A stretch of DNA of 64,000 nt, taken from Runella sp. SP2 (GTDB lineage Bacteria; Bacteroidota; Bacteroidia; Cytophagales; Spirosomataceae). The position numbers and the translations under genes were made by a program. The number at the start of each line of letters is the position of its first letter. Positions within the stretch are counted from its first letter, which is position 1. Shown one piece after another: positions 1 through 64,000 of the stretch. The notes beneath the pieces are model-generated. The model searched no databases and was not told where the DNA came from. It saw only the letters and a list, made by a program, of their open reading frames with translations. Location of the stretch: positions 1,302,001 to 1,366,000 of the forward strand of contig NZ_CP031030.1 in assembly GCF_003711225.1 (NCBI RefSeq), given 5' to 3'.

Positions 1-1263
1 GGGGAATGGGCCAATCGCGCAGGGCCAGAGTCGAATCGAAGCCCAGTGAATATTCGGATGATCGAAGATATTTTGGCTGATTCGCTGCAAGGAGCGATTA
101 ACCGCCCGCCTTATGTTAAAAACCCACTACCTACCAAGACCATCAAAGTAAATTCTCCCTTTTCTTATCGCTTGAGCTCGGAGGTATTTGTGGACGTCGA
201 TGGTGCCATCAGCAGTGTCGCACTGCAAGGACAACCGTCATGGCTTAGGTTTTCTAATGGTATTTTTTCTGGAACGCCGACCCAAACAGGAATTTATACT
301 TTTACCGTGCGAGCTACCGACGACGACGGGGCGATCGTTGAAACAACCTTTACGATTATTGTTGATAATTTAGGCCGTTTTAATCAAGCACCGACGCTAC
401 GAAAACGTATTTCTAATGCCGAAGGGTTGTATAAGCAACCCTTTATTCTTTCAATTTCAGACAGTACGTTTGTTGATTTGGATGGCTTTATCAGTCGAAT
501 GGAAGTCATTGGCTTACCTGCATGGGCGCAGTACCGCAAAGGAGAGATTCGCGGTTTGGCGGATACTGTTGGGGTGTATTCGTTGCGGGTAAGGGGGTAT
601 GACGACGAAGATGCGGTCGTTGAAACATCTTTTACCATTACCATCAATTACCCTACGGTTTACTTTGATTTAATCCAAGCGGGAAAACCTGGACAGCGAT
701 TTTTGATCAAACGGTTGCAACCGAAAGAGCAATTGTTGCAACACCAATTGCCAACGGCGGTCAATGTGTATGCCAATTGCGATGCCGTTTTTGATGCTTT
801 TGATTTGGAAATTACGGGGGCGCAGTACCAAAAAACATCTACAACAAGCTCTCCTTTTTCGCTTTATGAAGGAGACGCTGGCCTTCCAGTGACGGCAGGA
901 AAGTATTTTTTGAGAGGTAAGGCTTATTTTCGTAAACAATTGATTGCGTCAACAGAATATGAATTGGATTTTTTGCCCTCAGATCCAGTTTCAAAACAAC
1001 CAATTTCGGTAGAAGATTGGTCGGTATTCCCAAATCCAGCCACTGATTTTGTTCATCTCAAACACCCCTCGGGCAAACTGTCCTCTCCTCGTTTTGTGAC
1101 GCTTTTAGGACAAGAGATTACAGTACCTGAAGAAACGATGTACCGCTCAGGAACACAAATTTCGTTCAATTTGAGGCAATTGCGCCTTGGCGCAGGCATT
1201 TATTTCTTAAAATTACAACTCGAAGATGCCACGTGGAAAGTGTTTCGAGTCGTCAAGTATTAA
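1..1263 (+). CDS. T9SS-exported protein with cadherin/Ig-like repeats (5' partial)
   Basis: The reading frame is open to the left edge, so the GTG at 46 is probably internal and the true start lies outside the window. The visible part holds two Ig/cadherin-like repeats of about 85 residues, with hallmarks such as FVDVDG, PSWLRFSNG, FSGTPTQTG and DDDGA. A beta domain similar to the tail of the next gene (DLIQAGKPG, VNVYAN) follows, then a type IX sorting domain (WSVFPNPATDF, ending GIYFLKLQLEDATWKVFRVVKY-like). It is a tandem paralogue of the gene at 1338, so the missing N-terminus is probably a GH42-like barrel. Expected location is the cell surface or medium. Substrate unknown. Confidence 0.8.
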   Translation, partial: GEWANRAGPESNRSPVNIRMIEDILADSLQGAINRPPYVKNPLPTKTIKVNSPFSYRLSSEVFVDVDGAISSVALQGQPSWLRFSNGIFSGTPTQTGIYTFTVRATDDDGAIVETTFTIIVDNLGRFNQAPTLRKRISNAEGLYKQPFILSISDSTFVDLDGFISRMEVIGLPAWAQYRKGEIRGLADTVGVYSLRVRGYDDEDAVVETSFTITINYPTVYFDLIQAGKPGQRFLIKRLQPKEQLLQHQLPTAVNVYANCDAVFDAFDLEITGAQYQKTSTTSSPFSLYEGDAGLPVTAGKYFLRGKAYFRKQLIASTEYELDFLPSDPVSKQPISVEDWSVFPNPATDFVHLKHPSGKLSSPRFVTLLGQEITVPEETMYRSGTQISFNLRQLRLGAGIYFLKLQLEDATWKVFRVVKY

Positions 1264-1274
1264 TCAAGTGAAAC

Positions 1275-1322
1275 GGTTTGCTTACAACCCGTATTTCAGG
1301 TGTAGAGGGTTGCTTACAACCC
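1275..1322. repeat. Intergenic hairpin repeats, GGTTGCTTACAACC type (two copies)
   Basis: Between the two paralogous genes are two short palindromes: 1275-1290 (imperfect) and 1307-1322, a perfect GGGTTG/CAACCC stem around a CTTA loop. The second, with its AGGTGTAGA leader (1298-1322), closely resembles 10161-10185. Related palindromes with a CTCA loop occur at 5.5 and 38.7 kb. No T tract follows, so these are not classical terminators. Confidence 0.7.
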
Positions 1323-1337
1323 ACTTATTAGTCCAAA

Positions 1338-4300
1338 ATGATAAAAATAGTAGGAATTTGGTTAGGAGTGATTTGGGCGACGATGGCGGTTGCGCAGCAG
1401 GGCGCGCAGCAGCGATACGTAGGTTTGCAGCTGTTGAATCTAAATGCTGAACCAGATTACGGTGCCGACATCATCGAGCAGTCGGTAGGAGCAGGCGCTA
1501 ATTTGGTCGTGTTGACGATTTATTGGGATGAAGTATATAAAACCGCAACCTCACAACCCGATTGGCGACAGCCCGATCGCCAAATGGAACAAATTGCTCG
1601 ACTGGGCATAAAAGCGGGTATCCGCATTATGCTTGGACGGAAAGTAGAACGGCTTCAGGGTTTTTGGACGCTGAATGAAACCATGAACGATGATTTAGGA
1701 CGACCGCTTTGGGGCGTGTATGGCCGAACCTGCTTTAGCTTTGCCCACGCGCCAACAGTGACCAAAGCCCAAAGTTTTTTAAAAGAAGTATGTCAACGTT
1801 ATAATTCCTACCAGTCGCAGGGCAATATCTTGTACGTAACTTTTGTCAATACGCCAACCCAAGAGCTTGGCTATCATTACGAGACCGAACTAAACGGTGA
1901 TTATAAACAGGCGTATCCCACAGGTTTTGACTATTCGTCGCCCTCTTTGGAGGCATTTAAAGGTTGGATTACGCAGCAGTATAAGCGCATCAATAAGCTC
2001 AATTACATTTGGGGAACCAAATTTACGTCCCTCAACGACGCTCGACCGCCAACTACTGCTTATCGCCCTTTGCCTGCGTACCGAACCCGCGCGGGGAAAG
2101 ATTGGTACTTGTTTTCTCACCTCCAGCTTAAAAACTTTATTGATCAAAGTATTCGTACCATTAAACAGGTGAATCCGTCGTATAAAGTTGTCAATGAATA
2201 CGGCGCGGTGATTGATGTACAAGCTGCTGTTCGGGGTACAATTGCGTTTAAAAATTTGGACGAAAATGCCGATGGAACTAAGGTGCACAACGACCTTTAC
2301 TGGAATCATCGTTTCATTACGGATGTGGTTCGGTCTAATCGCCCAGGAAAATGGATAATGAACGAAACGTTCTTTTCACCCGTTTATTCGGATGATTTGC
2401 TCATTAAACATTTTGATGAATGTTTTGAAAATGGCTGTAATGTCGTGACCATGGTAGCAAGCACCAAAGATGCTCGTTTGCCGTTCATTTTTGGTCCAGT
2501 GGCAGCACGATGGAAAAATAGACCTTGGAGTGAGCTAAGAAGCAACGCGACCATAACTTACAAAGTAACCGAGGTACTTGACTCAACTTCAACAATCGTA
2601 GAAAAAGCGTGGAGAACCCATCCGCAGCCTTCGCCCATTGACGTAAAATTAGAAGAAGATATTTTGGGCGACGACTATTGGCGAATTTTGGCGTCCAATG
2701 TCTATCCAGTCGTGGCAAATCCAATCATTGACCGCGCTACAAAACCCAAAAAGACGTATTCTTATACCTTACCCAAAGACGTTTTTTTAGACCCTGATGG
2801 TGAAATCGTTACCATCGAAGCCCTCGAAAAACCGCAGTGGTTAGCTTTCTCAAATGGTACATTTACGGGGACAGTGCCTGATCAACTTGGAGAGTCAAAA
2901 ATTACTTTGCGAGCAATCGATGACGAAGGTGCAACGGTTCAAACTAGCTTTTTGCTTAAAATAGTGAATGTCAATCAAAAACCTGTCGTCAAGCGAACGC
3001 TTCCCGATTTTGAATCTTCGCTCAATCAAACCATTTCGTATCCGATTCAGGGAGATATTTTTGATGACCCCGACGGCATGATTGTTCGCACCCAAGCCAT
3101 TGGACTGCGGCCTTGGATGTCGTTCAATTCAAAAGAATTTTCGGCTTATCCACAAGAACAAGGCACGTTTACGATTACGTTGCGCGGCATTGATGACGAC
3201 AGTGCGTTTGTAGAGACTTCCTTCAAAGTGAAAATTCTAAATCGGTCGCCGATTGTCAAACAGTTGTTGCCCGAAAAAACAATTGCCCAAAACAGAGCCT
3301 TTCGTTTCAAAGTCCCGGCTTCTATTTTTACCGATCCTGATGGGCAAATCACAAAAGTAAAAGCAGTAGGACTGCCATCATGGCTTACGTATGATGCTGT
3401 AACAAGCACGTTGACAGGAACGCCCACCCAATTGGGAACCTATAAATTAGGAATCCGTGCATACGACAACGGGGGCGATTCGGTCGAGACGGCCTTTGTT
3501 ATCAAGGTGGATTTGTACGGAACTCAAAATGTGCCTCCCGTGCTCAGATACACGCCTCCCAACGCTCAATTGTACGTAACCCAGCGTTTTTCATACAAAG
3601 TTTCAGACTCACTTTTTTATGATACCAATGGGTACGTCGATCGAATCGAAGCCCCAAATTTGCCGTCTTGGCTAACCTTTAAAAACAATGAAATTTCGGG
3701 AATAGCGAACGCAGCGGGGATATATTCGGTGACATTACGGGCAGTGGACGATGACGAAACGTCAACTTCAACCACCTTCAACATAGAAGTGAAGCAAGCC
3801 CAGTTGAGTTTTGAGCTGATTCAGGCAGGAAAAGCAGGTTTGCGAAAAAGTTTGGGGATTTTGAAAAATGGCGATGTTTTAACAGAGACTACATTGCCCC
3901 AAAGCATTACCGTGTATGCCAATAGTGAAGCCCCTGCTACCAAGGTGAATTTTGTGCTTCGTGGGCCGTATTCAAAAAATTATACAGCAACGCGCTTTCC
4001 TTTTACCCTTTTTGATGAAGAAATGGGTTTTGTACCAATCGCAGGTCGGTATGTTTTAGAGGCGGTTGCTTTTAATGATTCGGCCAAAGTGAGCGCAGCC
4101 ACCATCCAATTTACGGTAAAATCAGACCAAACATTGCAAGACTGGGAAGCCTATCCAAACCCGTTTGATCGAGTGTGTAATGTAAAACTACCCAAAGATT
4201 TGGAATTGGCATCGGTCGAGTATCAACTATTGACCGCCACGGGAAGTAGTTTGCCGTTGAACAAGTCAATCGTTACGGTGGTAGAGGAGATAGCCTACAT

Positions 4301-4397
4301 CGACATGACGTCATTGGCTTTGCCAAAAGGAACGTATTTTCTCAAAATCCTAGAAAATGGTTCTCTCAAAAAAATCATTAAAATCCTCAAACTGTAG
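1338..4397 (+). CDS. T9SS-exported GH42-like glycosidase with four cadherin/Ig-like repeats
   Basis: 1019 aa. Signal peptide 1-20 (cleavage before Gln). Residues about 25-430 look like a TIM-barrel glycoside hydrolase of the GH42 type; the stretch LEAFKGWI..YKRINKLNYIWG is typical. Glu in TQELGY and in IMNETFF are candidate acid/base and nucleophile, which is inference. Four Ig/cadherin-like repeats follow, starting near residues 457, 543, 638 and 732 (DPDG, PSWLT, DDEG motifs). Next come a beta domain and a T9SS type A sorting domain from about 934 (WEAYPNPFDR, GTYFLKI). It should be secreted or surface-attached. Tandem paralogue of the upstream gene, spaced 74 nt. Substrate unknown; the catalytic assignment is weaker than the export assignment. 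Confidence 0.75.
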   Translation: MIKIVGIWLGVIWATMAVAQQGAQQRYVGLQLLNLNAEPDYGADIIEQSVGAGANLVVLTIYWDEVYKTATSQPDWRQPDRQMEQIARLGIKAGIRIMLGRKVERLQGFWTLNETMNDDLGRPLWGVYGRTCFSFAHAPTVTKAQSFLKEVCQRYNSYQSQGNILYVTFVNTPTQELGYHYETELNGDYKQAYPTGFDYSSPSLEAFKGWITQQYKRINKLNYIWGTKFTSLNDARPPTTAYRPLPAYRTRAGKDWYLFSHLQLKNFIDQSIRTIKQVNPSYKVVNEYGAVIDVQAAVRGTIAFKNLDENADGTKVHNDLYWNHRFITDVVRSNRPGKWIMNETFFSPVYSDDLLIKHFDECFENGCNVVTMVASTKDARLPFIFGPVAARWKNRPWSELRSNATITYKVTEVLDSTSTIVEKAWRTHPQPSPIDVKLEEDILGDDYWRILASNVYPVVANPIIDRATKPKKTYSYTLPKDVFLDPDGEIVTIEALEKPQWLAFSNGTFTGTVPDQLGESKITLRAIDDEGATVQTSFLLKIVNVNQKPVVKRTLPDFESSLNQTISYPIQGDIFDDPDGMIVRTQAIGLRPWMSFNSKEFSAYPQEQGTFTITLRGIDDDSAFVETSFKVKILNRSPIVKQLLPEKTIAQNRAFRFKVPASIFTDPDGQITKVKAVGLPSWLTYDAVTSTLTGTPTQLGTYKLGIRAYDNGGDSVETAFVIKVDLYGTQNVPPVLRYTPPNAQLYVTQRFSYKVSDSLFYDTNGYVDRIEAPNLPSWLTFKNNEISGIANAAGIYSVTLRAVDDDETSTSTTFNIEVKQAQLSFELIQAGKAGLRKSLGILKNGDVLTETTLPQSITVYANSEAPATKVNFVLRGPYSKNYTATRFPFTLFDEEMGFVPIAGRYVLEAVAFNDSAKVSAATIQFTVKSDQTLQDWEAYPNPFDRVCNVKLPKDLELASVEYQLLTATGSSLPLNKSIVTVVEEIAYIDMTSLALPKGTYFLKILENGSLKKIIKILKL

Positions 4398-4430
4398 GCA
4401 AGAGTGAGCATTTACATGCCAAACTTGCCT

Positions 4431-4438
4431 TACTTTTG
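4431..4438 (+). promoter_or_regulatory. Bacteroidota -7 promoter box TACTTTTG
   Basis: TACTTTTG matches the TAnnTTTG -7 consensus of the Bacteroidota primary sigma factor and lies 30 nt before the M28 gene start. A good -33 TTTG was not found at the usual distance, so the call rests on the -7 box only. Confidence 0.5.
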
Positions 4439-4467
4439 TACTTTCAAAAAAATAGAAAATCAACTCC

Positions 4468-5472
4468 ATGTTTAGATCAACCAAGTGGGTAGTAGCAGCG
4501 ATGGCGTCAATTACGCTTTGGAATTGCGGTACCAGTACAGATTCATCGACTTCAGAACAAACAACTGCATCTTCGACGACCAGCCTTGTAAAAGCTCCCG
4601 CGTTTAGCGGCGATTCAGCCTATAAATACATTGACAATCAGGTGAAATTTGGGCCACGAGTCCCCAATACTTCGGCCCACGTGAAGTGCGGTGATTACTT
4701 GGTGGCAGAGTTAAAACGGCTGGGATGTACGGTGACCGAGCAAAAATTTACGGCAACGCATTACGACGGCTCAAAACTCAATGCCCGCAATATCATTGGG
4801 AGTATTAACCCGCAAGCTACTAAGCGGATTTTATTGGCGTCGCACTGGGACAGCCGCCCCGTAGCTGATGAAGACCCGACCAATAAAAAAGGCGCCATCG
4901 ACGGTGCCAACGACGGCGCTAGCGGCGTAGGTGTACTCATTGAACTAGCGAGGGTGATTCAGCAAGCAGCCCAAAAACCATCGGTAGGGGTTGATATTAT
5001 GTTTTTTGACGTAGAAGACGGTGGCAATGCCGCAGTGGCCAAGGATAAATTCACGGGATTTTGCCTAGGCTCGCAGTATTGGGCGGCCAACAAACACGTT
5101 CCCAACTATACGGCCTATTACGGAGTATTGCTAGACATGGTAGGGGCAAAGGGTGCAACGTTTCCTAAGGAAGCTTTTTCAAATCAATACGCGGGAGAAA
5201 TCACGCGGAATATTTGGAACATTGCGGGCCAACTTGGGTATAGTTCGTACTTTATTCAAGAAGATGGGGCTGCCATTACTGACGACCATTTGCCAGTTAA
5301 CGAAACGGCCAAAATCCCGATGGTGGACATCATTCATTTGCAAATGAACAACCCTACCAAAACGTTCTTTGACGCGTGGCATACCCACACGGATGACATG
5401 CGTAACATCGACCCAACAACGCTCAAGGCCGTCGGGCAAACCTTAGTGCAAGTGCTGTACCAAGAACAATAA
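4468..5472 (+). CDS. M28-family glutaminyl-peptide cyclotransferase-like lipoprotein
   Basis: 334 aa. Lipoprotein signal with lipobox LWNC (Cys about 20). The fold is the M28 zinc peptidase/glutaminyl cyclase type. Visible metal-site motifs are SHWDS (H126, D128), GANDGASG (D149), DVEDGG (E183) and WHTHTD (His 305/307). The order and spacing, with CLGSQYWA, LLDMVG, EDGAAITDDHLP and HTDDMRNIDPTTLKAVGQT, resemble Bacteroidota glutaminyl cyclases rather than aminopeptidases. Such enzymes convert N-terminal Gln of exported proteins to pyroglutamate in the periplasm. Many exported proteins in this window have Gln directly after the predicted signal peptidase site, which fits. An M28 aminopeptidase is the alternative. 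Confidence 0.8.
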   Translation: MFRSTKWVVAAMASITLWNCGTSTDSSTSEQTTASSTTSLVKAPAFSGDSAYKYIDNQVKFGPRVPNTSAHVKCGDYLVAELKRLGCTVTEQKFTATHYDGSKLNARNIIGSINPQATKRILLASHWDSRPVADEDPTNKKGAIDGANDGASGVGVLIELARVIQQAAQKPSVGVDIMFFDVEDGGNAAVAKDKFTGFCLGSQYWAANKHVPNYTAYYGVLLDMVGAKGATFPKEAFSNQYAGEITRNIWNIAGQLGYSSYFIQEDGAAITDDHLPVNETAKIPMVDIIHLQMNNPTKTFFDAWHTHTDDMRNIDPTTLKAVGQTLVQVLYQEQ

Positions 5473-5499
5473 AAACTCCGTGCGGAGCAGTCTCCCGCT

Positions 5500-5655
5500 G
5501 TTATAAGTAACCGCTTGCACCAAATGTGCTTTCGGTTGCTCACAACCGAAAACTTGTGCCAAGATTTAGTTCGCAGCGGGCCGCGGTTATGAGTAACCGC
5601 TTGCACCGAATGTGCTTTCGGTTGCTCACAACCGAAACCGTGGGTACTCATAACC
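5500..5655. repeat. Duplicated 52-bp intergenic repeat with nested hairpins
   Basis: Two 52-bp direct copies, 5500-5551 and 5586-5637, differ at two positions and lie 86 bp apart. Each holds a perfect 9-bp hairpin, TTTCGGTTG/CAACCGAAA with loop CTCA (5530-5551 in copy 1). A small GGTTA-TGAG-TAACC palindrome leads copy 2. A related imperfect palindrome around CTCA follows at about 5640-5655. No gene is visible in 5473-5700. Confidence 0.8.
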
Positions 5656-5700
5656 ACGAAAACCAAAATGAGAAAGCGTAGTTTTAATTAAAAAAGACCA

Positions 5701-6093
5701 ATGAAAATCAATAATAATAGTTTTTGGGTAGGATTTCTGTTGCTTGCAATGACAAACTGTACCCCTCCTCCTGATAAAATTGGGACGTTAGACCTAAAAA
5801 AATGGCGCAGCGACCGTGGAGGATGTGAAGGAATTCGCAAAAATCAGCTGGGAGATTTTAAAAAAATTGAAGCCCAACTTTTAAAAAAACACATTGACGA
5901 AGTAGGGCAACTCTTGGGTCGCCCCGACATTCATCAGTTGGCGGGTCGTGATCAAAAATTTTACGTCTATTTTTTTGAAAAAGGCCCTCATTGTAATGAC
6001 ATCACCAAAAAATCGGAAGGTCCCAAAGTGATACTTCGTTTTAATGCCATTGGTTACTTAGCCGAAGTAACACACCAGACGAAGCCTCTTTGA
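5701..6093 (+). CDS. Small lipoprotein of unknown function
   Basis: 130 aa. N-terminal lipoprotein signal with lipobox MTNC (Cys about 20) followed by TPPPDK. The mature part is polar and charged. It has a central segment LLKKHIDEVGQLLGRPD, reminiscent of the helix-then-strand layout of small BamE/SmpA-like lipoproteins, then FYVYFFEKGPHC and a C-terminal strand pattern. That resemblance is weak and not a family assignment. It is preceded by the hairpin repeats and converges on the hydrolase gene, with 8 nt between stop codons. Confidence 0.6.
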   Translation: MKINNNSFWVGFLLLAMTNCTPPPDKIGTLDLKKWRSDRGGCEGIRKNQLGDFKKIEAQLLKKHIDEVGQLLGRPDIHQLAGRDQKFYVYFFEKGPHCNDITKKSEGPKVILRFNAIGYLAEVTHQTKPL

Positions 6094-6101
6094 AACGACA
6101 T

Positions 6102-6839
6102 TTAGTCTTTCAAGAAGCCTAATATGTAGGCTACCATCTCTTGTCGTTGGCTTTCATTAGCACTGTCATCCATGTTGTTGTGGATAGTGTTCGGAAGCTG
6201 TACTACTGTTATGCCATATTTTTTTTGCTCAGCAGGAGTTGGTAGTACCCCTTCATCAGCGGGCTGGTCGCTTGAGCGCAAGGTGTAAATTTTGGGGTTG
6301 CGAGTGCGTGGAAATGGCATTCGTCGATTGTCCAACGAAATCACTTTGTTGATTAATTTGGGGTATTGATGCGCAAAGAGCACCGACATATCGCCCCCAT
6401 TAGAGTGTCCAATCAATGCCACGTGTCGGTAATCAGCCTGAGGGAAGCGTTTTTTGAGTTCGCCTAACACAAAATGAATGTTAGTGGCACCACGCTCCCA
6501 ATTGGGTCGCCGAACTACCTGAGGTACCCCCGTCAGAGGCAATAAATCATCCGTAGGAAGCTCGTGTTGGATGCTAGCTACTAGGTAACCCGATGCTGCC
6601 AACGCTTCTGTTAAATAAGAATAAGCTCGATTATCTCCCCCTTTATTGAAGCCATATCCGTGGCTTAGTATTACCACTTTGGCCTTTTTCAACGAGTTGG
6701 GAAGGTAGAGTTCAACGGGAATAGCCCGATTTCTAGTTGCATCCAAAAACACGACACTGTCTTGTTTAAAAGGAGCGGATTGGGCGAAAGTGACAATTGA
6801 GAGGACAATCAGGCTGAAAACTGAAACAAAATATCGCAT
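6102..6839 (-). CDS. Exported alpha/beta hydrolase
   Basis: 245 aa. Signal peptide 1-19 ending TFA, with Gln at +1. Alpha/beta hydrolase fold: oxyanion region SHGYGFNKGG (59-68) and nucleophile elbow GHSNGG (Ser146). A late His in NTIHNNMDD is a candidate catalytic base. Length and layout fit the dienelactone hydrolase/platelet-activating-factor acetylhydrolase-like group of small esterases. Substrate cannot be told. Single gene transcribed leftward, convergent with the small lipoprotein. Confidence 0.75.
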   Translation of the reverse strand: MRYFVSVFSLIVLSIVTFAQSAPFKQDSVVFLDATRNRAIPVELYLPNSLKKAKVVILSHGYGFNKGGDNRAYSYLTEALAASGYLVASIQHELPTDDLLPLTGVPQVVRRPNWERGATNIHFVLGELKKRFPQADYRHVALIGHSNGGDMSVLFAHQYPKLINKVISLDNRRMPFPRTRNPKIYTLRSSDQPADEGVLPTPAEQKKYGITVVQLPNTIHNNMDDSANESQRQEMVAYILGFLKD

Positions 6840-7083
6840 GGAGAAAATGAGGGACGGCTGTTTTGGGGCGAAGATACTACTTGCCCAAATGGAACAAAAG
6901 TAGTCGTTTCGGTTTCATCAAAATTTAATGGATAAGTTTATTAAAAAATCACAAGAAATTTGCCGTTGTAAATAATTGTTTATAAAATTGTAAGTAAAAT
7001 AATAATTAGTAAAACAATTAAATATTTTGCACTTCATCAACAAACGTAAACATAGTACTCAATAGTCTAAAAATCAGAAAGAT

Positions 7084-8217
7084 ATGAACAGTGTAGCGGT
7101 AGAATTTGAAGGAGAAGTAAAAACAACCACCGATTTTTTGCCCCTCAATGGCACTGATTACGTGGAGTTGTATGTCGGAAATTCCAAGCAAGCAGCTCAT
7201 TTTTTTCAGACTGCTTTTGGCTTTCAACCCTTGGCGTATGCAGGTTTAGAAACGGGCCTTCGCGACCGTGAGTCGTACGTGTTGGTACAGGATAAAATCC
7301 GATTAGTGTTAACGTCGCCGCTTCAAGGTGGTACCGAAATAGGGAAACACCTCGACAAGCACGGTGATGGTATTAAAGTGGTCGCTTTGTGGGTGGACGA
7401 TGCGCAGTATTCATTTGAAGAAACCGTTCGACGTGGGGCAAAACCTTATTTTGAGCCTGTGGTGGAAGAAGATGCGTTTGGGAAAGTGGTACGTTCGGGT
7501 ATTCATACGTATGGGGATACCGTTCATATTTTTGTAGAAAGAAGTCAATACAAAGGCGTTTTTTTGCCAGGTTTTAAATCATGGAATCCTGTGTACCGTC
7601 CTGCCGAAATTGGTCTAAAATATGTGGACCACATGGTAGGAAATGTGGGGTGGAATGAGATGTTACCTTGGGTGGATTTTTATGCCAATGTAATGGGTTT
7701 CAATCAGTTGGTATCGTTCGACGACAAAGATATTTCGACCGATTACACTGCCCTGATGAGTAAAGTAATGAGCAACGGAAACGGACGAATCAAATTCCCC
7801 ATTAACGAACCTGCCGAAGGAAAGAAAAAATCTCAGGTAGAAGAATACCTAGATTTCTACGGTGGAGCAGGGGTGCAGCATATTGCCGTTGCTACCGATA
7901 ATATCATAGAAACCGTGACCGAACTGCAAAACCGTGGCATTGAGTTTTTGAGAGTGCCTACCACGTATTACGATGATTTATTGTCGCGCGTTGGTCATAT
8001 TGATGAAGACTTAGAGCCTTTACGTAAGTTAGGTATTTTGGTAGATCGCGATGATGAAGGGTATTTGCTTCAAATTTTTACCAAACCGATTATGCCACGC
8101 CCGACTTTGTTTTTTGAAATTATTCAACGCAAAGGAGCAAAGTCGTTTGGTAAAGGAAATTTTAAAGCATTGTTTGAAGCCATCGAACGCGAGCAAGAAT
8201 TAAGAGGAACGTTGTAG
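7084..8217 (+). CDS. hppD: 4-hydroxyphenylpyruvate dioxygenase
   Basis: 377 aa, usual length. Converts 4-hydroxyphenylpyruvate to homogentisate in tyrosine catabolism. Two vicinal-oxygen-chelate domains; the C-terminal one carries the Fe(II) ligands His183 (DHMVGN), His266 (VQHIAVAT) and Glu345 (LFFEIIQR). The C-terminal helix GKGNFKALFEAIEREQELRG is typical. It is followed after 18 nt by phenylalanine hydroxylase, so Phe to Tyr to homogentisate steps are encoded together, although tyrosine aminotransferase is not obvious here. An AT-rich leader (6.95-7.08 kb) with a near-consensus ATATTTTG around 7021-7030 is the likely promoter. Confidence 0.95.
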   Translation: MNSVAVEFEGEVKTTTDFLPLNGTDYVELYVGNSKQAAHFFQTAFGFQPLAYAGLETGLRDRESYVLVQDKIRLVLTSPLQGGTEIGKHLDKHGDGIKVVALWVDDAQYSFEETVRRGAKPYFEPVVEEDAFGKVVRSGIHTYGDTVHIFVERSQYKGVFLPGFKSWNPVYRPAEIGLKYVDHMVGNVGWNEMLPWVDFYANVMGFNQLVSFDDKDISTDYTALMSKVMSNGNGRIKFPINEPAEGKKKSQVEEYLDFYGGAGVQHIAVATDNIIETVTELQNRGIEFLRVPTTYYDDLLSRVGHIDEDLEPLRKLGILVDRDDEGYLLQIFTKPIMPRPTLFFEIIQRKGAKSFGKGNFKALFEAIEREQELRGTL

Positions 8218-8235
8218 CACCTAACAGGTAAAACA

Positions 8236-8961
8236 ATGCAGCAGGACTTTAATAATTACACACCCAGCGACCACCAAGTTTGGAGGACGCTGTTTGAGCG
8301 GCAAATGGAACAATTGCCGCTCATGGCGAGCAAAACGTACGTAGAAGGAATTCAAAAAGTGGGCTTTGTCGCCGACCATATCCCTAATTTCGAAACCGAA
8401 ACCAATCCACGCCTACGGGCGCTGACGGGTTGGGAGGTGGAGCCTGTGACGGGCTTGATTCCTAAACGTGATTTTTTTGAATTGTTGGCCAACCAAAAAT
8501 TCCCCGCCTCGACTTGGCTACGTACGCCCGAGCAATTGGACTATTTGGAAGAACCCGATATGTTTCACGACACGTTTGGACACGTGCCACTGTTGGCACA
8601 CCAGCCGTTTTGTGATTTTATGTCGGAGTTAAGTAAAGTGGCTTTGCGGTGGCTCGATGTCCCCGAAGCCATTGAACAAATCGGTAGTTTGTATTGGTAC
8701 ACCGTGGAGTTTGGGTTGATTGAAGAAGAAAACCGACTCAAAATTTACGGGGGAGGTATTTTGTCCTCGATTGGCGAAAGTACCTATTGCCTCCGCGCGG
8801 ATGTTCCCAAAATTCGTTTTGATGTAAGAGCGCTTTTAGCATCTCCTTACCACATCGACCGATTTCAAGACCATTATTTTGTCATAAATTCTTTCGATGA
8901 ATTGTATCGTTCAGTGCCTGATATTGAGGCTGTTTTAGCAGAAATGCACTTTTTGGTGTAA
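8236..8961 (+). CDS. phhA: Phenylalanine 4-monooxygenase
   Basis: 241 aa, the bacterial size (catalytic domain only, no ACT domain). Pterin-dependent hydroxylation of phenylalanine to tyrosine in the cytoplasm. Iron-site motif FHDTFGHVPLL gives His111 and His116, and Glu158 in WYTVEFGLI is the third ligand. The substrate-binding stretch IPKRDFFELLANQKFPAS is also visible. Second gene of the hppD-phhA unit. Confidence 0.95.
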   Translation: MQQDFNNYTPSDHQVWRTLFERQMEQLPLMASKTYVEGIQKVGFVADHIPNFETETNPRLRALTGWEVEPVTGLIPKRDFFELLANQKFPASTWLRTPEQLDYLEEPDMFHDTFGHVPLLAHQPFCDFMSELSKVALRWLDVPEAIEQIGSLYWYTVEFGLIEEENRLKIYGGGILSSIGESTYCLRADVPKIRFDVRALLASPYHIDRFQDHYFVINSFDELYRSVPDIEAVLAEMHFLV

Positions 8962-8988
8962 AAAAATATAAGTTTTTTTGCGAAAAAA

Positions 8989-9021
8989 TTTGTTTTAAAC
9001 ATTTCAGAACCCCTATATTTG
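8989..9021 (+). promoter_or_regulatory. Bacteroidota-type promoter for the tRNA pair
   Basis: TTTG at 8989-8992 and TATATTTG at 9014-9021 match the -33 and -7 (TAnnTTTG) elements with a 21-nt spacer. The pair sits 56 nt upstream of tRNA-Ser and downstream of the phhA stop. It is the clearest two-box promoter in the window. Confidence 0.75.
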
Positions 9022-9076
9022 CGCCTCGATAAACGACAAGCCAACGCGGTTTTAATTTATCGTTCAGCCTTTAAAC

Positions 9077-9163
9077 GGAGAGATGGGTGAGTGGCTGAAA
9101 CCAGCAGTTTGCTAAACTGCCGTACTCGCAAGGGTACCGAGGGTTCGAATCCCTCTCCCTCCG
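9077..9163 (+). tRNA. tRNA-Ser (GCT anticodon)
   Basis: 87 nt. Anticodon arm GCAGT-TTGCTAA-ACTGC gives anticodon GCT. It has a long variable arm (TACTCGCAAGGGTA region), T arm GAGGG-TTCGAAT-CCCTC and discriminator G, as expected for class II tRNA-Ser. The acceptor pairs GGAGAGA with TCCCTCC, leaving one A-C mismatch. CCA is not encoded. Confidence 0.95.
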
Positions 9164-9184
9164 CTTGCTTGAAATAGCAGGAAT

Positions 9185-9259
9185 CGGGATGTAGCGTAGT
9201 CCGGTCATCGCGCCTGGTTTGGGACCAGGAGGTCGCAAGTTCGAATCTTGCCATCCCGA
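9185..9259 (+). tRNA. tRNA-Pro (TGG anticodon)
   Basis: 75 nt. Acceptor CGGGATG/CATCCCG is perfect. Anticodon arm CCTGG-TTTGGGA-CCAGG gives anticodon TGG. The T arm contains GTTCGAATC. Discriminator A, no encoded CCA. Lies 21 nt after tRNA-Ser and shares its promoter. Confidence 0.95.
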
Positions 9260-9262
9260 CAG

Positions 9263-9292
9263 AAAGCCTTCCAATTTGGAAGGCTTTTTTAT
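9263..9292 (+). terminator. Intrinsic terminator after the tRNA pair
   Basis: 10-bp stem AAAGCCTTCC/GGAAGGCTTT around AATTT, followed by a T run. It starts 4 nt after tRNA-Pro. Confidence 0.85.
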
Positions 9293-9308
9293 TTTCTATA
9301 GCTTCATT

Positions 9309-9424
9309 TTTTACCCGCAGAAACCCGCTGAATAATTCAAACGCAGATTGTCGCTGAAAAAGGACTTAATGAGTTTTTTCAGCGACAATCTGCGGGTTAA
9401 ATCTGCGAAAGTCTGCGGGTAAAA
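9309..9424. repeat. 116-bp palindromic element with terminal inverted repeats (MITE-like)
   Basis: Perfect 13-bp outer inverted repeats TTTTACCCGCAGA (9309-9321) and TCTGCGGGTAAAA (9412-9424) enclose a perfect 20-bp stem (9342-9361 with 9375-9394, loop 13 nt). ACCCGC/GCGGGT sub-repeats lie between. No ORF. The design is that of a miniature transposable or extragenic palindromic element next to a tRNA cluster. Confidence 0.75.
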
Positions 9425-9611
9425 CTTTAATCAAACTCTCTACTTATTTTTTTGTATTATATAAAGTGCTAATAGTCAATGTTTTGTATAATAATTTTAA
9501 AGAAATTCCAAGAAAAATAGCCTCCTTCAAATCTAAGTACTGACCAATCGCCGTAAGTCTGTTTGTAATTCAAAACTTCAACAATCCATTAAAAACCAAA
9601 TTACAAACACA

Positions 9612-10157
9612 ATGAAAAAGCTAGTAATGTTGTTCGTGTCGGCATTTATTTTCAACGCATCTTTTGCCCAAGAAAAAACAGTAGAGGTAGGTGGAGCACC
9701 AATGTACCCGTCAAAAAATATCGTGCAAAATGCGGTTAATTCTAAAGACCACACAACGCTAGTAGCAGCCGTGAAAGCCGCTGGATTGGTAGAAACTTTG
9801 CAAAGTGCAGGTCCATTTACGGTTTTTGCTCCTACGAATGCCGCTTTTGACAAATTGCCTGCGGGAACAGTAGAGACCTTAGTGAAGCCTGAGAACAAAG
9901 GAACGCTTACCACTGTTTTAACGTACCACGTAGTAGCGGGTAAAATGGATTCCAAAGCCATCGCCGAGGCCATCAAAGCAGGAAGTGGAACGGCTACCTT
10001 CAAAACGGTACAGGGCGGAACGCTAAAAGTAACAATGAAAGGGAAAAATTTGATTCTTACTGACGAAAAAGGAGGCACCTCAACAGTAACAATCAAGGAC
10101 GTGTATCAAAGCAACGGCGTGATTCACGTTATTGATACAGTCGTAATGCCAGGATAG
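9612..10157 (+). CDS. Exported fasciclin (FAS1) domain protein
   Basis: 181 aa. Signal peptide 1-19 with Gln at +1 (SFAQ). One FAS1 domain covers most of the mature protein: FTVFAPTNAAFDKLP, then LTYHVVAG and the C-terminal block NGVIHVIDTVVMP. FAS1 domains act in adhesion or in binding polymers and small molecules outside the cell; the specific role cannot be told. Monocistronic, with a strong terminator downstream. The 187 nt between the palindromic element and this gene is AT-rich and shows no other gene. Confidence 0.9.
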   Translation: MKKLVMLFVSAFIFNASFAQEKTVEVGGAPMYPSKNIVQNAVNSKDHTTLVAAVKAAGLVETLQSAGPFTVFAPTNAAFDKLPAGTVETLVKPENKGTLTTVLTYHVVAGKMDSKAIAEAIKAGSGTATFKTVQGGTLKVTMKGKNLILTDEKGGTSTVTIKDVYQSNGVIHVIDTVVMPG

Positions 10158-10160
10158 GTT

Positions 10161-10185
10161 AGGTGTAGATGGTTAGCTTACGACC
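10161..10185. repeat. Degenerate copy of the GGTTGCTTACAACC repeat
   Basis: AGGTGTAGATGGTTAGCTTACGACC here matches 1298-1322 apart from a few substitutions and one inserted base. The hairpin is weakened. It lies directly before the fasciclin-gene terminator. Confidence 0.55.
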
Positions 10186-10189
10186 TGCG

Positions 10190-10219
10190 AGCGGTGGATA
10201 TTTTCCACCGCTTTTTTTA
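10190..10219 (+). terminator. Intrinsic terminator of the fasciclin gene
   Basis: 9-bp stem AGCGGTGGA/TCCACCGCT, loop TATTT, then seven T residues. It could also serve the convergent ogt gene less efficiently. Confidence 0.85.
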
Positions 10220-10230
10220 TTTTGTGCCAA

Positions 10231-10707
10231 CTAAAACAAACTTCCCTGCAATCCTCCCTTTTCAAATTCAATGAGCCACTTTTTGCGCAAAAGACCACCC
10301 GCATAGCCCGTCAGGCTACCGTCAGAGCCAATGATACGGTGGCACGGAACAATGAGCCAAATGGGGTTTTTGCCATTGGCAGCCGCCACGGCACGGATAG
10401 CTTTTTCGTCGCCTAGTTGCCGAGAAAGTGCTAAATAAGAAGTGGTTCGGCCATAAGGAACAAGGAGTAATTCCTGCCAAACGCGTCGTTGAAATTCGGT
10501 TCCTTGGGGATTTAGCTTTAAGTCAAACTCTTGACGTTTTCCCTCAAAATATTCTTTCAATTGGGTTACACAGCGTTGTACTATCTCACAGGTTGGGGCT
10601 TCGAGGGTAGGGAAGGCATCGCTAGTAATGGTCACTTTTTGGATGCCGTCGTCGTCACCTTCAATGTGAGCTACTCCGAGGGGCGTTTGCAAATACGCAA
10701 TAGACAT
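10231..10707 (-). CDS. ogt: Methylated-DNA-[protein]-cysteine S-methyltransferase
   Basis: 158 aa when started at the ATG at 10707 (MSIAYLQTP). A longer frame upstream would overlap the divergent aminotransferase and has no family similarity. Repairs O6-methylguanine by suicidal transfer to Cys122 in the PCHRIIG motif. The recognition-helix region includes EFQRRVWQEL, and YGRTTSY is typical of Ogt/AGT. No Ada-type N-terminal domain. Divergent from the aminotransferase, with an 88-nt shared promoter region. Confidence 0.95.
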   Translation of the reverse strand: MSIAYLQTPLGVAHIEGDDDGIQKVTITSDAFPTLEAPTCEIVQRCVTQLKEYFEGKRQEFDLKLNPQGTEFQRRVWQELLLVPYGRTTSYLALSRQLGDEKAIRAVAAANGKNPIWLIVPCHRIIGSDGSLTGYAGGLLRKKWLIEFEKGGLQGSLF

Positions 10708-10760
10708 GGGTTGTAGTTGATAAAATTGAAATAAAAATAGGTTTTTTTTGCATATAATCG

Positions 10761-10768
10761 TAATTTTG
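10761..10768 (+). promoter_or_regulatory. -7 box TAATTTTG before the aminotransferase gene
   Basis: TAATTTTG matches TAnnTTTG and lies 27 nt before the chosen ATG at 10796. It argues against the in-frame TTG at 10748 as a start, because transcription would begin downstream of it. No clear -33 box. Confidence 0.55.
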
Positions 10769-10795
10769 CGCGCAAATTTTTTAAAACAACTTACT

Positions 10796-12013
10796 ATGTC
10801 TGCTGTTGTAGAAACGGCCAGTGTTTTGGCCGACCGCATTAACGCGTTAGAAGAGTCTTCTACGTTGGGAATGACCAAAAAAGCGCGCGAACTCGCCGCA
10901 CAAGGTCATAAAGTGATTAGCTTGAGCGTTGGTGAGCCCGACTTCAAGACCCCCAAGCACATCTGCGAAGCTGCAAAGCAAGCCATCGACGAAGGCTATC
11001 ACGGCTATTCGCCAGTGGCAGGTTATGCCGATTTGCGCAAAGCCATTGCTGATAAGTTTAAGAATGAGAACAATATAAATTGGAACCCTGAAAACGTAGT
11101 GGTTTCGACGGGAGCTAAACATTCGTTGGCTAACGTGATTCAGGTATTGGTAAACCCAGGCGACGAAGTGGTGATTTTGTCTCCATATTGGGTGAGCTAT
11201 TCTGAAATGGTGAAGTTGGCTGAAGGGAAATCTGTGATTGTGGACGGTAGCTTTGAAAATGATTTTAAAGTAACACCTGAGCAATTGGAAGCGGCCATCA
11301 CGAGCCGTACCAAAGTCGTAATGTTTGCTTCTCCTAACAACCCAACGGGTTCGGTATATAGCGAAGAAGAACTTCGTGCGTTGGCAGCGGTGATTGCAAA
11401 ATACGAAAATGTGTATGTATTGGCGGACGAAATCTACGAATACATCAACTTTACACCACAAGGTCACTTTAGCATTGGTTCAGTAGCCGAAATTCACGAC
11501 CGTGTGGTTACGGTTAACGGAGTTGCCAAAGGGTATGCCATGACAGGATGGCGCATTGGGTACATCGGTGCTGCTAAATGGATTGCCGATGGTGTAGAAA
11601 AATTACAAGGCCAAGTAACTTCTGGAACGGGGTCAATTTCACAGCGCGCTGCTTTGGCTGCCATCACAGGCCCTAAAGATGCCGCCAAAGAAATGTGCGA
11701 AGCCTACGACCGTCGCCGTCATTTGGTAGTTGGTTTGTTGAAAGAAATTCCAGGGTTCAAAGTAAATATGCCACAAGGTGCGTTTTATGCGTTCCCTGAC
11801 ATCAGCTATTATTTCGGTAAAACGGATGGTAAAACGGCCATCAACGACTCGGATGATTTCTGCATGTGGTTGTTGAACGAAGCGTTCGTAGCCACAGTTG
11901 CAGGTTCTGGTTTTGGAGCACCAAACTGTATGCGTATCTCAACGGCCGCTTCGGACGAAAACTTAACCGAAGCTTGTCGTCGTATTGCAGATGCCGTAGC
12001 AAAATTGTATTAG
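10796..12013 (+). CDS. PLP-dependent class I aminotransferase (aspartate aminotransferase type)
   Basis: 405 aa from the ATG at 10796. Fold type I aminotransferase of the AspB/AspC subgroup: SVGEPDF near 44-50, NNPTGS (180-185), ADEIYEYINF with Asp211, PLP-binding Lys245 in VAKGYAMTGWRIGY, and CMRIS near the C-terminus for the substrate-carboxylate Arg. Likely transfers amino groups between aspartate or aromatic amino acids and 2-oxoglutarate; exact specificity is not readable. Chosen start follows the -7 box. Confidence 0.9.
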   Translation: MSAVVETASVLADRINALEESSTLGMTKKARELAAQGHKVISLSVGEPDFKTPKHICEAAKQAIDEGYHGYSPVAGYADLRKAIADKFKNENNINWNPENVVVSTGAKHSLANVIQVLVNPGDEVVILSPYWVSYSEMVKLAEGKSVIVDGSFENDFKVTPEQLEAAITSRTKVVMFASPNNPTGSVYSEEELRALAAVIAKYENVYVLADEIYEYINFTPQGHFSIGSVAEIHDRVVTVNGVAKGYAMTGWRIGYIGAAKWIADGVEKLQGQVTSGTGSISQRAALAAITGPKDAAKEMCEAYDRRRHLVVGLLKEIPGFKVNMPQGAFYAFPDISYYFGKTDGKTAINDSDDFCMWLLNEAFVATVAGSGFGAPNCMRISTAASDENLTEACRRIADAVAKLY

Positions 12014-12043
12014 TCGCAAACTGCGACTGACGAAAATAGGTGT

Positions 12044-12082
12044 ACCCCGAGAAAGCAAACGCGCTTTTTCGGGGTCTTTTTT
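12044..12082 (+). terminator. Intrinsic terminator after the aminotransferase gene
   Basis: 13-bp stem ACCCCGAGAAAGC/GCTTTTTCGGGGT (one G-T pair), loop AAACGC, followed by TCTTTTTTT. A small AGTCGC/GCGACT hairpin lies immediately after the stop codon (12012-12028). Confidence 0.85.
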
Positions 12083-12084
12083 TG

Positions 12085-12396
12085 CTATTGCTTTGGAAGC
12101 TTTTTAAGAATGGCTGAATCAATATAAAACGTACCAAAAGGAATGAAGCATGCCAGTAATACTTTCCAAGTTACCGTTTGGAAAGGCCAACGTTGTTCAA
12201 GGCTTACTTTGAGGGTACTAAAAACAAAAAGGACAAAAAGGATACCATGGACAGGGCCAATGGCTTTTACCCAACTTGGATCATGCGCCATGTACTTGAG
12301 CGGAACTGCTACAAAAACTAGCAATAGTAGAGAAATACCTTCCAAAAAGGCAATAAGCCGTAACCGACCTACGGAGGTCGTGAAAAAAGAGCTCAT
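12085..12396 (-). CDS. DUF3817-type small integral membrane protein
   Basis: 103 aa from the ATG at 12396 (MSSFFTTSVGRLR). Three hydrophobic segments: about 13-33, 47-65 and 78-96. The N-terminal block RLRLIAFLEGISLLLLV and the middle PVHGILFVLFV are typical of DUF3817. Function unknown. It lies 10 nt after another small membrane-protein gene on the same strand, so the two are probably co-transcribed. Confidence 0.8.
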   Translation of the reverse strand: MSSFFTTSVGRLRLIAFLEGISLLLLVFVAVPLKYMAHDPSWVKAIGPVHGILFVLFVFSTLKVSLEQRWPFQTVTWKVLLACFIPFGTFYIDSAILKKLPKQ

Positions 12397-12406
12397 AATG
12401 TAAATG

Positions 12407-12871
12407 TTAGAAAGTTCTAAAAAGTGGTCGAGTAGAGAGCGGAGAAAATGGCCAAGGTATGGCAATAAAAATAACCAAGAGGGTCAATGCAAACCAGAAA
12501 AACATGGTTTTGAATTTATCGTGGTCGGTTGCTTTTCGTTTTGCTAACGCTGAACCGATGGTGACAAGAACAACCGCGATAAACATTAGCAATGGATGAA
12601 TCAATCCGAAGAATGTTAAATCTAATTGTTGGAAACCCATTCGGACATTTTTCAAAAAATACATGGCCATCGGGCTTTCGCTGTAAATCCATAAGCCGAG
12701 CATCAACTGAATATGGGCCATAGTAGCTGTCCAATGCCGAAAAGCGTTATCGGCTCTTGTGAATGGACGGGGTTGACGAATCCCTAAATAAGCCCTAATC
12801 AGCGAGATAACTAAGGTAGCGACGACCAACCAACGAACCGTGGAATGTAAAAATAGAAGAAACGAATACAT
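12407..12871 (-). CDS. Four-helix integral membrane protein, unknown function
   Basis: 154 aa from the ATG at 12871 (MYSFLLFLHSTVRW); a TTG six codons upstream is less likely. Four hydrophobic segments and several conserved-looking His and Trp residues in membrane regions (FLHSTVRW, RHWTATMAH, GLIHPLLM) recall small b-type cytochrome-like families. Haem binding is only a guess. First gene of a two-gene unit with the DUF3817 protein. Confidence 0.65.
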   Translation of the reverse strand: MYSFLLFLHSTVRWLVVATLVISLIRAYLGIRQPRPFTRADNAFRHWTATMAHIQLMLGLWIYSESPMAMYFLKNVRMGFQQLDLTFFGLIHPLLMFIAVVLVTIGSALAKRKATDHDKFKTMFFWFALTLLVIFIAIPWPFSPLSTRPLFRTF

Positions 12872-12935
12872 AGATTTTTTTATTTGCAAAGGTCGCTGCT
12901 AACCGAATACAAAAGTAGGACGAGAAAAGCTGATA

Positions 12936-13844
12936 TTAGGACAAATCAATCTTTTTGCGAAATTCAAGCGGACTGACACCTACGTATTTTTTAAATAACC
13001 TACTAAAATAAGAAGCGTCTAGTAAACCAAGTTCGGTAGCAATTTCGCTGATACTTAGTTTGCTCTGAAATAGGAGTACTTTGGCTTCAAGTACCAGTGT
13101 TTGGTCAATCCACTTGGAGGGGGATTGATTGGTGACGTCACGGATAACTTTGTTGAGGTGATTGGGGCTGACGTGAAGCAATTCGGCGTATTCGCTCACA
13201 AGATGTTTATTACGAATATGCACATGCAAAAGTGCTTTGAAGCGATTGGTTAGGTGCAAAGACGTCGTGCTTTTTCCTTGTGCAAGTGGCTGATAGGCCG
13301 TGTTTAACTCGCACAGTGCCGCAATAAAATAGGGCTGAATCAACGAACTTCCCAAGCCGTATTGTTGGTATTCGAGCTGTACCCGATGAAAAAGCATTTC
13401 TAAAAAAAGGGCGCTTGACGGCTCTGGGCGAATGATGGGGTTGCCCCAAAGCGTAAGAAATTCAAATTGGTCAATCAGTTCTTTACTGCCAATTTTACCA
13501 ATAAGAAAATCACTGCTAAACACCACAATGTAGCCCTGATTTTGTTCGTATTTATCAAATGAAAACACCTGTCCAGCGGGTACGACGAGGCATTCGTTGG
13601 CTTGGATGCAAACATCATGGAAGCCGATTTTCATGGTAGCTTCCCCTGACGTTAAGTAAATAAGCGAGTGCGTAGTGGAGCGAGAAGCGGGAACGGGTAA
13701 TTTAGACAGTTTTATCAATTCTTGCACATCTACAATAAAGAAGCGCCCAAAGTCGGGGCGCATCATTTCTTGCAGCGGAGCCTCAGGTTCAAAGTACTTA
13801 TCGACAAATTCGTAGGTCGAAAATGTTTTTATTTTTTTTGACAC
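12936..13844 (-). CDS. AraC-family transcriptional regulator
   Basis: 302 aa. N-terminal cupin-like ligand domain (about 20-170, with ANECLVVPAGQVFSFD). C-terminal double helix-turn-helix: LLHVSPNHLNKVIRDVTNQSP for the first helix pair, then ISEIATELGLLDASYFSRLFKKYVGVSPLEFRK, the classic AraC signature. Cytoplasmic. It lies directly downstream of the beta-lactamase-like gene on the same strand (15 nt), so they may form one transcript. Target genes unknown. Confidence 0.9.
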   Translation of the reverse strand: MSKKIKTFSTYEFVDKYFEPEAPLQEMMRPDFGRFFIVDVQELIKLSKLPVPASRSTTHSLIYLTSGEATMKIGFHDVCIQANECLVVPAGQVFSFDKYEQNQGYIVVFSSDFLIGKIGSKELIDQFEFLTLWGNPIIRPEPSSALFLEMLFHRVQLEYQQYGLGSSLIQPYFIAALCELNTAYQPLAQGKSTTSLHLTNRFKALLHVHIRNKHLVSEYAELLHVSPNHLNKVIRDVTNQSPSKWIDQTLVLEAKVLLFQSKLSISEIATELGLLDASYFSRLFKKYVGVSPLEFRKKIDLS

Positions 13845-13859
13845 GGCTACTTGTCTAGT

Positions 13860-14813
13860 TTATTCGACGGCTTCTTGGTACCATTTTTCAAAATTGGCAG
13901 GAGCCTGCCAAGGGTGTTTTGGTTCGTAATAATTCCAAAGCGCTTTTGCTACCTTTCTAAGTAAAACATATCCAGCGTTATTGGAAGTCCAGCTTTCGTC
14001 TTTGTTGTTTTTGGTAATGACACAATACACATACTCTCCGTGAGGTGCATGAACCAAGACAGCTTCCGAACGAGAGCGATTAACCGCGCCATTTTTACAT
14101 GCGGTTTTTATTTCAGGGGGAAGTTGCGAAAGCCCTTCACCGTCCCAATACTGACGGGTTAAATTACGGTACATTCGGTCGGAGGCGTCGGGGCTGATGG
14201 CTTTTCCTGCACGAATCATTGCAATGAGTTCGGCCATTTCGCGAGGGCTGGTTTGTCCCCAGCCGTAACGCGTGCGGTTGGCTTCGCGGCCAGGGGTGCG
14301 CGAATTGACTCGGGTGGCCGTAAATCCGTTTTTGTCCAACCATTCGTTGATACTTTTTCCGCCCCCTGCTAAGGCTTGACACCAAAGGCTGCCTGTGTTG
14401 TCGCTGACGGTTTCCATGAGCATTACAACTTCGCTCAATGGAATTTTTGCGCCGTCTTTGAGTGAGCCTACAATCCCATCATCGTAGTGTAACGAATCTT
14501 TGTAGGTAAGAATGGCATTGTATTTTAATTCACCTTTACTGATTTTATCAAACAACCCGCACTGAATCGGTACTTTGATCATGCTGGCTGTGGGAAACAG
14601 CGTATCGGCATTGATTTCGACGATTTTGTTGGTTTTCAAATTCCGAACATACACTCCCACGTCGCCTTCGTGTCCCTTGATGAGTTCTTGAAGAAGCGCC
14701 GTAAGCTTTTTGTCGGTTTTGGGGTTGCGAACAGTCGAAGGCTGTGCTGATGCTGAAAAAATACCGTAAAGGCAAATGATGATAAGAAAGGAAAGGCGAG
14801 TTGATGAAAACAT
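13860..14813 (-). CDS. Class A beta-lactamase-like exported serine hydrolase
   Basis: 317 aa. Signal peptide with Gln at +1 (ASAQ, about 24). Catalytic SxxK is Ser77-M-I-K80, the SDN loop is 137-139, and REAN with Glu177 lies where the omega-loop Glu166 is expected. The third motif is K240-N-G242 instead of KTG/KSG. The overall order fits class A beta-lactamases, but the KNG change and the unusual loop mean beta-lactam hydrolysis should not be assumed; an esterase or peptidase-like role is possible. The protein should be periplasmic. Followed by an AraC regulator gene. Confidence 0.8.
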   Translation of the reverse strand: MFSSTRLSFLIIICLYGIFSASAQPSTVRNPKTDKKLTALLQELIKGHEGDVGVYVRNLKTNKIVEINADTLFPTASMIKVPIQCGLFDKISKGELKYNAILTYKDSLHYDDGIVGSLKDGAKIPLSEVVMLMETVSDNTGSLWCQALAGGGKSINEWLDKNGFTATRVNSRTPGREANRTRYGWGQTSPREMAELIAMIRAGKAISPDASDRMYRNLTRQYWDGEGLSQLPPEIKTACKNGAVNRSRSEAVLVHAPHGEYVYCVITKNNKDESWTSNNAGYVLLRKVAKALWNYYEPKHPWQAPANFEKWYQEAVE

Positions 14814-14831
14814 GGGTTGGGGTGTTGGGAA

Positions 14832-15812
14832 TTAAAGTGTGTTTTCGGAAAGCTGTTTATTCTCAAAATCGGCAAGATTCTGCAAAGTCACTTGGGCGAT
14901 TTGGGTAAGGGCTTCTTCCGTAAAAAAACCTTGGTGCGCCGTAATTAGCACATTTGGAAAACTCATCAGTCGCATGAGCATATCGTCTTGGATGATGCTT
15001 TCCGAAAAATCATTGAAAAACAAATCGGCTTCTTGTTCATAGACATCAATGCCCAAATATCCTAATTTTTCGTTTTTTAGGGCATTAATAACCGCTTTAG
15101 TGTCGATAAGCCCGCCGCGACTCGTATTAATGAGCATGGCGTTAGGTTTCATTTTTTCGAGCGACTCGCTGTTAATGAGGCGATTGGTTTGGGGAGTAAG
15201 CGGGCAGTGGAGTGAAATTACGTCCGACTGGGCAAATAGCTCGTCTAATTCCACAAACTGAATTCCTGCATTGATAAGTACAGGATTGGGATGAATGTCA
15301 TAAGCCAATACTTTGCACCCAAACCCTTTCATAATGAATGCAAAAGCCTCCCCAATTTTTCCCGTTCCAATCACCCCGACGGTTTTCCCGTACAAATCAA
15401 AACCCGTGAGGCGTTCCAACGAAAAATTCCCTTCACGGACGCGGTTGTAAGCTTTATGCGTTTTGCGGTTAAGTGTCATGATGAGTGCTACGGCGTGTTC
15501 GGCCACGGCGTGGGGCGAGTAAGCGGGTACACGAACGACGGTAATGCCATGTTTTTGAGCCGCTCGAAGGTCCACGTTGTTGAAACCCGCACAGCGTAGG
15601 GCGATGATTTTGATGTTTCGCGCGGCGAGTTGTGCAATGACTTCAGCGTTGAGTTGGTCATTGACAAAAACGCATACCCCGTCGTAGCCGTTGGCCAAAT
15701 CAACGCTTTCGGCGTTGAGGGGATTTTCAAAGTATTTTAACTCATGGTATGTATTATAGCGGTTAAAATAGATTTTATCGTAGATTTTTGAACTGAAAAA
15801 TGCAATTTTCAT
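14832..15812 (-). CDS. ldhA: D-lactate dehydrogenase-type 2-hydroxyacid dehydrogenase
   Basis: 326 aa. NAD-dependent D-2-hydroxyacid dehydrogenase, LdhA subgroup. The Rossmann motif is VIGTGKIGEAF (147-157). Catalytic residues are Arg232 (TSRGGLIDT), Glu259 (DVYEQEADLFF) and His293 (ITAHQGFFT). The EQEADLFF-D block is typical of fermentative D-lactate dehydrogenases. Reduces pyruvate to D-lactate in the cytoplasm. Divergent from the LysM gene. 18 nt separate its stop from the beta-lactamase-like gene start, so read-through is possible. Confidence 0.9.
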   Translation of the reverse strand: MKIAFFSSKIYDKIYFNRYNTYHELKYFENPLNAESVDLANGYDGVCVFVNDQLNAEVIAQLAARNIKIIALRCAGFNNVDLRAAQKHGITVVRVPAYSPHAVAEHAVALIMTLNRKTHKAYNRVREGNFSLERLTGFDLYGKTVGVIGTGKIGEAFAFIMKGFGCKVLAYDIHPNPVLINAGIQFVELDELFAQSDVISLHCPLTPQTNRLINSESLEKMKPNAMLINTSRGGLIDTKAVINALKNEKLGYLGIDVYEQEADLFFNDFSESIIQDDMLMRLMSFPNVLITAHQGFFTEEALTQIAQVTLQNLADFENKQLSENTL

Positions 15813-15932
15813 ACCTTTTGTGTGACTTAAAACTAAAATAACGGTCTAACGATTTGCAAGGACTTAAAAAACACTTAGATTTGAGCCTTGTGAATCAAAT
15901 ATAGTATAAACCAAACAAAATCTTTTTCAACC

Positions 15933-16394
15933 ATGGGACTCATGTCATTTTTTAAGGGTGTTGGAGAAAAAATCTTCGGCAAAGACGAACCAGCTGCAGC
16001 ACCTGAAAAAGTTGCGGAACTCAAAGCAGGCGCGTTGCTTCAGCACGTAAAAACGTTGGGCTTGCCTTACAATAAACTCATTGTAAAAGTAGCGGGTCAC
16101 ACCGTTATTATTGAAGGTGAAGTTGCGAAACAAGAAGACGCCGAAAAAATCGCGTTGGCAGTAGGAAACGTAGAAGGTGTTGAGGCTGTTGATAACAATA
16201 TGGTAGTGGTAGAACCCGCTCCAGAAGCTCAGTATCACACAGTTGTAGAAGGTGATTGGCTTTCTAAAATCTCGGCTAAGTACTACGGAGATCCAATGAA
16301 GTACGAAATTATCTTTGAAGCAAACAAGCCAATGTTGACTCACCCTGATAAAATTTACCCTGGTCAGGTGTTGCGTATTCCACCGCTTTCATAA
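15933..16394 (+). CDS. BON-LysM protein (Kbp/YgaU-like)
   Basis: 153 aa, no signal peptide. Residues about 25-92 form a BON domain (VAGHTVIIEGEVAKQEDAEKIALAVGNVEGVEAVDN). Residues 98-151 form a LysM domain (YHTVVEGDWLSKISAKYYGD, PGQVLRIP). This order and length match the E. coli potassium-binding protein Kbp (YgaU) family, so cytoplasmic K+ binding or an osmotic-stress role is plausible. Single gene with its own double terminator. Confidence 0.85.
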   Translation: MGLMSFFKGVGEKIFGKDEPAAAPEKVAELKAGALLQHVKTLGLPYNKLIVKVAGHTVIIEGEVAKQEDAEKIALAVGNVEGVEAVDNNMVVVEPAPEAQYHTVVEGDWLSKISAKYYGDPMKYEIIFEANKPMLTHPDKIYPGQVLRIPPLS

Positions 16395-16407
16395 TTCAAC
16401 ATTCCCC

Positions 16408-16440
16408 AACTTCCCGAAAGTTTTAAACTTTCGGGAAGTT
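16408..16440 (+). terminator. Long hairpin after the LysM gene (TTCCCGAAAGT type)
   Basis: Perfect 14-bp stem AACTTCCCGAAAGT/ACTTTCGGGAAGTT with a 5-nt loop. There is no T run directly behind it. The same palindrome type occurs after ppk2, where it is the target of the insertion sequence, so it also belongs to a repeat family. Confidence 0.7.
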
Positions 16441-16446
16441 CTCCCC

Positions 16447-16486
16447 AAGCCCTTCTAAGCGTCATTTCTTGGAAGGGCTTTTTTTG
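16447..16486 (+). terminator. Intrinsic terminator
   Basis: 9-bp stem AAGCCCTTC/GAAGGGCTT (16447-16455 with 16472-16480), loop 16 nt, followed by TTTTT. Second in the tandem pair of hairpins after the LysM gene. Confidence 0.75.
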
Positions 16487-16607
16487 TTGTTACTACCCCC
16501 AGAAAAGTGAAACTGATTTTTATCATGGTTTGGGTTAACAAAAAGTCATAAAAGGCTAGTGGGAAAGTGATTGTTTTGAGAACAAACATTTTAACCATCG
16601 TCGCACT

Positions 16608-17552
16608 ATGACAAAACGTATTTCTTCCTCGACACCCATTGCTGCCCCAAGCCCCGCGTCTGAATCGGTAGTTGCTAGTTCCATTGTTGATGTAAATGAA
16701 GTGGATGCGTCCATTCAATTGTCCGAACTGCGCAACCTTCGCACCAAAAAAGACCTTTCTGATTTATTTAAACGCAACAACTCTGACCCCCGTAAAGTGC
16801 TGGAAACCATTCGCTACGAAGAGGAATTGGAGAAATTACAAATCGAATTAGTAAAACTTCAACGTTGGGTACAGGCCAAGGGAAAACGGATTGCGATTTT
16901 GTTTGAAGGGCGCGATGCGGCTGGAAAAGGAGGAACCATTCGGCGATTTACGGAACACCTCAATCCCCGTGCGATGCGGGTGGTGGCCCTACCTAAACCG
17001 ACCGAAGAAGAAAAAGGTCAATGGTATTTTCAACGCTACGCCAAGCAACTTCCCAACCGTGGCGAAATTGTTTTTTTTGACCGAAGCTGGTACAACCGCG
17101 CGGTGGTTGAGCCAGTCAATAACTTTTGTACGGAAGGGCAATACGATATTTTTATGCAGCAAGTGCCTGAGTTTGAGCACATGTTGTACGAAGACGGACT
17201 TATCATTATCAAGTTTTGGTTTTCGATTTCTAAGGAAGAACAGTTGAATCGGTTCAAATCGCGAAAAGCCAATCCGTTGAAACAGTGGAAATTAAGTCCC
17301 GTAGATATGCAAGCGCAAGAAAAATGGACGACCTACACGAAGTTCAAAGAACAGATGTTTAGCAAAACGCACACTTCGTTTAGTCCGTGGATTATTGTGA
17401 AGGCCAACAACAAACAAAAAGCGCGTTTAGAAAGTATTCGGTACGTATTGTCCATTATTCCTTACGAAGGAAAAGACAAAAGCGTTGTTTCACTCTATCC
17501 CAATCCTAATATCATTACGCGTTTTCACCGAAATGCAATGACGGTGGATTGA
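16608..17552 (+). CDS. ppk2: Polyphosphate kinase 2 family protein
   Basis: 314 aa. PPK2 fold with Walker A GRDAAGKGG (101-109), lid region ALPKPTEEEKGQWYFQRY and Walker B FFDRSWYNRA (Asp158). It uses polyphosphate to phosphorylate nucleoside diphosphates (or the reverse) in the cytoplasm. A single PPK2 domain, preceded by a Ser/Ala-rich N-terminal tail of about 35 residues. Its natural terminator hairpin at 17557-17581 is split by the insertion sequence. Confidence 0.93.
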   Translation: MTKRISSSTPIAAPSPASESVVASSIVDVNEVDASIQLSELRNLRTKKDLSDLFKRNNSDPRKVLETIRYEEELEKLQIELVKLQRWVQAKGKRIAILFEGRDAAGKGGTIRRFTEHLNPRAMRVVALPKPTEEEKGQWYFQRYAKQLPNRGEIVFFDRSWYNRAVVEPVNNFCTEGQYDIFMQQVPEFEHMLYEDGLIIIKFWFSISKEEQLNRFKSRKANPLKQWKLSPVDMQAQEKWTTYTKFKEQMFSKTHTSFSPWIIVKANNKQKARLESIRYVLSIIPYEGKDKSVVSLYPNPNIITRFHRNAMTVD

Positions 17553-17556
17553 TAGC

Positions 17557-17581
17557 TACCTTCCCGAAAGTTTTGAACTTT
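17557..17581 (+). terminator. Left half of ppk2 terminator hairpin, interrupted by the IS
   Basis: ACCTTCCCGAAAGTT, TTG, AACTTT is followed by the IS. The missing arm, AACTTTCGGGAAGGT, resumes at 18919-18933. Without the IS and one target copy, the sequence forms a perfect 15-bp stem with loop TTG. Confidence 0.8.
17576..17581 (+). repeat. IS target-site duplication, left copy (AACTTT)
   Basis: AACTTT directly abuts the left end of the IS. The identical hexamer abuts the right end at 18919-18924. Confidence 0.75.
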
Positions 17582-18918
17582 GTTGTACGCTTTAAAGTTA
17601 GGTACGCTCAAACAGACATTTAGTTTGATTGGTTTTTTTGTTTTGAAAATACGGTCATATTTTTGATTCTATCATCAGTAAGACAGTTATCGGCAATATT
17701 TTTGATAATTTGAGTGGAGTTCGAGATTTGCCACTTCAAGGTATCTGGCTTGAATTTAAGTTGGACAAATTGGTGAGCAAATTCTTTTCCTACCCTAATC
17801 GTTTGTCCGAAATGCGTAATTTGTCCTACTGATGATACTTTTCGAGTGTAGATTTTTTTTGCAATAAATTCATGAACTCTCTTTGAATCAAAGTCTTTAC
17901 TTGAAAATACGCGTTGTTTAGTAATTAACTCAGGGAAAGCCATCGCCCTGGTTTTTCCCTCCAGCCGAGTTACTGGATACAGCTGTCGTTGAATATGAAT
18001 TTGGGCATCTAGCTTGGCTTGTAATTCTTGTAAACAACGGCAAGCTTGCACTTCTGCCCAGCGTTGAGTGGTATCTTGCATTTTCTCAACGCGATTATTC
18101 ATCTGTGGACAATAAGGTTTATTCCAAGTCAAATCAATATCGTGAGCGATAAGCCACAGCGCTAAAGGCGGAGTAGGTGCCCCAGCAGGACTTCCGAATG
18201 GCTCGCCATTATCTACTCTAAAACAACCTGCTTTTCCCCATTTGTTGAAAACCTCAATAAGTTTTTGCCGTATTTGGTCAATGGGCACTTGATTGATTCG
18301 GGCATAGGGGGAAAACGGGTGCTTCCAGACAAGCTCCACTTTTTTCATCCACAATGGTCAAATAACAAGCTGATTGACCATTTTCTAAGCTTAATCGTTC
18401 TTTGGCATCTACCTGCCAGATGTTATGAACCTGTGTTGATTGCCCAATTTTGGGTTCTAATTTTTGGGAACGTGGTTTGCTCATATGAGCTGACAAAAAC
18501 CAACGTTGAATCGTGCGTACATGAACCACCTGAGAGCAACCATAGCGATTGACCAGGTGCATATGAATCAAGGGGCTTCCCCAATTTGGATGTAAACGTT
18601 TTAGCCAAAGAGCTCCTCGATAAATCACATCGGATCTACTGGGCGGCTTTTTGCCACAGTTCTCATATGCTGTTCGTAAATTTGATTGGGGAGTTTTTTG
18701 GTGTTTATGCCATAAGTTTCGCAGGGTAGCATAGGGAACACCTAAGTGTTCACTAATATATTTTAGTGTTTTACCTGAGGCTTTTAACTCCAGTAATGAC
18801 TGCCGTATCGCTGTATTGGTCGCTTGTCCCATCGGTTGTTGCTTGTATGAGCGTATATCAAAAAACAAAAGTACTTAACTTCTTGCCGCTATAAATACTT
18901 AACTTTAAGACGTACAGC
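17582..18918 (-). mobile_element. 1337-bp insertion sequence with rve-type transposase
   Basis: The ends are imperfect terminal inverted repeats of 23 nt (17582-17604 and 18896-18918). The inner 21 nt, TGTACGCTTTAAAGTTAGGTA against TGTACGTCTTAAAGTTAAGTA, match at 18 of 21. AACTTT is duplicated on both sides. One transposase gene on the minus strand occupies most of the element but is split by a frameshift. The DDE integrase-type transposase and TGT near the ends fit the IS481-like part of IS space, but the family is not certain. An extra TACTTAACTT motif (18872-18881) repeats the right-end sequence. Confidence 0.85.
17620..18832 (-). pseudogene. rve/DDE transposase split by a frameshift
   Basis: The N-terminal frame runs 18832-18278 (184 aa from ATG; a TTG at 18868 is also possible). 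The C-terminal frame is open from about 18354 to 17620. The first part carries an HTH (TLKYISEHLGVPYATLRNLW) and the first catalytic Asp in WQVDAKE. The second carries Asp in RVDNGEP and Glu in NNRVEKMQ, so the D-D-E triad is split. Continuity is restored at VFP/YARINQ if one base is removed from the 5-base C run (GGGGG at 18307-18311 on the plus strand). It is either a recent inactivating insertion or a +1 recoding/slippage site. Confidence 0.8.
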
Positions 18919-18954
18919 AACTTTCGGGAAGGTTTCAAAACCTTCGGGAAGGTA
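18919..18954. repeat. Right target copy and resumed hairpin cluster
   Basis: AACTTT (18919-18924) starts the resumed right arm AACTTTCGGGAAGGT of the ppk2 hairpin. AAGGTTT-CA-AAACCTT and CCTTCGGGAAGG palindromes follow, before the stop of the next, convergent gene. Confidence 0.65.
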
Positions 18955-19920
18955 TTAAACTAGCGGTGAGGCTTTCCTTCTTCGATACGCCTGTATTTGT
19001 TTCAGCGGAAAAGGCAGATTATTGTAATGCAGCACTGAATATTGTTCGGGCTGGGCACCGAAGGAAGCATAAAACGAGGCAATGGATGCTTTTTCAGGAC
19101 TTTCAAAGTCGAAAATATAGCCCGAGCTGGCGTAGGTTTGAATAAGTTGGTCAATCAACAATGTACGCGCATTGCCTTTACGCCCGACGGGAGAGGCGGC
19201 GTTGAACAAATAAATAATGCGCTGGTCGTGGACGGCAAACAGCGCTCCAGCTTCTATTTTTCCATCTTTGAGCGCATAGACAATCCGAGCGGCGTTTTGT
19301 TGTCGCAATGCTTCTTCCACCTTGCGTAGTAATTTGTAAGCCGTTTCGGCCACGCCACCCTGAATGTTGGCGGCATGATTTTCTTGAAATAATTGAATGA
19401 GTGGGGCAATCTCTCGGCTTTCTTGTAGTTCCCAGCCAAAGTTTTGCGCCCGACGCAGGTTCATCCGACGGTCGGGAGAGTAGCGTTGACGGAGGGTAGG
19501 GTAGGGCGTATCTAGCGGAAAAAGGTGCGTGCAGCAGCGTTGACGTTCAAACTGCGGAGGCAATTGTTCTCCTAAAAACCGCCCCGAATAGCTAGAAACG
19601 TACCGAAAATGCGTAGAAAGGGCTTCCAAAAAAGCAGTTTGTACCGAGGTAAGCTCGACCGAAGATGTAGTGAAAATCCCTAAAAATTGACAGTAAAACG
19701 GCTGTTGGACTACGTTTAACCCCCATTTTTTCTGTACAGGCAGCGGCATGATGGCCTTCCAAATTCCTTCTTCTTCCAGTACCAATGCCTGCCACTGCGG
19801 CGAAACCACCTCCAAATACCACGAATAGGCATACACCATCCGCTGAGGGGAAGCCGCAATAAAAGCATCCCAACGGCTAAGGGAGAAAGCGGTATGCGGG
19901 AGGAGGTGGATGTTACCCAA
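18955..19920 (-). CDS. GNAT/FemAB-like acyltransferase
   Basis: 321 aa. Two-lobed GNAT-like architecture: an N-terminal half with SRWDAFIAASPQ, and a C-terminal half with FQENHAANIQGGVAETAYKLL, KIEAGALFAVHDQRIIYLFNAASPVG and a late IFDFEGS-like motif, FDFESPEKASIASFYASFGA. This is typical of FemAB/BioF2-type acetyltransferase-fold proteins in Bacteroidota. Substrate unknown. It begins at a TTG (19918-19920) that overlaps the dnaA stop by 8 nt; GGAG five nt upstream may act as ribosome-binding site. Likely translationally coupled to dnaA. Confidence 0.7.
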   Translation of the reverse strand: MGNIHLLPHTAFSLSRWDAFIAASPQRMVYAYSWYLEVVSPQWQALVLEEEGIWKAIMPLPVQKKWGLNVVQQPFYCQFLGIFTTSSVELTSVQTAFLEALSTHFRYVSSYSGRFLGEQLPPQFERQRCCTHLFPLDTPYPTLRQRYSPDRRMNLRRAQNFGWELQESREIAPLIQLFQENHAANIQGGVAETAYKLLRKVEEALRQQNAARIVYALKDGKIEAGALFAVHDQRIIYLFNAASPVGRKGNARTLLIDQLIQTYASSGYIFDFESPEKASIASFYASFGAQPEQYSVLHYNNLPFPLKQIQAYRRRKASPLV

Positions 19921-21340
19921 AATTACTCCGAATTTTTTGGAGCGCTTCTTTTACTGCTTCATCTTGTTCCATCAAATCGCTGATGGTTTGTACGGCGTGA
20001 ATGACCGTGCTGTGGTCGCGGCCGCCAAAGTGATACCCAATGGATTTCAACGACAAATCGGTGAGTTCTTTGGCAAAATACATGGCCACCTGCCGCGGGA
20101 ATACCAACTCTTTTTTACGGCTCTTGCTTTTCAAATCGGCGATGGTCACGTCGTAAAAGTCCGATACAATGTCTTGAATCGTGTCGATATTGACTTCCTT
20201 TTCTTCGGTAGAAACAATGTTTTTTAACACGTTTTTGGCCAATTCAAGGTCAATGTCGCGGCGAACAAGCGATGCTTGGGCCATAAGGGAGATAATCACC
20301 CCTTCAAGTTCGCGAACGTTGGTGTTGACACTGTGCGCCACGTATTCAATCACACTTGCTTCGATGTAAATCCCCTCGGCTTGGAGTTTGCGCTGAATGA
20401 TGGCAATCCGCGTTTCAAGGTCGGGCTGTTGGAGGTCGGCCGTGAGTCCCCACTTAAAGCGCGAAAGCAAACGGTCTTGAAGACCCTGCAATTCACTTGG
20501 ACGGCGGTCGGAGGTCATGATAATTTGACGACCCGATTGGTGCAAGTGATTAAAAATATGGAAGAAAGTATCTTGCGTTTTTTCTTTGCCCGATAAAAAC
20601 TGCACATCGTCCAAAATCAACGTATCCACCCGCATGTAGAAGTCGGTGAAATCTTGCAGGGTGTTGTTTTTGATGGCGTTGATAAATTGGTTCGTAAATT
20701 TTTCCGAAGAAACGTACAACACCGATTTGTCGCCAAAATGACCTTTGATGTGGTTGCCGATGGCTTGTACCAAGTGCGTTTTTCCTAAACCCACGCCGCC
20801 ATAAATCAGAAGTGGGTTGAACGAAGTAACGCCAGGGCGCTGCGCCACGGCCATCCCTGCCGAGCGGGCCAAACGGTTACAATCTCCCTCAATGTAGTTG
20901 TCAAAACTGTAATTGGCATTGAGAAACAAATCCAACTCCGTCGTATCAATCCCTCTCACGGGCGGTGGAGCAGGCTTTCGGGGTTCTGACGCTGCTTTCT
21001 GACGGGCCTCGGCGGCTACGGGTGAGTTGGTCGTCGGAACGTGCACCTTAATCGGTGGCTGGCGGTCGGTGCCTGTGTCAACAATGATAGAGTATTCGAG
21101 TTGTCCTTCACGGCCAATAGCGAAGTCGAGTGCGCGTCGAAGAACGTGAATATAGTTTTCTTCGAGCCACTCATAAAAAAACTGACTAGGTACTTGTATG
21201 GTCAAAGTTTTCCCATCAAGCCGAAAGGGGACAATCGGCTCAAACCAGGTTTTAAAACTTTGCTCGGAGATATTTGCCTTGATGACTTGCAGGCATTTCT
21301 CCCATACCTCATCGACTTCGCGGCGTAATTGATAGTTCAC
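19913..21340 (-). CDS. dnaA: Chromosomal replication initiator protein DnaA
   Basis: 475 aa with GTG start. Domain I about 1-85, a Pro/Ala-rich linker about 103-130, and AAA+ domain III with Walker A GGVGLGKTH (181-189), Walker B LILDDVQF (241-248) and sensor region MTSDRRPSEL. Domain IV carries the DNA-binding signature GGRDHSTVIHA near residue 445. Initiates replication at oriC. Upstream 21341-21578 is AT-rich toward mutA but shows no cluster of DnaA boxes. Confidence 0.98.
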   Translation of the reverse strand: MNYQLRREVDEVWEKCLQVIKANISEQSFKTWFEPIVPFRLDGKTLTIQVPSQFFYEWLEENYIHVLRRALDFAIGREGQLEYSIIVDTGTDRQPPIKVHVPTTNSPVAAEARQKAASEPRKPAPPPVRGIDTTELDLFLNANYSFDNYIEGDCNRLARSAGMAVAQRPGVTSFNPLLIYGGVGLGKTHLVQAIGNHIKGHFGDKSVLYVSSEKFTNQFINAIKNNTLQDFTDFYMRVDTLILDDVQFLSGKEKTQDTFFHIFNHLHQSGRQIIMTSDRRPSELQGLQDRLLSRFKWGLTADLQQPDLETRIAIIQRKLQAEGIYIEASVIEYVAHSVNTNVRELEGVIISLMAQASLVRRDIDLELAKNVLKNIVSTEEKEVNIDTIQDIVSDFYDVTIADLKSKSRKKELVFPRQVAMYFAKELTDLSLKSIGYHFGGRDHSTVIHAVQTISDLMEQDEAVKEALQKIRSNFG

Positions 21341-21578
21341 TCAACTCTATTTTTTGGACAAAGGGCTGCAAAATTAGGGAAAACTTACGCATAAACAACA
21401 AGCAGGAGGTGCTGATTTTTGTCAGAAATGAAGTTTTTTTGCAAAAAATCATGGGTTTTTTGCGCATCTATATCTATATAGCAGCAAATCCAGCACAAGG
21501 CTTGAAACGGAAAGTTATTCCATCTATTTTTACCCCATCGTTATAAAATTATTTTTTCTTTAAAAAGTACAAGACTTC

Positions 21579-22976
21579 ATGAACTTACCTCTTTTCTCCG
21601 AATTTTCCCCCGCTTCCAAAGAAATTTGGAAACAGCAAACCATTAAAGACCTAAAGGGAAAGGATTTTGAGGCAACCCTGTTGTGGAATACGGCGGAAGG
21701 GATCGTGGTCGAGCCTTACTATGGAGCAGAAGACCTTGCAGATGAGCGTTTTGTGGAAATTCAGGCTTCTCAGGCTAAAAATGCAGGTTGGCTCAATCAG
21801 CCACAAGTGGAAGTAGGGGAAGAAAAAGCAACCAACTCGCAGCTCAAAGCACTACTTCAAAAAGGAGTGGATGCGTTGACGTTGGATTTGACAAAAAATA
21901 AAAAAATAGAACTGACAAAATTGCTCGACGGGATAAAGTTGAGCGAAACACCCGTTTTTTTTCAAACGGGAGGGAGAGAAGTGGCTACCGTTTCGGAATT
22001 ACTCCGATTTATACCCTACCAAATGAAAGGCGGTTTGGCCGACGACGGCTTGGCGCGTTGGACACAAACGGGGGAGCTTTCTGAAACGTATTTTGAAGAG
22101 TTGACCAACTGTATTCGACAAACTCAAACGTCGCCGCAGTTTAGGACGGTGTGCGTTAGTAGTCATGCGTTTCATAATGCAGGGGCAAATATTGCCCAAG
22201 AGCTGGCCTTCACGCTTTCATCAGCAGTGACCTTCCTAGATAAACTTACCGATGAAGGTCTTGCGGTGGAGAAGATTTTGCCAAAAGTATATTTCTCTTT
22301 ATCCATTGGTACAAATTATTTTCTGGAAATTGCTAAACTCCGTGCACTGCGGTATTTGTGGGAGCGAATTTGTGGGCAGTTTTTGAAGGAAGAAGGTACC
22401 TCCTTGCGTCGGTATGACAAAGCGAACTGCTACATCCATGCGCAGACATCGACGTTTTATGATGCAGCCACCACGCCCAACACCAATATGTTACGCGCAA
22501 CAACCGAGGCCATGAGTGCGGTGATGGGTGGTTGCGACGCGTTGACTGTTCACGCGTACGATGCAGTATTTCAGGAGTCGGACGAGTTTTCGGAGCGAAT
22601 TGCTCGGAATATTTCCATTCTGTTGAAAGGGGAAAGTTATTTAGACAAGACGATTGACCCTGCGGCGGGAAGTTATTACCTCGAAAATCTGACCCTTCAA
22701 CTGGCCGACGAGGCTTGGAAATTGTTCTTGGCCATTGAAGAAAAAGGTGGATTTATGGAGGCAATTGCTCAAAATATCATTCAAGAAGCGATTGAGGAGA
22801 ACTTTCAGCAAACCCTCAAAGCCTTGGAAGAGGGAAAACGTGTGATGGTGGGCGTCAATAAATTTAGGTTTGACGATGATGCCTTTGTGACGCCTCCCGC
22901 TATTGAAGTAAAGCCCATTCAATCTGCGTTTAAATTACTTGTCAACCGTCGAATTGCCCAATCGTTTGAAGTATAA
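21579..22976 (+). CDS. mutA: Methylmalonyl-CoA mutase small subunit (short form)
   Basis: 465 aa. Catalytic TIM-barrel part of the MUT family: LSIGTNYFLEIAKLRALRYLW, YDAATTPNTNMLRATTEAMSAVMGGCDALTVHAYD and DPAAGSYYLENLT. It ends near KRVMVGVNKF, so the C-terminal cobalamin-fold domain of the usual small subunit (about 600 aa) is absent. Partner of the large subunit at 25697. Together they interconvert succinyl-CoA and methylmalonyl-CoA. Followed after 8 nt by an AI-2E-family permease gene. Confidence 0.88.
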   Translation: MNLPLFSEFSPASKEIWKQQTIKDLKGKDFEATLLWNTAEGIVVEPYYGAEDLADERFVEIQASQAKNAGWLNQPQVEVGEEKATNSQLKALLQKGVDALTLDLTKNKKIELTKLLDGIKLSETPVFFQTGGREVATVSELLRFIPYQMKGGLADDGLARWTQTGELSETYFEELTNCIRQTQTSPQFRTVCVSSHAFHNAGANIAQELAFTLSSAVTFLDKLTDEGLAVEKILPKVYFSLSIGTNYFLEIAKLRALRYLWERICGQFLKEEGTSLRRYDKANCYIHAQTSTFYDAATTPNTNMLRATTEAMSAVMGGCDALTVHAYDAVFQESDEFSERIARNISILLKGESYLDKTIDPAAGSYYLENLTLQLADEAWKLFLAIEEKGGFMEAIAQNIIQEAIEENFQQTLKALEEGKRVMVGVNKFRFDDDAFVTPPAIEVKPIQSAFKLLVNRRIAQSFEV

Positions 22977-22984
22977 AAGCTAAG

Positions 22985-24028
22985 ATGACCACACCCGATA
23001 GAGTAAGCCGTTATTTGCAAATCCTGCTCATGGTGGCAGCGATTATGTATTTTACCAAAGTGATTACGATTCCGATGACATTTGGATTGTTGATTGCGAT
23101 GGTGTTATACCCACTTTGTCGGTGGCTTGAACAACGCCGTTGGCCCCGAAGTGCTGCCATTGCGACTTGCCTGGCCATTGTGTTAGTGATTGGTGCGGGA
23201 TTGGTTGGAATTATGGTATGGCAAGTGGTCGAATTACGGCAAGAATTACCGCGATTGACGCTAAAAAGTGACAAGATATTAGTTGATTTTCAACAGTGGC
23301 TCACGACGAAATGGCATATTTCCCTTGACATGCAAATCAATTGGCTACGACAAACGGCTAATAATTTGGGCAGTCGATTGGGGGCAGTTTTGTTGGGGAC
23401 GGTCAATGCGACGGCAAGTTTACTGTTTAATTTGGTGATAATTCCCCTTTTCACGGCGCTATTTTTAAGCTACCGAGAACTGCTGATGCGGGGCTTATAT
23501 CAACTTTTTGGCGATGCAAACCGCAACCGAGTAAGGGTGGTAGCGATGCAAACGGTAGATACCTATTATAACTACATCAAAGGCTTGCTCTTGGTATATT
23601 TGATTGTTGGTATTCTCAACAGTGTGGGCTTGGCCATTGTGGGGTTGAACCAAGCGATTTTGTTTGGTTTTATTGCGTCCATTTTGACCATCATTCCTTA
23701 TGTTGGGATTGCGATTGGGGCATTGCTGCCCATTTCGGTTGCTTGGATGATGCACGATTCAATTTGGTATCCGTTGGGCGTGGTGGCGGTATTTAGCGTC
23801 GTTCAGTATTTAGAGGCCAATGTCATTTTTCCATGGGTGGTAGGTGTTCAATTAAAGGTAAACACGTTGGCGTCGGTGGTGGCGTTGTTTTTGGGCGGGG
23901 TCATTTGGGGGGTATCGGGGATGGTGTTGTTTTTGCCTTTTGTGGCCATTTTAAAGCTCATCGCCGATAATGTGGACGAATGGAAGCCCTTAGCAACGTT
24001 TTTGGGGCCTGATGAATTGTTTCAATAA
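22985..24028 (+). CDS. AI-2E family transporter (PerM/TqsA-like)
   Basis: 347 aa. About seven to eight hydrophobic segments: near 12-50, 60-85, 140-165, 195-225, 230-260 and 265-330. The characteristic C-terminal stretch is FIASILTIIPYVGIAIGALLP, with LEANVIFPWVVG and GGVIWGVSGMVLFLPFVAI. Members export small molecules or ions; the autoinducer-2 label is historical and the substrate here is unknown. It sits between mutA and a WG-repeat gene, probably on the mutA transcript. Confidence 0.9.
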   Translation: MTTPDRVSRYLQILLMVAAIMYFTKVITIPMTFGLLIAMVLYPLCRWLEQRRWPRSAAIATCLAIVLVIGAGLVGIMVWQVVELRQELPRLTLKSDKILVDFQQWLTTKWHISLDMQINWLRQTANNLGSRLGAVLLGTVNATASLLFNLVIIPLFTALFLSYRELLMRGLYQLFGDANRNRVRVVAMQTVDTYYNYIKGLLLVYLIVGILNSVGLAIVGLNQAILFGFIASILTIIPYVGIAIGALLPISVAWMMHDSIWYPLGVVAVFSVVQYLEANVIFPWVVGVQLKVNTLASVVALFLGGVIWGVSGMVLFLPFVAILKLIADNVDEWKPLATFLGPDELFQ

Positions 24029-24074
24029 AACCTTAATAGCTTTCATTTTAATTACTCTAAGATTTACAATACCA

Positions 24075-25682
24075 ATGAAACAAGTTTTTTTATTCGTTAT
24101 ATTCTCAATTTTTTCTTATACAATGTATGGGCAAAATACTCAAAAAGAAGTAGCAGGTGATTCTTTATCATTAGACGTATTTCGAAAAATGTTAATTGGC
24201 TCAAATGAAATAGACTCGCTCTATACTTTTGACAAACGTTTTGTATATAAAACTACAATATCTGATACTAATGGTGTTATAACTAGTTCAAATGAAGAGT
24301 TTTTTTTTAATTCTAGATTACCGCATATACAGATGATAACATCTCTTGATATAGATTCCAATTATTTATTAATCGATTATAACAGGAAGATTGTCTTAAT
24401 GTTTGAAACTACAGATTCTTTAAAGCGAGGTGTAATCCTACCCATAGTTTCGGTTGTTTCTCAATTGAATGATACAAAAGTAAAAACATCTCTGTTACTT
24501 GGAGCAAAATTAGATTTAGAGAATAAAAACATAAATTCCTTTGAATGTAAAAGGTTTGATCAGACCATTGATACATTAAAATCTACTTTCTATTTATCAT
24601 CTAATGCCTCTGTATTTACTTTTTCTACTGCTGAAAAAATAAGTATGACAAAAATGCTTTTTAATGATTCAACGGTGAGTGGATTACTAGTGAAATGGAT
24701 AATTACGAACACCAAAAGTAAAGTCATCGAAGAAAAAGTATTAACTACTATTGATGATGTAAAAATGGAATTGAATACAAAAGAATATTCTATTTTAGGT
24801 CTTTCTGGAGGGCTTTTTGCTGGCCTTTTAGAAGGTTCAACCTACAAAAGAGATACTACAGTATATGTATTACCGATAAGGCTCGACAATAAATATGGTA
24901 TCATAAAGTACCAAGGGGATAAAGAAGAAACTATAGTCCCTCATGAATATGATGAATGTAAACTTTTAAGCGATAGTTTAATTGCATTGATGAAAGAAGG
25001 GAGTTGGCAAATATATCAAGTTTCTAAAAATAAATTCCTTCCAAATTTAGATTGTATAAATATCGAACGAATGGGAGGGCTTGAGATATCTACGATAGCA
25101 TTACAGTTTCCTAGTTCCATTTGGGGTCTAATAGATTCTTTAGGTAATATCATTTCAGCTCCTAAATATGAAGACTTTGTTTATGAATCTTATTTTAATA
25201 TTGCTAAAGCCAAGAAAAATAACTATTGGGGATTGGTTAATAAAAAAGGAGAGGAAATTACGCCTCAAATATATGACGAAATATCTTTCTACGATGGACC
25301 AGGTATAGCAGTTATGGAGAGTGGAAAATGGGGGGTTATAAGCTATTTAGGTGAAATAATTGTTCAACCACAATACGAAAAAATTAATGGAATTAGTGAC
25401 TTGATAACAGTAAAGAAAAATGGTAAATGGGGTTTTATTGATAGAAATAATAAAATTGTTATTCCTTTTATATATAATAATGTAAATAATTTTTCTCAAG
25501 GTTTAGCGTCGGTTAAAAAAAATAATAAATGGGGTTTTATTGATAAGAAAAATCAAACTATAATCCCTTTTTTATTTGATGGGGCGTTTTATTTTGGCGA
25601 AGATGGTCGTTCAAGAGTTATAAAAGGTATGAAAGAGTTTGTAATTGATAAGACTGGTAAATGCATTGAAGATTGTAAATAA
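24075..25682 (+). CDS. Exported WG-repeat protein (AT-rich)
   Basis: 535 aa from the ATG at 24075 ([10 protein letters not shown]); a start at 24012 would overlap the permease gene. Signal peptide with Gln at +1 (YGQN). The N-terminal 250 residues resemble GLPGLI-like beta proteins and are not otherwise recognised. The C-terminal half has at least five WG repeats ([46 protein letters not shown]) ending in typical PxxYD-like segments. The DNA is visibly poorer in GC than both neighbours, suggesting acquisition. Function unknown; WG repeats usually mediate protein binding. Confidence 0.85.
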
Positions 25683-25696
25683 TTGAACACATACTT

Positions 25697-27847
25697 ATGA
25701 AACCCAACTTCCTCAACATAGAAAAAGAACTAGCTACTTCCTTGCGTCAACACGACAAATTGCAAGAGGGACTAAAACCCTTCGTCACTGCTGAAGGAAT
25801 TAAAGTAAAAACGACATTTACCAAAGCAGATGTCGCCGATGCCGAACATTTGGGATTTGCGGCGGGAATTCCTCCCTTTTTGCGCGGTCCGTACAGCACC
25901 ATGTACGTGATGCAACCTTGGACGGTGCGCCAATATGCAGGATTTTCGACGGCGGAGGAGTCCAATGCGTTTTACCGTAGAAACCTAGCCGCAGGGCAAA
26001 AAGGACTTTCGGTAGCGTTCGACTTAGCAACCCACCGTGGGTACGATTCCGACCACCCGAGGGTGGTGGGCGATGTAGGCAAAGCAGGGGTAGCCATCGA
26101 CAGTGTTGAGGATATGAAAATTCTTTTCGACCAAATTCCCCTTGACCAAATGTCAGTTTCGATGACCATGAATGGGGCTGTGGTTCCGATTATGGCCTTT
26201 TATATTTTGGCCGCCGAAGAACAAGGCGTTTCTCCCGACCAGTTGGCGGGGACGATTCAGAACGATATTTTGAAAGAGTTCATGGTGCGCAACACCTACA
26301 TTTATCCTCCCGCGCCAAGTATGCGCATCATTGGGGATATTTTTGCGTACGCAAGCCGTTTTATGCCCAAATTCAACAGCATCAGTATCAGTGGTTACCA
26401 CATGCACGAAGCGGGCGCACCTGCCCACATTGAGCTTGCCTACACGCTGGCCGATGGGTTGGAGTACATACGGACGGGCTTGGAAGCGGGAATGGACATT
26501 GATGATTTTGCGCCGCGTCTGTCGTTCTTTTGGGGGATTGGCATGAACCATTTTATGGAAATTGCCAAAATGCGCGCAGGACGGTTGTTGTGGGCAAAAA
26601 TTGTAAATAAATTTTCTCCCAAAAATAAAAAATCGTTGGCATTGCGTACCCACTGCCAAACCTCAGGCTGGTCGCTGACGGAGCAAGACCCCTTCAACAA
26701 CGTGGCTCGAACGGCGATTGAAGCGATGGCGGCGGCCTTGGGTCATACCCAAAGTTTGCACACCAATTCGCTCGACGAAGCCATTGCCCTTCCTACCGAT
26801 TTTTCGGCGCGGATTGCTCGAAATACCCAATTGTATCTACAAAATGAAACGGATATTTGCCGCGTTGTAGATCCGTGGGGAGGAAGCTACTACGTCGAAT
26901 ATTTGACCAAAGAATTGGCTGAGAAAGCGTGGGCGTTGATTGAAGAAGTGGAGCAAATGGGCGGAATGACGAAGGCGATTGAGGCGGGTTTACCCAAAAT
27001 GCGCATCGAAGAAGCGGCCGCCCGCAAGCAAGCCCGCATCGACAGCGGAAAGGATATAATTCTGGGTGTTAATAAATTTAAACCTGACTCGGAGAAGGCA
27101 CTGGATATTTTGGAAGTGGATAATCAGGCCGTTCGGGAATCGCAAATTGCGCGGTTGAATCGTTTGAAAGCCGACCGCAACCCCGAAAAAGTAAAAGCGG
27201 CACTTGAAGCCATTACGGAGGCGTGTCATCAGCAAGGAGGAACAGATTTTGACTCTAATTTGCTCAGTTTGGCCGTAAAAGCGGCGCGTTTGCGCGCAAC
27301 CTTGGGAGAAATTTCGGATGCAATGGAAAAAGTTTTTGGAAGATACAAAGCCGTGATACGTTCAATTTCAGGAGTATATAGTGCGGAGGTTTCGGACGAT
27401 GAAAACTTCCGCTTGGCCCGCGAAATGGCCGACCGTTTTGCCGAACTTGAAGGGCGTCGCCCCCGTTTGATGGTGGCTAAAATGGGACAAGATGGCCACG
27501 ACCGTGGTGCCAAGGTGATTGCGACGAGCTTTGCCGATTTGGGTTTTGACGTGGACATGGGGCCGCTGTTCCAAACCCCCGAAGAAACGGCTCGTCAAGC
27601 GGTAGAGAACGATGTGCACGTAGTAGGAGCGTCGAGCTTGGCAGCGGGGCACAAAACCCTCGTTCCGCAACTGATTGAAGAACTCAAAAAGCTAGGCCGC
27701 GAAGATATTATGGTGATTGCGGGTGGTGTGATTCCTCCTCAAGACTACGATTTCTTGTACAAAGCAGGGGTAAAAGGCGTTTTTGGCCCAGGGACCATTA
27801 TCTCCATTGCTGCTCAGAAGATTTTGAAGGAGTTGATGGGGGAGTAG
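25697..27847 (+). CDS. mutB: Methylmalonyl-CoA mutase large subunit
   Basis: 716 aa, full length. N-terminal catalytic barrel ([49 protein letters not shown]). C-terminal cobalamin-binding domain with the DxHxxG motif Asp599-Gly-His601 to Gly604, and GGVIPPQDY. Adenosylcobalamin-dependent isomerisation of succinyl-CoA and (R)-methylmalonyl-CoA in propionate and branched-chain metabolism. It works with the short MutA encoded 2.7 kb upstream. Confidence 0.97.
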
Positions 27848-27883
27848 CGAGAATAATAGGAGCATATTCTGTACTAAAAATAT

Positions 27884-27930
27884 AATAAACTCGTTTGTAA
27901 TAGAGTCTGCCTATTGCAAACGAGTTTATT
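27884..27930 (+). terminator. Long hairpin after mutB
   Basis: 19-bp stem AATAAACTCGTTTGTAATA/TATTGCAAACGAGTTTATT (one G-T pair), loop 9 nt (27903-27911), followed by a short T-containing stretch. Likely transcription end for mutB. Confidence 0.7.
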
Positions 27931-27948
27931 GTTTAATGAGAAAAATAT

Positions 27949-28458
27949 ATGAAGAACTTTTTATACATCCTTCTTTTTCTTGCTTTTGTGAGTTGTAAAG
28001 ACTCTGATGATCAAGGAGCTATTCCGTTGAATCCGAATGAGCCGTTTGGGGCGCGCTACCAAGTCATGCTGAACTATTATATAAAAGCAGTAGATTATGC
28101 TAACGGCTATAGGTCGTATTGGGTAGAAAAAGGGGGTAATCAAGCGGTAGTTCTATTTACATTAGAGCCAGGTGCCGACAGAATTTGCTGCGATAATGGT
28201 TCTCCCTTTATTGCCTTTGAAATTGACCCTAACCAACCCAAATTTGAATATACTACACCACAACAGCTTGAAAATGCGAAAGCAAATACAGGTTTAACAA
28301 ACAGTTTTGCGGGGCCTCAGTCGTATGGGTTAAAGGATGGAAAAGTGAGTGGTGTGAAAGTGTCACCCAGAGAATGGCAAATCACCATTGATATTCCTCA
28401 AAAAACGACTAACTTTTACAATGGTATGGTGGTGAAAGGAAATTTCGTTGAAATTTAA
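27949..28458 (+). CDS. Lipoprotein of unknown function
   Basis: 169 aa. Lipoprotein signal with lipobox FVSC (Cys about 16) and Asp/Ser-rich tether. The mature part is beta-rich with a CC pair in DRICCDNGSP. No family recognised. First gene of the accessory stretch between mutB and thyA. Confidence 0.6.
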   Translation: MKNFLYILLFLAFVSCKDSDDQGAIPLNPNEPFGARYQVMLNYYIKAVDYANGYRSYWVEKGGNQAVVLFTLEPGADRICCDNGSPFIAFEIDPNQPKFEYTTPQQLENAKANTGLTNSFAGPQSYGLKDGKVSGVKVSPREWQITIDIPQKTTNFYNGMVVKGNFVEI

Positions 28459-28478
28459 AACCTTATTTTCTGCAAGAC

Positions 28479-29123
28479 GTGCAAAGTAAATGGATGCCTC
28501 TGGTTTTAACACTGTGCTTAGCGATAGGTTTAAGCTTGCTAGTATCAAAGTTTAAAAACTGGAAGTCGAGAGAAAATTTCGGGACTGGATATAACGACGA
28601 ACGAGAAGGCTTGGGGATTCCTCCTATTGGCCGTAAATGGTATTTTTCAACAGACACTGTAAAAGTCCATAATATCGTCAATCTACATTGGTTTAAATAT
28701 GAAAACCCAGAAAAGGTAATTTATAATTCTACCATACTACCTCAGCATATCAGTAAAACAGTAGTGCTCACCAATGGCAAGCGTTCGTTGGAGCGTGACA
28801 CCTACTATTTTAAAAGCAAGGGAGTGTTTCAAACGTTGACCTTAAGTTATGATTTTGACGAAAAAAAATGGGGTAGTTCGTTGGAAGTAGATTACAACGC
28901 GGATATTTTGATGGAGATGAATGCCGAAATTACCGAAAATCTGGAAGAAATATCGCTAAATAATGAGGTGACTCTTGAAATTAGAAATCGGGTGATAAAT
29001 GAAGTATCAAAAAAATACCAGCCACTTATGAAGGCACCTTCTAACACTTATTTTGAAGCAAATGCCTTACAAAAAGCCGATAGCATTTTGACCAGTTGGA
29101 AGCTACGGCGGGTTGAAGGTTAA
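28479..29123 (+). CDS. Membrane-anchored protein of unknown function
   Basis: 214 aa from the GTG at 28479; an ATG at 28494 (MPLVLTLCL) is equally possible. One N-terminal hydrophobic segment (about 6-22), then a soluble domain with GLGIPPIGRKWYFSTDTVKV and a Glu-rich middle. No family recognised. Preceded by 20 nt after the lipoprotein gene and followed by a clear terminator, so the two orphans form one short unit. Confidence 0.55.
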   Translation: MQSKWMPLVLTLCLAIGLSLLVSKFKNWKSRENFGTGYNDEREGLGIPPIGRKWYFSTDTVKVHNIVNLHWFKYENPEKVIYNSTILPQHISKTVVLTNGKRSLERDTYYFKSKGVFQTLTLSYDFDEKKWGSSLEVDYNADILMEMNAEITENLEEISLNNEVTLEIRNRVINEVSKKYQPLMKAPSNTYFEANALQKADSILTSWKLRRVEG

Positions 29124-29145
29124 AAATGCAACTCTCAAACCTGTC

Positions 29146-29175
29146 GCCCCGTTAGCAATAGCGGGGCATTTTTTG
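29146..29175 (+). terminator. Intrinsic terminator with GCAA tetraloop
   Basis: 9-bp stem GCCCCGTTA/TAGCGGGGC (one G-T pair) capped by GCAA, followed by a T-rich run (ATTTTTTG). It insulates the orphan pair from the ATPase/HNH module. Confidence 0.85.
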
Positions 29176-29206
29176 TTATTTTGAGACGTATTTAATCGCA
29201 AAAACC

Positions 29207-30481
29207 ATGGAAAACTTTCGGATTGAGAGTTTACAAATCTCACAAGTTGGCCCTTTTAATGCTCTCAATATCACTTTCCCACACAAAGAAAATTCTGAAA
29301 AAGCAGAAATTCATATTTTAACAGGCCCGAATGGAACTGGGAAAAGCACAATTTTGGAGTGTCTAATCAGTAGATTAGAAAATGCTTATTTTTTAAAAAA
29401 GCATTGGAACTCAAAGTCAGATGTTGAAATAAATTATTCGTATAAAGGTAAAAAGCATTCAGAAAATATAAATGGTTGGGTAGAAAACTCTTATCCTGAT
29501 AGTTTTTTTTCAGAATACCTTCATTTAATAAGAAGATATTTTGAAGGAGTTAAATTTGAAATGCTTTATCTCACCTATTCAGGTTACCGAAAAATAGAAA
29601 TTAACCGAGGTGTTTCTCAATCTATTGCAGAGCTTCAAGAAAATCCATTTAATAATTCTGTTGATTTCAATAATTCAATTAATACTCAGCAATTTCTTCA
29701 ATGGGTGGCAAATACTATAACTAGAGAGTTGATTGCGTCCAGTAAAAAAGACAAAAATCGGGCTGATACTTATCGAAACAGTATTTCTATCATTGAAAAT
29801 GCTATTTCAGAAATAATTGGTAGTGAAATAAGATTTATATTAGACGAGAACCCATTGAGTGTTTTTGTAGTGTTAGATAACATACAACTTAATTTCGACC
29901 AGCTTCCTGATGGGTTAAAATCAATGATGAGTTGGATGGGAGATTTGTTGATGCGGATGGATAGACTAAAATGGGTCAACGATACTCCCGTTTTGGAACG
30001 AAACTTTATCTTGCTCCTCGACGAAATTGAAGTCCACCTGCATCCTGCTTGGCAGCGCAAAATTCTACCTGTTGTCCAAAAATTGTTCAAAAATGCCCAG
30101 ATATTTATTTCTACCCATTCTCCTTTTGTAGTAGGGTCAGTGGATGGCGCTTGGGTGCATCGTTTTGAGAAAAAAGACGGTTACAGCGTCTTGGCAGGGC
30201 CACCCATTTTATCAGAAGATGCCAAAAGCTATGATTATATTTTGGAAGAAATATTTGGAGTCAAAGAGCGTTTTGGGGTGGAGATTGAACGAAAACTGCA
30301 AGATTTTCAGGCGTTAAAAGCGTCGTTTTTGGCTGAACAGCGCCAAGAAGATGCCATTCGGCTGCATCAACTAGTGAAAGAACTTTCAGGACAAAGTACT
30401 GAGTTGGACAGTATTCTAGGCATGGAACTACGACAGCTAAAACGTCTTACCAATCAAGATTTTTCTTTGACTGAAGTATGA
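29207..30481 (+). CDS. Septu PtuA-like AAA/ABC-type ATPase
   Basis: 424 aa. Walker A GPNGTGKST (40-48), Walker B LLLDEIEVHLHP (about 267-278) and H-loop ISTHSPF near 300. This is an SMC/ABC-like ATPase head with a long insert (about 90-250), then a C-terminal helical tail (EIFGVKERFGVEIERKLQDFQ). The stop codon overlaps the start of an HNH nuclease gene (ATGA). An overlapping ATPase plus TIGR02646-type HNH is the composition of Septu (PtuA/PtuB) anti-phage systems and of the Ptu module of some retrons. No reverse transcriptase is visible here. The first 800 nt are AT-rich while the rest is near genome average. Confidence 0.8.
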   Translation: MENFRIESLQISQVGPFNALNITFPHKENSEKAEIHILTGPNGTGKSTILECLISRLENAYFLKKHWNSKSDVEINYSYKGKKHSENINGWVENSYPDSFFSEYLHLIRRYFEGVKFEMLYLTYSGYRKIEINRGVSQSIAELQENPFNNSVDFNNSINTQQFLQWVANTITRELIASSKKDKNRADTYRNSISIIENAISEIIGSEIRFILDENPLSVFVVLDNIQLNFDQLPDGLKSMMSWMGDLLMRMDRLKWVNDTPVLERNFILLLDEIEVHLHPAWQRKILPVVQKLFKNAQIFISTHSPFVVGSVDGAWVHRFEKKDGYSVLAGPPILSEDAKSYDYILEEIFGVKERFGVEIERKLQDFQALKASFLAEQRQEDAIRLHQLVKELSGQSTELDSILGMELRQLKRLTNQDFSLTEV

Positions 30482-31092
30482 GAAGATTTGAACGTAAAGA
30501 AGTGCCAGAAGTATTGTCAAAAACCGTATATGGGAAACCTCGGTGGGAAGAATTCGGGGAACGATACGCTCAAAATCGGGTAAAAAATAACTCTTTTGCA
30601 TTTCAATGGCCACAAATCGAAGGTAAAAAGCTAAATCAACTTCTGTTGCCTGATTTGATGGCAATGACTGAGAAACATTGTTCTTATTGTGACGGTTTTC
30701 CGTTAAAAAGAGGGGATGATACCATTGACCATTTTCATCCCAAAACACATCCAGCGTATTATCAAGAAGTGTGCAAATGGGAAAACTTATACATTGCTTG
30801 TAAACACTGTCAAGACTCTAAAGGAAGTCAATTTGAAATGGCTCTTTTAAGACCTGATGCAATTGACTATGAATTTTATCGGTTCTTCATTTACGACTAT
30901 AACAGTCACATTCTACTACCCAATCCTCAAGCCTTAGAGGAGGAAAAAGCCAGTGCAGAAGCTACCATTCGGATATTTGATTTGAATCACATTAGTATGT
31001 GCATAAGTCGTCGTCATGCCTTCGAGCGTTTTAGAAAAGATGAAGAACCATTTTTGTCAGATTATAATTTTAGATTTATGTTTGACGATTAA
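30478..31092 (+). CDS. Septu PtuB-like HNH endonuclease (TIGR02646-like)
   Basis: 204 aa. The zinc-stabilised HNH core lies at 68-116: C68-SY-C71, Asp84-His85 with HxxPK (DHFHPK), Asn103 in WENL, then C108-KH-C111 and KG. This is the CxxC..H..N..CxxC pattern of the TIGR02646/PtuB group. The C-terminal part is helical ([20 protein letters not shown]). Start overlaps the ATPase stop by 4 nt, implying coupled synthesis. Likely the DNA-cleaving effector. Ends 11 nt before thyA. Confidence 0.82.
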
Positions 31093-31103
31093 TTAAACCA
31101 ACA

Positions 31104-31898
31104 ATGCAACAATACCACGACTTACTTCGCCATATTTTAGCCAACGGAACCCGCAAAACCGACCGAACAGGCACAGGAACTATCAGCGTGTTTGGCTACC
31201 AAATGCGTTTTGATTTACAAAAAGGTTTTCCGCTGGTCACAACCAAAAAAGTCCATACCAAATCAATCATTTATGAACTATTATGGTTCTTGAAAGGAGA
31301 TACCAATACTAAGTACCTCAAAGACCACGGCGTAAGCATTTGGGATGAATGGGCCGACGCCGACGGTAACTTAGGCCCCGTTTATGGAAAACAATGGCGT
31401 AGCTGGGAAGCCCCTAACGGACAGGTGATTGACCAGTTTATGGATGTGTTGAAACAATTGAAAAATAGCCCCGATTCTCGTCGAATTATCGTTTCGGCTT
31501 GGAACCCTGCTGATTTGCCCAAAATGGCCCTCAGTCCTTGCCATGCCTTGTTTCAATTTTATGTAGCGGATAATAAACTGTCTTGTCAGTTGTATCAACG
31601 CAGTGCCGATGTGTTTTTGGGCGTGCCTTTCAACATCGCTAGTTATGCGTTGTTAACGATGATGATTGCCCAAGAATGTGGCTTTGAGTACGGTGATTTT
31701 ATTTGGACGGGTGGAGATACACACATTTATCTTAACCATTTGGAACAAGTTGAGTTACAACTTAGTCGGGAGCCTAGAGAGCTGCCAACCATGAAGCTCA
31801 ATCCCAACGTAAAGAGTGTATTTGACTTTACTTTTGAAGATTTTACCCTCGAAAATTATAATCCATGGCCAGGTATCAAAGCCCCCGTGGCTGTTTAA
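31104..31898 (+). CDS. thyA: Thymidylate synthase
   Basis: 264 aa, standard length. Converts dUMP to dTMP with methylenetetrahydrofolate. Visible: [11 protein letters not shown], catalytic Cys146 in [12 protein letters not shown], the RR pair 126-127, and the folate/dUMP-binding C-terminus ending GIKAPVAV. No separate promoter is visible in the 11 nt after the HNH gene, so it may be read from the nuclease operon or from a promoter inside it. dfrA is not adjacent. Confidence 0.98.
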
Positions 31899-31917
31899 TT
31901 TGACCTAATACTAAATC

Positions 31918-33813
31918 GTGATGAAGAATTGGTGGTGCTGTTTGATGGGAGTACTTTTTCCTTTGTTTGCAATTGCGCAAATTAGGGTCGAGATTGTTCG
32001 TCATGCCCCTTTCAAAACGGCCAATCAACGACTTTTTTTAGCCAGCGATTTTAATAATTGGCAACCTGGGGATGCCGCATTTGAGTTTAAACGGGATAAA
32101 ACAGGCAAATTCTCTTTGGATTTGCCCGATACACTGACCAATTTTAAGTTTAAGGTAACGCAAGGAAGCTGGGGGTTAGTAGAAGGGGATAGCACAGGAA
32201 AAAGCCGTCCTGACAGGGTCTATTATCGTTTTGATGAGAAAAACCCAAAATTCCTGCAAATCAGTATTGATGGCTGGGAGGCAAGGGCAATGTATCGTTT
32301 TGTGATTAACGAAATCCCCGAAAATACGCCCAAAGATGCCACAATTTACATCACAGGTAACTTTAATAACTGGCATGCGGGAGACGAAGATTTTAGGCTA
32401 AGAAAACAAGTAGATGGCACATACCGCGTCACAGTTGCATCGGATTTACCAAGGTTGGAGTATAAGTTTACTCGTGGAGACTGGAATAGCGTTGAAGGAC
32501 AGGAAAACGGAAAAACGCGAATTAACCGAATTTTATACCGAGGTCAAATTGTTAATAATGAGAATATTGAGGTAAAGATAGAAAGTTGGGAAGACCTTTC
32601 AGGGACGTTTCGCTCCATTTCTATCTATGATTTGCTGCTGTTGTTTTCAGCCTTTCAAAGCATTTTGTTAATCATTGCCATTACGTCGATGCAAGACTAC
32701 AACCGACACGCGAATCGTTGGTTGGTGGTTTCGTTGGCATTTATGGCTATTGTGGTGGCTATCAAAGTCGTGAGCGCGTATCGTGAAGTAGCGCAGGAAT
32801 ACACGAAGATGCTACTTATCCCCGATTTTGTACTCTTTTTGTATGCCCCTCTTTTCTATTTCTATATCCAAAAACTGCTTTTCAAAATCCCCAAATTCCC
32901 GCGCCATTGGTGGGGGCACTTTTTATTGCCTGCTGTTCAATTGTTGGTGTATTTGCCTTTCTTTTTTATGGAAGATAAAAGGCTTCAAATCAAGATTGTC
33001 AATCGTGAAATCGACATTGTTGGGCTATTTTGGGGAACAGGAACTTTGGCCTTGCTAACTAATTGGTACTATTGGTTGGTATGTTATAAAGCGATTCGTT
33101 CGTATCGGGCGTTGGCTGTCAACCAGTCATCATCCGAATACAATCTTCAATACCTTTCGACGGTTTTGGGATTACAATTGGTATGTTTGGTACTTTGGCT
33201 TTTTTCGGGTATGCTGTTCGGAATCGGGTATTTTTTCAAAATTGAAACGGTTACAATTGTCCAAAAAAGCATTGACACCATTTGGTTGGCTTTTTCGACG
33301 ATTCCCTATTTCCTGGGTTATTTTGCCATTCACCAACCCGAAATTTTTAAAATTCAGGCCAAACCTCAGCCTTTCCTGAAACCTACCGAAGAGCCAACGG
33401 TCACCATTGCATTGCACGATACATTGGCTCCCGTGCTAGAAAAAGAGGTGGACACGCTCGAAAATTTAGGTGGCTACAAAAGCAAATTGGAAACCTACAT
33501 GCAGCAACATAAGCCTTATACCAACCCTGGATTGACGCTCAATGAATTGGCTCAGAAATTAAAACTTGCGCCTCATTTATTGTCAAAAATTATCAATGAA
33601 GGCTACAACAAAAATTTCTTTGACTTTATAAACGAATACCGAATCGAAGAATTTAAACAGCGTTTTGAAGACCCGCGCAACAAGCATTTTACCCTTTTGG
33701 CCATTGCCTTTGAAGTAGGGTTTAATTCAAAAACAGCTTTCAACCGCGCTTTCAAAAAAATGACGCAACAAACTCCGCGAGAATATTTTTTCGAGGCGAG
33801 GATTGAGGATTAA
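31918..33813 (+). CDS. Membrane-spanning AraC-type regulator with two starch-binding-like domains
   Basis: 631 aa. Signal sequence (cleavage before Gln21), then two tandem glycogen/starch-binding-like domains, about 22-120 and 125-230. They carry SDFNNWQPGD and GNFNNWHAGD, the same NNW signature as in the amylase at 43037. About seven hydrophobic segments follow between 236 and 480. The C-terminal AraC-type HTH (about 520-631) contains LTLNELAQKLKLAPHLLSKIINE and LLAIAFEVGFNSKTAFNRAFKKMTQQTPREYF. Inferred topology: glucan-sensing domains in the periplasm, DNA-binding domain in the cytoplasm. It lies next to the SusCDE/GH13 locus, which it probably controls. Distinct from Bacteroides SusR in its domains. 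Confidence 0.85.
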   Translation: MMKNWWCCLMGVLFPLFAIAQIRVEIVRHAPFKTANQRLFLASDFNNWQPGDAAFEFKRDKTGKFSLDLPDTLTNFKFKVTQGSWGLVEGDSTGKSRPDRVYYRFDEKNPKFLQISIDGWEARAMYRFVINEIPENTPKDATIYITGNFNNWHAGDEDFRLRKQVDGTYRVTVASDLPRLEYKFTRGDWNSVEGQENGKTRINRILYRGQIVNNENIEVKIESWEDLSGTFRSISIYDLLLLFSAFQSILLIIAITSMQDYNRHANRWLVVSLAFMAIVVAIKVVSAYREVAQEYTKMLLIPDFVLFLYAPLFYFYIQKLLFKIPKFPRHWWGHFLLPAVQLLVYLPFFFMEDKRLQIKIVNREIDIVGLFWGTGTLALLTNWYYWLVCYKAIRSYRALAVNQSSSEYNLQYLSTVLGLQLVCLVLWLFSGMLFGIGYFFKIETVTIVQKSIDTIWLAFSTIPYFLGYFAIHQPEIFKIQAKPQPFLKPTEEPTVTIALHDTLAPVLEKEVDTLENLGGYKSKLETYMQQHKPYTNPGLTLNELAQKLKLAPHLLSKIINEGYNKNFFDFINEYRIEEFKQRFEDPRNKHFTLLAIAFEVGFNSKTAFNRAFKKMTQQTPREYFFEARIED

Positions 33814-33856
33814 TAAGAAGATTTAGCTTCAAAAATGTGTGCCATTTTATTGGTTA

Positions 33857-33895
33857 GGACGTGCCACCTTCTAAAAGTGGTACGTCCTTTTTTTT
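33857..33895 (+). terminator. Intrinsic terminator after the regulator gene
   Basis: 11-bp stem GGACGTGCCAC/GTGGTACGTCC (one G-T pair), loop CTTCTAAAA, then eight T residues. Separates the regulator from the SusC operon. Confidence 0.88.
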
Positions 33896-33984
33896 GTAAT
33901 ATTCTGATAAATAGTTGTTTATAAAAAATAGTGACTCTTTTTGTCATTATTGCAAAGTGGGACGACAAGCGGGGTTAAGTATGG

Positions 33985-33992
33985 TACTTTTG
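33985..33992 (+). promoter_or_regulatory. -7 box TACTTTTG of the SusC operon
   Basis: TACTTTTG fits TAnnTTTG and lies 80 nt before the chosen SusC ATG, giving an untranslated leader of about 75 nt. No good -33 box is seen at normal spacing, which would suit an activator-dependent promoter; that is inference. Confidence 0.5.
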
Positions 33993-34072
33993 CAAGAAGA
34001 AATTGATGAAACGCCGTGTTTACTCCATTTCAATCTTTCCAATTATCCAATTTTAACTTACATCAAACCCCT

Positions 34073-37036
34073 ATGATGATTTCGATGTACCAAGTTTTTA
34101 GCCGAACAAACATTCGTCTAAATCTGATGATGTTGCTGTGGGCCTTCGTGTCCATAACAACCATGGCGCAGGACATTACTGTGTCAGGAAAAGTTCAAGA
34201 ATCCAACGGCTCGGTGCTTCCAGGCGTGAGCGTGTTGGTGAAAGGAACCACGCGTGGTACTCAAACCGACGCGGATGGTAACTTCAAAATTGCGGCGCCA
34301 AGCAGCGCAACGTTGGTGTTTAGTTTTGTTGGCATGACTTCGCAGGAGGTGGCCATCAACAACCGCACGCAGCTTTCGGTGACGTTGCAAAATGACAACA
34401 AACAACTGGCGGAAGTGGTCGTAATTGGGTACGGTACGCAACGTAAAAAAGACCTGACGGGCTCTATCGCTTCTATTACTACCGCCGACTTTAACAAAGG
34501 TAACATTGCCACGCCCGACCAACTCGTAGCGGGTAAAGTAGCGGGGGTGCAGATTACGCCCAACGGCGGAGCGCCAGGCGCAGGAAGCACGATTCGAATT
34601 CGCGGGGGGGCTTCGTTGAATGCCAGCAATGACCCACTCATCGTCATCGACGGTGTGCCTTTGGACAATACCACCATCAATGGCGCAGCAAACCCTTTGA
34701 GCTTGATTAACCCCAACGATATAGAGTCATTTAATATCCTTAAAGATGCTTCTGCAACCGCTATCTATGGTTCACGAGCCTCTAACGGGGTCATTATGAT
34801 TACGACCAAAAAAGGGAAAAAAGGCGATGTGATGCGCGTAAACTTGAGCACGCAAGCGTCTGTTGGTCTTAAAACTGGTTTGGTTGACGTTCTGTCGGGG
34901 GATGATTTCCGTGCTTTGGTCAATCAATACGGTACAGCAACGCAAAAATCGTTGTTAGGTACGGCAAATACCAATTGGCAAAATGAAATTTATCGTGCAG
35001 CGGTAAGTACGGATAATAACCTGAGTATCACAGGTGCGCTCAAAAATACGCCTTACCGTGTATCGGTAGGTTATACCAATCAAAACGGTATTTTGAAAAC
35101 CTCTAACATGGTCCGCACCTCTGCCTCGGTGGGATTGACGCCAATGTTGTTGGATAATCACCTCAAAATTGACATCAATGTCAAAGCTGCTTCGATTAAA
35201 AATAAGTTTGCCAACCAAGGTGCTATCGGGGCAGCGGCCTCATTTGATCCAACTCAACCTGTGTATTCGGGGACGGAAGCGTACGGCGGCTATTATGAGT
35301 GGGTTAATGCCGATGGCAAACCTAACACCATCGCAACGCGCAACCCACTTGGCTTGTTGAACTTGACCGATGACCGTGCAACAGTAAACCGCAGCATCGG
35401 GAATGCACAGTTTGATTATAAATTTCACTTCCTGCCTGAACTACACGCTAACCTGAACGTAGGTTATGACGTATCAAGAAGCGATGGTAAAAAGGTTATT
35501 CCTGCCTTGGCAGCGTCTAATTTTAGTAATGGAGGCGAAAAAACAGTTTATACCCAAGACCGTACTAACAAATTATTGGATTTTTACCTCAACTACGTCA
35601 AGGATTTGACAAAAGATACGCGTCTTGACTTGATGGCGGGGTATTCTTACCAAGACTTTATGAATTCGACCACGACCATCACCAAGGACGAAGCCGAAAC
35701 CAAAACCCTCAACGACAGTCCCTACAAGACTCAAAATACCTTGGTGTCGTTTTTTGGTCGGGCCAATTTGAACGTGCAAGACCGTTATTTATTGACATTT
35801 ACGCTTCGTCGTGATGGTTCATCTCGCTTTGCCAAAGAAAACCGTTGGGGAACGTTTCCGTCGGCGGCTTTTGCTTGGAAAATCAGCGAAATGGATTTCT
35901 TGAAAAGCTCTAGTGTGATTTCAGACTTGAAATTGCGCGTCGGATATGGGGTAACAGGTCAGCAAGATGTGGGACAAAACTTCGCTTATTTGGCACGTTA
36001 TACGCCAAGTACGGCTACTGCCCAGCAGCTTTTGGGAACAACCTACTACAACACTCTCCGCGCCGAAGGCTACAATGCGAACATCAAATGGGAGCAAACG
36101 ATTACGCAAAACGTTGGGTTGGACTTTGCGTTCAAAAAAGCACGTTTGTCGGGTAGCATCGACTACTACATGAAAAATACGTCGGACTTGTTGAACGTCG
36201 TTCCAGTGGCAGCAGGAACCAACCTTACCAATGAAATTCTGTCAAACGTTGGTTCTATCGAAAACAAAGGTTTGGAGTTGTTGTTGAACCACAACACCAT
36301 CAGTCGCGAAGATTTTACGCTTGATTTAGGTTTCAATGCGACTTACAATGAAAATAAAATCACCAAGTTGACATCAGCTAACGATCCCAATTATAAAGGG
36401 GTATTGGTGGGTGGAATATCAGGCGGGGTAGGAAACACCATTCAAATCCATTCGGTTGGCTATCCTGCTTCTTCGTTTTTCGTAGCTCAGCAAGTGTATG
36501 ACGCTTCGGGCAAACCCGTAGAAGGCGTATATGTGGACAAAAATGGCGATGGTAAAATCACCGTGGATGACTACAACCACTACAAATCGCCCGCTCCACG
36601 CGTATTTATTGGTTTCAATGCCCAAGCGACGTACAAAAAATTGAGTGCAGGCTTTGTCTTACGTGGCAACTTTGGCAACTACGTTTATAACAACATTCTT
36701 TCAACCAATGGCGTATTGCAAGCCTTCCAAGGTGCTAATAACTCATTGGGTAACGTTGTGCCAAACGTCCTTACTACCTTGTTTGCGACGCCTCAGTATT
36801 TCTCCGATTACTACATGCAAAATGGTTCATTTTTACGAATGGACAACGCATTTGCAGGCTATGATTTAGGAAAAATATTTGGCGGAAAATCAACCGCACG
36901 CCTTTCAGCAACGGTTCAGAATGTATTTGTAATTACAAAATACACAGGCCTCAACCCTGAAGTGAGCGGAGGAATCGATAATAACATTTATCCCATTCCA
37001 CGTACGTTTACCCTTGGCTTAAACATCGGATTCTAA
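34073..37036 (+). CDS. susC: SusC-family TonB-linked outer-membrane transporter
   Basis: 987 aa from the ATG at 34073 (MMISMYQVFSRTN); a GTG at 34016 would add residues before the signal. Signal peptide ends TTMAQ with Gln at +1. Then come a carboxypeptidase-D-like domain (ITVSGKVQESNGSVLPGVSVLVKGT), the TonB-plug region (LAEVVVIGYGTQRKKDLTGSI, IRIRGGASLNASNDPLIVIDGVPLD) and a long beta-barrel ending in PRTFTLGLNIGF. With SusD it imports glucan oligomers across the outer membrane. Start of the starch operon. Confidence 0.96.
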   Translation: MMISMYQVFSRTNIRLNLMMLLWAFVSITTMAQDITVSGKVQESNGSVLPGVSVLVKGTTRGTQTDADGNFKIAAPSSATLVFSFVGMTSQEVAINNRTQLSVTLQNDNKQLAEVVVIGYGTQRKKDLTGSIASITTADFNKGNIATPDQLVAGKVAGVQITPNGGAPGAGSTIRIRGGASLNASNDPLIVIDGVPLDNTTINGAANPLSLINPNDIESFNILKDASATAIYGSRASNGVIMITTKKGKKGDVMRVNLSTQASVGLKTGLVDVLSGDDFRALVNQYGTATQKSLLGTANTNWQNEIYRAAVSTDNNLSITGALKNTPYRVSVGYTNQNGILKTSNMVRTSASVGLTPMLLDNHLKIDINVKAASIKNKFANQGAIGAAASFDPTQPVYSGTEAYGGYYEWVNADGKPNTIATRNPLGLLNLTDDRATVNRSIGNAQFDYKFHFLPELHANLNVGYDVSRSDGKKVIPALAASNFSNGGEKTVYTQDRTNKLLDFYLNYVKDLTKDTRLDLMAGYSYQDFMNSTTTITKDEAETKTLNDSPYKTQNTLVSFFGRANLNVQDRYLLTFTLRRDGSSRFAKENRWGTFPSAAFAWKISEMDFLKSSSVISDLKLRVGYGVTGQQDVGQNFAYLARYTPSTATAQQLLGTTYYNTLRAEGYNANIKWEQTITQNVGLDFAFKKARLSGSIDYYMKNTSDLLNVVPVAAGTNLTNEILSNVGSIENKGLELLLNHNTISREDFTLDLGFNATYNENKITKLTSANDPNYKGVLVGGISGGVGNTIQIHSVGYPASSFFVAQQVYDASGKPVEGVYVDKNGDGKITVDDYNHYKSPAPRVFIGFNAQATYKKLSAGFVLRGNFGNYVYNNILSTNGVLQAFQGANNSLGNVVPNVLTTLFATPQYFSDYYMQNGSFLRMDNAFAGYDLGKIFGGKSTARLSATVQNVFVITKYTGLNPEVSGGIDNNIYPIPRTFTLGLNIGF

Positions 37037-37053
37037 TCGAAACTTGAAAAAAA

Positions 37054-38649
37054 ATGAAACATTTCATTTCTAAAAATACAATCATTGGAGGAATTGCACT
37101 CGCGTTGACAATGTCCTCTTGTATCAAAGACCTAGATCGTAAGCCGTTCAATGAAGTTACTTCAGCAACGGTCTATAACGACCCTGCGGCCTACAAACAA
37201 GTAGCCGCCAAACTGTACGCTGGTATGATGCTGACGGGGCAGCAAGGCCCTGCGGGCGACGACCGTACGAAGGACATCAAAGGAATGGACGAAGGGTTTT
37301 CGAGCTATTTGCGTAATTATTGGTATTTGCAAGTACTCCCAACCGATGAGGCCGTGATTGCGTGGAGTGACGCAGGTTTGCCCGAAATCAACTACATGAA
37401 GTGGTCGTCGAATAACGCATTCATTCGTGGTTTTTACAACCGTGTATTTTATCAAATTGCTTCTTGCAATGAATTTATTCGCGAAACCAGCGATGCTAAA
37501 CTTACCGAAAGAGGTGTTTCGGGTACTATTTTGACTGAAACAAAAGCCCTTCGTGCGGAAGCGCGTTTCTTGCGGGCTTTGAGCTACTGGCACGCGTTGG
37601 ATTTGTTCGGAGGAAATGTCCCTTTTGTAACAGAAAATGACGCTGTAGGCTCTGCTCCGCCAAAACAAACGAATGCCAAAAGCTTGTTTGAATACATTGA
37701 ATCGGAGTTGAAAGCAATTGATGGCGAGCTAGTTGACGCTCGTAAAAACGAATACGCCCGCGCCGACAAAGCAGCAGCGTGGATGTTGTTGGCAAAATTG
37801 TACCTCAACGCCGAAGCCCAAGGCCAAGGAAACCGCTACGCAGACGCGGCTACCTACGCTAAAAAAGTGATTGACGCGGGGTATTCTTTGCAAACCAAAT
37901 ACGAAGATTTGTTTAAAGCCGACAATAACACCTCAACGGAGGTGATTTGGGCACTCGCCGCCGACGGAACACGTAGCCAAACTTGGGGTGGAATGACGTT
38001 CCTATGCCATGCGCCCGTGGGTGGTTCGATGCCAGCTTCTGCCTATGGTATCGACGGCGGTTGGGGTGGTGTTCGTGTGACGCCATCGTTTGTGAGGCTT
38101 TTTGCTGACCCAACGGGAAAAACGGACAAACGCGCGATGTTTTATACAGATGGCCAAAAGTTGGAAATCAACGAATTGAGCACATTTACGGACGGGTATG
38201 CCATGCCTAAGTTCAAAAATGTAACCTCGTCGGGTAAAGTAGGAAGCAACCTAACGCACCCTGATACCGATTTTCCAATGTTCCGTTTGGCGGATGCGTA
38301 CTTGATTTATGCCGAAGCTGCTGCCCGTGGTGCTGGCGATAAAGCCTTGGCGTTGGATTATGTCAACAAAATCCGAGCGCGTGCCTATGGCAGTGCCGCT
38401 GGAAACATCACTTCTTCTGAGTTGACGCCTGATTTTGTATTGGCCGAACGTGCCCGTGAGTTATCGTGGGAAGGAAGCCGCCGTACTGACTTGATTCGCT
38501 ATGGTAAATTTACGGGTGCGTCGTATTTGTGGGCGTGGAAAGGTGGCGTAAAAGACGGGGCGGGGGTTCAAGATTACTTGAAAATTTTCCCAATTCCATC
38601 CACTGACCTAACGGCGAATCCAAACTTGGTTCAAAACACAGGGTATTAG
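37054..38649 (+). CDS. susD: SusD/RagB-family glycan-binding lipoprotein
   Basis: 531 aa. Lipoprotein signal with lipobox MSSC (Cys about 23). Typical SusD layout: N-terminal LDRKPFNEVTSATVYND, TPR-like helices with ETKALRAEARFLRALSYWHAL, and the C-terminal ARELSWEGSRRTDLIRYGKF. Surface lid and binding partner of the SusC gene 17 nt upstream. Starch specificity is inferred from the GH13 genes. Confidence 0.96.
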   Translation: MKHFISKNTIIGGIALALTMSSCIKDLDRKPFNEVTSATVYNDPAAYKQVAAKLYAGMMLTGQQGPAGDDRTKDIKGMDEGFSSYLRNYWYLQVLPTDEAVIAWSDAGLPEINYMKWSSNNAFIRGFYNRVFYQIASCNEFIRETSDAKLTERGVSGTILTETKALRAEARFLRALSYWHALDLFGGNVPFVTENDAVGSAPPKQTNAKSLFEYIESELKAIDGELVDARKNEYARADKAAAWMLLAKLYLNAEAQGQGNRYADAATYAKKVIDAGYSLQTKYEDLFKADNNTSTEVIWALAADGTRSQTWGGMTFLCHAPVGGSMPASAYGIDGGWGGVRVTPSFVRLFADPTGKTDKRAMFYTDGQKLEINELSTFTDGYAMPKFKNVTSSGKVGSNLTHPDTDFPMFRLADAYLIYAEAAARGAGDKALALDYVNKIRARAYGSAAGNITSSELTPDFVLAERARELSWEGSRRTDLIRYGKFTGASYLWAWKGGVKDGAGVQDYLKIFPIPSTDLTANPNLVQNTGY

Positions 38650-38662
38650 TCCACTGTGCCTC

Positions 38663-38758
38663 TGGTTGCTCACAACCAGAGGAAGTCACACTGTGCTTCA
38701 GGTTGCTCACAACCAGAGGAAGTGATGAAGTTTTTCTGGTTGTGAGCAACCAAAAAAC
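38663..38758. repeat. Cluster of three GGTTGCTCACAACC-type hairpins between susD and susE
   Basis: The first copy is a perfect 10-bp stem, CCTCTGGTTG/CAACCAGAGG with loop CTCA. The second keeps the GGTTG-CTCA-CAACC core with mismatched flanks. The third is inverted (GGTTG-TGAG-CAACC). No ORF in 38650-38803. The hairpins may lower or stabilise transcript between susCD and susE. Confidence 0.75.
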
Positions 38759-38803
38759 GCGGGATATTCATAGACAGTAGTCAATAAAAACTTAGAAAGA
38801 CAA

Positions 38804-40114
38804 ATGAAAAAGTGGTTTCATAAATGCTTATTCGCGGTCGTTGCGACGACGATGCTGGCCTCATGCGAAAAAGACGAAATAAAGGCCGTCCTCAATTCGG
38901 GAGCAGTGCCTGTGGTGACCCTTTCGTCACAAACAGTCGTACTGACCAAAGAAAATGCGGACAAAGATGCCTTGACGGTATCGTGGGCAAAACCTGATTA
39001 TGGTTTTGAGGCACCTGCCAACTACACCGTTTTGATTGATAAAAAAGGAGGTGATTTCTCCAATGCAGCGTCGATTGTGACGGGAACGGAATTGAAAAAG
39101 ACGTTCAAAGCATCAGAGTTGAACCCGATTTTGTTGAAACTCGGCTTGAAAGCAGCTACCGCTGGCGACATCGACATCAAAGTTCAGTCGTTTTTGGGTG
39201 GAAGCACTACGTTAGCATCAACGGTGATGTCAGTAAAAGCAACGCCTTATTTGGACAAACTTGACCTTTCTACCAACTGGGGAATCGTGGGAAGTGCGAC
39301 TGTAAACGGCTGGAATGGCCCAGATATGCCGTTCTACAAATCGGATAAAGCCAATGTGTATGTAGCATACGTAGCGTTGATTGATGGTGAAATCAAATTC
39401 CGCCAAGACAACAAATGGGATGTCAATATGGGTGATAATGGTGCTGACGGTACACTAGAAGCAGGTGGTGCCAACATTGTAGTCAAACAAGGGAATTATA
39501 AGATTACGTTTGATGCAAGTGCTCTAAAATATACCATTGATAAATACGCGTGGGGGTTAGTCGGTAGTGCCACACCAAGTGGCTGGAGCGCCCCAGACGT
39601 GCCATTCTTCTACGACCCAGCCACCGATCAGTGGCGTGCGATTGCGACGTTGAAAGATGGTGAAATCAAGATTCGTCAGAATGAAGATTGGGCAGTCAAC
39701 TACGGTGACAAAGGCGCCGACGGTACGCTCGAAGCAGGTGGGGACAATATCGTGGTAAAAGCAGGTTTGTATTTGATTACCGTTGATTTTAAGTCAATGA
39801 AATACACGATTGTACCATACAAAGCATGGGGAGTGGTAGGAAGTGCCACGCCTAATGGCTGGAATGGCCCTGACGCCAAATTTACGCCTGATTTTGGTAC
39901 CGAAGGAATTTGGACATTGAGCGGAATTAAATTGGTGGACGGTGAGATGAAGTTCCGCCAAAACGATGATTGGGGAGTCAACTACGGTGATGATAAAGCC
40001 GATGGTGTGATGGAGCCTGGTGGAGCCAACATTGTCGTAAAAGCAGGAACGTACGATATCATTCTTGATTTTACTAACGCTGCCAAGCCGACGTATAAGT
40101 TGACCAAAAAATAA
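38804..40114 (+). CDS. SusE/SusF-like surface lipoprotein with three starch-binding repeats
   Basis: 436 aa. Lipoprotein signal with lipobox LASC (Cys about 21). N-terminal SusE-type Ig domain (about 35-150). Three tandem repeats follow, starting near 159, 250 and 342, each opening with WGxVGSATxxGWxxPD and containing DGEIKxRQNxxWxVNYGDxxADGxLExGG. These match the C-terminal carbohydrate-binding modules of SusE/SusF. Holds starch at the cell surface. Third structural gene of the locus. Confidence 0.92.
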   Translation: MKKWFHKCLFAVVATTMLASCEKDEIKAVLNSGAVPVVTLSSQTVVLTKENADKDALTVSWAKPDYGFEAPANYTVLIDKKGGDFSNAASIVTGTELKKTFKASELNPILLKLGLKAATAGDIDIKVQSFLGGSTTLASTVMSVKATPYLDKLDLSTNWGIVGSATVNGWNGPDMPFYKSDKANVYVAYVALIDGEIKFRQDNKWDVNMGDNGADGTLEAGGANIVVKQGNYKITFDASALKYTIDKYAWGLVGSATPSGWSAPDVPFFYDPATDQWRAIATLKDGEIKIRQNEDWAVNYGDKGADGTLEAGGDNIVVKAGLYLITVDFKSMKYTIVPYKAWGVVGSATPNGWNGPDAKFTPDFGTEGIWTLSGIKLVDGEMKFRQNDDWGVNYGDDKADGVMEPGGANIVVKAGTYDIILDFTNAAKPTYKLTKK

Positions 40115-40157
40115 CAATTGCATAAGTAACAAACTGAAAACTAATAGGTTGAAAAGT

Positions 40158-40191
40158 AAAGCACCGATGAATTTTTGTCGGTGCTTTTTTC
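40158..40191 (+). terminator. Intrinsic terminator after susE
   Basis: 10-bp perfect stem AAAGCACCGA/TCGGTGCTTT (40158-40167 with 40178-40187), 10-nt loop, T run. It overlaps the upstream extension of the next ORF and so supports the later start of that gene. Confidence 0.85.
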
Positions 40192-40205
40192 TACTACAAA
40201 TTCGT

Positions 40206-41138
40206 ATGTACAGATACTTAGCATTGCTCAGTTTGGTTGGTGCAGTCTTAATTGGGAAAGCCCAAAACCAATCTCTCCAACTTTCAGGCGGTAAAATAAC
40301 ACGCTTTGAAAACTTCCGCTCTCGTTTTGTGGCTGAGCGAACGGTTGATGTGTGGACACCCTCCGATTACACGCCTACCCAGAAATACGCTGTGTTGTAT
40401 ATGCACGACGGACAGATGTTGTTTGATTCGTTGTCAACTTGGAATCGGCAAGAGTGGGGTGTGGACGAAACCCTCGAAAAGCTTTCACAAACTCATCCTG
40501 AATTCAAAAATTGCCTTGTGGTTGGAATCTGGAACTCGGGAAAAGGCCGCCACCCCGATTATTTTCCACAACGGCCTTATGAGTTGCTTACCCATACCCA
40601 AAAGCAATTTGTGACCGAACAACTTCAAAAAATAGGCCGAACCACAGATGCGTTTGTTCCTAATTCGGATAACTACCTACGATTTATTGTCGAAGAACTT
40701 AAACCCTTCATTGATAGTACGTTTTCGACCTTCCCAAATCCTGAAAATACCCTGATTGCGGGTTCGAGCATGGGAGGATTGATTTCGATGTATGCCTTTT
40801 GCGAATATCCTGACGTTTTTGGGCGTGTGGCTTGCTTATCTACGCATTGGCCTGGAATTTTTTCGCTAGAAAATAACCCTATTCCTGATGCCTTTGTAAA
40901 GTATTTGGAAACTAATCTCCCGCCTCCTCAAAAAGGCCGTAAAATCTATTTTGACTTTGGTACGGCTACGTTGGACGCACTCTATGAACCTACGCAGCGG
41001 CGAGTGGATGCTTTATTAAAAGCAAAAAAATACAAAGCAGAGCATTGGAAAACGCTAAAATTTGAAGGAGCAGACCACTCCGAAAAAGCTTGGAAAGAGC
41101 GATTAGCCGTTCCATTTACATTTTTACTTCAAAAGTGA
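40206..41138 (+). CDS. Exported esterase (PF00756/enterochelin-esterase-like)
   Basis: 310 aa from the ATG at 40206 (MYRYLALLSL); earlier ATGs lie inside the terminator hairpin. Signal peptide ends GKAQ with Gln at +1. Alpha/beta fold of the putative-esterase family: YAVLYMHDGQMLF, nucleophile elbow GSSMGG, and a late His in GADHSEKAW. Proteins of this family often accompany Sus-type loci. Substrate unknown; deacylation of modified glucans is a guess. First gene after the terminator, followed by susA-like. Confidence 0.85.
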   Translation: MYRYLALLSLVGAVLIGKAQNQSLQLSGGKITRFENFRSRFVAERTVDVWTPSDYTPTQKYAVLYMHDGQMLFDSLSTWNRQEWGVDETLEKLSQTHPEFKNCLVVGIWNSGKGRHPDYFPQRPYELLTHTQKQFVTEQLQKIGRTTDAFVPNSDNYLRFIVEELKPFIDSTFSTFPNPENTLIAGSSMGGLISMYAFCEYPDVFGRVACLSTHWPGIFSLENNPIPDAFVKYLETNLPPPQKGRKIYFDFGTATLDALYEPTQRRVDALLKAKKYKAEHWKTLKFEGADHSEKAWKERLAVPFTFLLQK

Positions 41139-41188
41139 TGAACGGCTTTTCGTACCCAAAATTCTAACAACTATTAAAAGTATTTCTC

Positions 41189-43027
41189 ATGAAAAAACTT
41201 CCTTTTTTAGTCTTCATCTTGCTAACCTTTGCCTTTAGGGTTCAGGCCCAGCGCATCGAACCTGCCTTTTGGTGGGTAGGTATGAAAGAGCCTCGTTTAC
41301 AGTTGCTTGTACACCATAACGGCATCGGTGCCACTGAGCCTCAAGTGACTTACGCAGGGGTAAAACTGACGAAAGTAACGCGTGTAAAAAGCCCCAATTA
41401 CCTTTTTTTAGATTTGACTATTGCTGCCACTACCAAAACAGGAAGCTTTCCAATTACCTTTAAAAAGGATGGGAAAACGGTGGCGACTTATTCGTATGAA
41501 TTAAAGAATCGAGAACCTAATTCGGCTAATCGCCAAGGGTTTACCTCAGCCGACGCCATGTATTTGGTAACTCCAGACCGTTTTGTGAATGCGAATCCCG
41601 CTAATGACAACGTGGAAGGGATGACCGATAAAGTTGACAGAACTGGAAAAGATAAACGGCATGGAGGTGATATTCAGGGGATTATCGAGCATTTGGATTA
41701 CATTCAAAAGCTGGGTTTTTCGGCACTTTGGATTTGTCCATTGCAAGAAAATAACCAAAATATGGGTTCGTACCACGGCTATGCCATGACCGATTTGTAC
41801 AAAATAGATGCACGTTTTGGGAGCAATGAAGAGTACCGAAAGTTGTCGAAAGAAGCCCAAAAAAGGGGTATAAAATTAGTGATTGATTTGGTGCCTAATC
41901 ACTGTGGTTCAGAGCATTGGTGGATGAAGGATTTACCCACCGACGACTGGGTGAATTTTCAAGGAAACCCTAAAATAACCCACCACGCCCGCGAGAGTAT
42001 TCAAGACCCCCACGCGAGCGAGTACGACAAAGAACTACACGCCAGCGGTTGGTTTGTGTCAAGTATGCCCGATTTGAATCAGCGTAATCCGTTGATGGCC
42101 AATTATTTGATTCAAAATACAGTCTGGTGGATTGAGTACGCTGATTTGCACGGAATTCGGGTTGATACGTATCCTTATTCTGATAAAGACTTTATGAGTC
42201 GCTGGTCGCAACGCATCATGAGCGAGTATCCCCGTTTTAGCATGGTCGGGGAAGAGTGGTCGGTTAATCCTTCGATTGTAGCATTTTGGCAAAAAGGGAA
42301 TAAAAATGCCAATGGATACGTGTCGGAAATGTCAAGTATGTTTGATTTCCCGCTGCAAAATGCCTTGACTGAAGCCTTGAATGAAGATGACCGAATTTAC
42401 AACCGTGGTTTGGTGAAAATATACCAAACGCTGTCGCAGGACTTTTTATACGCAGCGCCCAATAATTTGGTTATTATGCCAGATAACCACGACATGAGCC
42501 GTTTTTACACCCAAATCCACGAAAATTTCGACCTGTGGAAAATGGGAATTGCATTTTTGCTGACGACGAGGGGTACACCACAAATTTATTACGGAACAGA
42601 AGTACTGATGACCAATCCGAAAAGTGATTCGCACGACGAGATTCGGGGCGAAATGCCAGGGGGATGGGCTGACCATACTGTAAGTGCCTTCACCGAAAAA
42701 GGGTTAACACCCCAACAGTTGGAAGCAAAACAATTTATAACCAAATTGCTTCAATGGCGTAAAACCAATGCGGCCGTTCAAACGGGCAAATTGAAACACT
42801 TTACCGCCCGCGATGGCCTGTATGTGTATTTTAGGTACAACGATGCCCAAAAAGTAATGGTGGTGATGAACAAAAATAAAGAACCGTTGAAACTAGATTT
42901 GAGCAAATACTCGGAAATTTTGAAGGGAGCATCGTCGGTAAAAAATGTAGTGACGGGAGAAATGAATTCGTTAGCCAATGGCTTGACTATCAATGCTTCG
43001 TCGGCACTTGTTTTGGAGGTAAAATAA
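41189..43027 (+). CDS. susA: SusA-like GH13 neopullulanase/cyclomaltodextrinase
   Basis: 612 aa. Signal peptide with Gln at +1 (VQAQ). N-terminal beta domain (about 22-110) as in cyclomaltodextrinases, then the GH13 barrel. Catalytic nucleophile Asp326 (GIRVDTYPY), acid/base Glu355 (MVGEEWS), third acid Asp435 (MPDNHDMSR). DLVPNH is conserved region I. C-terminal beta domain from about 530. Should split imported maltooligosaccharides, pullulan or cyclodextrins in the periplasm. No T9SS tail, in contrast to the next gene. Confidence 0.93.
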   Translation: MKKLPFLVFILLTFAFRVQAQRIEPAFWWVGMKEPRLQLLVHHNGIGATEPQVTYAGVKLTKVTRVKSPNYLFLDLTIAATTKTGSFPITFKKDGKTVATYSYELKNREPNSANRQGFTSADAMYLVTPDRFVNANPANDNVEGMTDKVDRTGKDKRHGGDIQGIIEHLDYIQKLGFSALWICPLQENNQNMGSYHGYAMTDLYKIDARFGSNEEYRKLSKEAQKRGIKLVIDLVPNHCGSEHWWMKDLPTDDWVNFQGNPKITHHARESIQDPHASEYDKELHASGWFVSSMPDLNQRNPLMANYLIQNTVWWIEYADLHGIRVDTYPYSDKDFMSRWSQRIMSEYPRFSMVGEEWSVNPSIVAFWQKGNKNANGYVSEMSSMFDFPLQNALTEALNEDDRIYNRGLVKIYQTLSQDFLYAAPNNLVIMPDNHDMSRFYTQIHENFDLWKMGIAFLLTTRGTPQIYYGTEVLMTNPKSDSHDEIRGEMPGGWADHTVSAFTEKGLTPQQLEAKQFITKLLQWRKTNAAVQTGKLKHFTARDGLYVYFRYNDAQKVMVVMNKNKEPLKLDLSKYSEILKGASSVKNVVTGEMNSLANGLTINASSALVLEVK

Positions 43028-43036
43028 ACCATTTGT

Positions 43037-45820
43037 ATGAAAAAACTCATTTCTATTTTCCTGGGGCTATTGGTGAGTCAATGGAGTTGGGGACAGGCAT
43101 TGGCGGTCAAACCAGAATTCCCTACCGCTGATGGTGAAGTAACCTTGACGTTTGATTTAACGCAAGCGAAAGACACCCGCAAAGCCGCCTTGATGAATCA
43201 AGCCTCGGGCTTGTATATTTGGGCCTGGGGTGGCTCGGATGTATCGAACCGCACGTCCGAATTTGGCCCCGCAGGCCAATCCAGTTTTTCACAACCTTAC
43301 GCGCCTGGATTGTTGACGCGGGTAAGTGATAACGTTTGGACGATTAAAATTACGCCTTCAAAATACCTGAGCGTGCCTGCGGGAAAAACGCTTCGGTGGA
43401 TGGGCGTATTGGTAAAAAACGCCAACGGCTCAGGCCAAACCGAAGACTTTTTGTTCAACTTTTATACTTCAAATCAGTTGTTTGTACGTTTCACTACCCC
43501 TACTGAAAAAACGCTCTTTGTCGATGCTAATTCTTCGCTACGGGTGAGGGCAAGTGCTTCTACTTCGTCTCAATTGACGCTTACGCTCGACGGAACAACA
43601 GTAGCTTCCGCCAAAGACACGGCTATTTCGACCACGATTGCCGTTGGAAATACACCAAATCAGCGGCGAACGGTAAAAATTGTAGCAAGTGCCAACAACC
43701 AAGAAGTTACTGATGAATTTTCGTTTACTGTTAGCCCTACGCCTGCGGTAGCGGCTCTTCCTGCTGGACTGAAAAATGGCATTAATTATACTTCGGCTAC
43801 GTCGGCAACATTGGTGCTATTTGCTCCCAACAAGAAGTTTATTTACGTTACGGGTGATTTTAATAATTGGGAAACGCGTACTGACTATTTGATGAATCGA
43901 ACCCCTGATGGGCAGACGTATTGGTTAGAAATCAGAAATTTAACTCCCCAAAAAGAATACGCGTTTCAATACTTGGTCGATGGCGTAATGCCGATTAGTG
44001 ACCCGTACAGCGAGAAGATTTTGGATGCCTTTAACGATAAATTTATTCCAGCCACGAACTATCCTAATTTGATGGCTTTCCCCGCGAAAGCCTTGGGAAA
44101 TAGCGCGTCGGTACTCCAAACGGCCCAAGTTCCTTACGTTTGGAAAACTACTAATTTCAAACGCCCCGCCAACGAAGATTTGGTGATTTATGAGCTACTC
44201 GTGCGGGATTTTGTGGATAGTCGCTGGTACAAAACGGTGGGAGACTCGCTCAATTACCTCAAGAAACTCGGGGTTAATGCCATTGAGTTAATGCCTGTTA
44301 TGGAGTTTGCGGGCAATGATTCTTGGGGGTACAATCCCATCTTTCACGCAGCCCCTGACAAGGCATACGGCACGCCTGATGATTTGAAGGCATTCATTGA
44401 CAAATGCCACGCCAACGGGATTGCGGTGATTTTGGACATGGTACTCAACCAAGCCGATTATGAGTTTCCGTACGTAAAAATGTACTGGGATGGCAATCGT
44501 CCGTCGGCCGATAATCCCATGTTTAATCTCCAAGCAACGCACCCGTTTAGCGTGTTTTTTGATTTTAACCACGAATCCGCTGCGACCAAATCATACGTGG
44601 AGCGAGTCAATGAATTTTGGTTGAAGGAATACCGTTTTGATGGCTATCGCTTTGACTTATCCAAAGGATTTACGCAGGTGAATTCGGGAAATGACGTGGC
44701 TTTTTGGGGACGTTACGATGCCAGCCGAATCGCCATTTGGAAGCGAATTTATGACCAAATTCGTAAAACCGACCCGACGGCCTACGTCATTTTAGAGCAT
44801 TTCGCCGACGACAACGAAGAAGCTGAGTTGACCAATTATGGCATGATGGTGTGGGATAACCAAAACGGTGCGGTACGCGAAGCCGTCAAAACTGGAAAAG
44901 GGAATTTTAACCGATTATCGTGGAAAAACCACGCAGGTTTTCAAAAACCAGCGGCCATTGGTTACATGGAAAGCCACGACGAAGAGCGAATTGTGTACGA
45001 CGCCATCACCAACGGCAGTGCTGAGGTGAAAAGCGTAGCCACGGCCATTGAACGTGTAAAGGCCGCCGCCGCGTTGTTTTTCTTAACGCCAGGGCCAAAA
45101 TTACTATGGCAATTTGGGGAATTGGGCTACGACGTGTCAATTGACCAAAACGGTCGGACGGGGGCTAAACCCATTCGGTGGGAGTATTTGCGGGATAATA
45201 AACGCCTTCAACTCTATAATGTTTTTTCGGAACTGATTCGCTTCAAAACGACGCAGGCCGTGACCAAAACGACAGATTTTAGCCTACAAACGACCGAAAC
45301 GATTAAACAGTTGATTCTGAATTCGCCAACGATGAAAGTACAGGTCATTGCCAACTTTGGACTTACCGACCAAGTCGTTGCGCTGCCCGTAGGTCGCTGG
45401 TTTGACTTTTTCTCAGGCGATGAAATTACGGTGACTTCTTCCTTGCCGCAATACGCGTTTCGGGCGGGGCAGTTTCATGTACTGACCTCCGAAAAAGTGG
45501 CCGTTACTTCACAAAATACCGTTTCGTGGAAAATACAAACGATTACCTCGGCAGAACCTTCGCCAAAAGAGACAACCCTGCAATTGTCGCCTAATCCTAC
45601 CCAAGATTGGCTAAACGTGGCGTGGGAGAGTGCCTACCGCGGGGAGGTAAGAATAGAAATTATGGATATGACAGGACGGGCAATTCGCCATTTTTTACCC
45701 CAGAAATTGACCAACCAAATGCAGCAGCGCATTTCGGTGAAAGAAGTGCCAGCGGGTACTTATTTCTTGAAAATAGCGGAAGGAACAGCTTCCCAAACCC
45801 AACGCTGGATAAAACAATAA
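43037..45820 (+). CDS. T9SS-exported GH13 alpha-amylase-family enzyme
   Basis: 927 aa. Signal peptide with Gln at +1 (WGQ). N-terminal beta domains (about 21-250), a CBM48-like domain with VTGDFNNWE near 271-279, then the GH13 barrel with DMVLNQ. Nucleophile Asp540 (YRFDLSKGF), acid/base Glu587 (ILEHFADD), third acid Asp648 (ESHDEER). Region I has DMVLNQ where His of the usual NH is replaced. A T9SS sorting domain starts near 848 (LSPNPTQDW, GTYFLKIAEG). Surface starch breakdown for SusCD. Last gene of the locus, 9 nt after susA; its stop nearly abuts the convergent neighbour. Confidence 0.92.
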   Translation: MKKLISIFLGLLVSQWSWGQALAVKPEFPTADGEVTLTFDLTQAKDTRKAALMNQASGLYIWAWGGSDVSNRTSEFGPAGQSSFSQPYAPGLLTRVSDNVWTIKITPSKYLSVPAGKTLRWMGVLVKNANGSGQTEDFLFNFYTSNQLFVRFTTPTEKTLFVDANSSLRVRASASTSSQLTLTLDGTTVASAKDTAISTTIAVGNTPNQRRTVKIVASANNQEVTDEFSFTVSPTPAVAALPAGLKNGINYTSATSATLVLFAPNKKFIYVTGDFNNWETRTDYLMNRTPDGQTYWLEIRNLTPQKEYAFQYLVDGVMPISDPYSEKILDAFNDKFIPATNYPNLMAFPAKALGNSASVLQTAQVPYVWKTTNFKRPANEDLVIYELLVRDFVDSRWYKTVGDSLNYLKKLGVNAIELMPVMEFAGNDSWGYNPIFHAAPDKAYGTPDDLKAFIDKCHANGIAVILDMVLNQADYEFPYVKMYWDGNRPSADNPMFNLQATHPFSVFFDFNHESAATKSYVERVNEFWLKEYRFDGYRFDLSKGFTQVNSGNDVAFWGRYDASRIAIWKRIYDQIRKTDPTAYVILEHFADDNEEAELTNYGMMVWDNQNGAVREAVKTGKGNFNRLSWKNHAGFQKPAAIGYMESHDEERIVYDAITNGSAEVKSVATAIERVKAAAALFFLTPGPKLLWQFGELGYDVSIDQNGRTGAKPIRWEYLRDNKRLQLYNVFSELIRFKTTQAVTKTTDFSLQTTETIKQLILNSPTMKVQVIANFGLTDQVVALPVGRWFDFFSGDEITVTSSLPQYAFRAGQFHVLTSEKVAVTSQNTVSWKIQTITSAEPSPKETTLQLSPNPTQDWLNVAWESAYRGEVRIEIMDMTGRAIRHFLPQKLTNQMQQRISVKEVPAGTYFLKIAEGTASQTQRWIKQ

Positions 45821-45821
45821 C

Positions 45822-47819
45822 TTAAAGGGCTTCGATGTACAGCGCATTGCCTTCGGTGGTGCGCTGTATTTTTTTGCCGTTGATAGTCACCGTAAACTGC
45901 ACAGGCTCAAAGGCTTCCGCAAACGTATCTTGGAATAAAAGCAACCGTTTGCCCGTTTTGGGATTTCGCCACACCTGCAACCACGGTTGATTAAACTTAA
46001 ATGCCCGTGCAAATTCCCCCGTATCGTTTTGCCAAGTGGCCTTTTGGGGTTTTTGAGTAGAACGTTGGTAGTCAAAAGCATAAGTTTCACGTACTTGACT
46101 GCCATCCAAAATGAGTTGATGCTTTGCAAATAGCTCGTGCGCTTGCACCATCGCCGCTACGCCGAGGGCATCTTTTCCCATATAGTCTTCGGCCACCGTG
46201 GGGCAAGCGGGCTGGTCGGGGCCTTGGTAATCATACACAAAATAGCCGCCTGTATTTTGTGAAACACAAGATAGATTACCGTTGATTTTGGCGTAACGAA
46301 GGGCTTGGTAGGGGTCGTAGGATTGGCCAAAAATCCAGTAGTTGGTATAAAAAACGCGGGGATTGCACAAGTGTACAAAAACCGCATCACGTACCAAATT
46401 CATGGGGTACATCACCCGATTGTCTAGTTGCCGAATGTAGCCTTTTGAGCCGTGTCCCACTTTAAAACGTCGGGTGTGGCTTCGGCGTGCGTCGGAAGGT
46501 TTGTCTTCGTACGGCCAGAAAAAATTGATGAATTTCACCGTTGGGGGAGCCGTGAGCGACTTGATATTTAGCATGTCGAGCGTGCGTAAGTACCAGTTGA
46601 TGGGTGCTTTCCAAACGCGGGCGGGTTGGTCGGTGACATCACTGGTATTGACAGTGCTGCTGGTATATCCAAAACCCGTCATAAGCACCACGGGCGAAGG
46701 CAGCTGTACTTGCTGAATGTCTTTGGGATGTTCGTGAAGTGCTAAATAATCATCAATTTTTTTCTTATCCGCACTCCAATTATCATTGGCGTAGCCATCA
46801 AGTTTAAAATTTTTACCCTGAAACGTGAAGGTCAGCGGGTCGCCAATCCACGAAAAAAAGAGCTTTCCGTGTTTTTTATAAATCTTGTCCGACAAATCGT
46901 ACATGGTTTTCCGAAATGCGGGGTCGCTCATGTCCCATTGCCAACCGTCAGCGGCGGGGTTGGCAGGTTCAAAATCGACGGCAAAGGTGGACGAAGGCAG
47001 TCGTTTGGCCAACCAATCGGCGGCTTGGTCGAGCTGACGGGCATCAAATTTGGTGATACCTCGGCGGTTTTGGGCTCGACTGTGGTTCATCAGTTCGAGT
47101 ACTTCGCCAGCATACAAAAGTTTAAAACGGTCGTCGCTGACGTTCCAGCCCACTTTTCGCAAATTAACCACGGGTTCATCGAGCTGTTTAGATTCCGAAC
47201 CGTATTTTTTTTGAGGAGGAAGGGAGAAAGCGGGAGTTTGTTTAAAAATCTTACTATCTCCCACGGGGCCATTGTTTGGCCACAGGGGTTGGGTGTAAGC
47301 CAAGACGGGCGAAGCTTGCTGCAACGAGTCTTTTACCCAAAATATCACCTCCGATACGGACGAATACTTGGTTTGCCCCGCCACCGTATTCGTTTCTGAC
47401 GTAAGCCATGCTTCCGAATTGATATTGTTGATTTCGGCGGTATATTTTACCAAATGAATCCAACGAGATGGCTGAATCGGCAAGTCACTGAGGCGTCGGG
47501 CGTCGGTGGCATTGACGCTGCCATTGAGGGAATAATAGGTGATTCTACCTTTCTCGGGTTTGGCATCATCGACGAGGTAGAGCCGTTGGTCATTGCGTCT
47601 AACAACTCGCAGTTGAAGCTGCTGGTCTTCGTAGTTTTTTGGGTCGGGTTCGTGCTCAAAATAAACGATAGCGGCTTGCGAACGCGGTAACTCGGGCAGG
47701 AGAGGAGCGGAGGACGTAATGACAGGCTCGGGAGAACTAAACAGGTTATTTCGTTGATAATAAACCATTAAGCTTACAATCGCTGCGAGCGTAATCCCTA
47801 TTTTAGCCATACGTTTCAC
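45822..47819 (-). CDS. Large exported protein of unknown function
   Basis: 665 aa, GTG start at 47819 overlapping the MerR gene stop (GTGA); ATG at 47810 is the alternative. One N-terminal hydrophobic segment (about 5-21). The middle third looks like a barrel-type domain: STFAVDFEPANPAADGW, KLFFSWIGDPLTF, VVLMTGFGYTSS, TVKFINFFWPYED. The acidic DFEP recalls glycosidase-like active sites, but no family is recognised and enzymatic activity is unproven. The C-terminal 90 residues are beta-rich. Third gene of a unit with an unknown protein and a MerR regulator. Confidence 0.6.
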   Translation of the reverse strand: MKRMAKIGITLAAIVSLMVYYQRNNLFSSPEPVITSSAPLLPELPRSQAAIVYFEHEPDPKNYEDQQLQLRVVRRNDQRLYLVDDAKPEKGRITYYSLNGSVNATDARRLSDLPIQPSRWIHLVKYTAEINNINSEAWLTSETNTVAGQTKYSSVSEVIFWVKDSLQQASPVLAYTQPLWPNNGPVGDSKIFKQTPAFSLPPQKKYGSESKQLDEPVVNLRKVGWNVSDDRFKLLYAGEVLELMNHSRAQNRRGITKFDARQLDQAADWLAKRLPSSTFAVDFEPANPAADGWQWDMSDPAFRKTMYDLSDKIYKKHGKLFFSWIGDPLTFTFQGKNFKLDGYANDNWSADKKKIDDYLALHEHPKDIQQVQLPSPVVLMTGFGYTSSTVNTSDVTDQPARVWKAPINWYLRTLDMLNIKSLTAPPTVKFINFFWPYEDKPSDARRSHTRRFKVGHGSKGYIRQLDNRVMYPMNLVRDAVFVHLCNPRVFYTNYWIFGQSYDPYQALRYAKINGNLSCVSQNTGGYFVYDYQGPDQPACPTVAEDYMGKDALGVAAMVQAHELFAKHQLILDGSQVRETYAFDYQRSTQKPQKATWQNDTGEFARAFKFNQPWLQVWRNPKTGKRLLLFQDTFAEAFEPVQFTVTINGKKIQRTTEGNALYIEAL

Positions 47820-48190
47820 GTTAATACCTCTTTCAAGTTTTCTAAATACGCCTTTACTGTTTCTAACTGTTCGATGGCCCGATTTATTTTATTACGCTGA
47901 CTTCTACCCGATTCTATCAACTGACGAGCGGCGGCCAATTGGTGCCCTTTGTATTCTACTAAATACACAATTTCGTCCAAAAGCTCAATGTCACCACGGT
48001 TATAAATGCGATCACCTCCGCGTTTTTCGGGGCGTAACATGGGGAACTGAGTTTCCCAGTAGCGTAATTTAGACGTATTTTCAAATCCATAACGCTTGGC
48101 TACCTCGTTGATGTCAGAAATTAATTTGGGCTCGGGATAAACGGGTCTTTCGCCCTTGTTTGGAAGCTTTTTCGACTTAGTTATTGCCAT
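47816..48190 (-). CDS. MerR-family HTH regulator
   Basis: 124 aa from the ATG at 48190 (MAITKSKKLPNK). MerR-type HTH: ISDINEVAKRYGFENTSKLRYWETQFPMLRPEKRGGDRIYNRGDIELLDEI, with the signature RYWE and wing RxYxxxD. A C-terminal coiled-coil dimerisation helix ends at LKEVLT. No ligand domain, as in the short MerR group widespread in Bacteroidota. Overlaps the upstream gene by 14 nt and the downstream one by 4. Confidence 0.88.
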   Translation of the reverse strand: MAITKSKKLPNKGERPVYPEPKLISDINEVAKRYGFENTSKLRYWETQFPMLRPEKRGGDRIYNRGDIELLDEIVYLVEYKGHQLAAARQLIESGRSQRNKINRAIEQLETVKAYLENLKEVLT

Positions 48191-48824
48191 AATATTGCAA
48201 ATAAGTGACCAATCGCTCAAAATTACTAAGCTCGGTTTCACTGGCAAACTTTAGGAGGTAATTTCGGTAGGTAGTTGCTAACTCAGTGTATCGCGGATTG
48301 TCGTTGAGTTTGGCCGCAATCAGCCCCTTGTAACAACGATGGACTTGATTGTAAAGGTATTTAGAAGGTTTATGCGCCTGACCGTTCAAGATTTGGTCGA
48401 TGTCGCTGAGTTTAGTGACGGAGTTTAAAAAGCTAAATCCTGAAAGGTTCATAAACTCCATGATGGAATCACAGGCATCGTTGAGGTCTTCGTCGTTCTG
48501 GATTTTATACCGAAAGTACTTGACGTTGTTGTAGTTACCCGTAGAAATAATAAGGGTATTGACATCGGCTCGAAAATCCATGAGGTTGACATTCAAAAAT
48601 TGCTGGGCAATCTGCTCAATCTGGTCATTACGGCATCCGATGTGCACTTCTACCCAGGCATCGGTATCTTTTTGGTATTCCGACACCGAAAAAATGACGT
48701 TGACAAACCCCGAAGGTGTATTTTTCCGAAACTGTTTTTTATCCATCAACAAATGAAATTCTGCTGATTCAAAAAAATCGTAGAGGGCATAATACAACTT
48801 AGCTTCGGTGGTTTTAATGCTCAT
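48177..48824 (-). CDS. Protein of unknown function upstream of the MerR gene
   Basis: 215 aa, no signal peptide. Mixed alpha/beta N-terminal half (YYALYDFFESAEFHLLMDKKQFRKN, FVNVIFSVSEYQKDTDAWVEVHIGCR) and an all-helical C-terminus. Not recognised. It overlaps the MerR gene by 14 nt, so the three genes 48824 to 45822 form a tightly packed operon. Confidence 0.7.
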   Translation of the reverse strand: MSIKTTEAKLYYALYDFFESAEFHLLMDKKQFRKNTPSGFVNVIFSVSEYQKDTDAWVEVHIGCRNDQIEQIAQQFLNVNLMDFRADVNTLIISTGNYNNVKYFRYKIQNDEDLNDACDSIMEFMNLSGFSFLNSVTKLSDIDQILNGQAHKPSKYLYNQVHRCYKGLIAAKLNDNPRYTELATTYRNYLLKFASETELSNFERLVTYLQYYGNN

Positions 48825-48979
48825 AGATAGAATAGTTTAAACGATAACCATTTCCTCACGGAACAAGTTTACGGTTTTGTTAAAACTATCCAAACGCGTT
48901 TTTTACATCGAAAGTACAACGACTGCACATTTTTTGAAGTTAGCCACCAAAAAAATGGCATTAATCAAGAGGGATGCCG

Positions 48980-48987
48980 TACTTTTG
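48980..48987 (+). promoter_or_regulatory. -7 box TACTTTTG before the TonB-dependent receptor gene
   Basis: Same octamer as at 4431 and 33985, 15 nt before the ATG at 49002, so the leader is very short. Confidence 0.5.
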
Positions 48988-49001
48988 CGAAAAAATCGAC
49001 A

Positions 49002-51362
49002 ATGAAGTCCACCTTAAAATCCATTATTTTACTTTGTGTTTTTTCTTTTGGTTTGATTATCAATGGGTTTGCCCAAAATACCCTCACCCAAACCATCCGA
49101 GGTCAAGTAGTAGATACCGATAACAACCAGCGATTGAGTGGAGTAAGTATCAAGCTCATTGGGACTGAAAAAGGTACATTGTCAGATACGTTGGGGCAAT
49201 TTCGACTGATTTCAGTACCCATTGGTCGTTATTCACTACAAATAAGCCTAGTGGGTTACGAAACGCTGGTTTTACCCGAAATTTTGGTAGAAGCGGGAAA
49301 AGAAAAGGTGATTACAGTTTCGTTGAAAGAAACGACCCAACAACTTTCAGAAACGGTGGTGCGGTCGGCTAGGCCGTCATCCCAAACCAGCCTTCAAACG
49401 ATTACCATTGAACAAACCCTGCGCTTTGCAGGTACATTTTTTGACCCAGCCCGTTTGGCTACGTCTTTCCCAGGGGTATCGGCAGCCAATGACCAAGCCA
49501 ACGGATTAGTCATTCGCGGAAACTCACCGACGGGAACGCAATGGCGCTTAGAAGGGGTCGAAATTGTCAATCCTAACCACCTCAGCAACGCAGGTACATT
49601 CAGCGACCGACCCACACAAACGGGTGGTGGAACCAATATTTTGAGTGCACAACTTATGGAGCGTGCCGATTTTATGACGGGAGCTTTTCCGTCTGACTAT
49701 GGCAATGTATTGGGTGGTGTAATGGATGTTCATTTGCGAAAAGGAAATGACCAAAAACACGAATTTACGGGCCAAGTGGGTTTAATTGGCGTAGATTTTG
49801 CCGCCGAAGGGCCGCTTTCGCGCCAAAACAAATCTTCCTATTTGGTCAATTATCGCTATTCGTTCACGGGTTTGTTGGCCATGATGGGCGTGAAATTTGG
49901 AGGAGAAGACATTCGTTTTCAAGATATAGCCTTCAATCTATCGTTCCCCACCAAAAAAGCGGGACACTTCACCGTCTTCGGAATGGCAGGAATTAGCAGC
50001 AATGTTTTCCAAGCCGAACGTGATACTACCTTGTGGAAATTCCAGAAAGACGGGTACGACATCGAATTTAAAAACCGAATGGGAGCAATGGGCGTTACTC
50101 ATTCCCTGAACTTGTCCCGAAATACCCTTTGGAAAACCACCGTGGCGGTGTCGGGTTTGGAAACGCGCCGCGAAGGGTTCCAATTGAACAAAGCAAATTT
50201 TGCCCGTACCCTGACCCAAGTAGATGCGTTTCGGAAAACCCGCTATTCGCTTTCAACGTCACTGACGCACAAAATCACGCCCAAAGTTCAGTGGAAAGAA
50301 GGGGTGATTATTACGTACCAACAAGATTCAGTACAAATTAGTAACGACGGCGTTTCAAAAGGTCAACTTGAAGGATTGATTCTTCAGCCGTATGTTGCCC
50401 TCTCAGGGACGTTGGCAACGCGACTTACTTTCCAAGCGGGGCTGCATTATTTGAATTACACCTACAATCAAACACAGTCGCTCGAACCCCGCATTTCTTT
50501 ACGTTACAGCGTTACGGGGCGGACGGCCTTCACGGCGTCGTATGGTTTGCATAGCCAACTCCAATTGCCACAGACGTATTTGTCACTTTTTAATTCGGAT
50601 GCACAATTGAATTTGTTCCCCAATAAAAAACTGGGCTTTACCAAAGCGCACCATTATGTGTTAGGCTGGGAACAGCAATTGACGGCTTTGCCCAAACAGT
50701 CATCATTGAAAGTAGAAGTCTATTATCAGTCGTTGTTTAATGTACCTATTGCCCAAGCCAACAGCCAAATCGCAGGTAGTAATTCATTTTCGGCGCTGAA
50801 TCTCATTGAAGGATTCACCAATGTGGGCTTAGAAAACAAAGGAACAGGACGCAATTACGGGGTGGAAGCGACCTATCAGCAGTTTTTGAGCAAAGATTTT
50901 TATGCGTTGGTTACAGCTTCTTTGTACAATTCAACCTACAAAGGTCAGGATGGCATCGAACGAAATACGCGTTTTAATGGTAACCATACCTTTAGCTTGG
51001 CGGCAGGGAAGGAGTTCCACAAACGTGCCAATCGCACCTTTGGCGTGAACGTTCGAGTGTTATGGCTAGGCGGTTACCGTGACTCACCGATTGATGCAGA
51101 CGCTTCTAAATTGGCTGGAAGAACCATTTACAAAACATCGGAACTTTATACGATTAAAGTAAAAGATTATTTCCGTCCCGATGTTCGTATTTTCTGGAAA
51201 CGTAACAAACCTAACTACACCCGTACGTGGTCGATTGATATTCAAAATTTGACCAATACTGAAAACGAAGCGTACAGCTACTACGATACTTACCAGCGTC
51301 AGATTGTCCAGCAATTCCAGTTGGGGATGATTCCAGTGATTAATTATCGCGTTGAGTTTTAA
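49002..51362 (+). CDS. TonB-dependent receptor with carboxypeptidase-like regulatory domain
   Basis: 786 aa. Signal peptide ends GFAQ with Gln at +1. CarboxypepD-like domain about 27-115 (IRGQVVDTDNNQRLSGVSIKL), plug (GLVIRGNSPTGTQWRLEGVEIVNPNH), then a beta-barrel ending in INYRVEF. Smaller than SusC and without a SusD partner, so siderophore, vitamin or peptide uptake is possible. Followed by coaX after 11 nt. Confidence 0.93.
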   Translation: MKSTLKSIILLCVFSFGLIINGFAQNTLTQTIRGQVVDTDNNQRLSGVSIKLIGTEKGTLSDTLGQFRLISVPIGRYSLQISLVGYETLVLPEILVEAGKEKVITVSLKETTQQLSETVVRSARPSSQTSLQTITIEQTLRFAGTFFDPARLATSFPGVSAANDQANGLVIRGNSPTGTQWRLEGVEIVNPNHLSNAGTFSDRPTQTGGGTNILSAQLMERADFMTGAFPSDYGNVLGGVMDVHLRKGNDQKHEFTGQVGLIGVDFAAEGPLSRQNKSSYLVNYRYSFTGLLAMMGVKFGGEDIRFQDIAFNLSFPTKKAGHFTVFGMAGISSNVFQAERDTTLWKFQKDGYDIEFKNRMGAMGVTHSLNLSRNTLWKTTVAVSGLETRREGFQLNKANFARTLTQVDAFRKTRYSLSTSLTHKITPKVQWKEGVIITYQQDSVQISNDGVSKGQLEGLILQPYVALSGTLATRLTFQAGLHYLNYTYNQTQSLEPRISLRYSVTGRTAFTASYGLHSQLQLPQTYLSLFNSDAQLNLFPNKKLGFTKAHHYVLGWEQQLTALPKQSSLKVEVYYQSLFNVPIAQANSQIAGSNSFSALNLIEGFTNVGLENKGTGRNYGVEATYQQFLSKDFYALVTASLYNSTYKGQDGIERNTRFNGNHTFSLAAGKEFHKRANRTFGVNVRVLWLGGYRDSPIDADASKLAGRTIYKTSELYTIKVKDYFRPDVRIFWKRNKPNYTRTWSIDIQNLTNTENEAYSYYDTYQRQIVQQFQLGMIPVINYRVEF

Positions 51363-51373
51363 AACGCATCAAT

Positions 51374-52132
51374 ATGGATACCACGAAACGCAATGCGGCC
51401 GTTGATGTCGGGAATACCTTTGCCAAAATTGGGTGGTTTGAGGGAGAAAAGTTGATGGATACGGTGTCAAAAATTCCGATAGATAGATTGGAAGAACACC
51501 TTCGTGTCAATCCGCCAGCGTATGCAATATTTTCATCAACAAGCCAAGATACCACAAAATACACCGACCTACTGCGTGAATTTGGTGTAACTTCGTTTCA
51601 GTTGACTCCCACGTTGCCGTTGCCAATCGAAAAGAATTACGACACCCCTAACACCCTTGGAGCTGACCGCGTGGCGGCGGCGGTTGGGGCTAAAGTACTT
51701 TTTCCCAACGACCATTGTTTGGTCATTGACATGGGTACTTGTGTCACCTATGATTGGGTAAGTGCATCGGGAGTTTTTGAAGGAGGAATAATTTCTCCTG
51801 GCTTTCGTATGCGATTTCAAGCCATGAACGCGTTTACTAAAAGGTTGCCTTTGATAGAAATCAGCTCAACCGACTTTCAGGTACCAAGTTTAGTGGGAAA
51901 AAGCACCCGCACAGCCATGGAAAGCGGCGCATTTAATGGCCTTTTGGCCGAAATACAAGGGTTTATCGAACGCTATCATTCCGAACGAGGTGAATGTCAG
52001 GTGCTTTTGTGCGGAGGCGATGCACCTTTGTTTGAAAATAGCCTCAAAAATCGCATCTTTGCGGCACCAAATGTAGTTTTAACGGGTTTAAATCGAATTT
52101 TACAATATAATATCAATTTACAAAATGCGTAA
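51374..52132 (+). CDS. coaX: Type III pantothenate kinase
   Basis: 252 aa. ASKHA fold: N-terminal phosphate loop DVGNTFAK, the pantothenate site NTLGADRVAA, catalytic-region DMGTCVTYD, GGIISPG and the late CGGDA. Phosphorylates pantothenate as the first step of CoA synthesis. Overlaps the outer-membrane protein gene by 8 nt. The remaining CoA step enzyme pair, coaBC, is at the right end of the window. Confidence 0.95.
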   Translation: MDTTKRNAAVDVGNTFAKIGWFEGEKLMDTVSKIPIDRLEEHLRVNPPAYAIFSSTSQDTTKYTDLLREFGVTSFQLTPTLPLPIEKNYDTPNTLGADRVAAAVGAKVLFPNDHCLVIDMGTCVTYDWVSASGVFEGGIISPGFRMRFQAMNAFTKRLPLIEISSTDFQVPSLVGKSTRTAMESGAFNGLLAEIQGFIERYHSERGECQVLLCGGDAPLFENSLKNRIFAAPNVVLTGLNRILQYNINLQNA

Positions 52133-53393
52133 GCTTTTCCAGTGGAGTTGGGTCGTAGGGGTTTTATTTATTCAATCAAATGTATTAGCGCAAGGGTTAG
52201 GTAATGCTCCTTATTCTGCCATCGGAGCAGGCGAGTTAATGAGCCCAGGCTATGCTCCAAACAATGGAATGGGGGACGCTGGCGTGAGTACTGCAAACCC
52301 GTTGTATATCAATTCGCTCAATCCTGCTCTTTTGGTAACAAACCGCTATACCATGTTTGACGTTGGGGTGGTAGGGCAATACAAAGGACTCCGTGATGCT
52401 AAAGATGCCCAGCGCGATTTTGGTGGAAACATCAGCTACTTGGCTTTGTCATTTCCTTTGGCTCCAAAATGGTCAGCGGGGATAAGCCTCAAGCCGTATA
52501 GCTTTATCAACTATCAACAAAATTCGTATGCGCGTATTGGTACGTCTATTTATGAAGCCCAGTACGTTTATTCAGGAAAAGGCGGGCTGAACCAAATCAA
52601 CTTCTCTAATGGAGTGCAGATTACAAAAAACTTGAGTTTGGGGATAGACGCTTTTTACTTGTTTGGAAACTATAACAAGAGCGTTACTTCGCAAGTGCGT
52701 ATCGGCGATAGCCGCGACTATATTGTTAGCCGCGACGACCGTATAAATATGAAAGATTTGAACTTTAAGGGTGGTTTGGCTTGGAAACAAAAATTGAAAA
52801 AAGACCACTACCTCAACTTTGGCGCAACGTATAAGCTAGGCTCAACTGCATCGGCCATTCGTAATACCACGATTGAGGTGCAAAGTAGTAGTAACTCGCC
52901 TGTGACAAACCCCGATACTATCGCTCAGACAGACTTAAAAGTAACCATGCCTTCTGCTTGGCGGGTGGGTATCAGTTACGAATATTTGTACCGCTTAACG
53001 GTCTCTGCTGATTATGAGCGCCAAAACTGGGCCAACTTTGTAGGTACATCAGGTACCAATGAAAACATGAGAAATGGTCAAAGTTATCATTTTGGAATAG
53101 AGTACTTGCCCAAATTCAATTCAACAAAATACATGGATTTGGTGTTTTACCGTGCAGGTTTCACCTTTAATCAAACTCCTTTGGTTATTGGCACCAAACC
53201 TATCGATGACATGAGCGTTTCATTGGGAGTGTCTCTACCTGTAGGGCGGAACCTTGTTAACTTGATTAACCTTTCCGTTGTGGGAGGGCAGCGAGGCAGT
53301 ATTTCTTCCCAAACCTTCCGAGAACGATACGCCCGCTTTGTGATTGGGTTCTCACTGAAAGATACGTGGTTCCAAAAATTCAAAGTTGATTAA
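52125..53393 (+). CDS. Outer-membrane beta-barrel protein
   Basis: 422 aa. Signal peptide ends VLAQ with Gln at +1. N-terminal APYSAIGAGELMSPGYAPNNGMGDAGVS, then alternating amphipathic strands through the whole chain and a C-terminal aromatic-ended strand. This resembles the FadL/PorV-like barrels common in Bacteroidota; cargo unknown. Start overlaps coaX and the pair ends in a terminator. Confidence 0.8.
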   Translation: MRKLFQWSWVVGVLFIQSNVLAQGLGNAPYSAIGAGELMSPGYAPNNGMGDAGVSTANPLYINSLNPALLVTNRYTMFDVGVVGQYKGLRDAKDAQRDFGGNISYLALSFPLAPKWSAGISLKPYSFINYQQNSYARIGTSIYEAQYVYSGKGGLNQINFSNGVQITKNLSLGIDAFYLFGNYNKSVTSQVRIGDSRDYIVSRDDRINMKDLNFKGGLAWKQKLKKDHYLNFGATYKLGSTASAIRNTTIEVQSSSNSPVTNPDTIAQTDLKVTMPSAWRVGISYEYLYRLTVSADYERQNWANFVGTSGTNENMRNGQSYHFGIEYLPKFNSTKYMDLVFYRAGFTFNQTPLVIGTKPIDDMSVSLGVSLPVGRNLVNLINLSVVGGQRGSISSQTFRERYARFVIGFSLKDTWFQKFKVD

Positions 53394-53401
53394 CAATATT
53401 T

Positions 53402-53428
53402 AATGCTCTTTCCGAAGAGCATTTTTTT
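53402..53428 (+). terminator. Intrinsic terminator after the outer-membrane protein gene
   Basis: 9-bp stem AATGCTCTT/AAGAGCATT with loop TCCG, followed by a T run. Confidence 0.85.
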
Positions 53429-53659
53429 CGCCTATCGTTTCGAGTTTTGAAAAAAAATTAAAAATGAGGGTTAAAATAAAAATTTTTTTTTCAGGCATAA
53501 ACGCTTTATTATCAGTATATTCGTATGCTTGCATACAAATCTGTGCTAAAAAAAATGAAAAAAAATCTGATAAAAAAACAATTGCTTTTGGAAAGTCTTA
53601 CAAAAAAGAGTAATTTTACCGCCAAGATGTTAAGGTGGGTTAATACAACATCTGCAAAG

Positions 53660-54223
53660 ATGCAAATGGGAGATAAACTTTTATCTCCTATTTGTTTTAT
53701 ATTACTTCTCACTTTTGGGATGGCTTGCCAAGAAGAAAAAAAAGCCACCAAGTTTATTCCCTACAAAGGTCCACTCGAAGAAGCAGAAAAAATAGAAGTA
53801 CTCTACAGCGAAGAAGGTTTGCTGAAAGTACGGGTCAAAACTGCCAAACAAATCAAATCGGGACTTGATGATAAAATTTTCCCTAAACAAATTTTTGTGG
53901 ACTTTTTCGGGCCAAATGGTCAGGTGCTTACAACCCTTGTGTCAGACTCGGGTAGGTACGACTCCCGAACGGGCATGTATCGCGTCATTGGAAACGTAAA
54001 AGTGGTCAATACCGTGAAGCAAGAGCGATTGCTAACCGACGAGCTTACGTGGAATCCGAATACCAAAAAGATTTATACCGAAAAGCCTGTCACGGTCGAA
54101 AACCAATTGTCTGGCGAGCAATTAAAAGGAATTGGGTTAGATGCAAATCAGGATTTTACCCAATACAGCATTCGCCGACCGACGGGCTTTTTCAACGCTC
54201 CAGCAGGAATGACGCCAAATTAA
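53660..54223 (+). CDS. lptC: LPS export ABC transporter periplasmic protein LptC
   Basis: About 187 aa from the ATG at 53660; ATGs at 53666 and 53627 are possible, and a longer frame begins at 53525. Lipoprotein-like N-terminus with lipobox GMAC. LptC/OstA-like beta-jellyroll: IFVDFFGPNGQVLTTLVSDSGRYDSRTGMYRVIGNVKVVN, then LLTDELTWNPNTKKIYTEKPVTVE. Transfers lipopolysaccharide from LptBFG to LptA across the periplasm. Stands close to coaX and an outer-membrane protein gene. Confidence 0.85.
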   Translation: MQMGDKLLSPICFILLLTFGMACQEEKKATKFIPYKGPLEEAEKIEVLYSEEGLLKVRVKTAKQIKSGLDDKIFPKQIFVDFFGPNGQVLTTLVSDSGRYDSRTGMYRVIGNVKVVNTVKQERLLTDELTWNPNTKKIYTEKPVTVENQLSGEQLKGIGLDANQDFTQYSIRRPTGFFNAPAGMTPN

Positions 54224-54250
54224 ACCCTTTGAGAAAGAATATTGAAGAGA

Positions 54251-54283
54251 AGCGAGGAAAAATCATACTTTCCTCGCTTTTTC
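54251..54283 (+). terminator. Intrinsic terminator after lptC
   Basis: 10-bp stem AGCGAGGAAA/TTTCCTCGCT (54251-54260 with 54269-54278), 8-nt loop, T run. Confidence 0.85.
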
Positions 54284-54311
54284 TATGTAATTCCATCCCT
54301 CCGTTTCTCAA

Positions 54312-56018
54312 ATGAAAAGACGAATTTTTATTCAAAATGGGGCAACTGCTCTGGCAGCTTTGCCTTTGGTTTCTTTTGGTTTTACTACCAAACAAACGGT
54401 CGATAAACCCGCTTGGCTGGTTGAATGGATTAAAATATACGATGAGTCAATTGCGAATTACCGTGCATTAAAAGTCACCGACGCCAACCATGTGTATGCG
54501 GGAGGCTACAAAGACGATACCGATATTCCCAATCCGCACACCACCTGCGGTTTCCTCATAACGGCATCTATGCTGATGTCTTGTCCAGAATCCAAGCATT
54601 ATCAATCGTCAGCGCTTTTAAAAGAAATAGAAGCCGCAGCTCAGTGTATGTTGAAAATGCAGCATTCGGATGGCACGATTGATTTACTTTCTACGAATTT
54701 TCACTCGACGCCCGATACAGCTTTCGTATTGGAAAATATGGTGCCTACGTACCGCTATTTGAAAAAAATGTCGCTCAAAGGCCGAGAAAAGTCCCTTGAG
54801 CTGGTTACAACATTCTTGAAAAATGCGGGAGAGGCATTGATTGTTGGAGGTATCCATACGCCCAATCACCGCTGGGTAGTTTCGGCGGCATTGACCAAAC
54901 TCAACGAACTTTTTCCAGATGTTCGTTATGTAAAACGGATTGACCAATGGTTGGCTGAACACATCGACATTGACCCCGATGGACAGTACAACGAAAAGAG
55001 TACCAATACCTATTCGCCCATTGTCAATCGGTCGTTGATTATCATGGCGAAAGGACTAAATAAACCCGAATTGCTGGAACCTGTTCGCCGCAATTTGGTG
55101 ATGACGACCTACTTTGTTCACCCAAACGGTGAAGTAGTAACTGAAGCCTCAAATCGGCAAGACAAAGGGACGATTGGCAATATGTCGCGTTACTATTATT
55201 GTTACCGTTACATGGCTTTACACGATAAAGATGGGCTGATGGCAGCCATGTGTCGTCAGATTGAACAAACCAGTACCAAAGCTCAGTTGGCGGGATATTT
55301 GGACTATTTTCTTGAAGACCCAAGCCTTTTGAACGAACTTCCTACCAGCAAGCCACTTCCCACCAGTTATGCCAAAGCCTTTCCGTATTCGGGCGTAGTG
55401 CGGATTCGTCGGGAGAATTGGGATGCAACCATTTTGGCAAAAAATGCCGCTTGGTTGACCTTCCATAAAGGGAATTCGGTGCTTCAGGCGATGCGAGTAG
55501 CGGCTTCTTTTTTTGGAAAAGGACAGTTTCAAACCGAAAAAATTGAACAAGAAGGAGATACTTGGGTGATGATACAAACGTTAGATGGCCCTTATTACCA
55601 GCCAATTGCGGCAGAAAAAATTGCTCCAGATGGAGATTGGGATAAGATGCCGCGTAGTGATAGGCCCCAAAGCGAGGTACAAAAGCTGACATCGACAGTA
55701 CGTATTAAAGAAGTGGCGGGTGGCCTTGAGGTTCAGATAGAACTGACAGGAACGGAGGGCGTGCCTGTGTCGTTGGAATTAATTTTCAGGGCTGGTGGGG
55801 AATTGTCGGGGGTTGTACCGTATGCCAAACGTGCAAACACGTATTTGTTGGAAGGAGAGCAAGGAACTTACACGTTGAACGGCGACGTCATTCGTTTTGG
55901 AAAAGGGCGAGGGGAACACAAAGGCGTTGTACTTCGCGGGGCACTGCCGCCAATGGAAGCCCCGACGGTTTATTTGACAGGTTTCACCCCATTTACGCAT
56001 ACCCTTAGGTTAGGATAA
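54312..56018 (+). CDS. Exported alpha/alpha-toroid-like protein, putative polysaccharide-active
   Basis: 568 aa. Tat-like N-terminus (MKRRIFIQNGATALAALP). The first 350 residues are helical with repeated motifs (AAQCMLKMQHSDGTIDLLSTNFHSTPDTAF, HTPNHRWVVSAALTKLNELFPD), as in six-hairpin or heparinase II/III-like toroids. About 360-568 is beta-sandwich-like. A lyase or glycosidase role is suggested by fold only. Followed after 37 nt by a Tat-exported oxidoreductase, so the two may act on the same sugar. Confidence 0.65.
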   Translation: MKRRIFIQNGATALAALPLVSFGFTTKQTVDKPAWLVEWIKIYDESIANYRALKVTDANHVYAGGYKDDTDIPNPHTTCGFLITASMLMSCPESKHYQSSALLKEIEAAAQCMLKMQHSDGTIDLLSTNFHSTPDTAFVLENMVPTYRYLKKMSLKGREKSLELVTTFLKNAGEALIVGGIHTPNHRWVVSAALTKLNELFPDVRYVKRIDQWLAEHIDIDPDGQYNEKSTNTYSPIVNRSLIIMAKGLNKPELLEPVRRNLVMTTYFVHPNGEVVTEASNRQDKGTIGNMSRYYYCYRYMALHDKDGLMAAMCRQIEQTSTKAQLAGYLDYFLEDPSLLNELPTSKPLPTSYAKAFPYSGVVRIRRENWDATILAKNAAWLTFHKGNSVLQAMRVAASFFGKGQFQTEKIEQEGDTWVMIQTLDGPYYQPIAAEKIAPDGDWDKMPRSDRPQSEVQKLTSTVRIKEVAGGLEVQIELTGTEGVPVSLELIFRAGGELSGVVPYAKRANTYLLEGEQGTYTLNGDVIRFGKGRGEHKGVVLRGALPPMEAPTVYLTGFTPFTHTLRLG

Positions 56019-56055
56019 TTGAAGTAATTTCTATCATACTAAACGCTTACACCGA

Positions 56056-57375
56056 ATGAAAAAAGAATCAACCGTTTCGAGGAGGGAGTTTGTGGGCAAG
56101 GCCGCTTCCGTTTTGGCGGGTTTTACGATAGTGCCACGTTTTGTTTTGGGGGGAACTCGCCCCGATGGCACCAAATACATTGCGCCGAGTGATGTCATTT
56201 CGTTGGGTTTTATTGGAACTGGTAAACAAGGACGTGGGCTTACGACGTCGTTTTTGAATACCAATGAAGCACGGATTGTGGCCTTGAGCGAAGTCTATAA
56301 AGCAAAAGCCCAGCTAACCCTTGATCGAATTAAGGCGCACTATGAAAAAAATACCCAGTTGGGTGCTTATTCAGAGATTCCTGTTTATGTAGATTTTCGG
56401 GAGTTGTTGGCCCGTAAAGACATCGACGCCGTGGTGATTGCGACGCCCGACCACTGGCATGCAGCCATGTCGGTAAAAGCGGCGGAAGCAGGGAAAGATA
56501 TTTATTGTGAAAAACCGCTAGCCTTGACCATACGGGAAGGGCGTGCGATGGTGAATGCCGCCCGTAAATACAACCGAGTGTTCCAGACGGGAAGTATGCA
56601 ACGCTCATGGCCTGAGTTTCGTCAAACTGCCGAGTTGGTACGTAATGGTTACATTGGTGAAATCAAAAGTATCAAAGTAAACGTAGGGCCACCACCGAAA
56701 GCGTATGATTTAGCTGCTGAAACCATCCCCGAAGACTTGGATTGGGACAAGTGGCTAGGACCAAACAGCCCTGTGGCGTTTAATTCAGAATTGGCACCTC
56801 CCATTTCTAAGGATGTCTTCCCTAACTGGCGAAACTACAAGGAATTTGGCGGAGGCATGGTGACCGACTGGGGCGCTCACATGTTTGATATTGTACAATG
56901 GGCGCTGGACATGGACAACAGTGGCCCCGTAGAAATCATTGCCCCTGATGGAAAAGATCACCCGTTTTTGACCTATCGCTACGCAAATGGCATTACGATG
57001 ACCCACGAGAAATGGGATTGGAGCAATGCTATTCATTTTGTGGGAACGGAAGGCGAAATAAAGGTTCAGCGTAGAAAACTAGAAACAACCCCTGCATCGC
57101 TCAAAGACAAAGTAATTGGCGAAACCGAAAAACACGTTTATAAGAGCGAAAACCACTACAAAGATTTCTTGGATGCCATGCGCAAACGTAGTAAGCCGAT
57201 TTGTGACGTTGAAATTGGACACCGCACTTCTTCGGTTTGTAACTTGGGCAACATCGCTTACGAACTAAAGCGCCCCTTACAATGGAATCCTAAAAAAGAA
57301 CAGTTTAAAAACGACAAAGAAGCCAACGAACTTTTGGGGCGTTCGATGCGGCCTGAGTGGGGAATAAAGATTTAG
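56056..57375 (+). CDS. Tat-exported Gfo/Idh/MocA-family oxidoreductase
   Basis: 439 aa. Twin-arginine signal SRREFVGKA near 8-16 with hydrophobic stretch ASVLAGFTIVP. Rossmann motif FIGTGKQGRG near 53-62, catalytic-region EKP in YCEKPLALT, and GGGMVTDWGAHMFDI typical of the second domain. Acts on sugars or sugar-derived compounds with bound nicotinamide cofactor. Prefolded export by Tat fits a tightly bound cofactor. Confidence 0.92.
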   Translation: MKKESTVSRREFVGKAASVLAGFTIVPRFVLGGTRPDGTKYIAPSDVISLGFIGTGKQGRGLTTSFLNTNEARIVALSEVYKAKAQLTLDRIKAHYEKNTQLGAYSEIPVYVDFRELLARKDIDAVVIATPDHWHAAMSVKAAEAGKDIYCEKPLALTIREGRAMVNAARKYNRVFQTGSMQRSWPEFRQTAELVRNGYIGEIKSIKVNVGPPPKAYDLAAETIPEDLDWDKWLGPNSPVAFNSELAPPISKDVFPNWRNYKEFGGGMVTDWGAHMFDIVQWALDMDNSGPVEIIAPDGKDHPFLTYRYANGITMTHEKWDWSNAIHFVGTEGEIKVQRRKLETTPASLKDKVIGETEKHVYKSENHYKDFLDAMRKRSKPICDVEIGHRTSSVCNLGNIAYELKRPLQWNPKKEQFKNDKEANELLGRSMRPEWGIKI

Positions 57376-57385
57376 AAAATTTTAC

Positions 57386-57418
57386 TTGACTCTTACCTTA
57401 CGTGATAGCCTACATTTG
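57386..57418 (+). promoter_or_regulatory. Promoter of the TipAS-type MerR gene with possible operator
   Basis: TTG at 57386-57388 and TACATTTG at 57411-57418 form -33/-7 boxes with a 22-nt spacer. The spacer holds CTTACCTTACGTGATAG, reminiscent of MerR-family operators that lie between the two boxes. Autoregulation is inference. Confidence 0.55.
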
Positions 57419-57443
57419 TACAGTCAGTCAAAATGAAGGCAGT

Positions 57444-58214
57444 ATGATGCGTTATTCGGTTAAAAAATTGGCAAAATTGGCAGGTGTGAGCGTGCGCACG
57501 CTCCACCTGTACGATGAAATTGGGCTTTTAAAACCAGCCATCCGTACGGAGGCCAAGTATCGGATGTATGGCGAAAATGAGTTGTTGCGCTTGCAGCAAA
57601 TCCTTTTTTACAAAGAACTGGATTTTCCATTGCAAGAAATTGGGCGGATTCTTGATGCGCCTGGTTTCGATTTACTTACTGCGTTGGGAAACCACAAAAA
57701 AGCCCTTGAAGCCAAACAAAGCCGAATAGAGACATTGCTTTTGACGATTGACAAAACAATGTTTAATCTAAAAGAAGGTATTATGTTGAAGCACGAAGAA
57801 TTGTACGAAGGATTGTCGCAAGAAACTGCCGACGCCTATCGAAAGGAAGCTATCGGTGCGTATGGCACTGAAGCCGTAGAAGTAGCCGAAAAATCGTTGC
57901 GGTCGTTGACCAAAACGGATTTTGAGGCGCTAAAAAGGGAAAGTCTAGAAATTAGCAGTGGACTGGCTTCCATGACGGGCAACGACCCGATGAGTGAAGC
58001 CGTTCAGCGTCAAATTGCCCGACACTATGAAGTAATTCGTAAGTTTTGGGGAACATCAGGTTCGACTGACCCACAAGCAGAGGCGTATAAAGGATTAGGA
58101 GATTTGTATGTCAACGATGAGCGTTTCACTCAAATAGATGGTCAACCCAATCCTATTTTTGCGCTATTCATGCAAAAAGCGATGGCCTATTTTGCAGAAA
58201 CGCAATTGGTATAA
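57444..58214 (+). CDS. MerR-family regulator with TipAS effector domain
   Basis: 256 aa from the ATG at 57444 (a second ATG follows at 57447); a GTG at 57402 lies inside the promoter. Residues 1-70 form the MerR HTH (VKKLAKLAGVSVRTLHLYDEIGLLKP). A coiled-coil linker follows, then a TipAS domain about 115-250 (YRKEAIGAYGTEAVEVAEKSL, ARHYEVIRKFWGTS, YVNDERFTQID). TipAS regulators bind drugs or hydrophobic ligands and activate transcription. Autoregulation likely. Confidence 0.92.
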   Translation: MMRYSVKKLAKLAGVSVRTLHLYDEIGLLKPAIRTEAKYRMYGENELLRLQQILFYKELDFPLQEIGRILDAPGFDLLTALGNHKKALEAKQSRIETLLLTIDKTMFNLKEGIMLKHEELYEGLSQETADAYRKEAIGAYGTEAVEVAEKSLRSLTKTDFEALKRESLEISSGLASMTGNDPMSEAVQRQIARHYEVIRKFWGTSGSTDPQAEAYKGLGDLYVNDERFTQIDGQPNPIFALFMQKAMAYFAETQLV

Positions 58215-58220
58215 AGCAAA

Positions 58221-58247
58221 AAAAACGGCGGGAACCCCGCCGTTTTT
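58221..58247. terminator. Bidirectional intrinsic terminator
   Basis: 12-bp perfect stem AAAAACGGCGGG/CCCGCCGTTTTT with loop AAC. A run on one side and T run on the other lets it serve both the MerR gene and the convergent cytochrome c operon. Confidence 0.9.
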
Positions 58248-58248
58248 C

Positions 58249-58662
58249 CTATTTTGGAGGACATTTTTCTAAAGCCGCTTGGACGGTTTCTACGGTCGTA
58301 ATTTCCGTTTCTTTTCCCCAAGTAGCATAGACATAGGTCATAATTTCGGCAATTTCTAACTCTTTTAAATCAGGGTTTGCAGGCATAGCTCGGTTATAGC
58401 TTTTTCCGTTGACGGTCATGGGTTGATGAACCCCATTTTTAATCCAGCAAATTACCTGATTTTTGTCTTTGAGGTAGTTGGTAGCGAGGGCAGGATAGAG
58501 GTTTTCCAATCCTTTCCCATCGCGTTGGTGGCAATTGGCACAATGCGTTTGAAACAACGTAAATCCTTCGGCTACGTATTGCTCGTGCTTTATGGCGCTT
58601 CCGCCTTGGCACGCGAGTATTAAAATCACAAGAAAACTAGCCAATAGAAGACTCAATTTCAT
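58249..58662 (-). CDS. Mono-haem cytochrome c lipoprotein
   Basis: 137 aa from the ATG at 58662 (MKLSLLLASF); the ATG at 58683 would overlap the SCO1 gene. Lipobox LILAC (Cys about 18). Haem motif CANCH at 41-45 and a likely axial Met in RAMPANPD. Electron carrier in the periplasm. Last gene of a unit with SCO1 and a small lipoprotein. Confidence 0.85.
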   Translation of the reverse strand: MKLSLLLASFLVILILACQGGSAIKHEQYVAEGFTLFQTHCANCHQRDGKGLENLYPALATNYLKDKNQVICWIKNGVHQPMTVNGKSYNRAMPANPDLKELEIAEIMTYVYATWGKETEITTVETVQAALEKCPPK

Positions 58663-58669
58663 ATCAATG

Positions 58670-59314
58670 CTATTGTTTTTCATCTTTGTACTCTTTACGA
58701 AGGCGCTCAATATCAGCGATTAAGCGTTGCGTTCCCGCTTCGTCAGTACCGTTGTACATGCCTCTCACGCGTTTTTGTTTGTCAACCAACACAAACGCGC
58801 CACTGTGAATATACCCCCCTGGCGCAGTTGAGTCGGCACCTGCCACGACCAAGTACTGTTTTTCTCCGATTTCGTAAATCTTTTCCCGTGGCCCCGTTAC
58901 AAACATCCATTGGGTACCAGATACGCCCAAATCCTTGGCATATTCTTTCAAAACTGCTGGTGTATCGTGGTCAGGGTCAATGGTATGCGACAAAATGGCT
59001 ACTTCGTTTTTTCCTTTAAATTTTTCATAGACCTTTTTCATTTGCTTTTTCATGACTGGGCAAATGGTGGGGCAGGTGGTAAAAAAGAAATCTGCCACGT
59101 AAATTTTGTCGTTGAAATTCTGGGCACTTACAGTATCTCCGTTTTGATTGACAAATTTAAAATCGGGGATGGTATGGTAAACCGTATCTACAACCTCTTT
59201 CCCATCCACCATTTTTTTTACTGTGTCGCGTTCACCCAAAATAGGTAAACGTTCGGAGGAACCACCGCAACTCCAAAGCGAGAACAGTGCTAGTACTATG
59301 ATTAATTTGTTCAT
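58670..59314 (-). CDS. SCO1/SenC-family copper chaperone lipoprotein
   Basis: 214 aa from the ATG at 59314 (MNKLIIVLAL). Lipobox LWSC (Cys about 16). Thioredoxin fold with the copper ligands Cys81 and Cys85 (CPTICP) and His170 (GGYIHSG). Delivers copper to or reduces cytochrome oxidase CuA. Start overlaps the preceding lipoprotein stop by 4 nt (ATGA), and the cytochrome c gene follows by 7 nt. Confidence 0.92.
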   Translation of the reverse strand: MNKLIIVLALFSLWSCGGSSERLPILGERDTVKKMVDGKEVVDTVYHTIPDFKFVNQNGDTVSAQNFNDKIYVADFFFTTCPTICPVMKKQMKKVYEKFKGKNEVAILSHTIDPDHDTPAVLKEYAKDLGVSGTQWMFVTGPREKIYEIGEKQYLVVAGADSTAPGGYIHSGAFVLVDKQKRVRGMYNGTDEAGTQRLIADIERLRKEYKDEKQ

Positions 59315-59742
59315 TTTCCTAAGAAGGTCTTGGCTTTGTCCATTCCTTCGCGCATTTTTTCGCGGACAGTGTTGATTTTGGTTTTTTCGGCACTCATGGC
59401 TTTGATGGCTTCTTCGCTGCCTAATGCTTTGAGTGAATCGCCACGGTAGTCGTGCATCCAATCCATCATCCCTTTATCGGCTTCTTGGAGCGTAGTGCTG
59501 ATGGCCAAGGCTTCGTCTTTACGTTTTTGAAGGCTATCGTTTGACTTGATTTTCAGGAGGCTGTCCAACTTGGTAATCTCGATTGACAGGCCATTTTTGT
59601 ATTCCATGAGTTGCGACATTTGGGGCATGATTTCGTCATGAATCGCAAATACTTCTTTTTCAGCGTTTTCAACGGCGGCTTTGTCTTGACCACAAGAACT
59701 CACAAGAGCTACACAACACACTACAATAAGTTTTATTTTCAT
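59311..59742 (-). CDS. Small helical lipoprotein of unknown function
   Basis: 143 aa. Lipobox VSSC (Cys about 17). The mature part is almost entirely heptad-like alpha-helix (AEKEVFAIHDEIMPQMSQLMEYKNG, and AMSAEKTKINTVREKMREGMDKAK). First gene of the SCO1/cytochrome c unit, so a role in oxidase assembly or the periplasm is possible but not shown. Confidence 0.75.
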   Translation of the reverse strand: MKIKLIVVCCVALVSSCGQDKAAVENAEKEVFAIHDEIMPQMSQLMEYKNGLSIEITKLDSLLKIKSNDSLQKRKDEALAISTTLQEADKGMMDWMHDYRGDSLKALGSEEAIKAMSAEKTKINTVREKMREGMDKAKTFLGK

Positions 59743-59804
59743 TTTTGAGTTGGTTTAATGAATAAAATTGTATAAATCTCAAAGTCGGTTAGAATAGAAT
59801 CAAT

Positions 59805-61481
59805 CTAGCCTTTTTGGCGTTGAGTTACTTGCATTTGGAGCATTTCGCGGGCATTTTGAACAATGGCTTCGCTTGGTTTTAGTCCCCCAATCATCTGGGC
59901 AATTTCTTGAACGCGTTCCTCAAAGGTTAATTTTTTGATTCGGCTGACGGTTTTTTCGGCTGAATTGTCCTTGTAAACAAAATAATGGGCATGGCCGTAA
60001 GTAGCGATTTGGTGCAAATGCGAAATAGCAATCACTTGGTGATTTTGGGCAATATCATTCATCATTTGCCCCATTTTAATGGCGATTTCGCCCGAAACTC
60101 CTGTGTCAATTTCGTCAAAAATAATGGTAGGGAGTTTGCGCTTGGTGGCCAAAATATACTTGATAACCATCATCAAACGCGAAAATTCTCCTCCTGACGC
60201 CACATTTTTTAGCTGTTGTGGTTTAATACCTTTGTTGGCACTGAACAAGAAATCAACATCGTCTATGCCATCTTCGGTCGGCTCGATGAGGGTCTGTTGG
60301 ATGTGTAACGTGGCGTTTGGCATTCCGAGGTCAAGCAGGTATTTCTTTACCTCTTTTTCAACGGGTGCAATGGCTACTTTGCGCGAATTTGAAAGCTTAT
60401 CAGCACTTTTTTGGAGTTTTGCTTTGGTCTTTTCTACAGCCGTATGTGCTTTTGCAATGTCTTCGTCAAGGTTGAGAACGCGGCTCACTTTTACTTCCAA
60501 TTCGTCCCGAATTGCAATGAGTTCCGCCAAGGTTTTCACTTGGTGTTTTTGCTGGAGATGATAAAACAGGTTCAGGCGCTCACGTACATCTTCGGCGCGC
60601 GCGTCGTCAATCTCAACGTTCTCTTGTTCATCACTAATTTCAGAGGCCAAGTCTTTTAGCTCAATGTACGCACTTTGCGTCCGTTCGCGAAGTTGTTCGT
60701 ATTGAGGCGCAAATTTACTGATGGAATTTAGGCTACTAACTGCATTTTTGAGTAGAGAAAGGGCCGATTGTTCGGGATTATCTAGGTAATCATTGGCCAA
60801 CTGAAGGCGCTCTTTTACGTCGGCTGCGTTTTCAAGAATGGTTAATTCTTGTTCCAACTGTTCCTGTTCTTCGGCTTGAAGCTGGGCTTTGTCCAACTCA
60901 TCAAACAAAAATTGATTGTAATCAGACTCTTTACGAAGCTGTGCTGCTTCCGATTTGAGCCGTTCGAGGACTTGCGTTGCTTTACGGTACGCCTGAAAAT
61001 CAGTGTGATACTGACGAAGGATAGACTCGTTTTGGGCGTAGGTATCAACGATTTGCAATTGGAACTCGTTCGAACCCAACAGTAAAGTATCATGTTGAGA
61101 GTGAATATCCATCAATTGCCCCGTAATTCGACGGAGCGTCTCTAGGTTGACGGGGGTATCGTTGATAAATGCCCGCGACTTTCCCGACGGACTTATTTCC
61201 CGTCGAACGAGGCAAGAGGTTGAAAAATCAAGCTCTTCTTCTTCAAACAGATGCTCAATAAAGTACCCATTTAAGTCGAAAGTACCTTCGATAACACATT
61301 TTAGGGAAGGGTTGTACAGCACTTTGGTATCAGCACGGCTACCGAGCAATAAACCAATGGCTCCCAACATGATTGATTTTCCTGCTCCTGTTTCTCCCGT
61401 AATAATATTGAGTTGAGAATCAGGAGTCAGTTCCAGATGTTCAATTAAGGCGTAATTTTTAATCAGCAAATGAGCAAGCAT
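59805..61481 (-). CDS. recN: DNA repair protein RecN
   Basis: 558 aa. SMC-like ATPase: Walker A GETGAGKSI (29-37), N-terminal LIKNYALIEHLELTP, long coiled coil about 160-360, and late SGGEFSRLMMVIKYILA with Walker B TIIFDEIDTGVSGEIA. Recognises double-strand breaks. Belongs to the usual Bacteroidota coaBC-porD-recN neighbourhood. Confidence 0.97.
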   Translation of the reverse strand: MLAHLLIKNYALIEHLELTPDSQLNIITGETGAGKSIMLGAIGLLLGSRADTKVLYNPSLKCVIEGTFDLNGYFIEHLFEEEELDFSTSCLVRREISPSGKSRAFINDTPVNLETLRRITGQLMDIHSQHDTLLLGSNEFQLQIVDTYAQNESILRQYHTDFQAYRKATQVLERLKSEAAQLRKESDYNQFLFDELDKAQLQAEEQEQLEQELTILENAADVKERLQLANDYLDNPEQSALSLLKNAVSSLNSISKFAPQYEQLRERTQSAYIELKDLASEISDEQENVEIDDARAEDVRERLNLFYHLQQKHQVKTLAELIAIRDELEVKVSRVLNLDEDIAKAHTAVEKTKAKLQKSADKLSNSRKVAIAPVEKEVKKYLLDLGMPNATLHIQQTLIEPTEDGIDDVDFLFSANKGIKPQQLKNVASGGEFSRLMMVIKYILATKRKLPTIIFDEIDTGVSGEIAIKMGQMMNDIAQNHQVIAISHLHQIATYGHAHYFVYKDNSAEKTVSRIKKLTFEERVQEIAQMIGGLKPSEAIVQNAREMLQMQVTQRQKG

Positions 61482-61558
61482 ACAGCATATCTCGGTTGAA
61501 CCGCCGCGAAGTTAGTCAACTATTCAACAAAAAGGAATGCCTTTGGGTTTGGAACTAC

Positions 61559-61786
61559 TCAAAAAGTAGCTGATTTGTCATAAATTACCGATTCGATTTG
61601 CGTAAAAGCCAGTTGATGAGCGTGTTTTCGGAAATCACGTAAAACAAAGAAGGCGTTTTCGATGCGTTCACATTGCCCATAAAATGTCTGATTGCTTTTT
61701 AAAACAACATTAACCGTTTTCCCGATGAGCTCATTGGCGTGCGCGGGTAGGTCATTTAGCGGAATTTTAACCAATCGTTTGCTCAT
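61559..61786 (-). CDS. Small Sm-like protein of unknown function
   Basis: 75 aa. The segment IGKTVNVVLKSNQTFYGQCERIENAFFVLRDF matches an Sm1 pattern (alternating hydrophobics, LK-x-N, YG). The C-terminal FTQIESVIYD resembles Sm2. A small Hfq/LSm-type beta protein is thus possible, but the match is by eye. Start overlaps the porD stop by 1 nt (TAATG), so it is translationally coupled. Confidence 0.6.
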   Translation of the reverse strand: MSKRLVKIPLNDLPAHANELIGKTVNVVLKSNQTFYGQCERIENAFFVLRDFRKHAHQLAFTQIESVIYDKSATF

Positions 61787-62724
61787 TAGCGCATCAATTT
61801 ACGGTACATTTCGGTCTTGGCAGGGTCGAGTTGCGAAAGAATTGCAAATGCTTTTTGTCGGTCTTCTTTACTAGCTTCTGCCATGATTTTGTAAATTTCT
61901 TCACCTTTGGCATCGAAGAGCGTGTTGATATACACTGCGCCTGGCATTCCTTTGCTTGCTTGTTGGACGGCATTCAACAAGTTCATTACTTGCTGACGAG
62001 CCGCAACGGGGTTTTCGGTAAACTTATCCAACCCTGTTCGATGATAAGCGTACATGGATTCTCGGACAGGAAGCATGAGTTGGTTGTTTAAGTTATCTAC
62101 CAACCAATACCGATTCCGTCGGTCCCCTCCTGTAGAATTCCAACCTGCAGGTGCTCCTGCAGGGCTAATTCCTGCCGCTAAGTTTGCAGTTTGTAGGGCT
62201 TTTTGTAGGTAAGGGTTTCCGCCAAGTTTACTAAATGAATCATAGTCAACGGCTAAAATTAGGTACGCATAAAACGCCAATGTCTGGGTTAACTCATCAC
62301 TATAAGTGTTTTCATTATAGTACATTGGGTTATTTGGTAAGTAGCTAAAGTTAAAATTACGATCAATGAAATTTAAAATAACACTTTCATAATTAGTGCC
62401 ATAGACGGGGCGAGTTGCTACTACTTGGGCGGTTCCTTCATAAATTCCTTGGGCGGGCGAGCGAATAAGGTTAATGTTAATTTTGCAGTTGATGCGTTCC
62501 TCTGGATTGTAGTTGTCGTTGGTCCAGCGGCGGGCATTGATAAAATCAGCAATCACCGAACGAAGCTGATTGAGGTTGCTGTTGTCGGTATTTTGCTGAG
62601 AAACAAGTTGATTAAAGTTAAGCGTAACAGTGCAATTAAGTTCTTGCGCTTCTGCTGATTGGGTAGGTACAAATGCACATAAAGCAACCAAAAACAACCA
62701 GCTATATTTCTTAATCATATTCAT
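61786..62724 (-). CDS. porD: T9SS-associated protein PorD (DUF4835)
   Basis: 312 aa from the ATG at 62724 (62718 also possible); an upstream extension overlaps coaBC. Signal peptide with Gln at +1 (AEAQ). DUF4835 hallmarks: ELNCTVTLN, YNPEERINCKININL, NFSYLPNNPMYYNENTYSDELTQTLAFYAYLILAVDYDSFS. Needed for gliding/type IX secretion in other Bacteroidota. Consistent with three T9SS cargo genes in the window. Confidence 0.9.
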   Translation of the reverse strand: MNMIKKYSWLFLVALCAFVPTQSAEAQELNCTVTLNFNQLVSQQNTDNSNLNQLRSVIADFINARRWTNDNYNPEERINCKININLIRSPAQGIYEGTAQVVATRPVYGTNYESVILNFIDRNFNFSYLPNNPMYYNENTYSDELTQTLAFYAYLILAVDYDSFSKLGGNPYLQKALQTANLAAGISPAGAPAGWNSTGGDRRNRYWLVDNLNNQLMLPVRESMYAYHRTGLDKFTENPVAARQQVMNLLNAVQQASKGMPGAVYINTLFDAKGEEIYKIMAEASKEDRQKAFAILSQLDPAKTEMYRKLMR

Positions 62725-62770
62725 AAAGGCTATCATCAATGTTTGAATCACTGAAATTTCGAGTACTAAA

Positions 62771-63979
62771 TTAGGACAACAATTTTGATACCACAAGTGC
62801 CAAAATATCCTGGGCCACTTCATTTTTAGACTTTAGCTCAAATTGATGTACCGTGGCGTCTGATTCAATAACGGTTATTTTATTGGTATCGTATGCAAAG
62901 CCTGCTCCTTTGTCGTTGAGGGAGTTGAGTACAATCAGGTCAAGATTTTTGGAGGCTAATTTGCCAAGGGCATTGTTAAATTCATTGTCTGTTTCTAGGG
63001 CAAAACCAACCATGAGTTGATGAGACTTTTTTTGACGACCAAGCGTAGCTGCAATGTCAACGGTTTTGGTTAGTTCAATCGAAAAATGAGTTTCTTTTTT
63101 CTTGATTTTCCTGTCCGCAGGCTGTGCAGGTGTGTAGTCTGCAACCGCAGCAGACAAAATAATAATATCGGCAGTGGGAAACTGACCCGCCGTTGCTTCA
63201 AACATTTCTTGGGCCGATTTAACCCGAATGACATTGATAGATGAATCGGCCAAAGTTTGATTGGTGGGGCCACTCACCAAAGTGACGTCAGCTCCTGCAA
63301 ATGCAAACGCTTGGGCAATTGAATATCCCATTTTTCCCGTTGAATGGTTGCTAATGTAACGTACGGGGTCGATGGGTTCTTGGGTAGGGCCAGCAGTAAT
63401 AAGTACTTTTTTACCCTTTAAAATGGGTTGTACTGAAAAATGCTTTTCAAGGGCAGTGACGATTTTTTCTGGCTCGGCCATTCTTCCAGTACCAACAAGC
63501 CCACTGGCCAACTCACCGTGTACAGCATCGATTAACTGATTACCAAAAGCCTGTATTGATAGGATATTTTTCTGCGTCGAGCCATGTTGGTACATATCTA
63601 AATCCATGGCAGGGGCGAAGAAAACGGGGCAACGTGCCGATAAATAAACGGCCGTAAGGAGGTCGTCACAATGACCATTCGCGCATTTGGAAAGGGTATG
63701 AGCGGTGGCTGGTGCAATGATGATGGCGTCGGCCCAAAGTCCTAAATCGACGTGGTTATTCCATTCACCAGCTTCATTTTGTACAAACTCACTCAGCGCA
63801 GGCCGCTTAGACAGCGTAGCCAAGGTAAGTGGTGTGATAAATGTCTGGGCGGCATCGGTCATAATAACTTGGACTTCGGCTCCTGCTTTAATCAGTAACC
63901 GAACAAGTAGGGCACTTTTGTAAGCAGCGATGCTCCCCGTGACGCCAACGATAATTTTTTTGTTTTGTAAGATAGACAT
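62771..63979 (-). CDS. coaBC: Bifunctional phosphopantothenoylcysteine decarboxylase/phosphopantothenate-cysteine ligase
   Basis: 402 aa from the ATG at 63979 (MSILQNKKIIVGVTGSIAAYKS). CoaC flavoprotein half about 1-185, and CoaB half from about 190 with KVLITAGPTQEPIDPVRYISNHSTGKMGYSIA. Second and third steps of CoA synthesis, following coaX. An upstream TTG at 64000 reaches the window edge and is not preferred. Confidence 0.97.
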   Translation of the reverse strand: MSILQNKKIIVGVTGSIAAYKSALLVRLLIKAGAEVQVIMTDAAQTFITPLTLATLSKRPALSEFVQNEAGEWNNHVDLGLWADAIIIAPATAHTLSKCANGHCDDLLTAVYLSARCPVFFAPAMDLDMYQHGSTQKNILSIQAFGNQLIDAVHGELASGLVGTGRMAEPEKIVTALEKHFSVQPILKGKKVLITAGPTQEPIDPVRYISNHSTGKMGYSIAQAFAFAGADVTLVSGPTNQTLADSSINVIRVKSAQEMFEATAGQFPTADIIILSAAVADYTPAQPADRKIKKKETHFSIELTKTVDIAATLGRQKKSHQLMVGFALETDNEFNNALGKLASKNLDLIVLNSLNDKGAGFAYDTNKITVIESDATVHQFELKSKNEVAQDILALVVSKLLS

Positions 63980-64000
63980 AGAGGCTGTTGAGAATAACAA

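Follow-up and report, generated by a model that had tools for sequence, protein, structure and literature searches.

A membrane protein encoded directly before a starch-utilisation locus in Runella sp. SP2 is probably a one-component, inner-membrane α-glucan receptor controlling the starch operon via a bipartite DNA element. Its role as a regulator is best supported by a conserved operator-like element (33861-33992) in front of the susC operon, which is the new finding here and does not appear in the earlier note. All positions refer to the window, i.e., the whole stretch of 64,000 nucleotides that was analysed (Table 1). The regulator is matched at E≤1e-40 in 61 of 150 genomes of its own taxonomic family, nearly always at full length or lacking only domain 1, and its ORF is therefore not a chance one. 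In this search, absence of the regulator means no match among at most eight first-look candidates per genome, and in a second search no match among at most three.

Table 1. Features of the regulator gene, the predicted operator and the susC operon (window positions).
Feature	Position	Strand	Remark
Regulator gene, 630 aa	31921..33813	+	ORF at 31918-33813; likely start ATG at 31921; GTG at 31918 one codon earlier
Predicted signal peptide, residues 1-19	31921..31977	+	Hydropathy, homologue alignment
Sensor domain 1, residues 20-122	31978..32286	+	CBM20/48-like; W47, K78, W84
Sensor domain 2, residues 121-229	32281..32607	+	CBM20/48-like; W151, K182, W188, N202
Seven predicted transmembrane helices, residues 235-471	32623..33333	+	No Pfam family at E≤1
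Cytoplasmic linker, residues 472-513	33334..33459	+	Model confidence mostly low
AraC-type DNA-binding domain, residues 543-622	33547..33786	+	
Predicted operator, distal palindrome GTGCCACCTTCTAAAAGTGGTAC	33861..33883	+	Eight T follow
Predicted operator, proximal half-site AAAGTGGGACGAC	33954..33966	+	
-7 element TACTTTTG of predicted susC promoter	33985..33992	+	18 nt after half-site
susC (TonB-dependent transporter)	34076..37036	+	Predicted first target gene
susD	37054..38649	+	
susE-type lipoprotein	38804..40114	+	SusE and SusF_SusE domains
PF00756 esterase	40149..41138	+	
GH13, cyclomaltodextrinase/neopullulanase type	41189..43027	+	
GH13 with CBM48-like region	43037..45820	+	T9SS sorting tail

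The earlier note had read the chain as a signal sequence, two NNW-type glycogen/starch-binding-like domains, about seven transmembrane segments and an AraC-type domain, placed directly before a SusCDE/GH13 locus, and this outline holds throughout. Hydropathy averaged over 31 homologues predicts a signal peptide and further hydrophobic stretches, and Q20, just after the predicted signal peptide, is kept in 59 of 60 homologues. The full-length structure model (pTM 0.54) gives seven long helices at about residues 235-257, 262-286, 295-321, 330-348, 364-398, 403-439, and 444-471. The loops expected inside are the more positive ones, with charges of +1.2, +2.9, and +1.1 against +0.5, -0.5, and -0.8 for those expected outside, although the segment following helix seven is neutral (-0.1). 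From the signal peptide, the helices and these charges, the sensor domains are predicted to lie opposite the HTH across the membrane, and not on its side. GPCR-like and rhodopsin-like fold matches of the helices were weak and were taken as generic seven-helix similarity. The C-terminus matches HTH_18 (E=7.5e-14) and HTH_AraC (E=6.8e-7) in Pfam, its nearest solved structures are AraC-type, and this HTH suggests that the protein is an AraC/XylS-type transcription regulator. The genes annotated downstream comprise susCDE, an esterase and two GH13.

The profile search and the structure prediction of the sensor region both place the NNW domains in the α-glucan-binding CBM20/48 group, and not in a non-carbohydrate family. 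In a full-length Pfam scan these domains stay under the cut-offs (AMPK1_CBM, E=0.06; CBM53, E=0.17), and the isolated two-domain region of the window protein matches CBM_48 (E=8.7e-5; 23.2 bits, cut-off 22.4). Two-domain scans of homologous sensors match CBM48, AMPK-CBM, CBM53, and X25, with AMPK1_CBM reached at E≤0.1 by 23 of 26; six of the 26 also match the unrelated Chibby family. Scanned singly against Pfam, neither domain of the window protein has a match at E≤0.01, and across the homologue sets the best family is matched by 3 of 31 sequences for domain 2 and 3 of 26 for domain 1. Since single-domain scans match so few, four other lines carry the CBM assignment: the scans of both domains together, the closest solved sequences, the fold, and the alignment of residues. 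The nearest solved sequence is BoGH13ASus (E about 3e-4), while AMPK β, branching enzymes and pullulanase follow at E values of 0.066-1, mostly not significant alone. Structurally, the sensor model (pLDDT 89.5) resembles the CBM20 of STBD1 (TM-score 0.68 by target length, rmsd 4.0) and the SBD of B. cereus β-amylase (TM-score 0.60 by target length). The top fold match by E-value, a pilin (3phs), was rejected: its TM-score is low, and the CBM20 matches, ranked lower by E-value, span the whole domain.

In an alignment of 60 homologues, from which one N-terminally cut protein (L059) was left out, W151, K182, W188, and N202 of domain 2 are present in 60/60, and W47 and K78 of domain 1 in all 55 homologues having that domain. 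The domain 1 position equivalent to N202 holds N in 48/55 and is D98 in the window protein. The FNNW, K and GxW (GQW) motifs align with AMPK β residues that we take to be sugar contacts, and the near-invariant W, K, and N residues are likewise likely, putative sugar contacts. A single sensor domain is present in five of the 60 family members and in each of the two Hymenobacter homologues; the five were left out of sets A3 and A5. These sequence comparisons support membership of the NNW domains in the CBM20/48 group, with a presumed α-glucan ligand.

The genomic surroundings of the homologues point in the same direction. In 48 of 61 loci, susC lies within 10 kb of the regulator, downstream on the same strand in 45 and divergent in three, and GH13 or SusE stands beside 21 of 30 named homologues (GH13 beside 18). 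Proteins of about 380 aa with the same seven-helix core and AraC domain and no sensor are widespread in Bacteroidota (most of L127-L176). Unlike the regulator, they have neither CBM-like domains nor an α-glucan neighbourhood, as SusD, SusE, or GH13 was found near none of the 49 such loci checked (L127-L176 without L162). Three paralogues in the Runella genome also match the core and HTH of the regulator.

The element before the susC operon combines a palindrome of 22-23 bp with one half-site, which lies 18-19 nt before the -7 element and occupies the place of the -33 element. The motif TACTTTTG is presumably the -7 element of Bacteroidota type. Distances from the palindrome centre to the half-site fall into groups (69; 77-85.5; 91-95.5; 105.5 bp); no claim of helical phasing is made because the spacing between groups is closer to 12 bp than to 10.5 bp, in genomes that share ancestry. 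The proximal box with its -7 element occurs in 43 of 150 genomes, versus three for a reversed control pattern. The Runella genome itself has a single match to the strict pattern, which predicts a regulon of one operon. The box is found in 41/61 genomes with the regulator against 2/89 without it (p=3e-19, an association inflated by kinship), and, taking one genome per genus, in 11/18 against 0/18 (p=1e-4). Where regulator and operon lie apart in the assembly (eight genomes), the element still precedes the operon in six, and it follows rearrangements of the operon (L072, L077, L088-L090). Among 17 regulator-less genomes searched, two have the operon, and the element is missing from their three orthologous loci.

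The whole bipartite pattern gave 39 matches in L031-L090, a count that is partly circular because the pattern was learnt from these loci, against one in their shuffles (one mononucleotide shuffle) and none in 50 control loci of more distant organisms (L127-L176). Beyond the learning set, the scan was positive in both Hymenobacter loci (L112, L114) and in L179, from another family of the same order. It found no match in L106, L113, L115, L117, L118, L120, L121, L123, L125, and L126, nor in L178, L180, L181, L289, L291, L292, L295, L296, and L297 (L178-L181 being short loci). The Flavobacteriaceae (L120, L121, L123) showed no convincing operator, with one half-site-like match in L120. The 54 box rows retained are what is left of 57 once the L120 row and two matches with no susC nearby are removed, and the identity of TGG and CGA (six bases) among them is no evidence because the filter required it. 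The palindrome could possibly be a terminator, or double as one, a reading that is not favoured. In the window it is followed by eight T, so that this copy could serve both roles, but a scan of 33780-34080 finds no terminator-like site, and five or more T occur within 14 nt after only 13 of 49 scored palindromes, the window's among them.

Several known systems share part of this design. In the passages of PMC3878776 on SusR of Bacteroides thetaiotaomicron (BT3705), this protein is a membrane regulator with a periplasmic sensor and a cytoplasmic DNA-binding end, a membrane-spanning layout like that of the Runella regulator, and it activates starch genes on maltose. The earlier note had nonetheless considered the two arrangements different, which the domain content confirms. 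A SusR-like protein (L277) stands in for BT3705, so called from its Bacteroidales-type sus-locus position and the description in PMC3878776; it matches DUF6377 (E=2e-88), carries no AraC HTH and shows no similarity to the regulator (BLASTP, E=0.2). A Pfam scan of the regulator finds no DUF6377 or SusR-type C-terminal region at E≤1, which rules out SusR identity. In the same passages, each predicted SusR operator comprises a pair of widely separated sites (centres 67 or 77 bp apart), whereas the element found here joins a palindrome to a half-site instead of simply repeating one site directly. Hybrid two-component systems of Bacteroidota (HTCS), as PMC3878776 outlines them, also unite a membrane-anchored sensor and an AraC-type HTH in one chain, but no histidine kinase or receiver domain is found in the regulator at E≤1 (Pfam). 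The protein is thus distinct from SusR as well as from the HTCS.

Closer in logic are TfoS of Vibrio and 16 proteins of Saccharophagus degradans, membrane-bound AraC-type regulators for which a role in sensing polysaccharides or the oligosaccharides derived from them has been proposed (PMC7564644, PMC2386152). TfoS is described there as having an HTCS-like periplasmic domain, and the sections of these two papers on the regulators describe no CBM-type sensor or seven-helix core. The Runella protein shows the TfoS-like one-component arrangement in the predicted sense that a periplasmic sensor, a membrane part and a cytoplasmic AraC HTH form one chain without phosphotransfer domains. The RsgI anti-sigma factors of Clostridium thermocellum are likewise membrane signalling proteins sensing polysaccharide substrates, and some use CBMs as sensors. 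As commonly described, however, they belong to a Gram-positive organism, act via a sigma factor and proteolysis, and have no DNA-binding domain of their own. A literature search found no protein with a CBM-type sensor, a 7TM core and an AraC domain.

In the mechanism that we propose, maltooligosaccharides entering the periplasm would bind the two tandem CBM20/48-like domains, and the seven-helix bundle would relay the resulting change to the AraC domain in the cytoplasm. This domain, still anchored to the membrane and probably acting in a dimer, through dimerisation or DNA looping, would contact the bipartite operator directly and activate, rather than repress, transcription of the susC operon.

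Other readings of the same data are less probable. The operon might be regulated by the protein in response to a ligand not derived from starch, another glycan or an esterified sugar, starch being suggested by operon content only. The sensor domain type alone does not prove starch, because it occurs in fusion with PF00756 esterases as well (10/10 tested proteins), and GH53, classically a galactanase, lies between the element and susC in two genera (3/3 proteins tested). We consider this reading rather unlikely in view of the profile, fold and contact residues, the GH13 neighbours and the GH13-type gene that follows the element in three loci without susC in reach (L046, L112, L114). Among the ten esterase fusions themselves, one carries a CBM_20 that passes the Pfam cut-off and another falls slightly short of it, and two of the loci adjoin a putative branching-enzyme-like gene. 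A little less probable still is that the element belongs to another regulator or a special sigma factor co-inherited with the gene, the membrane protein acting elsewhere. The contact between regulator and element is a predicted one, shared ancestry inflates their association, and several genera have the regulator without the element. The strict box pattern is missing in 20/61 genomes with the regulator; in two of the genomes with the regulator (G065, G077) a sigma/FecR-like pair, and not the element, precedes the orthologous susC, and three others (G028, G014, G045) have no SusD orthologue at E≤1e-80. Against co-inheritance stand the co-occurrence of gene and element when apart, the behaviour of the element in rearranged operons and its absence from the regulator-less loci, while a -7 element of what we take to be the normal Bacteroidota type speaks against a special sigma factor.

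Release of the DNA-binding domain by proteolysis, as with RsgI-type anti-sigma factors, would keep the sensor and give up the anchoring. The linker that joins helix seven to the HTH, most of it modelled at low confidence, would suit such release, but its length and sequence differ among homologues, and the reading appears improbable. It is very improbable that the fusion is coincidental, with the 7TM-AraC core sensing something in the membrane and the modules as mere decoration: the sensor-less proteins are indeed widespread, yet the putative contact residues are near-invariant, and it is the sensor-bearing form that is associated with α-glucan genes. Beyond the preferred reading of an α-glucan receptor, a wider one can be offered tentatively, as possible though doubtful. 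The Bacteroidota may possess a class of proteins in which the seven-helix core couples interchangeable periplasmic modules to an AraC domain. Its starch form would tether the promoter to the inner membrane by spanning the 70-105 bp that separate a palindrome from a half-site, and would carry a glycan signal to RNA polymerase in one polypeptide, without phosphotransfer or proteolysis.

What is known of starch-gene induction in Bacteroidota comes largely from the SusR protein of Bacteroides. The regulator described here offers another candidate answer, one conserved widely among Cytophagales and their relatives: its sensor can be recognised, its topology is predicted, and its predicted operator has an exact position. 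The vague step from an outside glycan to a promoter thereby becomes open to experiment using a single protein and a 130-bp DNA. If the proposed mechanism is true, it would provide a glucan-inducible promoter/receptor pair, and an orthologous susCDE operon would be placed under different regulators in different genera.

The open reading frame described in the earlier note stands, except that its GTG start (31918) sits one codon before the start taken here (table below). The source is Runella-like; among the matches listed, the closest named relative is Runella defluvii (97% identity). The two sensor domains of the regulator are evident copies of each other (profile-profile probability 100, E=4e-44), and no Pfam family covers the seven-helix part at E<=1. 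A signal peptide followed by seven helices predicts sensor domains in the periplasm and an HTH in the cytoplasm, the opposite membrane sides that the sensor reading had assumed. In charge, the six interhelix loops fit this arrangement, although the segment past the last helix is neutral.

Features of the regulator, of its predicted operator and of related genes (G000, own genome; L-numbers, loci of relatives)
Feature	Source	Position	Strand	Remark
Regulator gene	window	31921-33813	+	630 residues
Signal peptide (predicted)	regulator	N-terminus		ends ahead of conserved Q20
Sensor domains, two	regulator	between signal peptide and helices		~105 residues each
Seven long helices	regulator	residues 235-471		hydropathy and model
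Linker	regulator	between last helix and AraC-type domain		model confidence mostly low
AraC-type domain	regulator	residues 543-622		HTH_18, E=7.5e-14
Palindrome, predicted operator	window	33861-33883
Box, predicted operator	window	33954-33966
-7 element, predicted susC promoter	window	33985-33992
susC start	window	34073 or 34076
Esterase fusion	G000 (L204)	C1:6625542-6625781
Tandem CBM-like ORF	L188	433-2211	-	secreted or lipoprotein-like
Tandem CBM-like ORF	L194	541-2217	-	secreted or lipoprotein-like
GH53	L062	7713-8846	-
GH53	L068	10979-12109	+
GH53	L267	958-2133	+

In a full-length Pfam scan, the sensor domains stay below the cut-offs (AMPK1_CBM E=0.06); the isolated two-domain region of the window protein exceeds that of CBM_48 (23.2 vs 22.4 bits). 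Homologous sensors match, at E<=0.1, AMPK1_CBM (23/26), the pullulanase X25 domain (17/26), CBM53 (13/26) and CBM_48 (10/26), the unrelated Chibby family also being matched by 6/26 in the same scan. The starch-binding-like character first proposed for these NNW domains is thereby backed by matches of the alpha-glucan-binding type. Scanned one by one, only a few domains match any Pfam model. Against all solved chains, the top sequence match of the sensor is BoGH13ASus (E ~3e-4). Next come AMPK beta subunits, glycogen branching enzymes and a pullulanase, with E-values not significant alone, along with a few unrelated entries. Over one whole domain, the sensor model (pLDDT 89.5) superposes on the CBM20 of STBD1 with an rmsd of 4.0 and a TM-score, by target length, of 0.68; the B. 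cereus beta-amylase starch-binding domain reaches 0.60. The fold search, ranked by E-value, places a pilin with a low TM-score first and BoGH13ASus second. The alignment with AMPK beta brings the FNNW tryptophan, a lysine and the GxW tryptophan into register with the sensor, residues that in AMPK contact the sugar. Within domain 2, W151, K182, W188 and N202 are invariant in 60/60 family homologues; in a wider set (n=31) the first three are identical in 31/31 and N202 in 30/31. Domain 1, missing from 5/60 family homologues, keeps W47 and K78 in 55/55 and W84 in 54/55 of those having it (wider set: W47 26/26, K78 24/26), and the window protein carries D98 where most have N.

This domain type is not exclusive to the regulator, since it is also fused to PF00756 esterases, N-terminally in 10/10 proteins tested, including one from the own genome and others at loci among L209-L234. 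Two esterase-fusion loci (L212, L218) adjoin a putative branching-enzyme-like gene. Two further ORFs, in L188 and L194, consist of ~5 tandem copies of the CBM-like domain, with AMPK1_CBM above the Pfam cut-off in both. They lie directly 3' of genes for a LytTR response regulator and a LytS-type histidine kinase (assigned by Pfam for L188 only), a second setting in which the domain possibly serves sensing.

The regulator was found in 61/150 family genomes (E<=1e-40, up to 8 first-look candidates scored per genome). With three candidates scored per genome, a class sample yielded matches in 20/345 genomes: 5 with the full architecture by residues covered (G000, G208, G235, G308, G357), 13 with the membrane or HTH part only and 2 with the sensor only. 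Among the matches listed (80 named loci), at least 30 loci (L097-L126) encode homologues with one or more sensor domains, from Runella, Flectobacillus, Rudanella, Fibrisoma, Dyadobacter, Spirosoma, Emticicia, Daejeonella, Arcicella, Lacihabitans, Fibrella, Fibrivirga, Hymenobacter, Flammeovirga, Cellulophaga, Maribacter, Saprospiraceae and others; the remainder of those listed are chiefly sensor-less 7TM-AraC proteins of ~380 residues.

Across 61 loci (the window and 60 stretches of relatives), susC lies within 10 kb of the regulator in 48, downstream on the same strand in 45 and divergent in 3; one of these 48 is only 35% identical. In the other 13, susC is absent from the stretch covered, which in some is short. 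GH13 or SusE is present in 21/30 named homologue loci, vs no GH13, SusD or SusE in 49 sensor-less loci and SusC in 1/49. The association with starch genes is still a property of the sensor-bearing form, despite controls that are shorter (at least 15 kb in 34/49 vs 24/30 homologues) and from organisms more distant from the query proteins. Thymidylate synthase, which precedes the regulator in the window, adjoins it only in Runella among the loci compared. Immediately before both lies a predicted Septu-type anti-phage system (29207-31092), adjacent AAA-ATPase and HNH-like genes whose products hit PtuA at E=1.4e-148 and PtuB at E=9.5e-74. A protein with repeated WG-type (KWGFID-like) motifs (24012-25682) bears no relation to the regulator.

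Before susC, most upstream regions of the window and 22 relatives display a box that reads AAAGTGGnRCGAC, with TAnnTTTG, the usual Bacteroidota -7 element, 18 or 19 nt behind it; when another gene or a long gap intervenes, the box lies farther upstream. With positions 5-7 and 10-12 fixed by the selection filter, the free columns in 54 non-identical promoters hold A1 in 51, A2 in 53, A3 in 52, G4 in 42 and C13 in 39, and of 51 parsable promoters, 40 have a spacing of 18 and 11 a spacing of 19. A palindrome of 22-23 bp (GTnCCAyTTTATAAArTGGnAC), half of which resembles the box, is centred 69 to 105.5 bp ahead of it in 49 cases scoring at least 10/12. The box tracks the operon and not the regulator gene, since it precedes susC even at 7.5-8.5 kb (L072, L077) and is found on the divergent strand where susC is divergent (L088-L090). 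In two genera, a GH53 gene, odd for a starch operon, stands between the operator-like element and susC (3/3 proteins tested), and ORFs at this position in L049, L074 and L080 look similar.

The pattern AAARTGGNRCGA-N19,20-TANNTTTG occurs in 43/150 family genomes (reversed control, 3/150), in 41/61 with the regulator vs 2/89 without (p=3e-19, inflated by relatedness); with one genome per genus, the counts are 11/18 vs 0/18 (p=1e-4). The single strict match of the own genome is that of the window. The complete bipartite pattern is matched 39 times in L031-L090, once in a single mononucleotide shuffle of these loci and never in 50 control loci; beyond the family it occurs in both Hymenobacter loci, with a GH13 gene and not susC downstream, and in L179. 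The strict box is missing from 20/61 regulator genomes, one third; several hold variants, and none was found in the others. Of the two regulator-less genomes with a match, G063 has it inside an open reading frame and G124 before susC; a 47-residue frame of G124, with a 39-residue match (62%) to the regulator C-terminus, is possibly a cut copy. Where the regulator is present, matches away from susC lie before a GH13 gene (G080), inside an open reading frame (G134), at an esterase gene (G066) and before an ORF without assigned identity (G141).

Twelve genomes have the regulator without susC nearby; G016 has the box with an amylase alongside, and 11 also lack the box. Eight of these 11 have the operon, and in 6 of the 8 the element precedes it at another place in the assembly. 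G029 has the element twice away from the regulator, ahead of susC and ahead of a GH13B homologue; in the fragmented drafts G025 and G010 it precedes the operon, apart from the regulator as assembled; and it stands elsewhere before the operon in G019, G101 and G073, the last two sharing a T-to-C change in palindrome and box. In neither G065 nor G077 does the element precede susC, which follows two short genes read as sigma factor and FecR-like, and G014, G028 and G045 hold no SusD orthologue at E<=1e-80. Orthologous SusD was found in 2/17 regulator-less genomes searched (G005, G036), and the element is absent from all three of their loci. Four loci (L291, L292, L295, L296) have orthologous susCDE without the element, preceded by what reads as a pair of sigma/FecR-like genes or as a long HTCS-like ORF. 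Judged by sequence, regulators have apparently been swapped between genera at orthologous susCDE operons.

As to identity, a hybrid two-component system is rejected by the Pfam domain scan. SusR, according to PMC3878776 and PMC11633381, senses starch sugars in the periplasm and binds DNA from the membrane, and the regulator is predicted to work likewise. Membership is nevertheless ruled out, the SusR-like protein examined having DUF6377 and no AraC domain; the earlier note had likewise found the arrangement to look different from that of SusR. PMC7564644 and PMC2386152 suggest a mode of action shared with the membrane-bound AraC regulators TfoS and those of Saccharophagus, whereas the sensor and, as far as described there, the membrane core differ. 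The portions seen of the open literature searched hold no account of this protein type or operator. A Pontibacter paper names SusR at an alpha-glucan locus as a PULDB prediction; that protein may or may not be of the regulator's type.

The most economical reading of the regulator, its function being inferred, is a one-component receptor. Maltooligosaccharides imported by SusC would be bound by the two sensor modules, and the change would pass via the seven helices to the AraC domain, which would bind palindrome and half-site and aid RNA polymerase, the half-site replacing the -33 region of the promoter. In doing so the protein may bridge the two sites, act as a dimer or be cleaved. Activation is suggested because the half-site lies directly before the -7 element, by analogy with known AraC-type activators.
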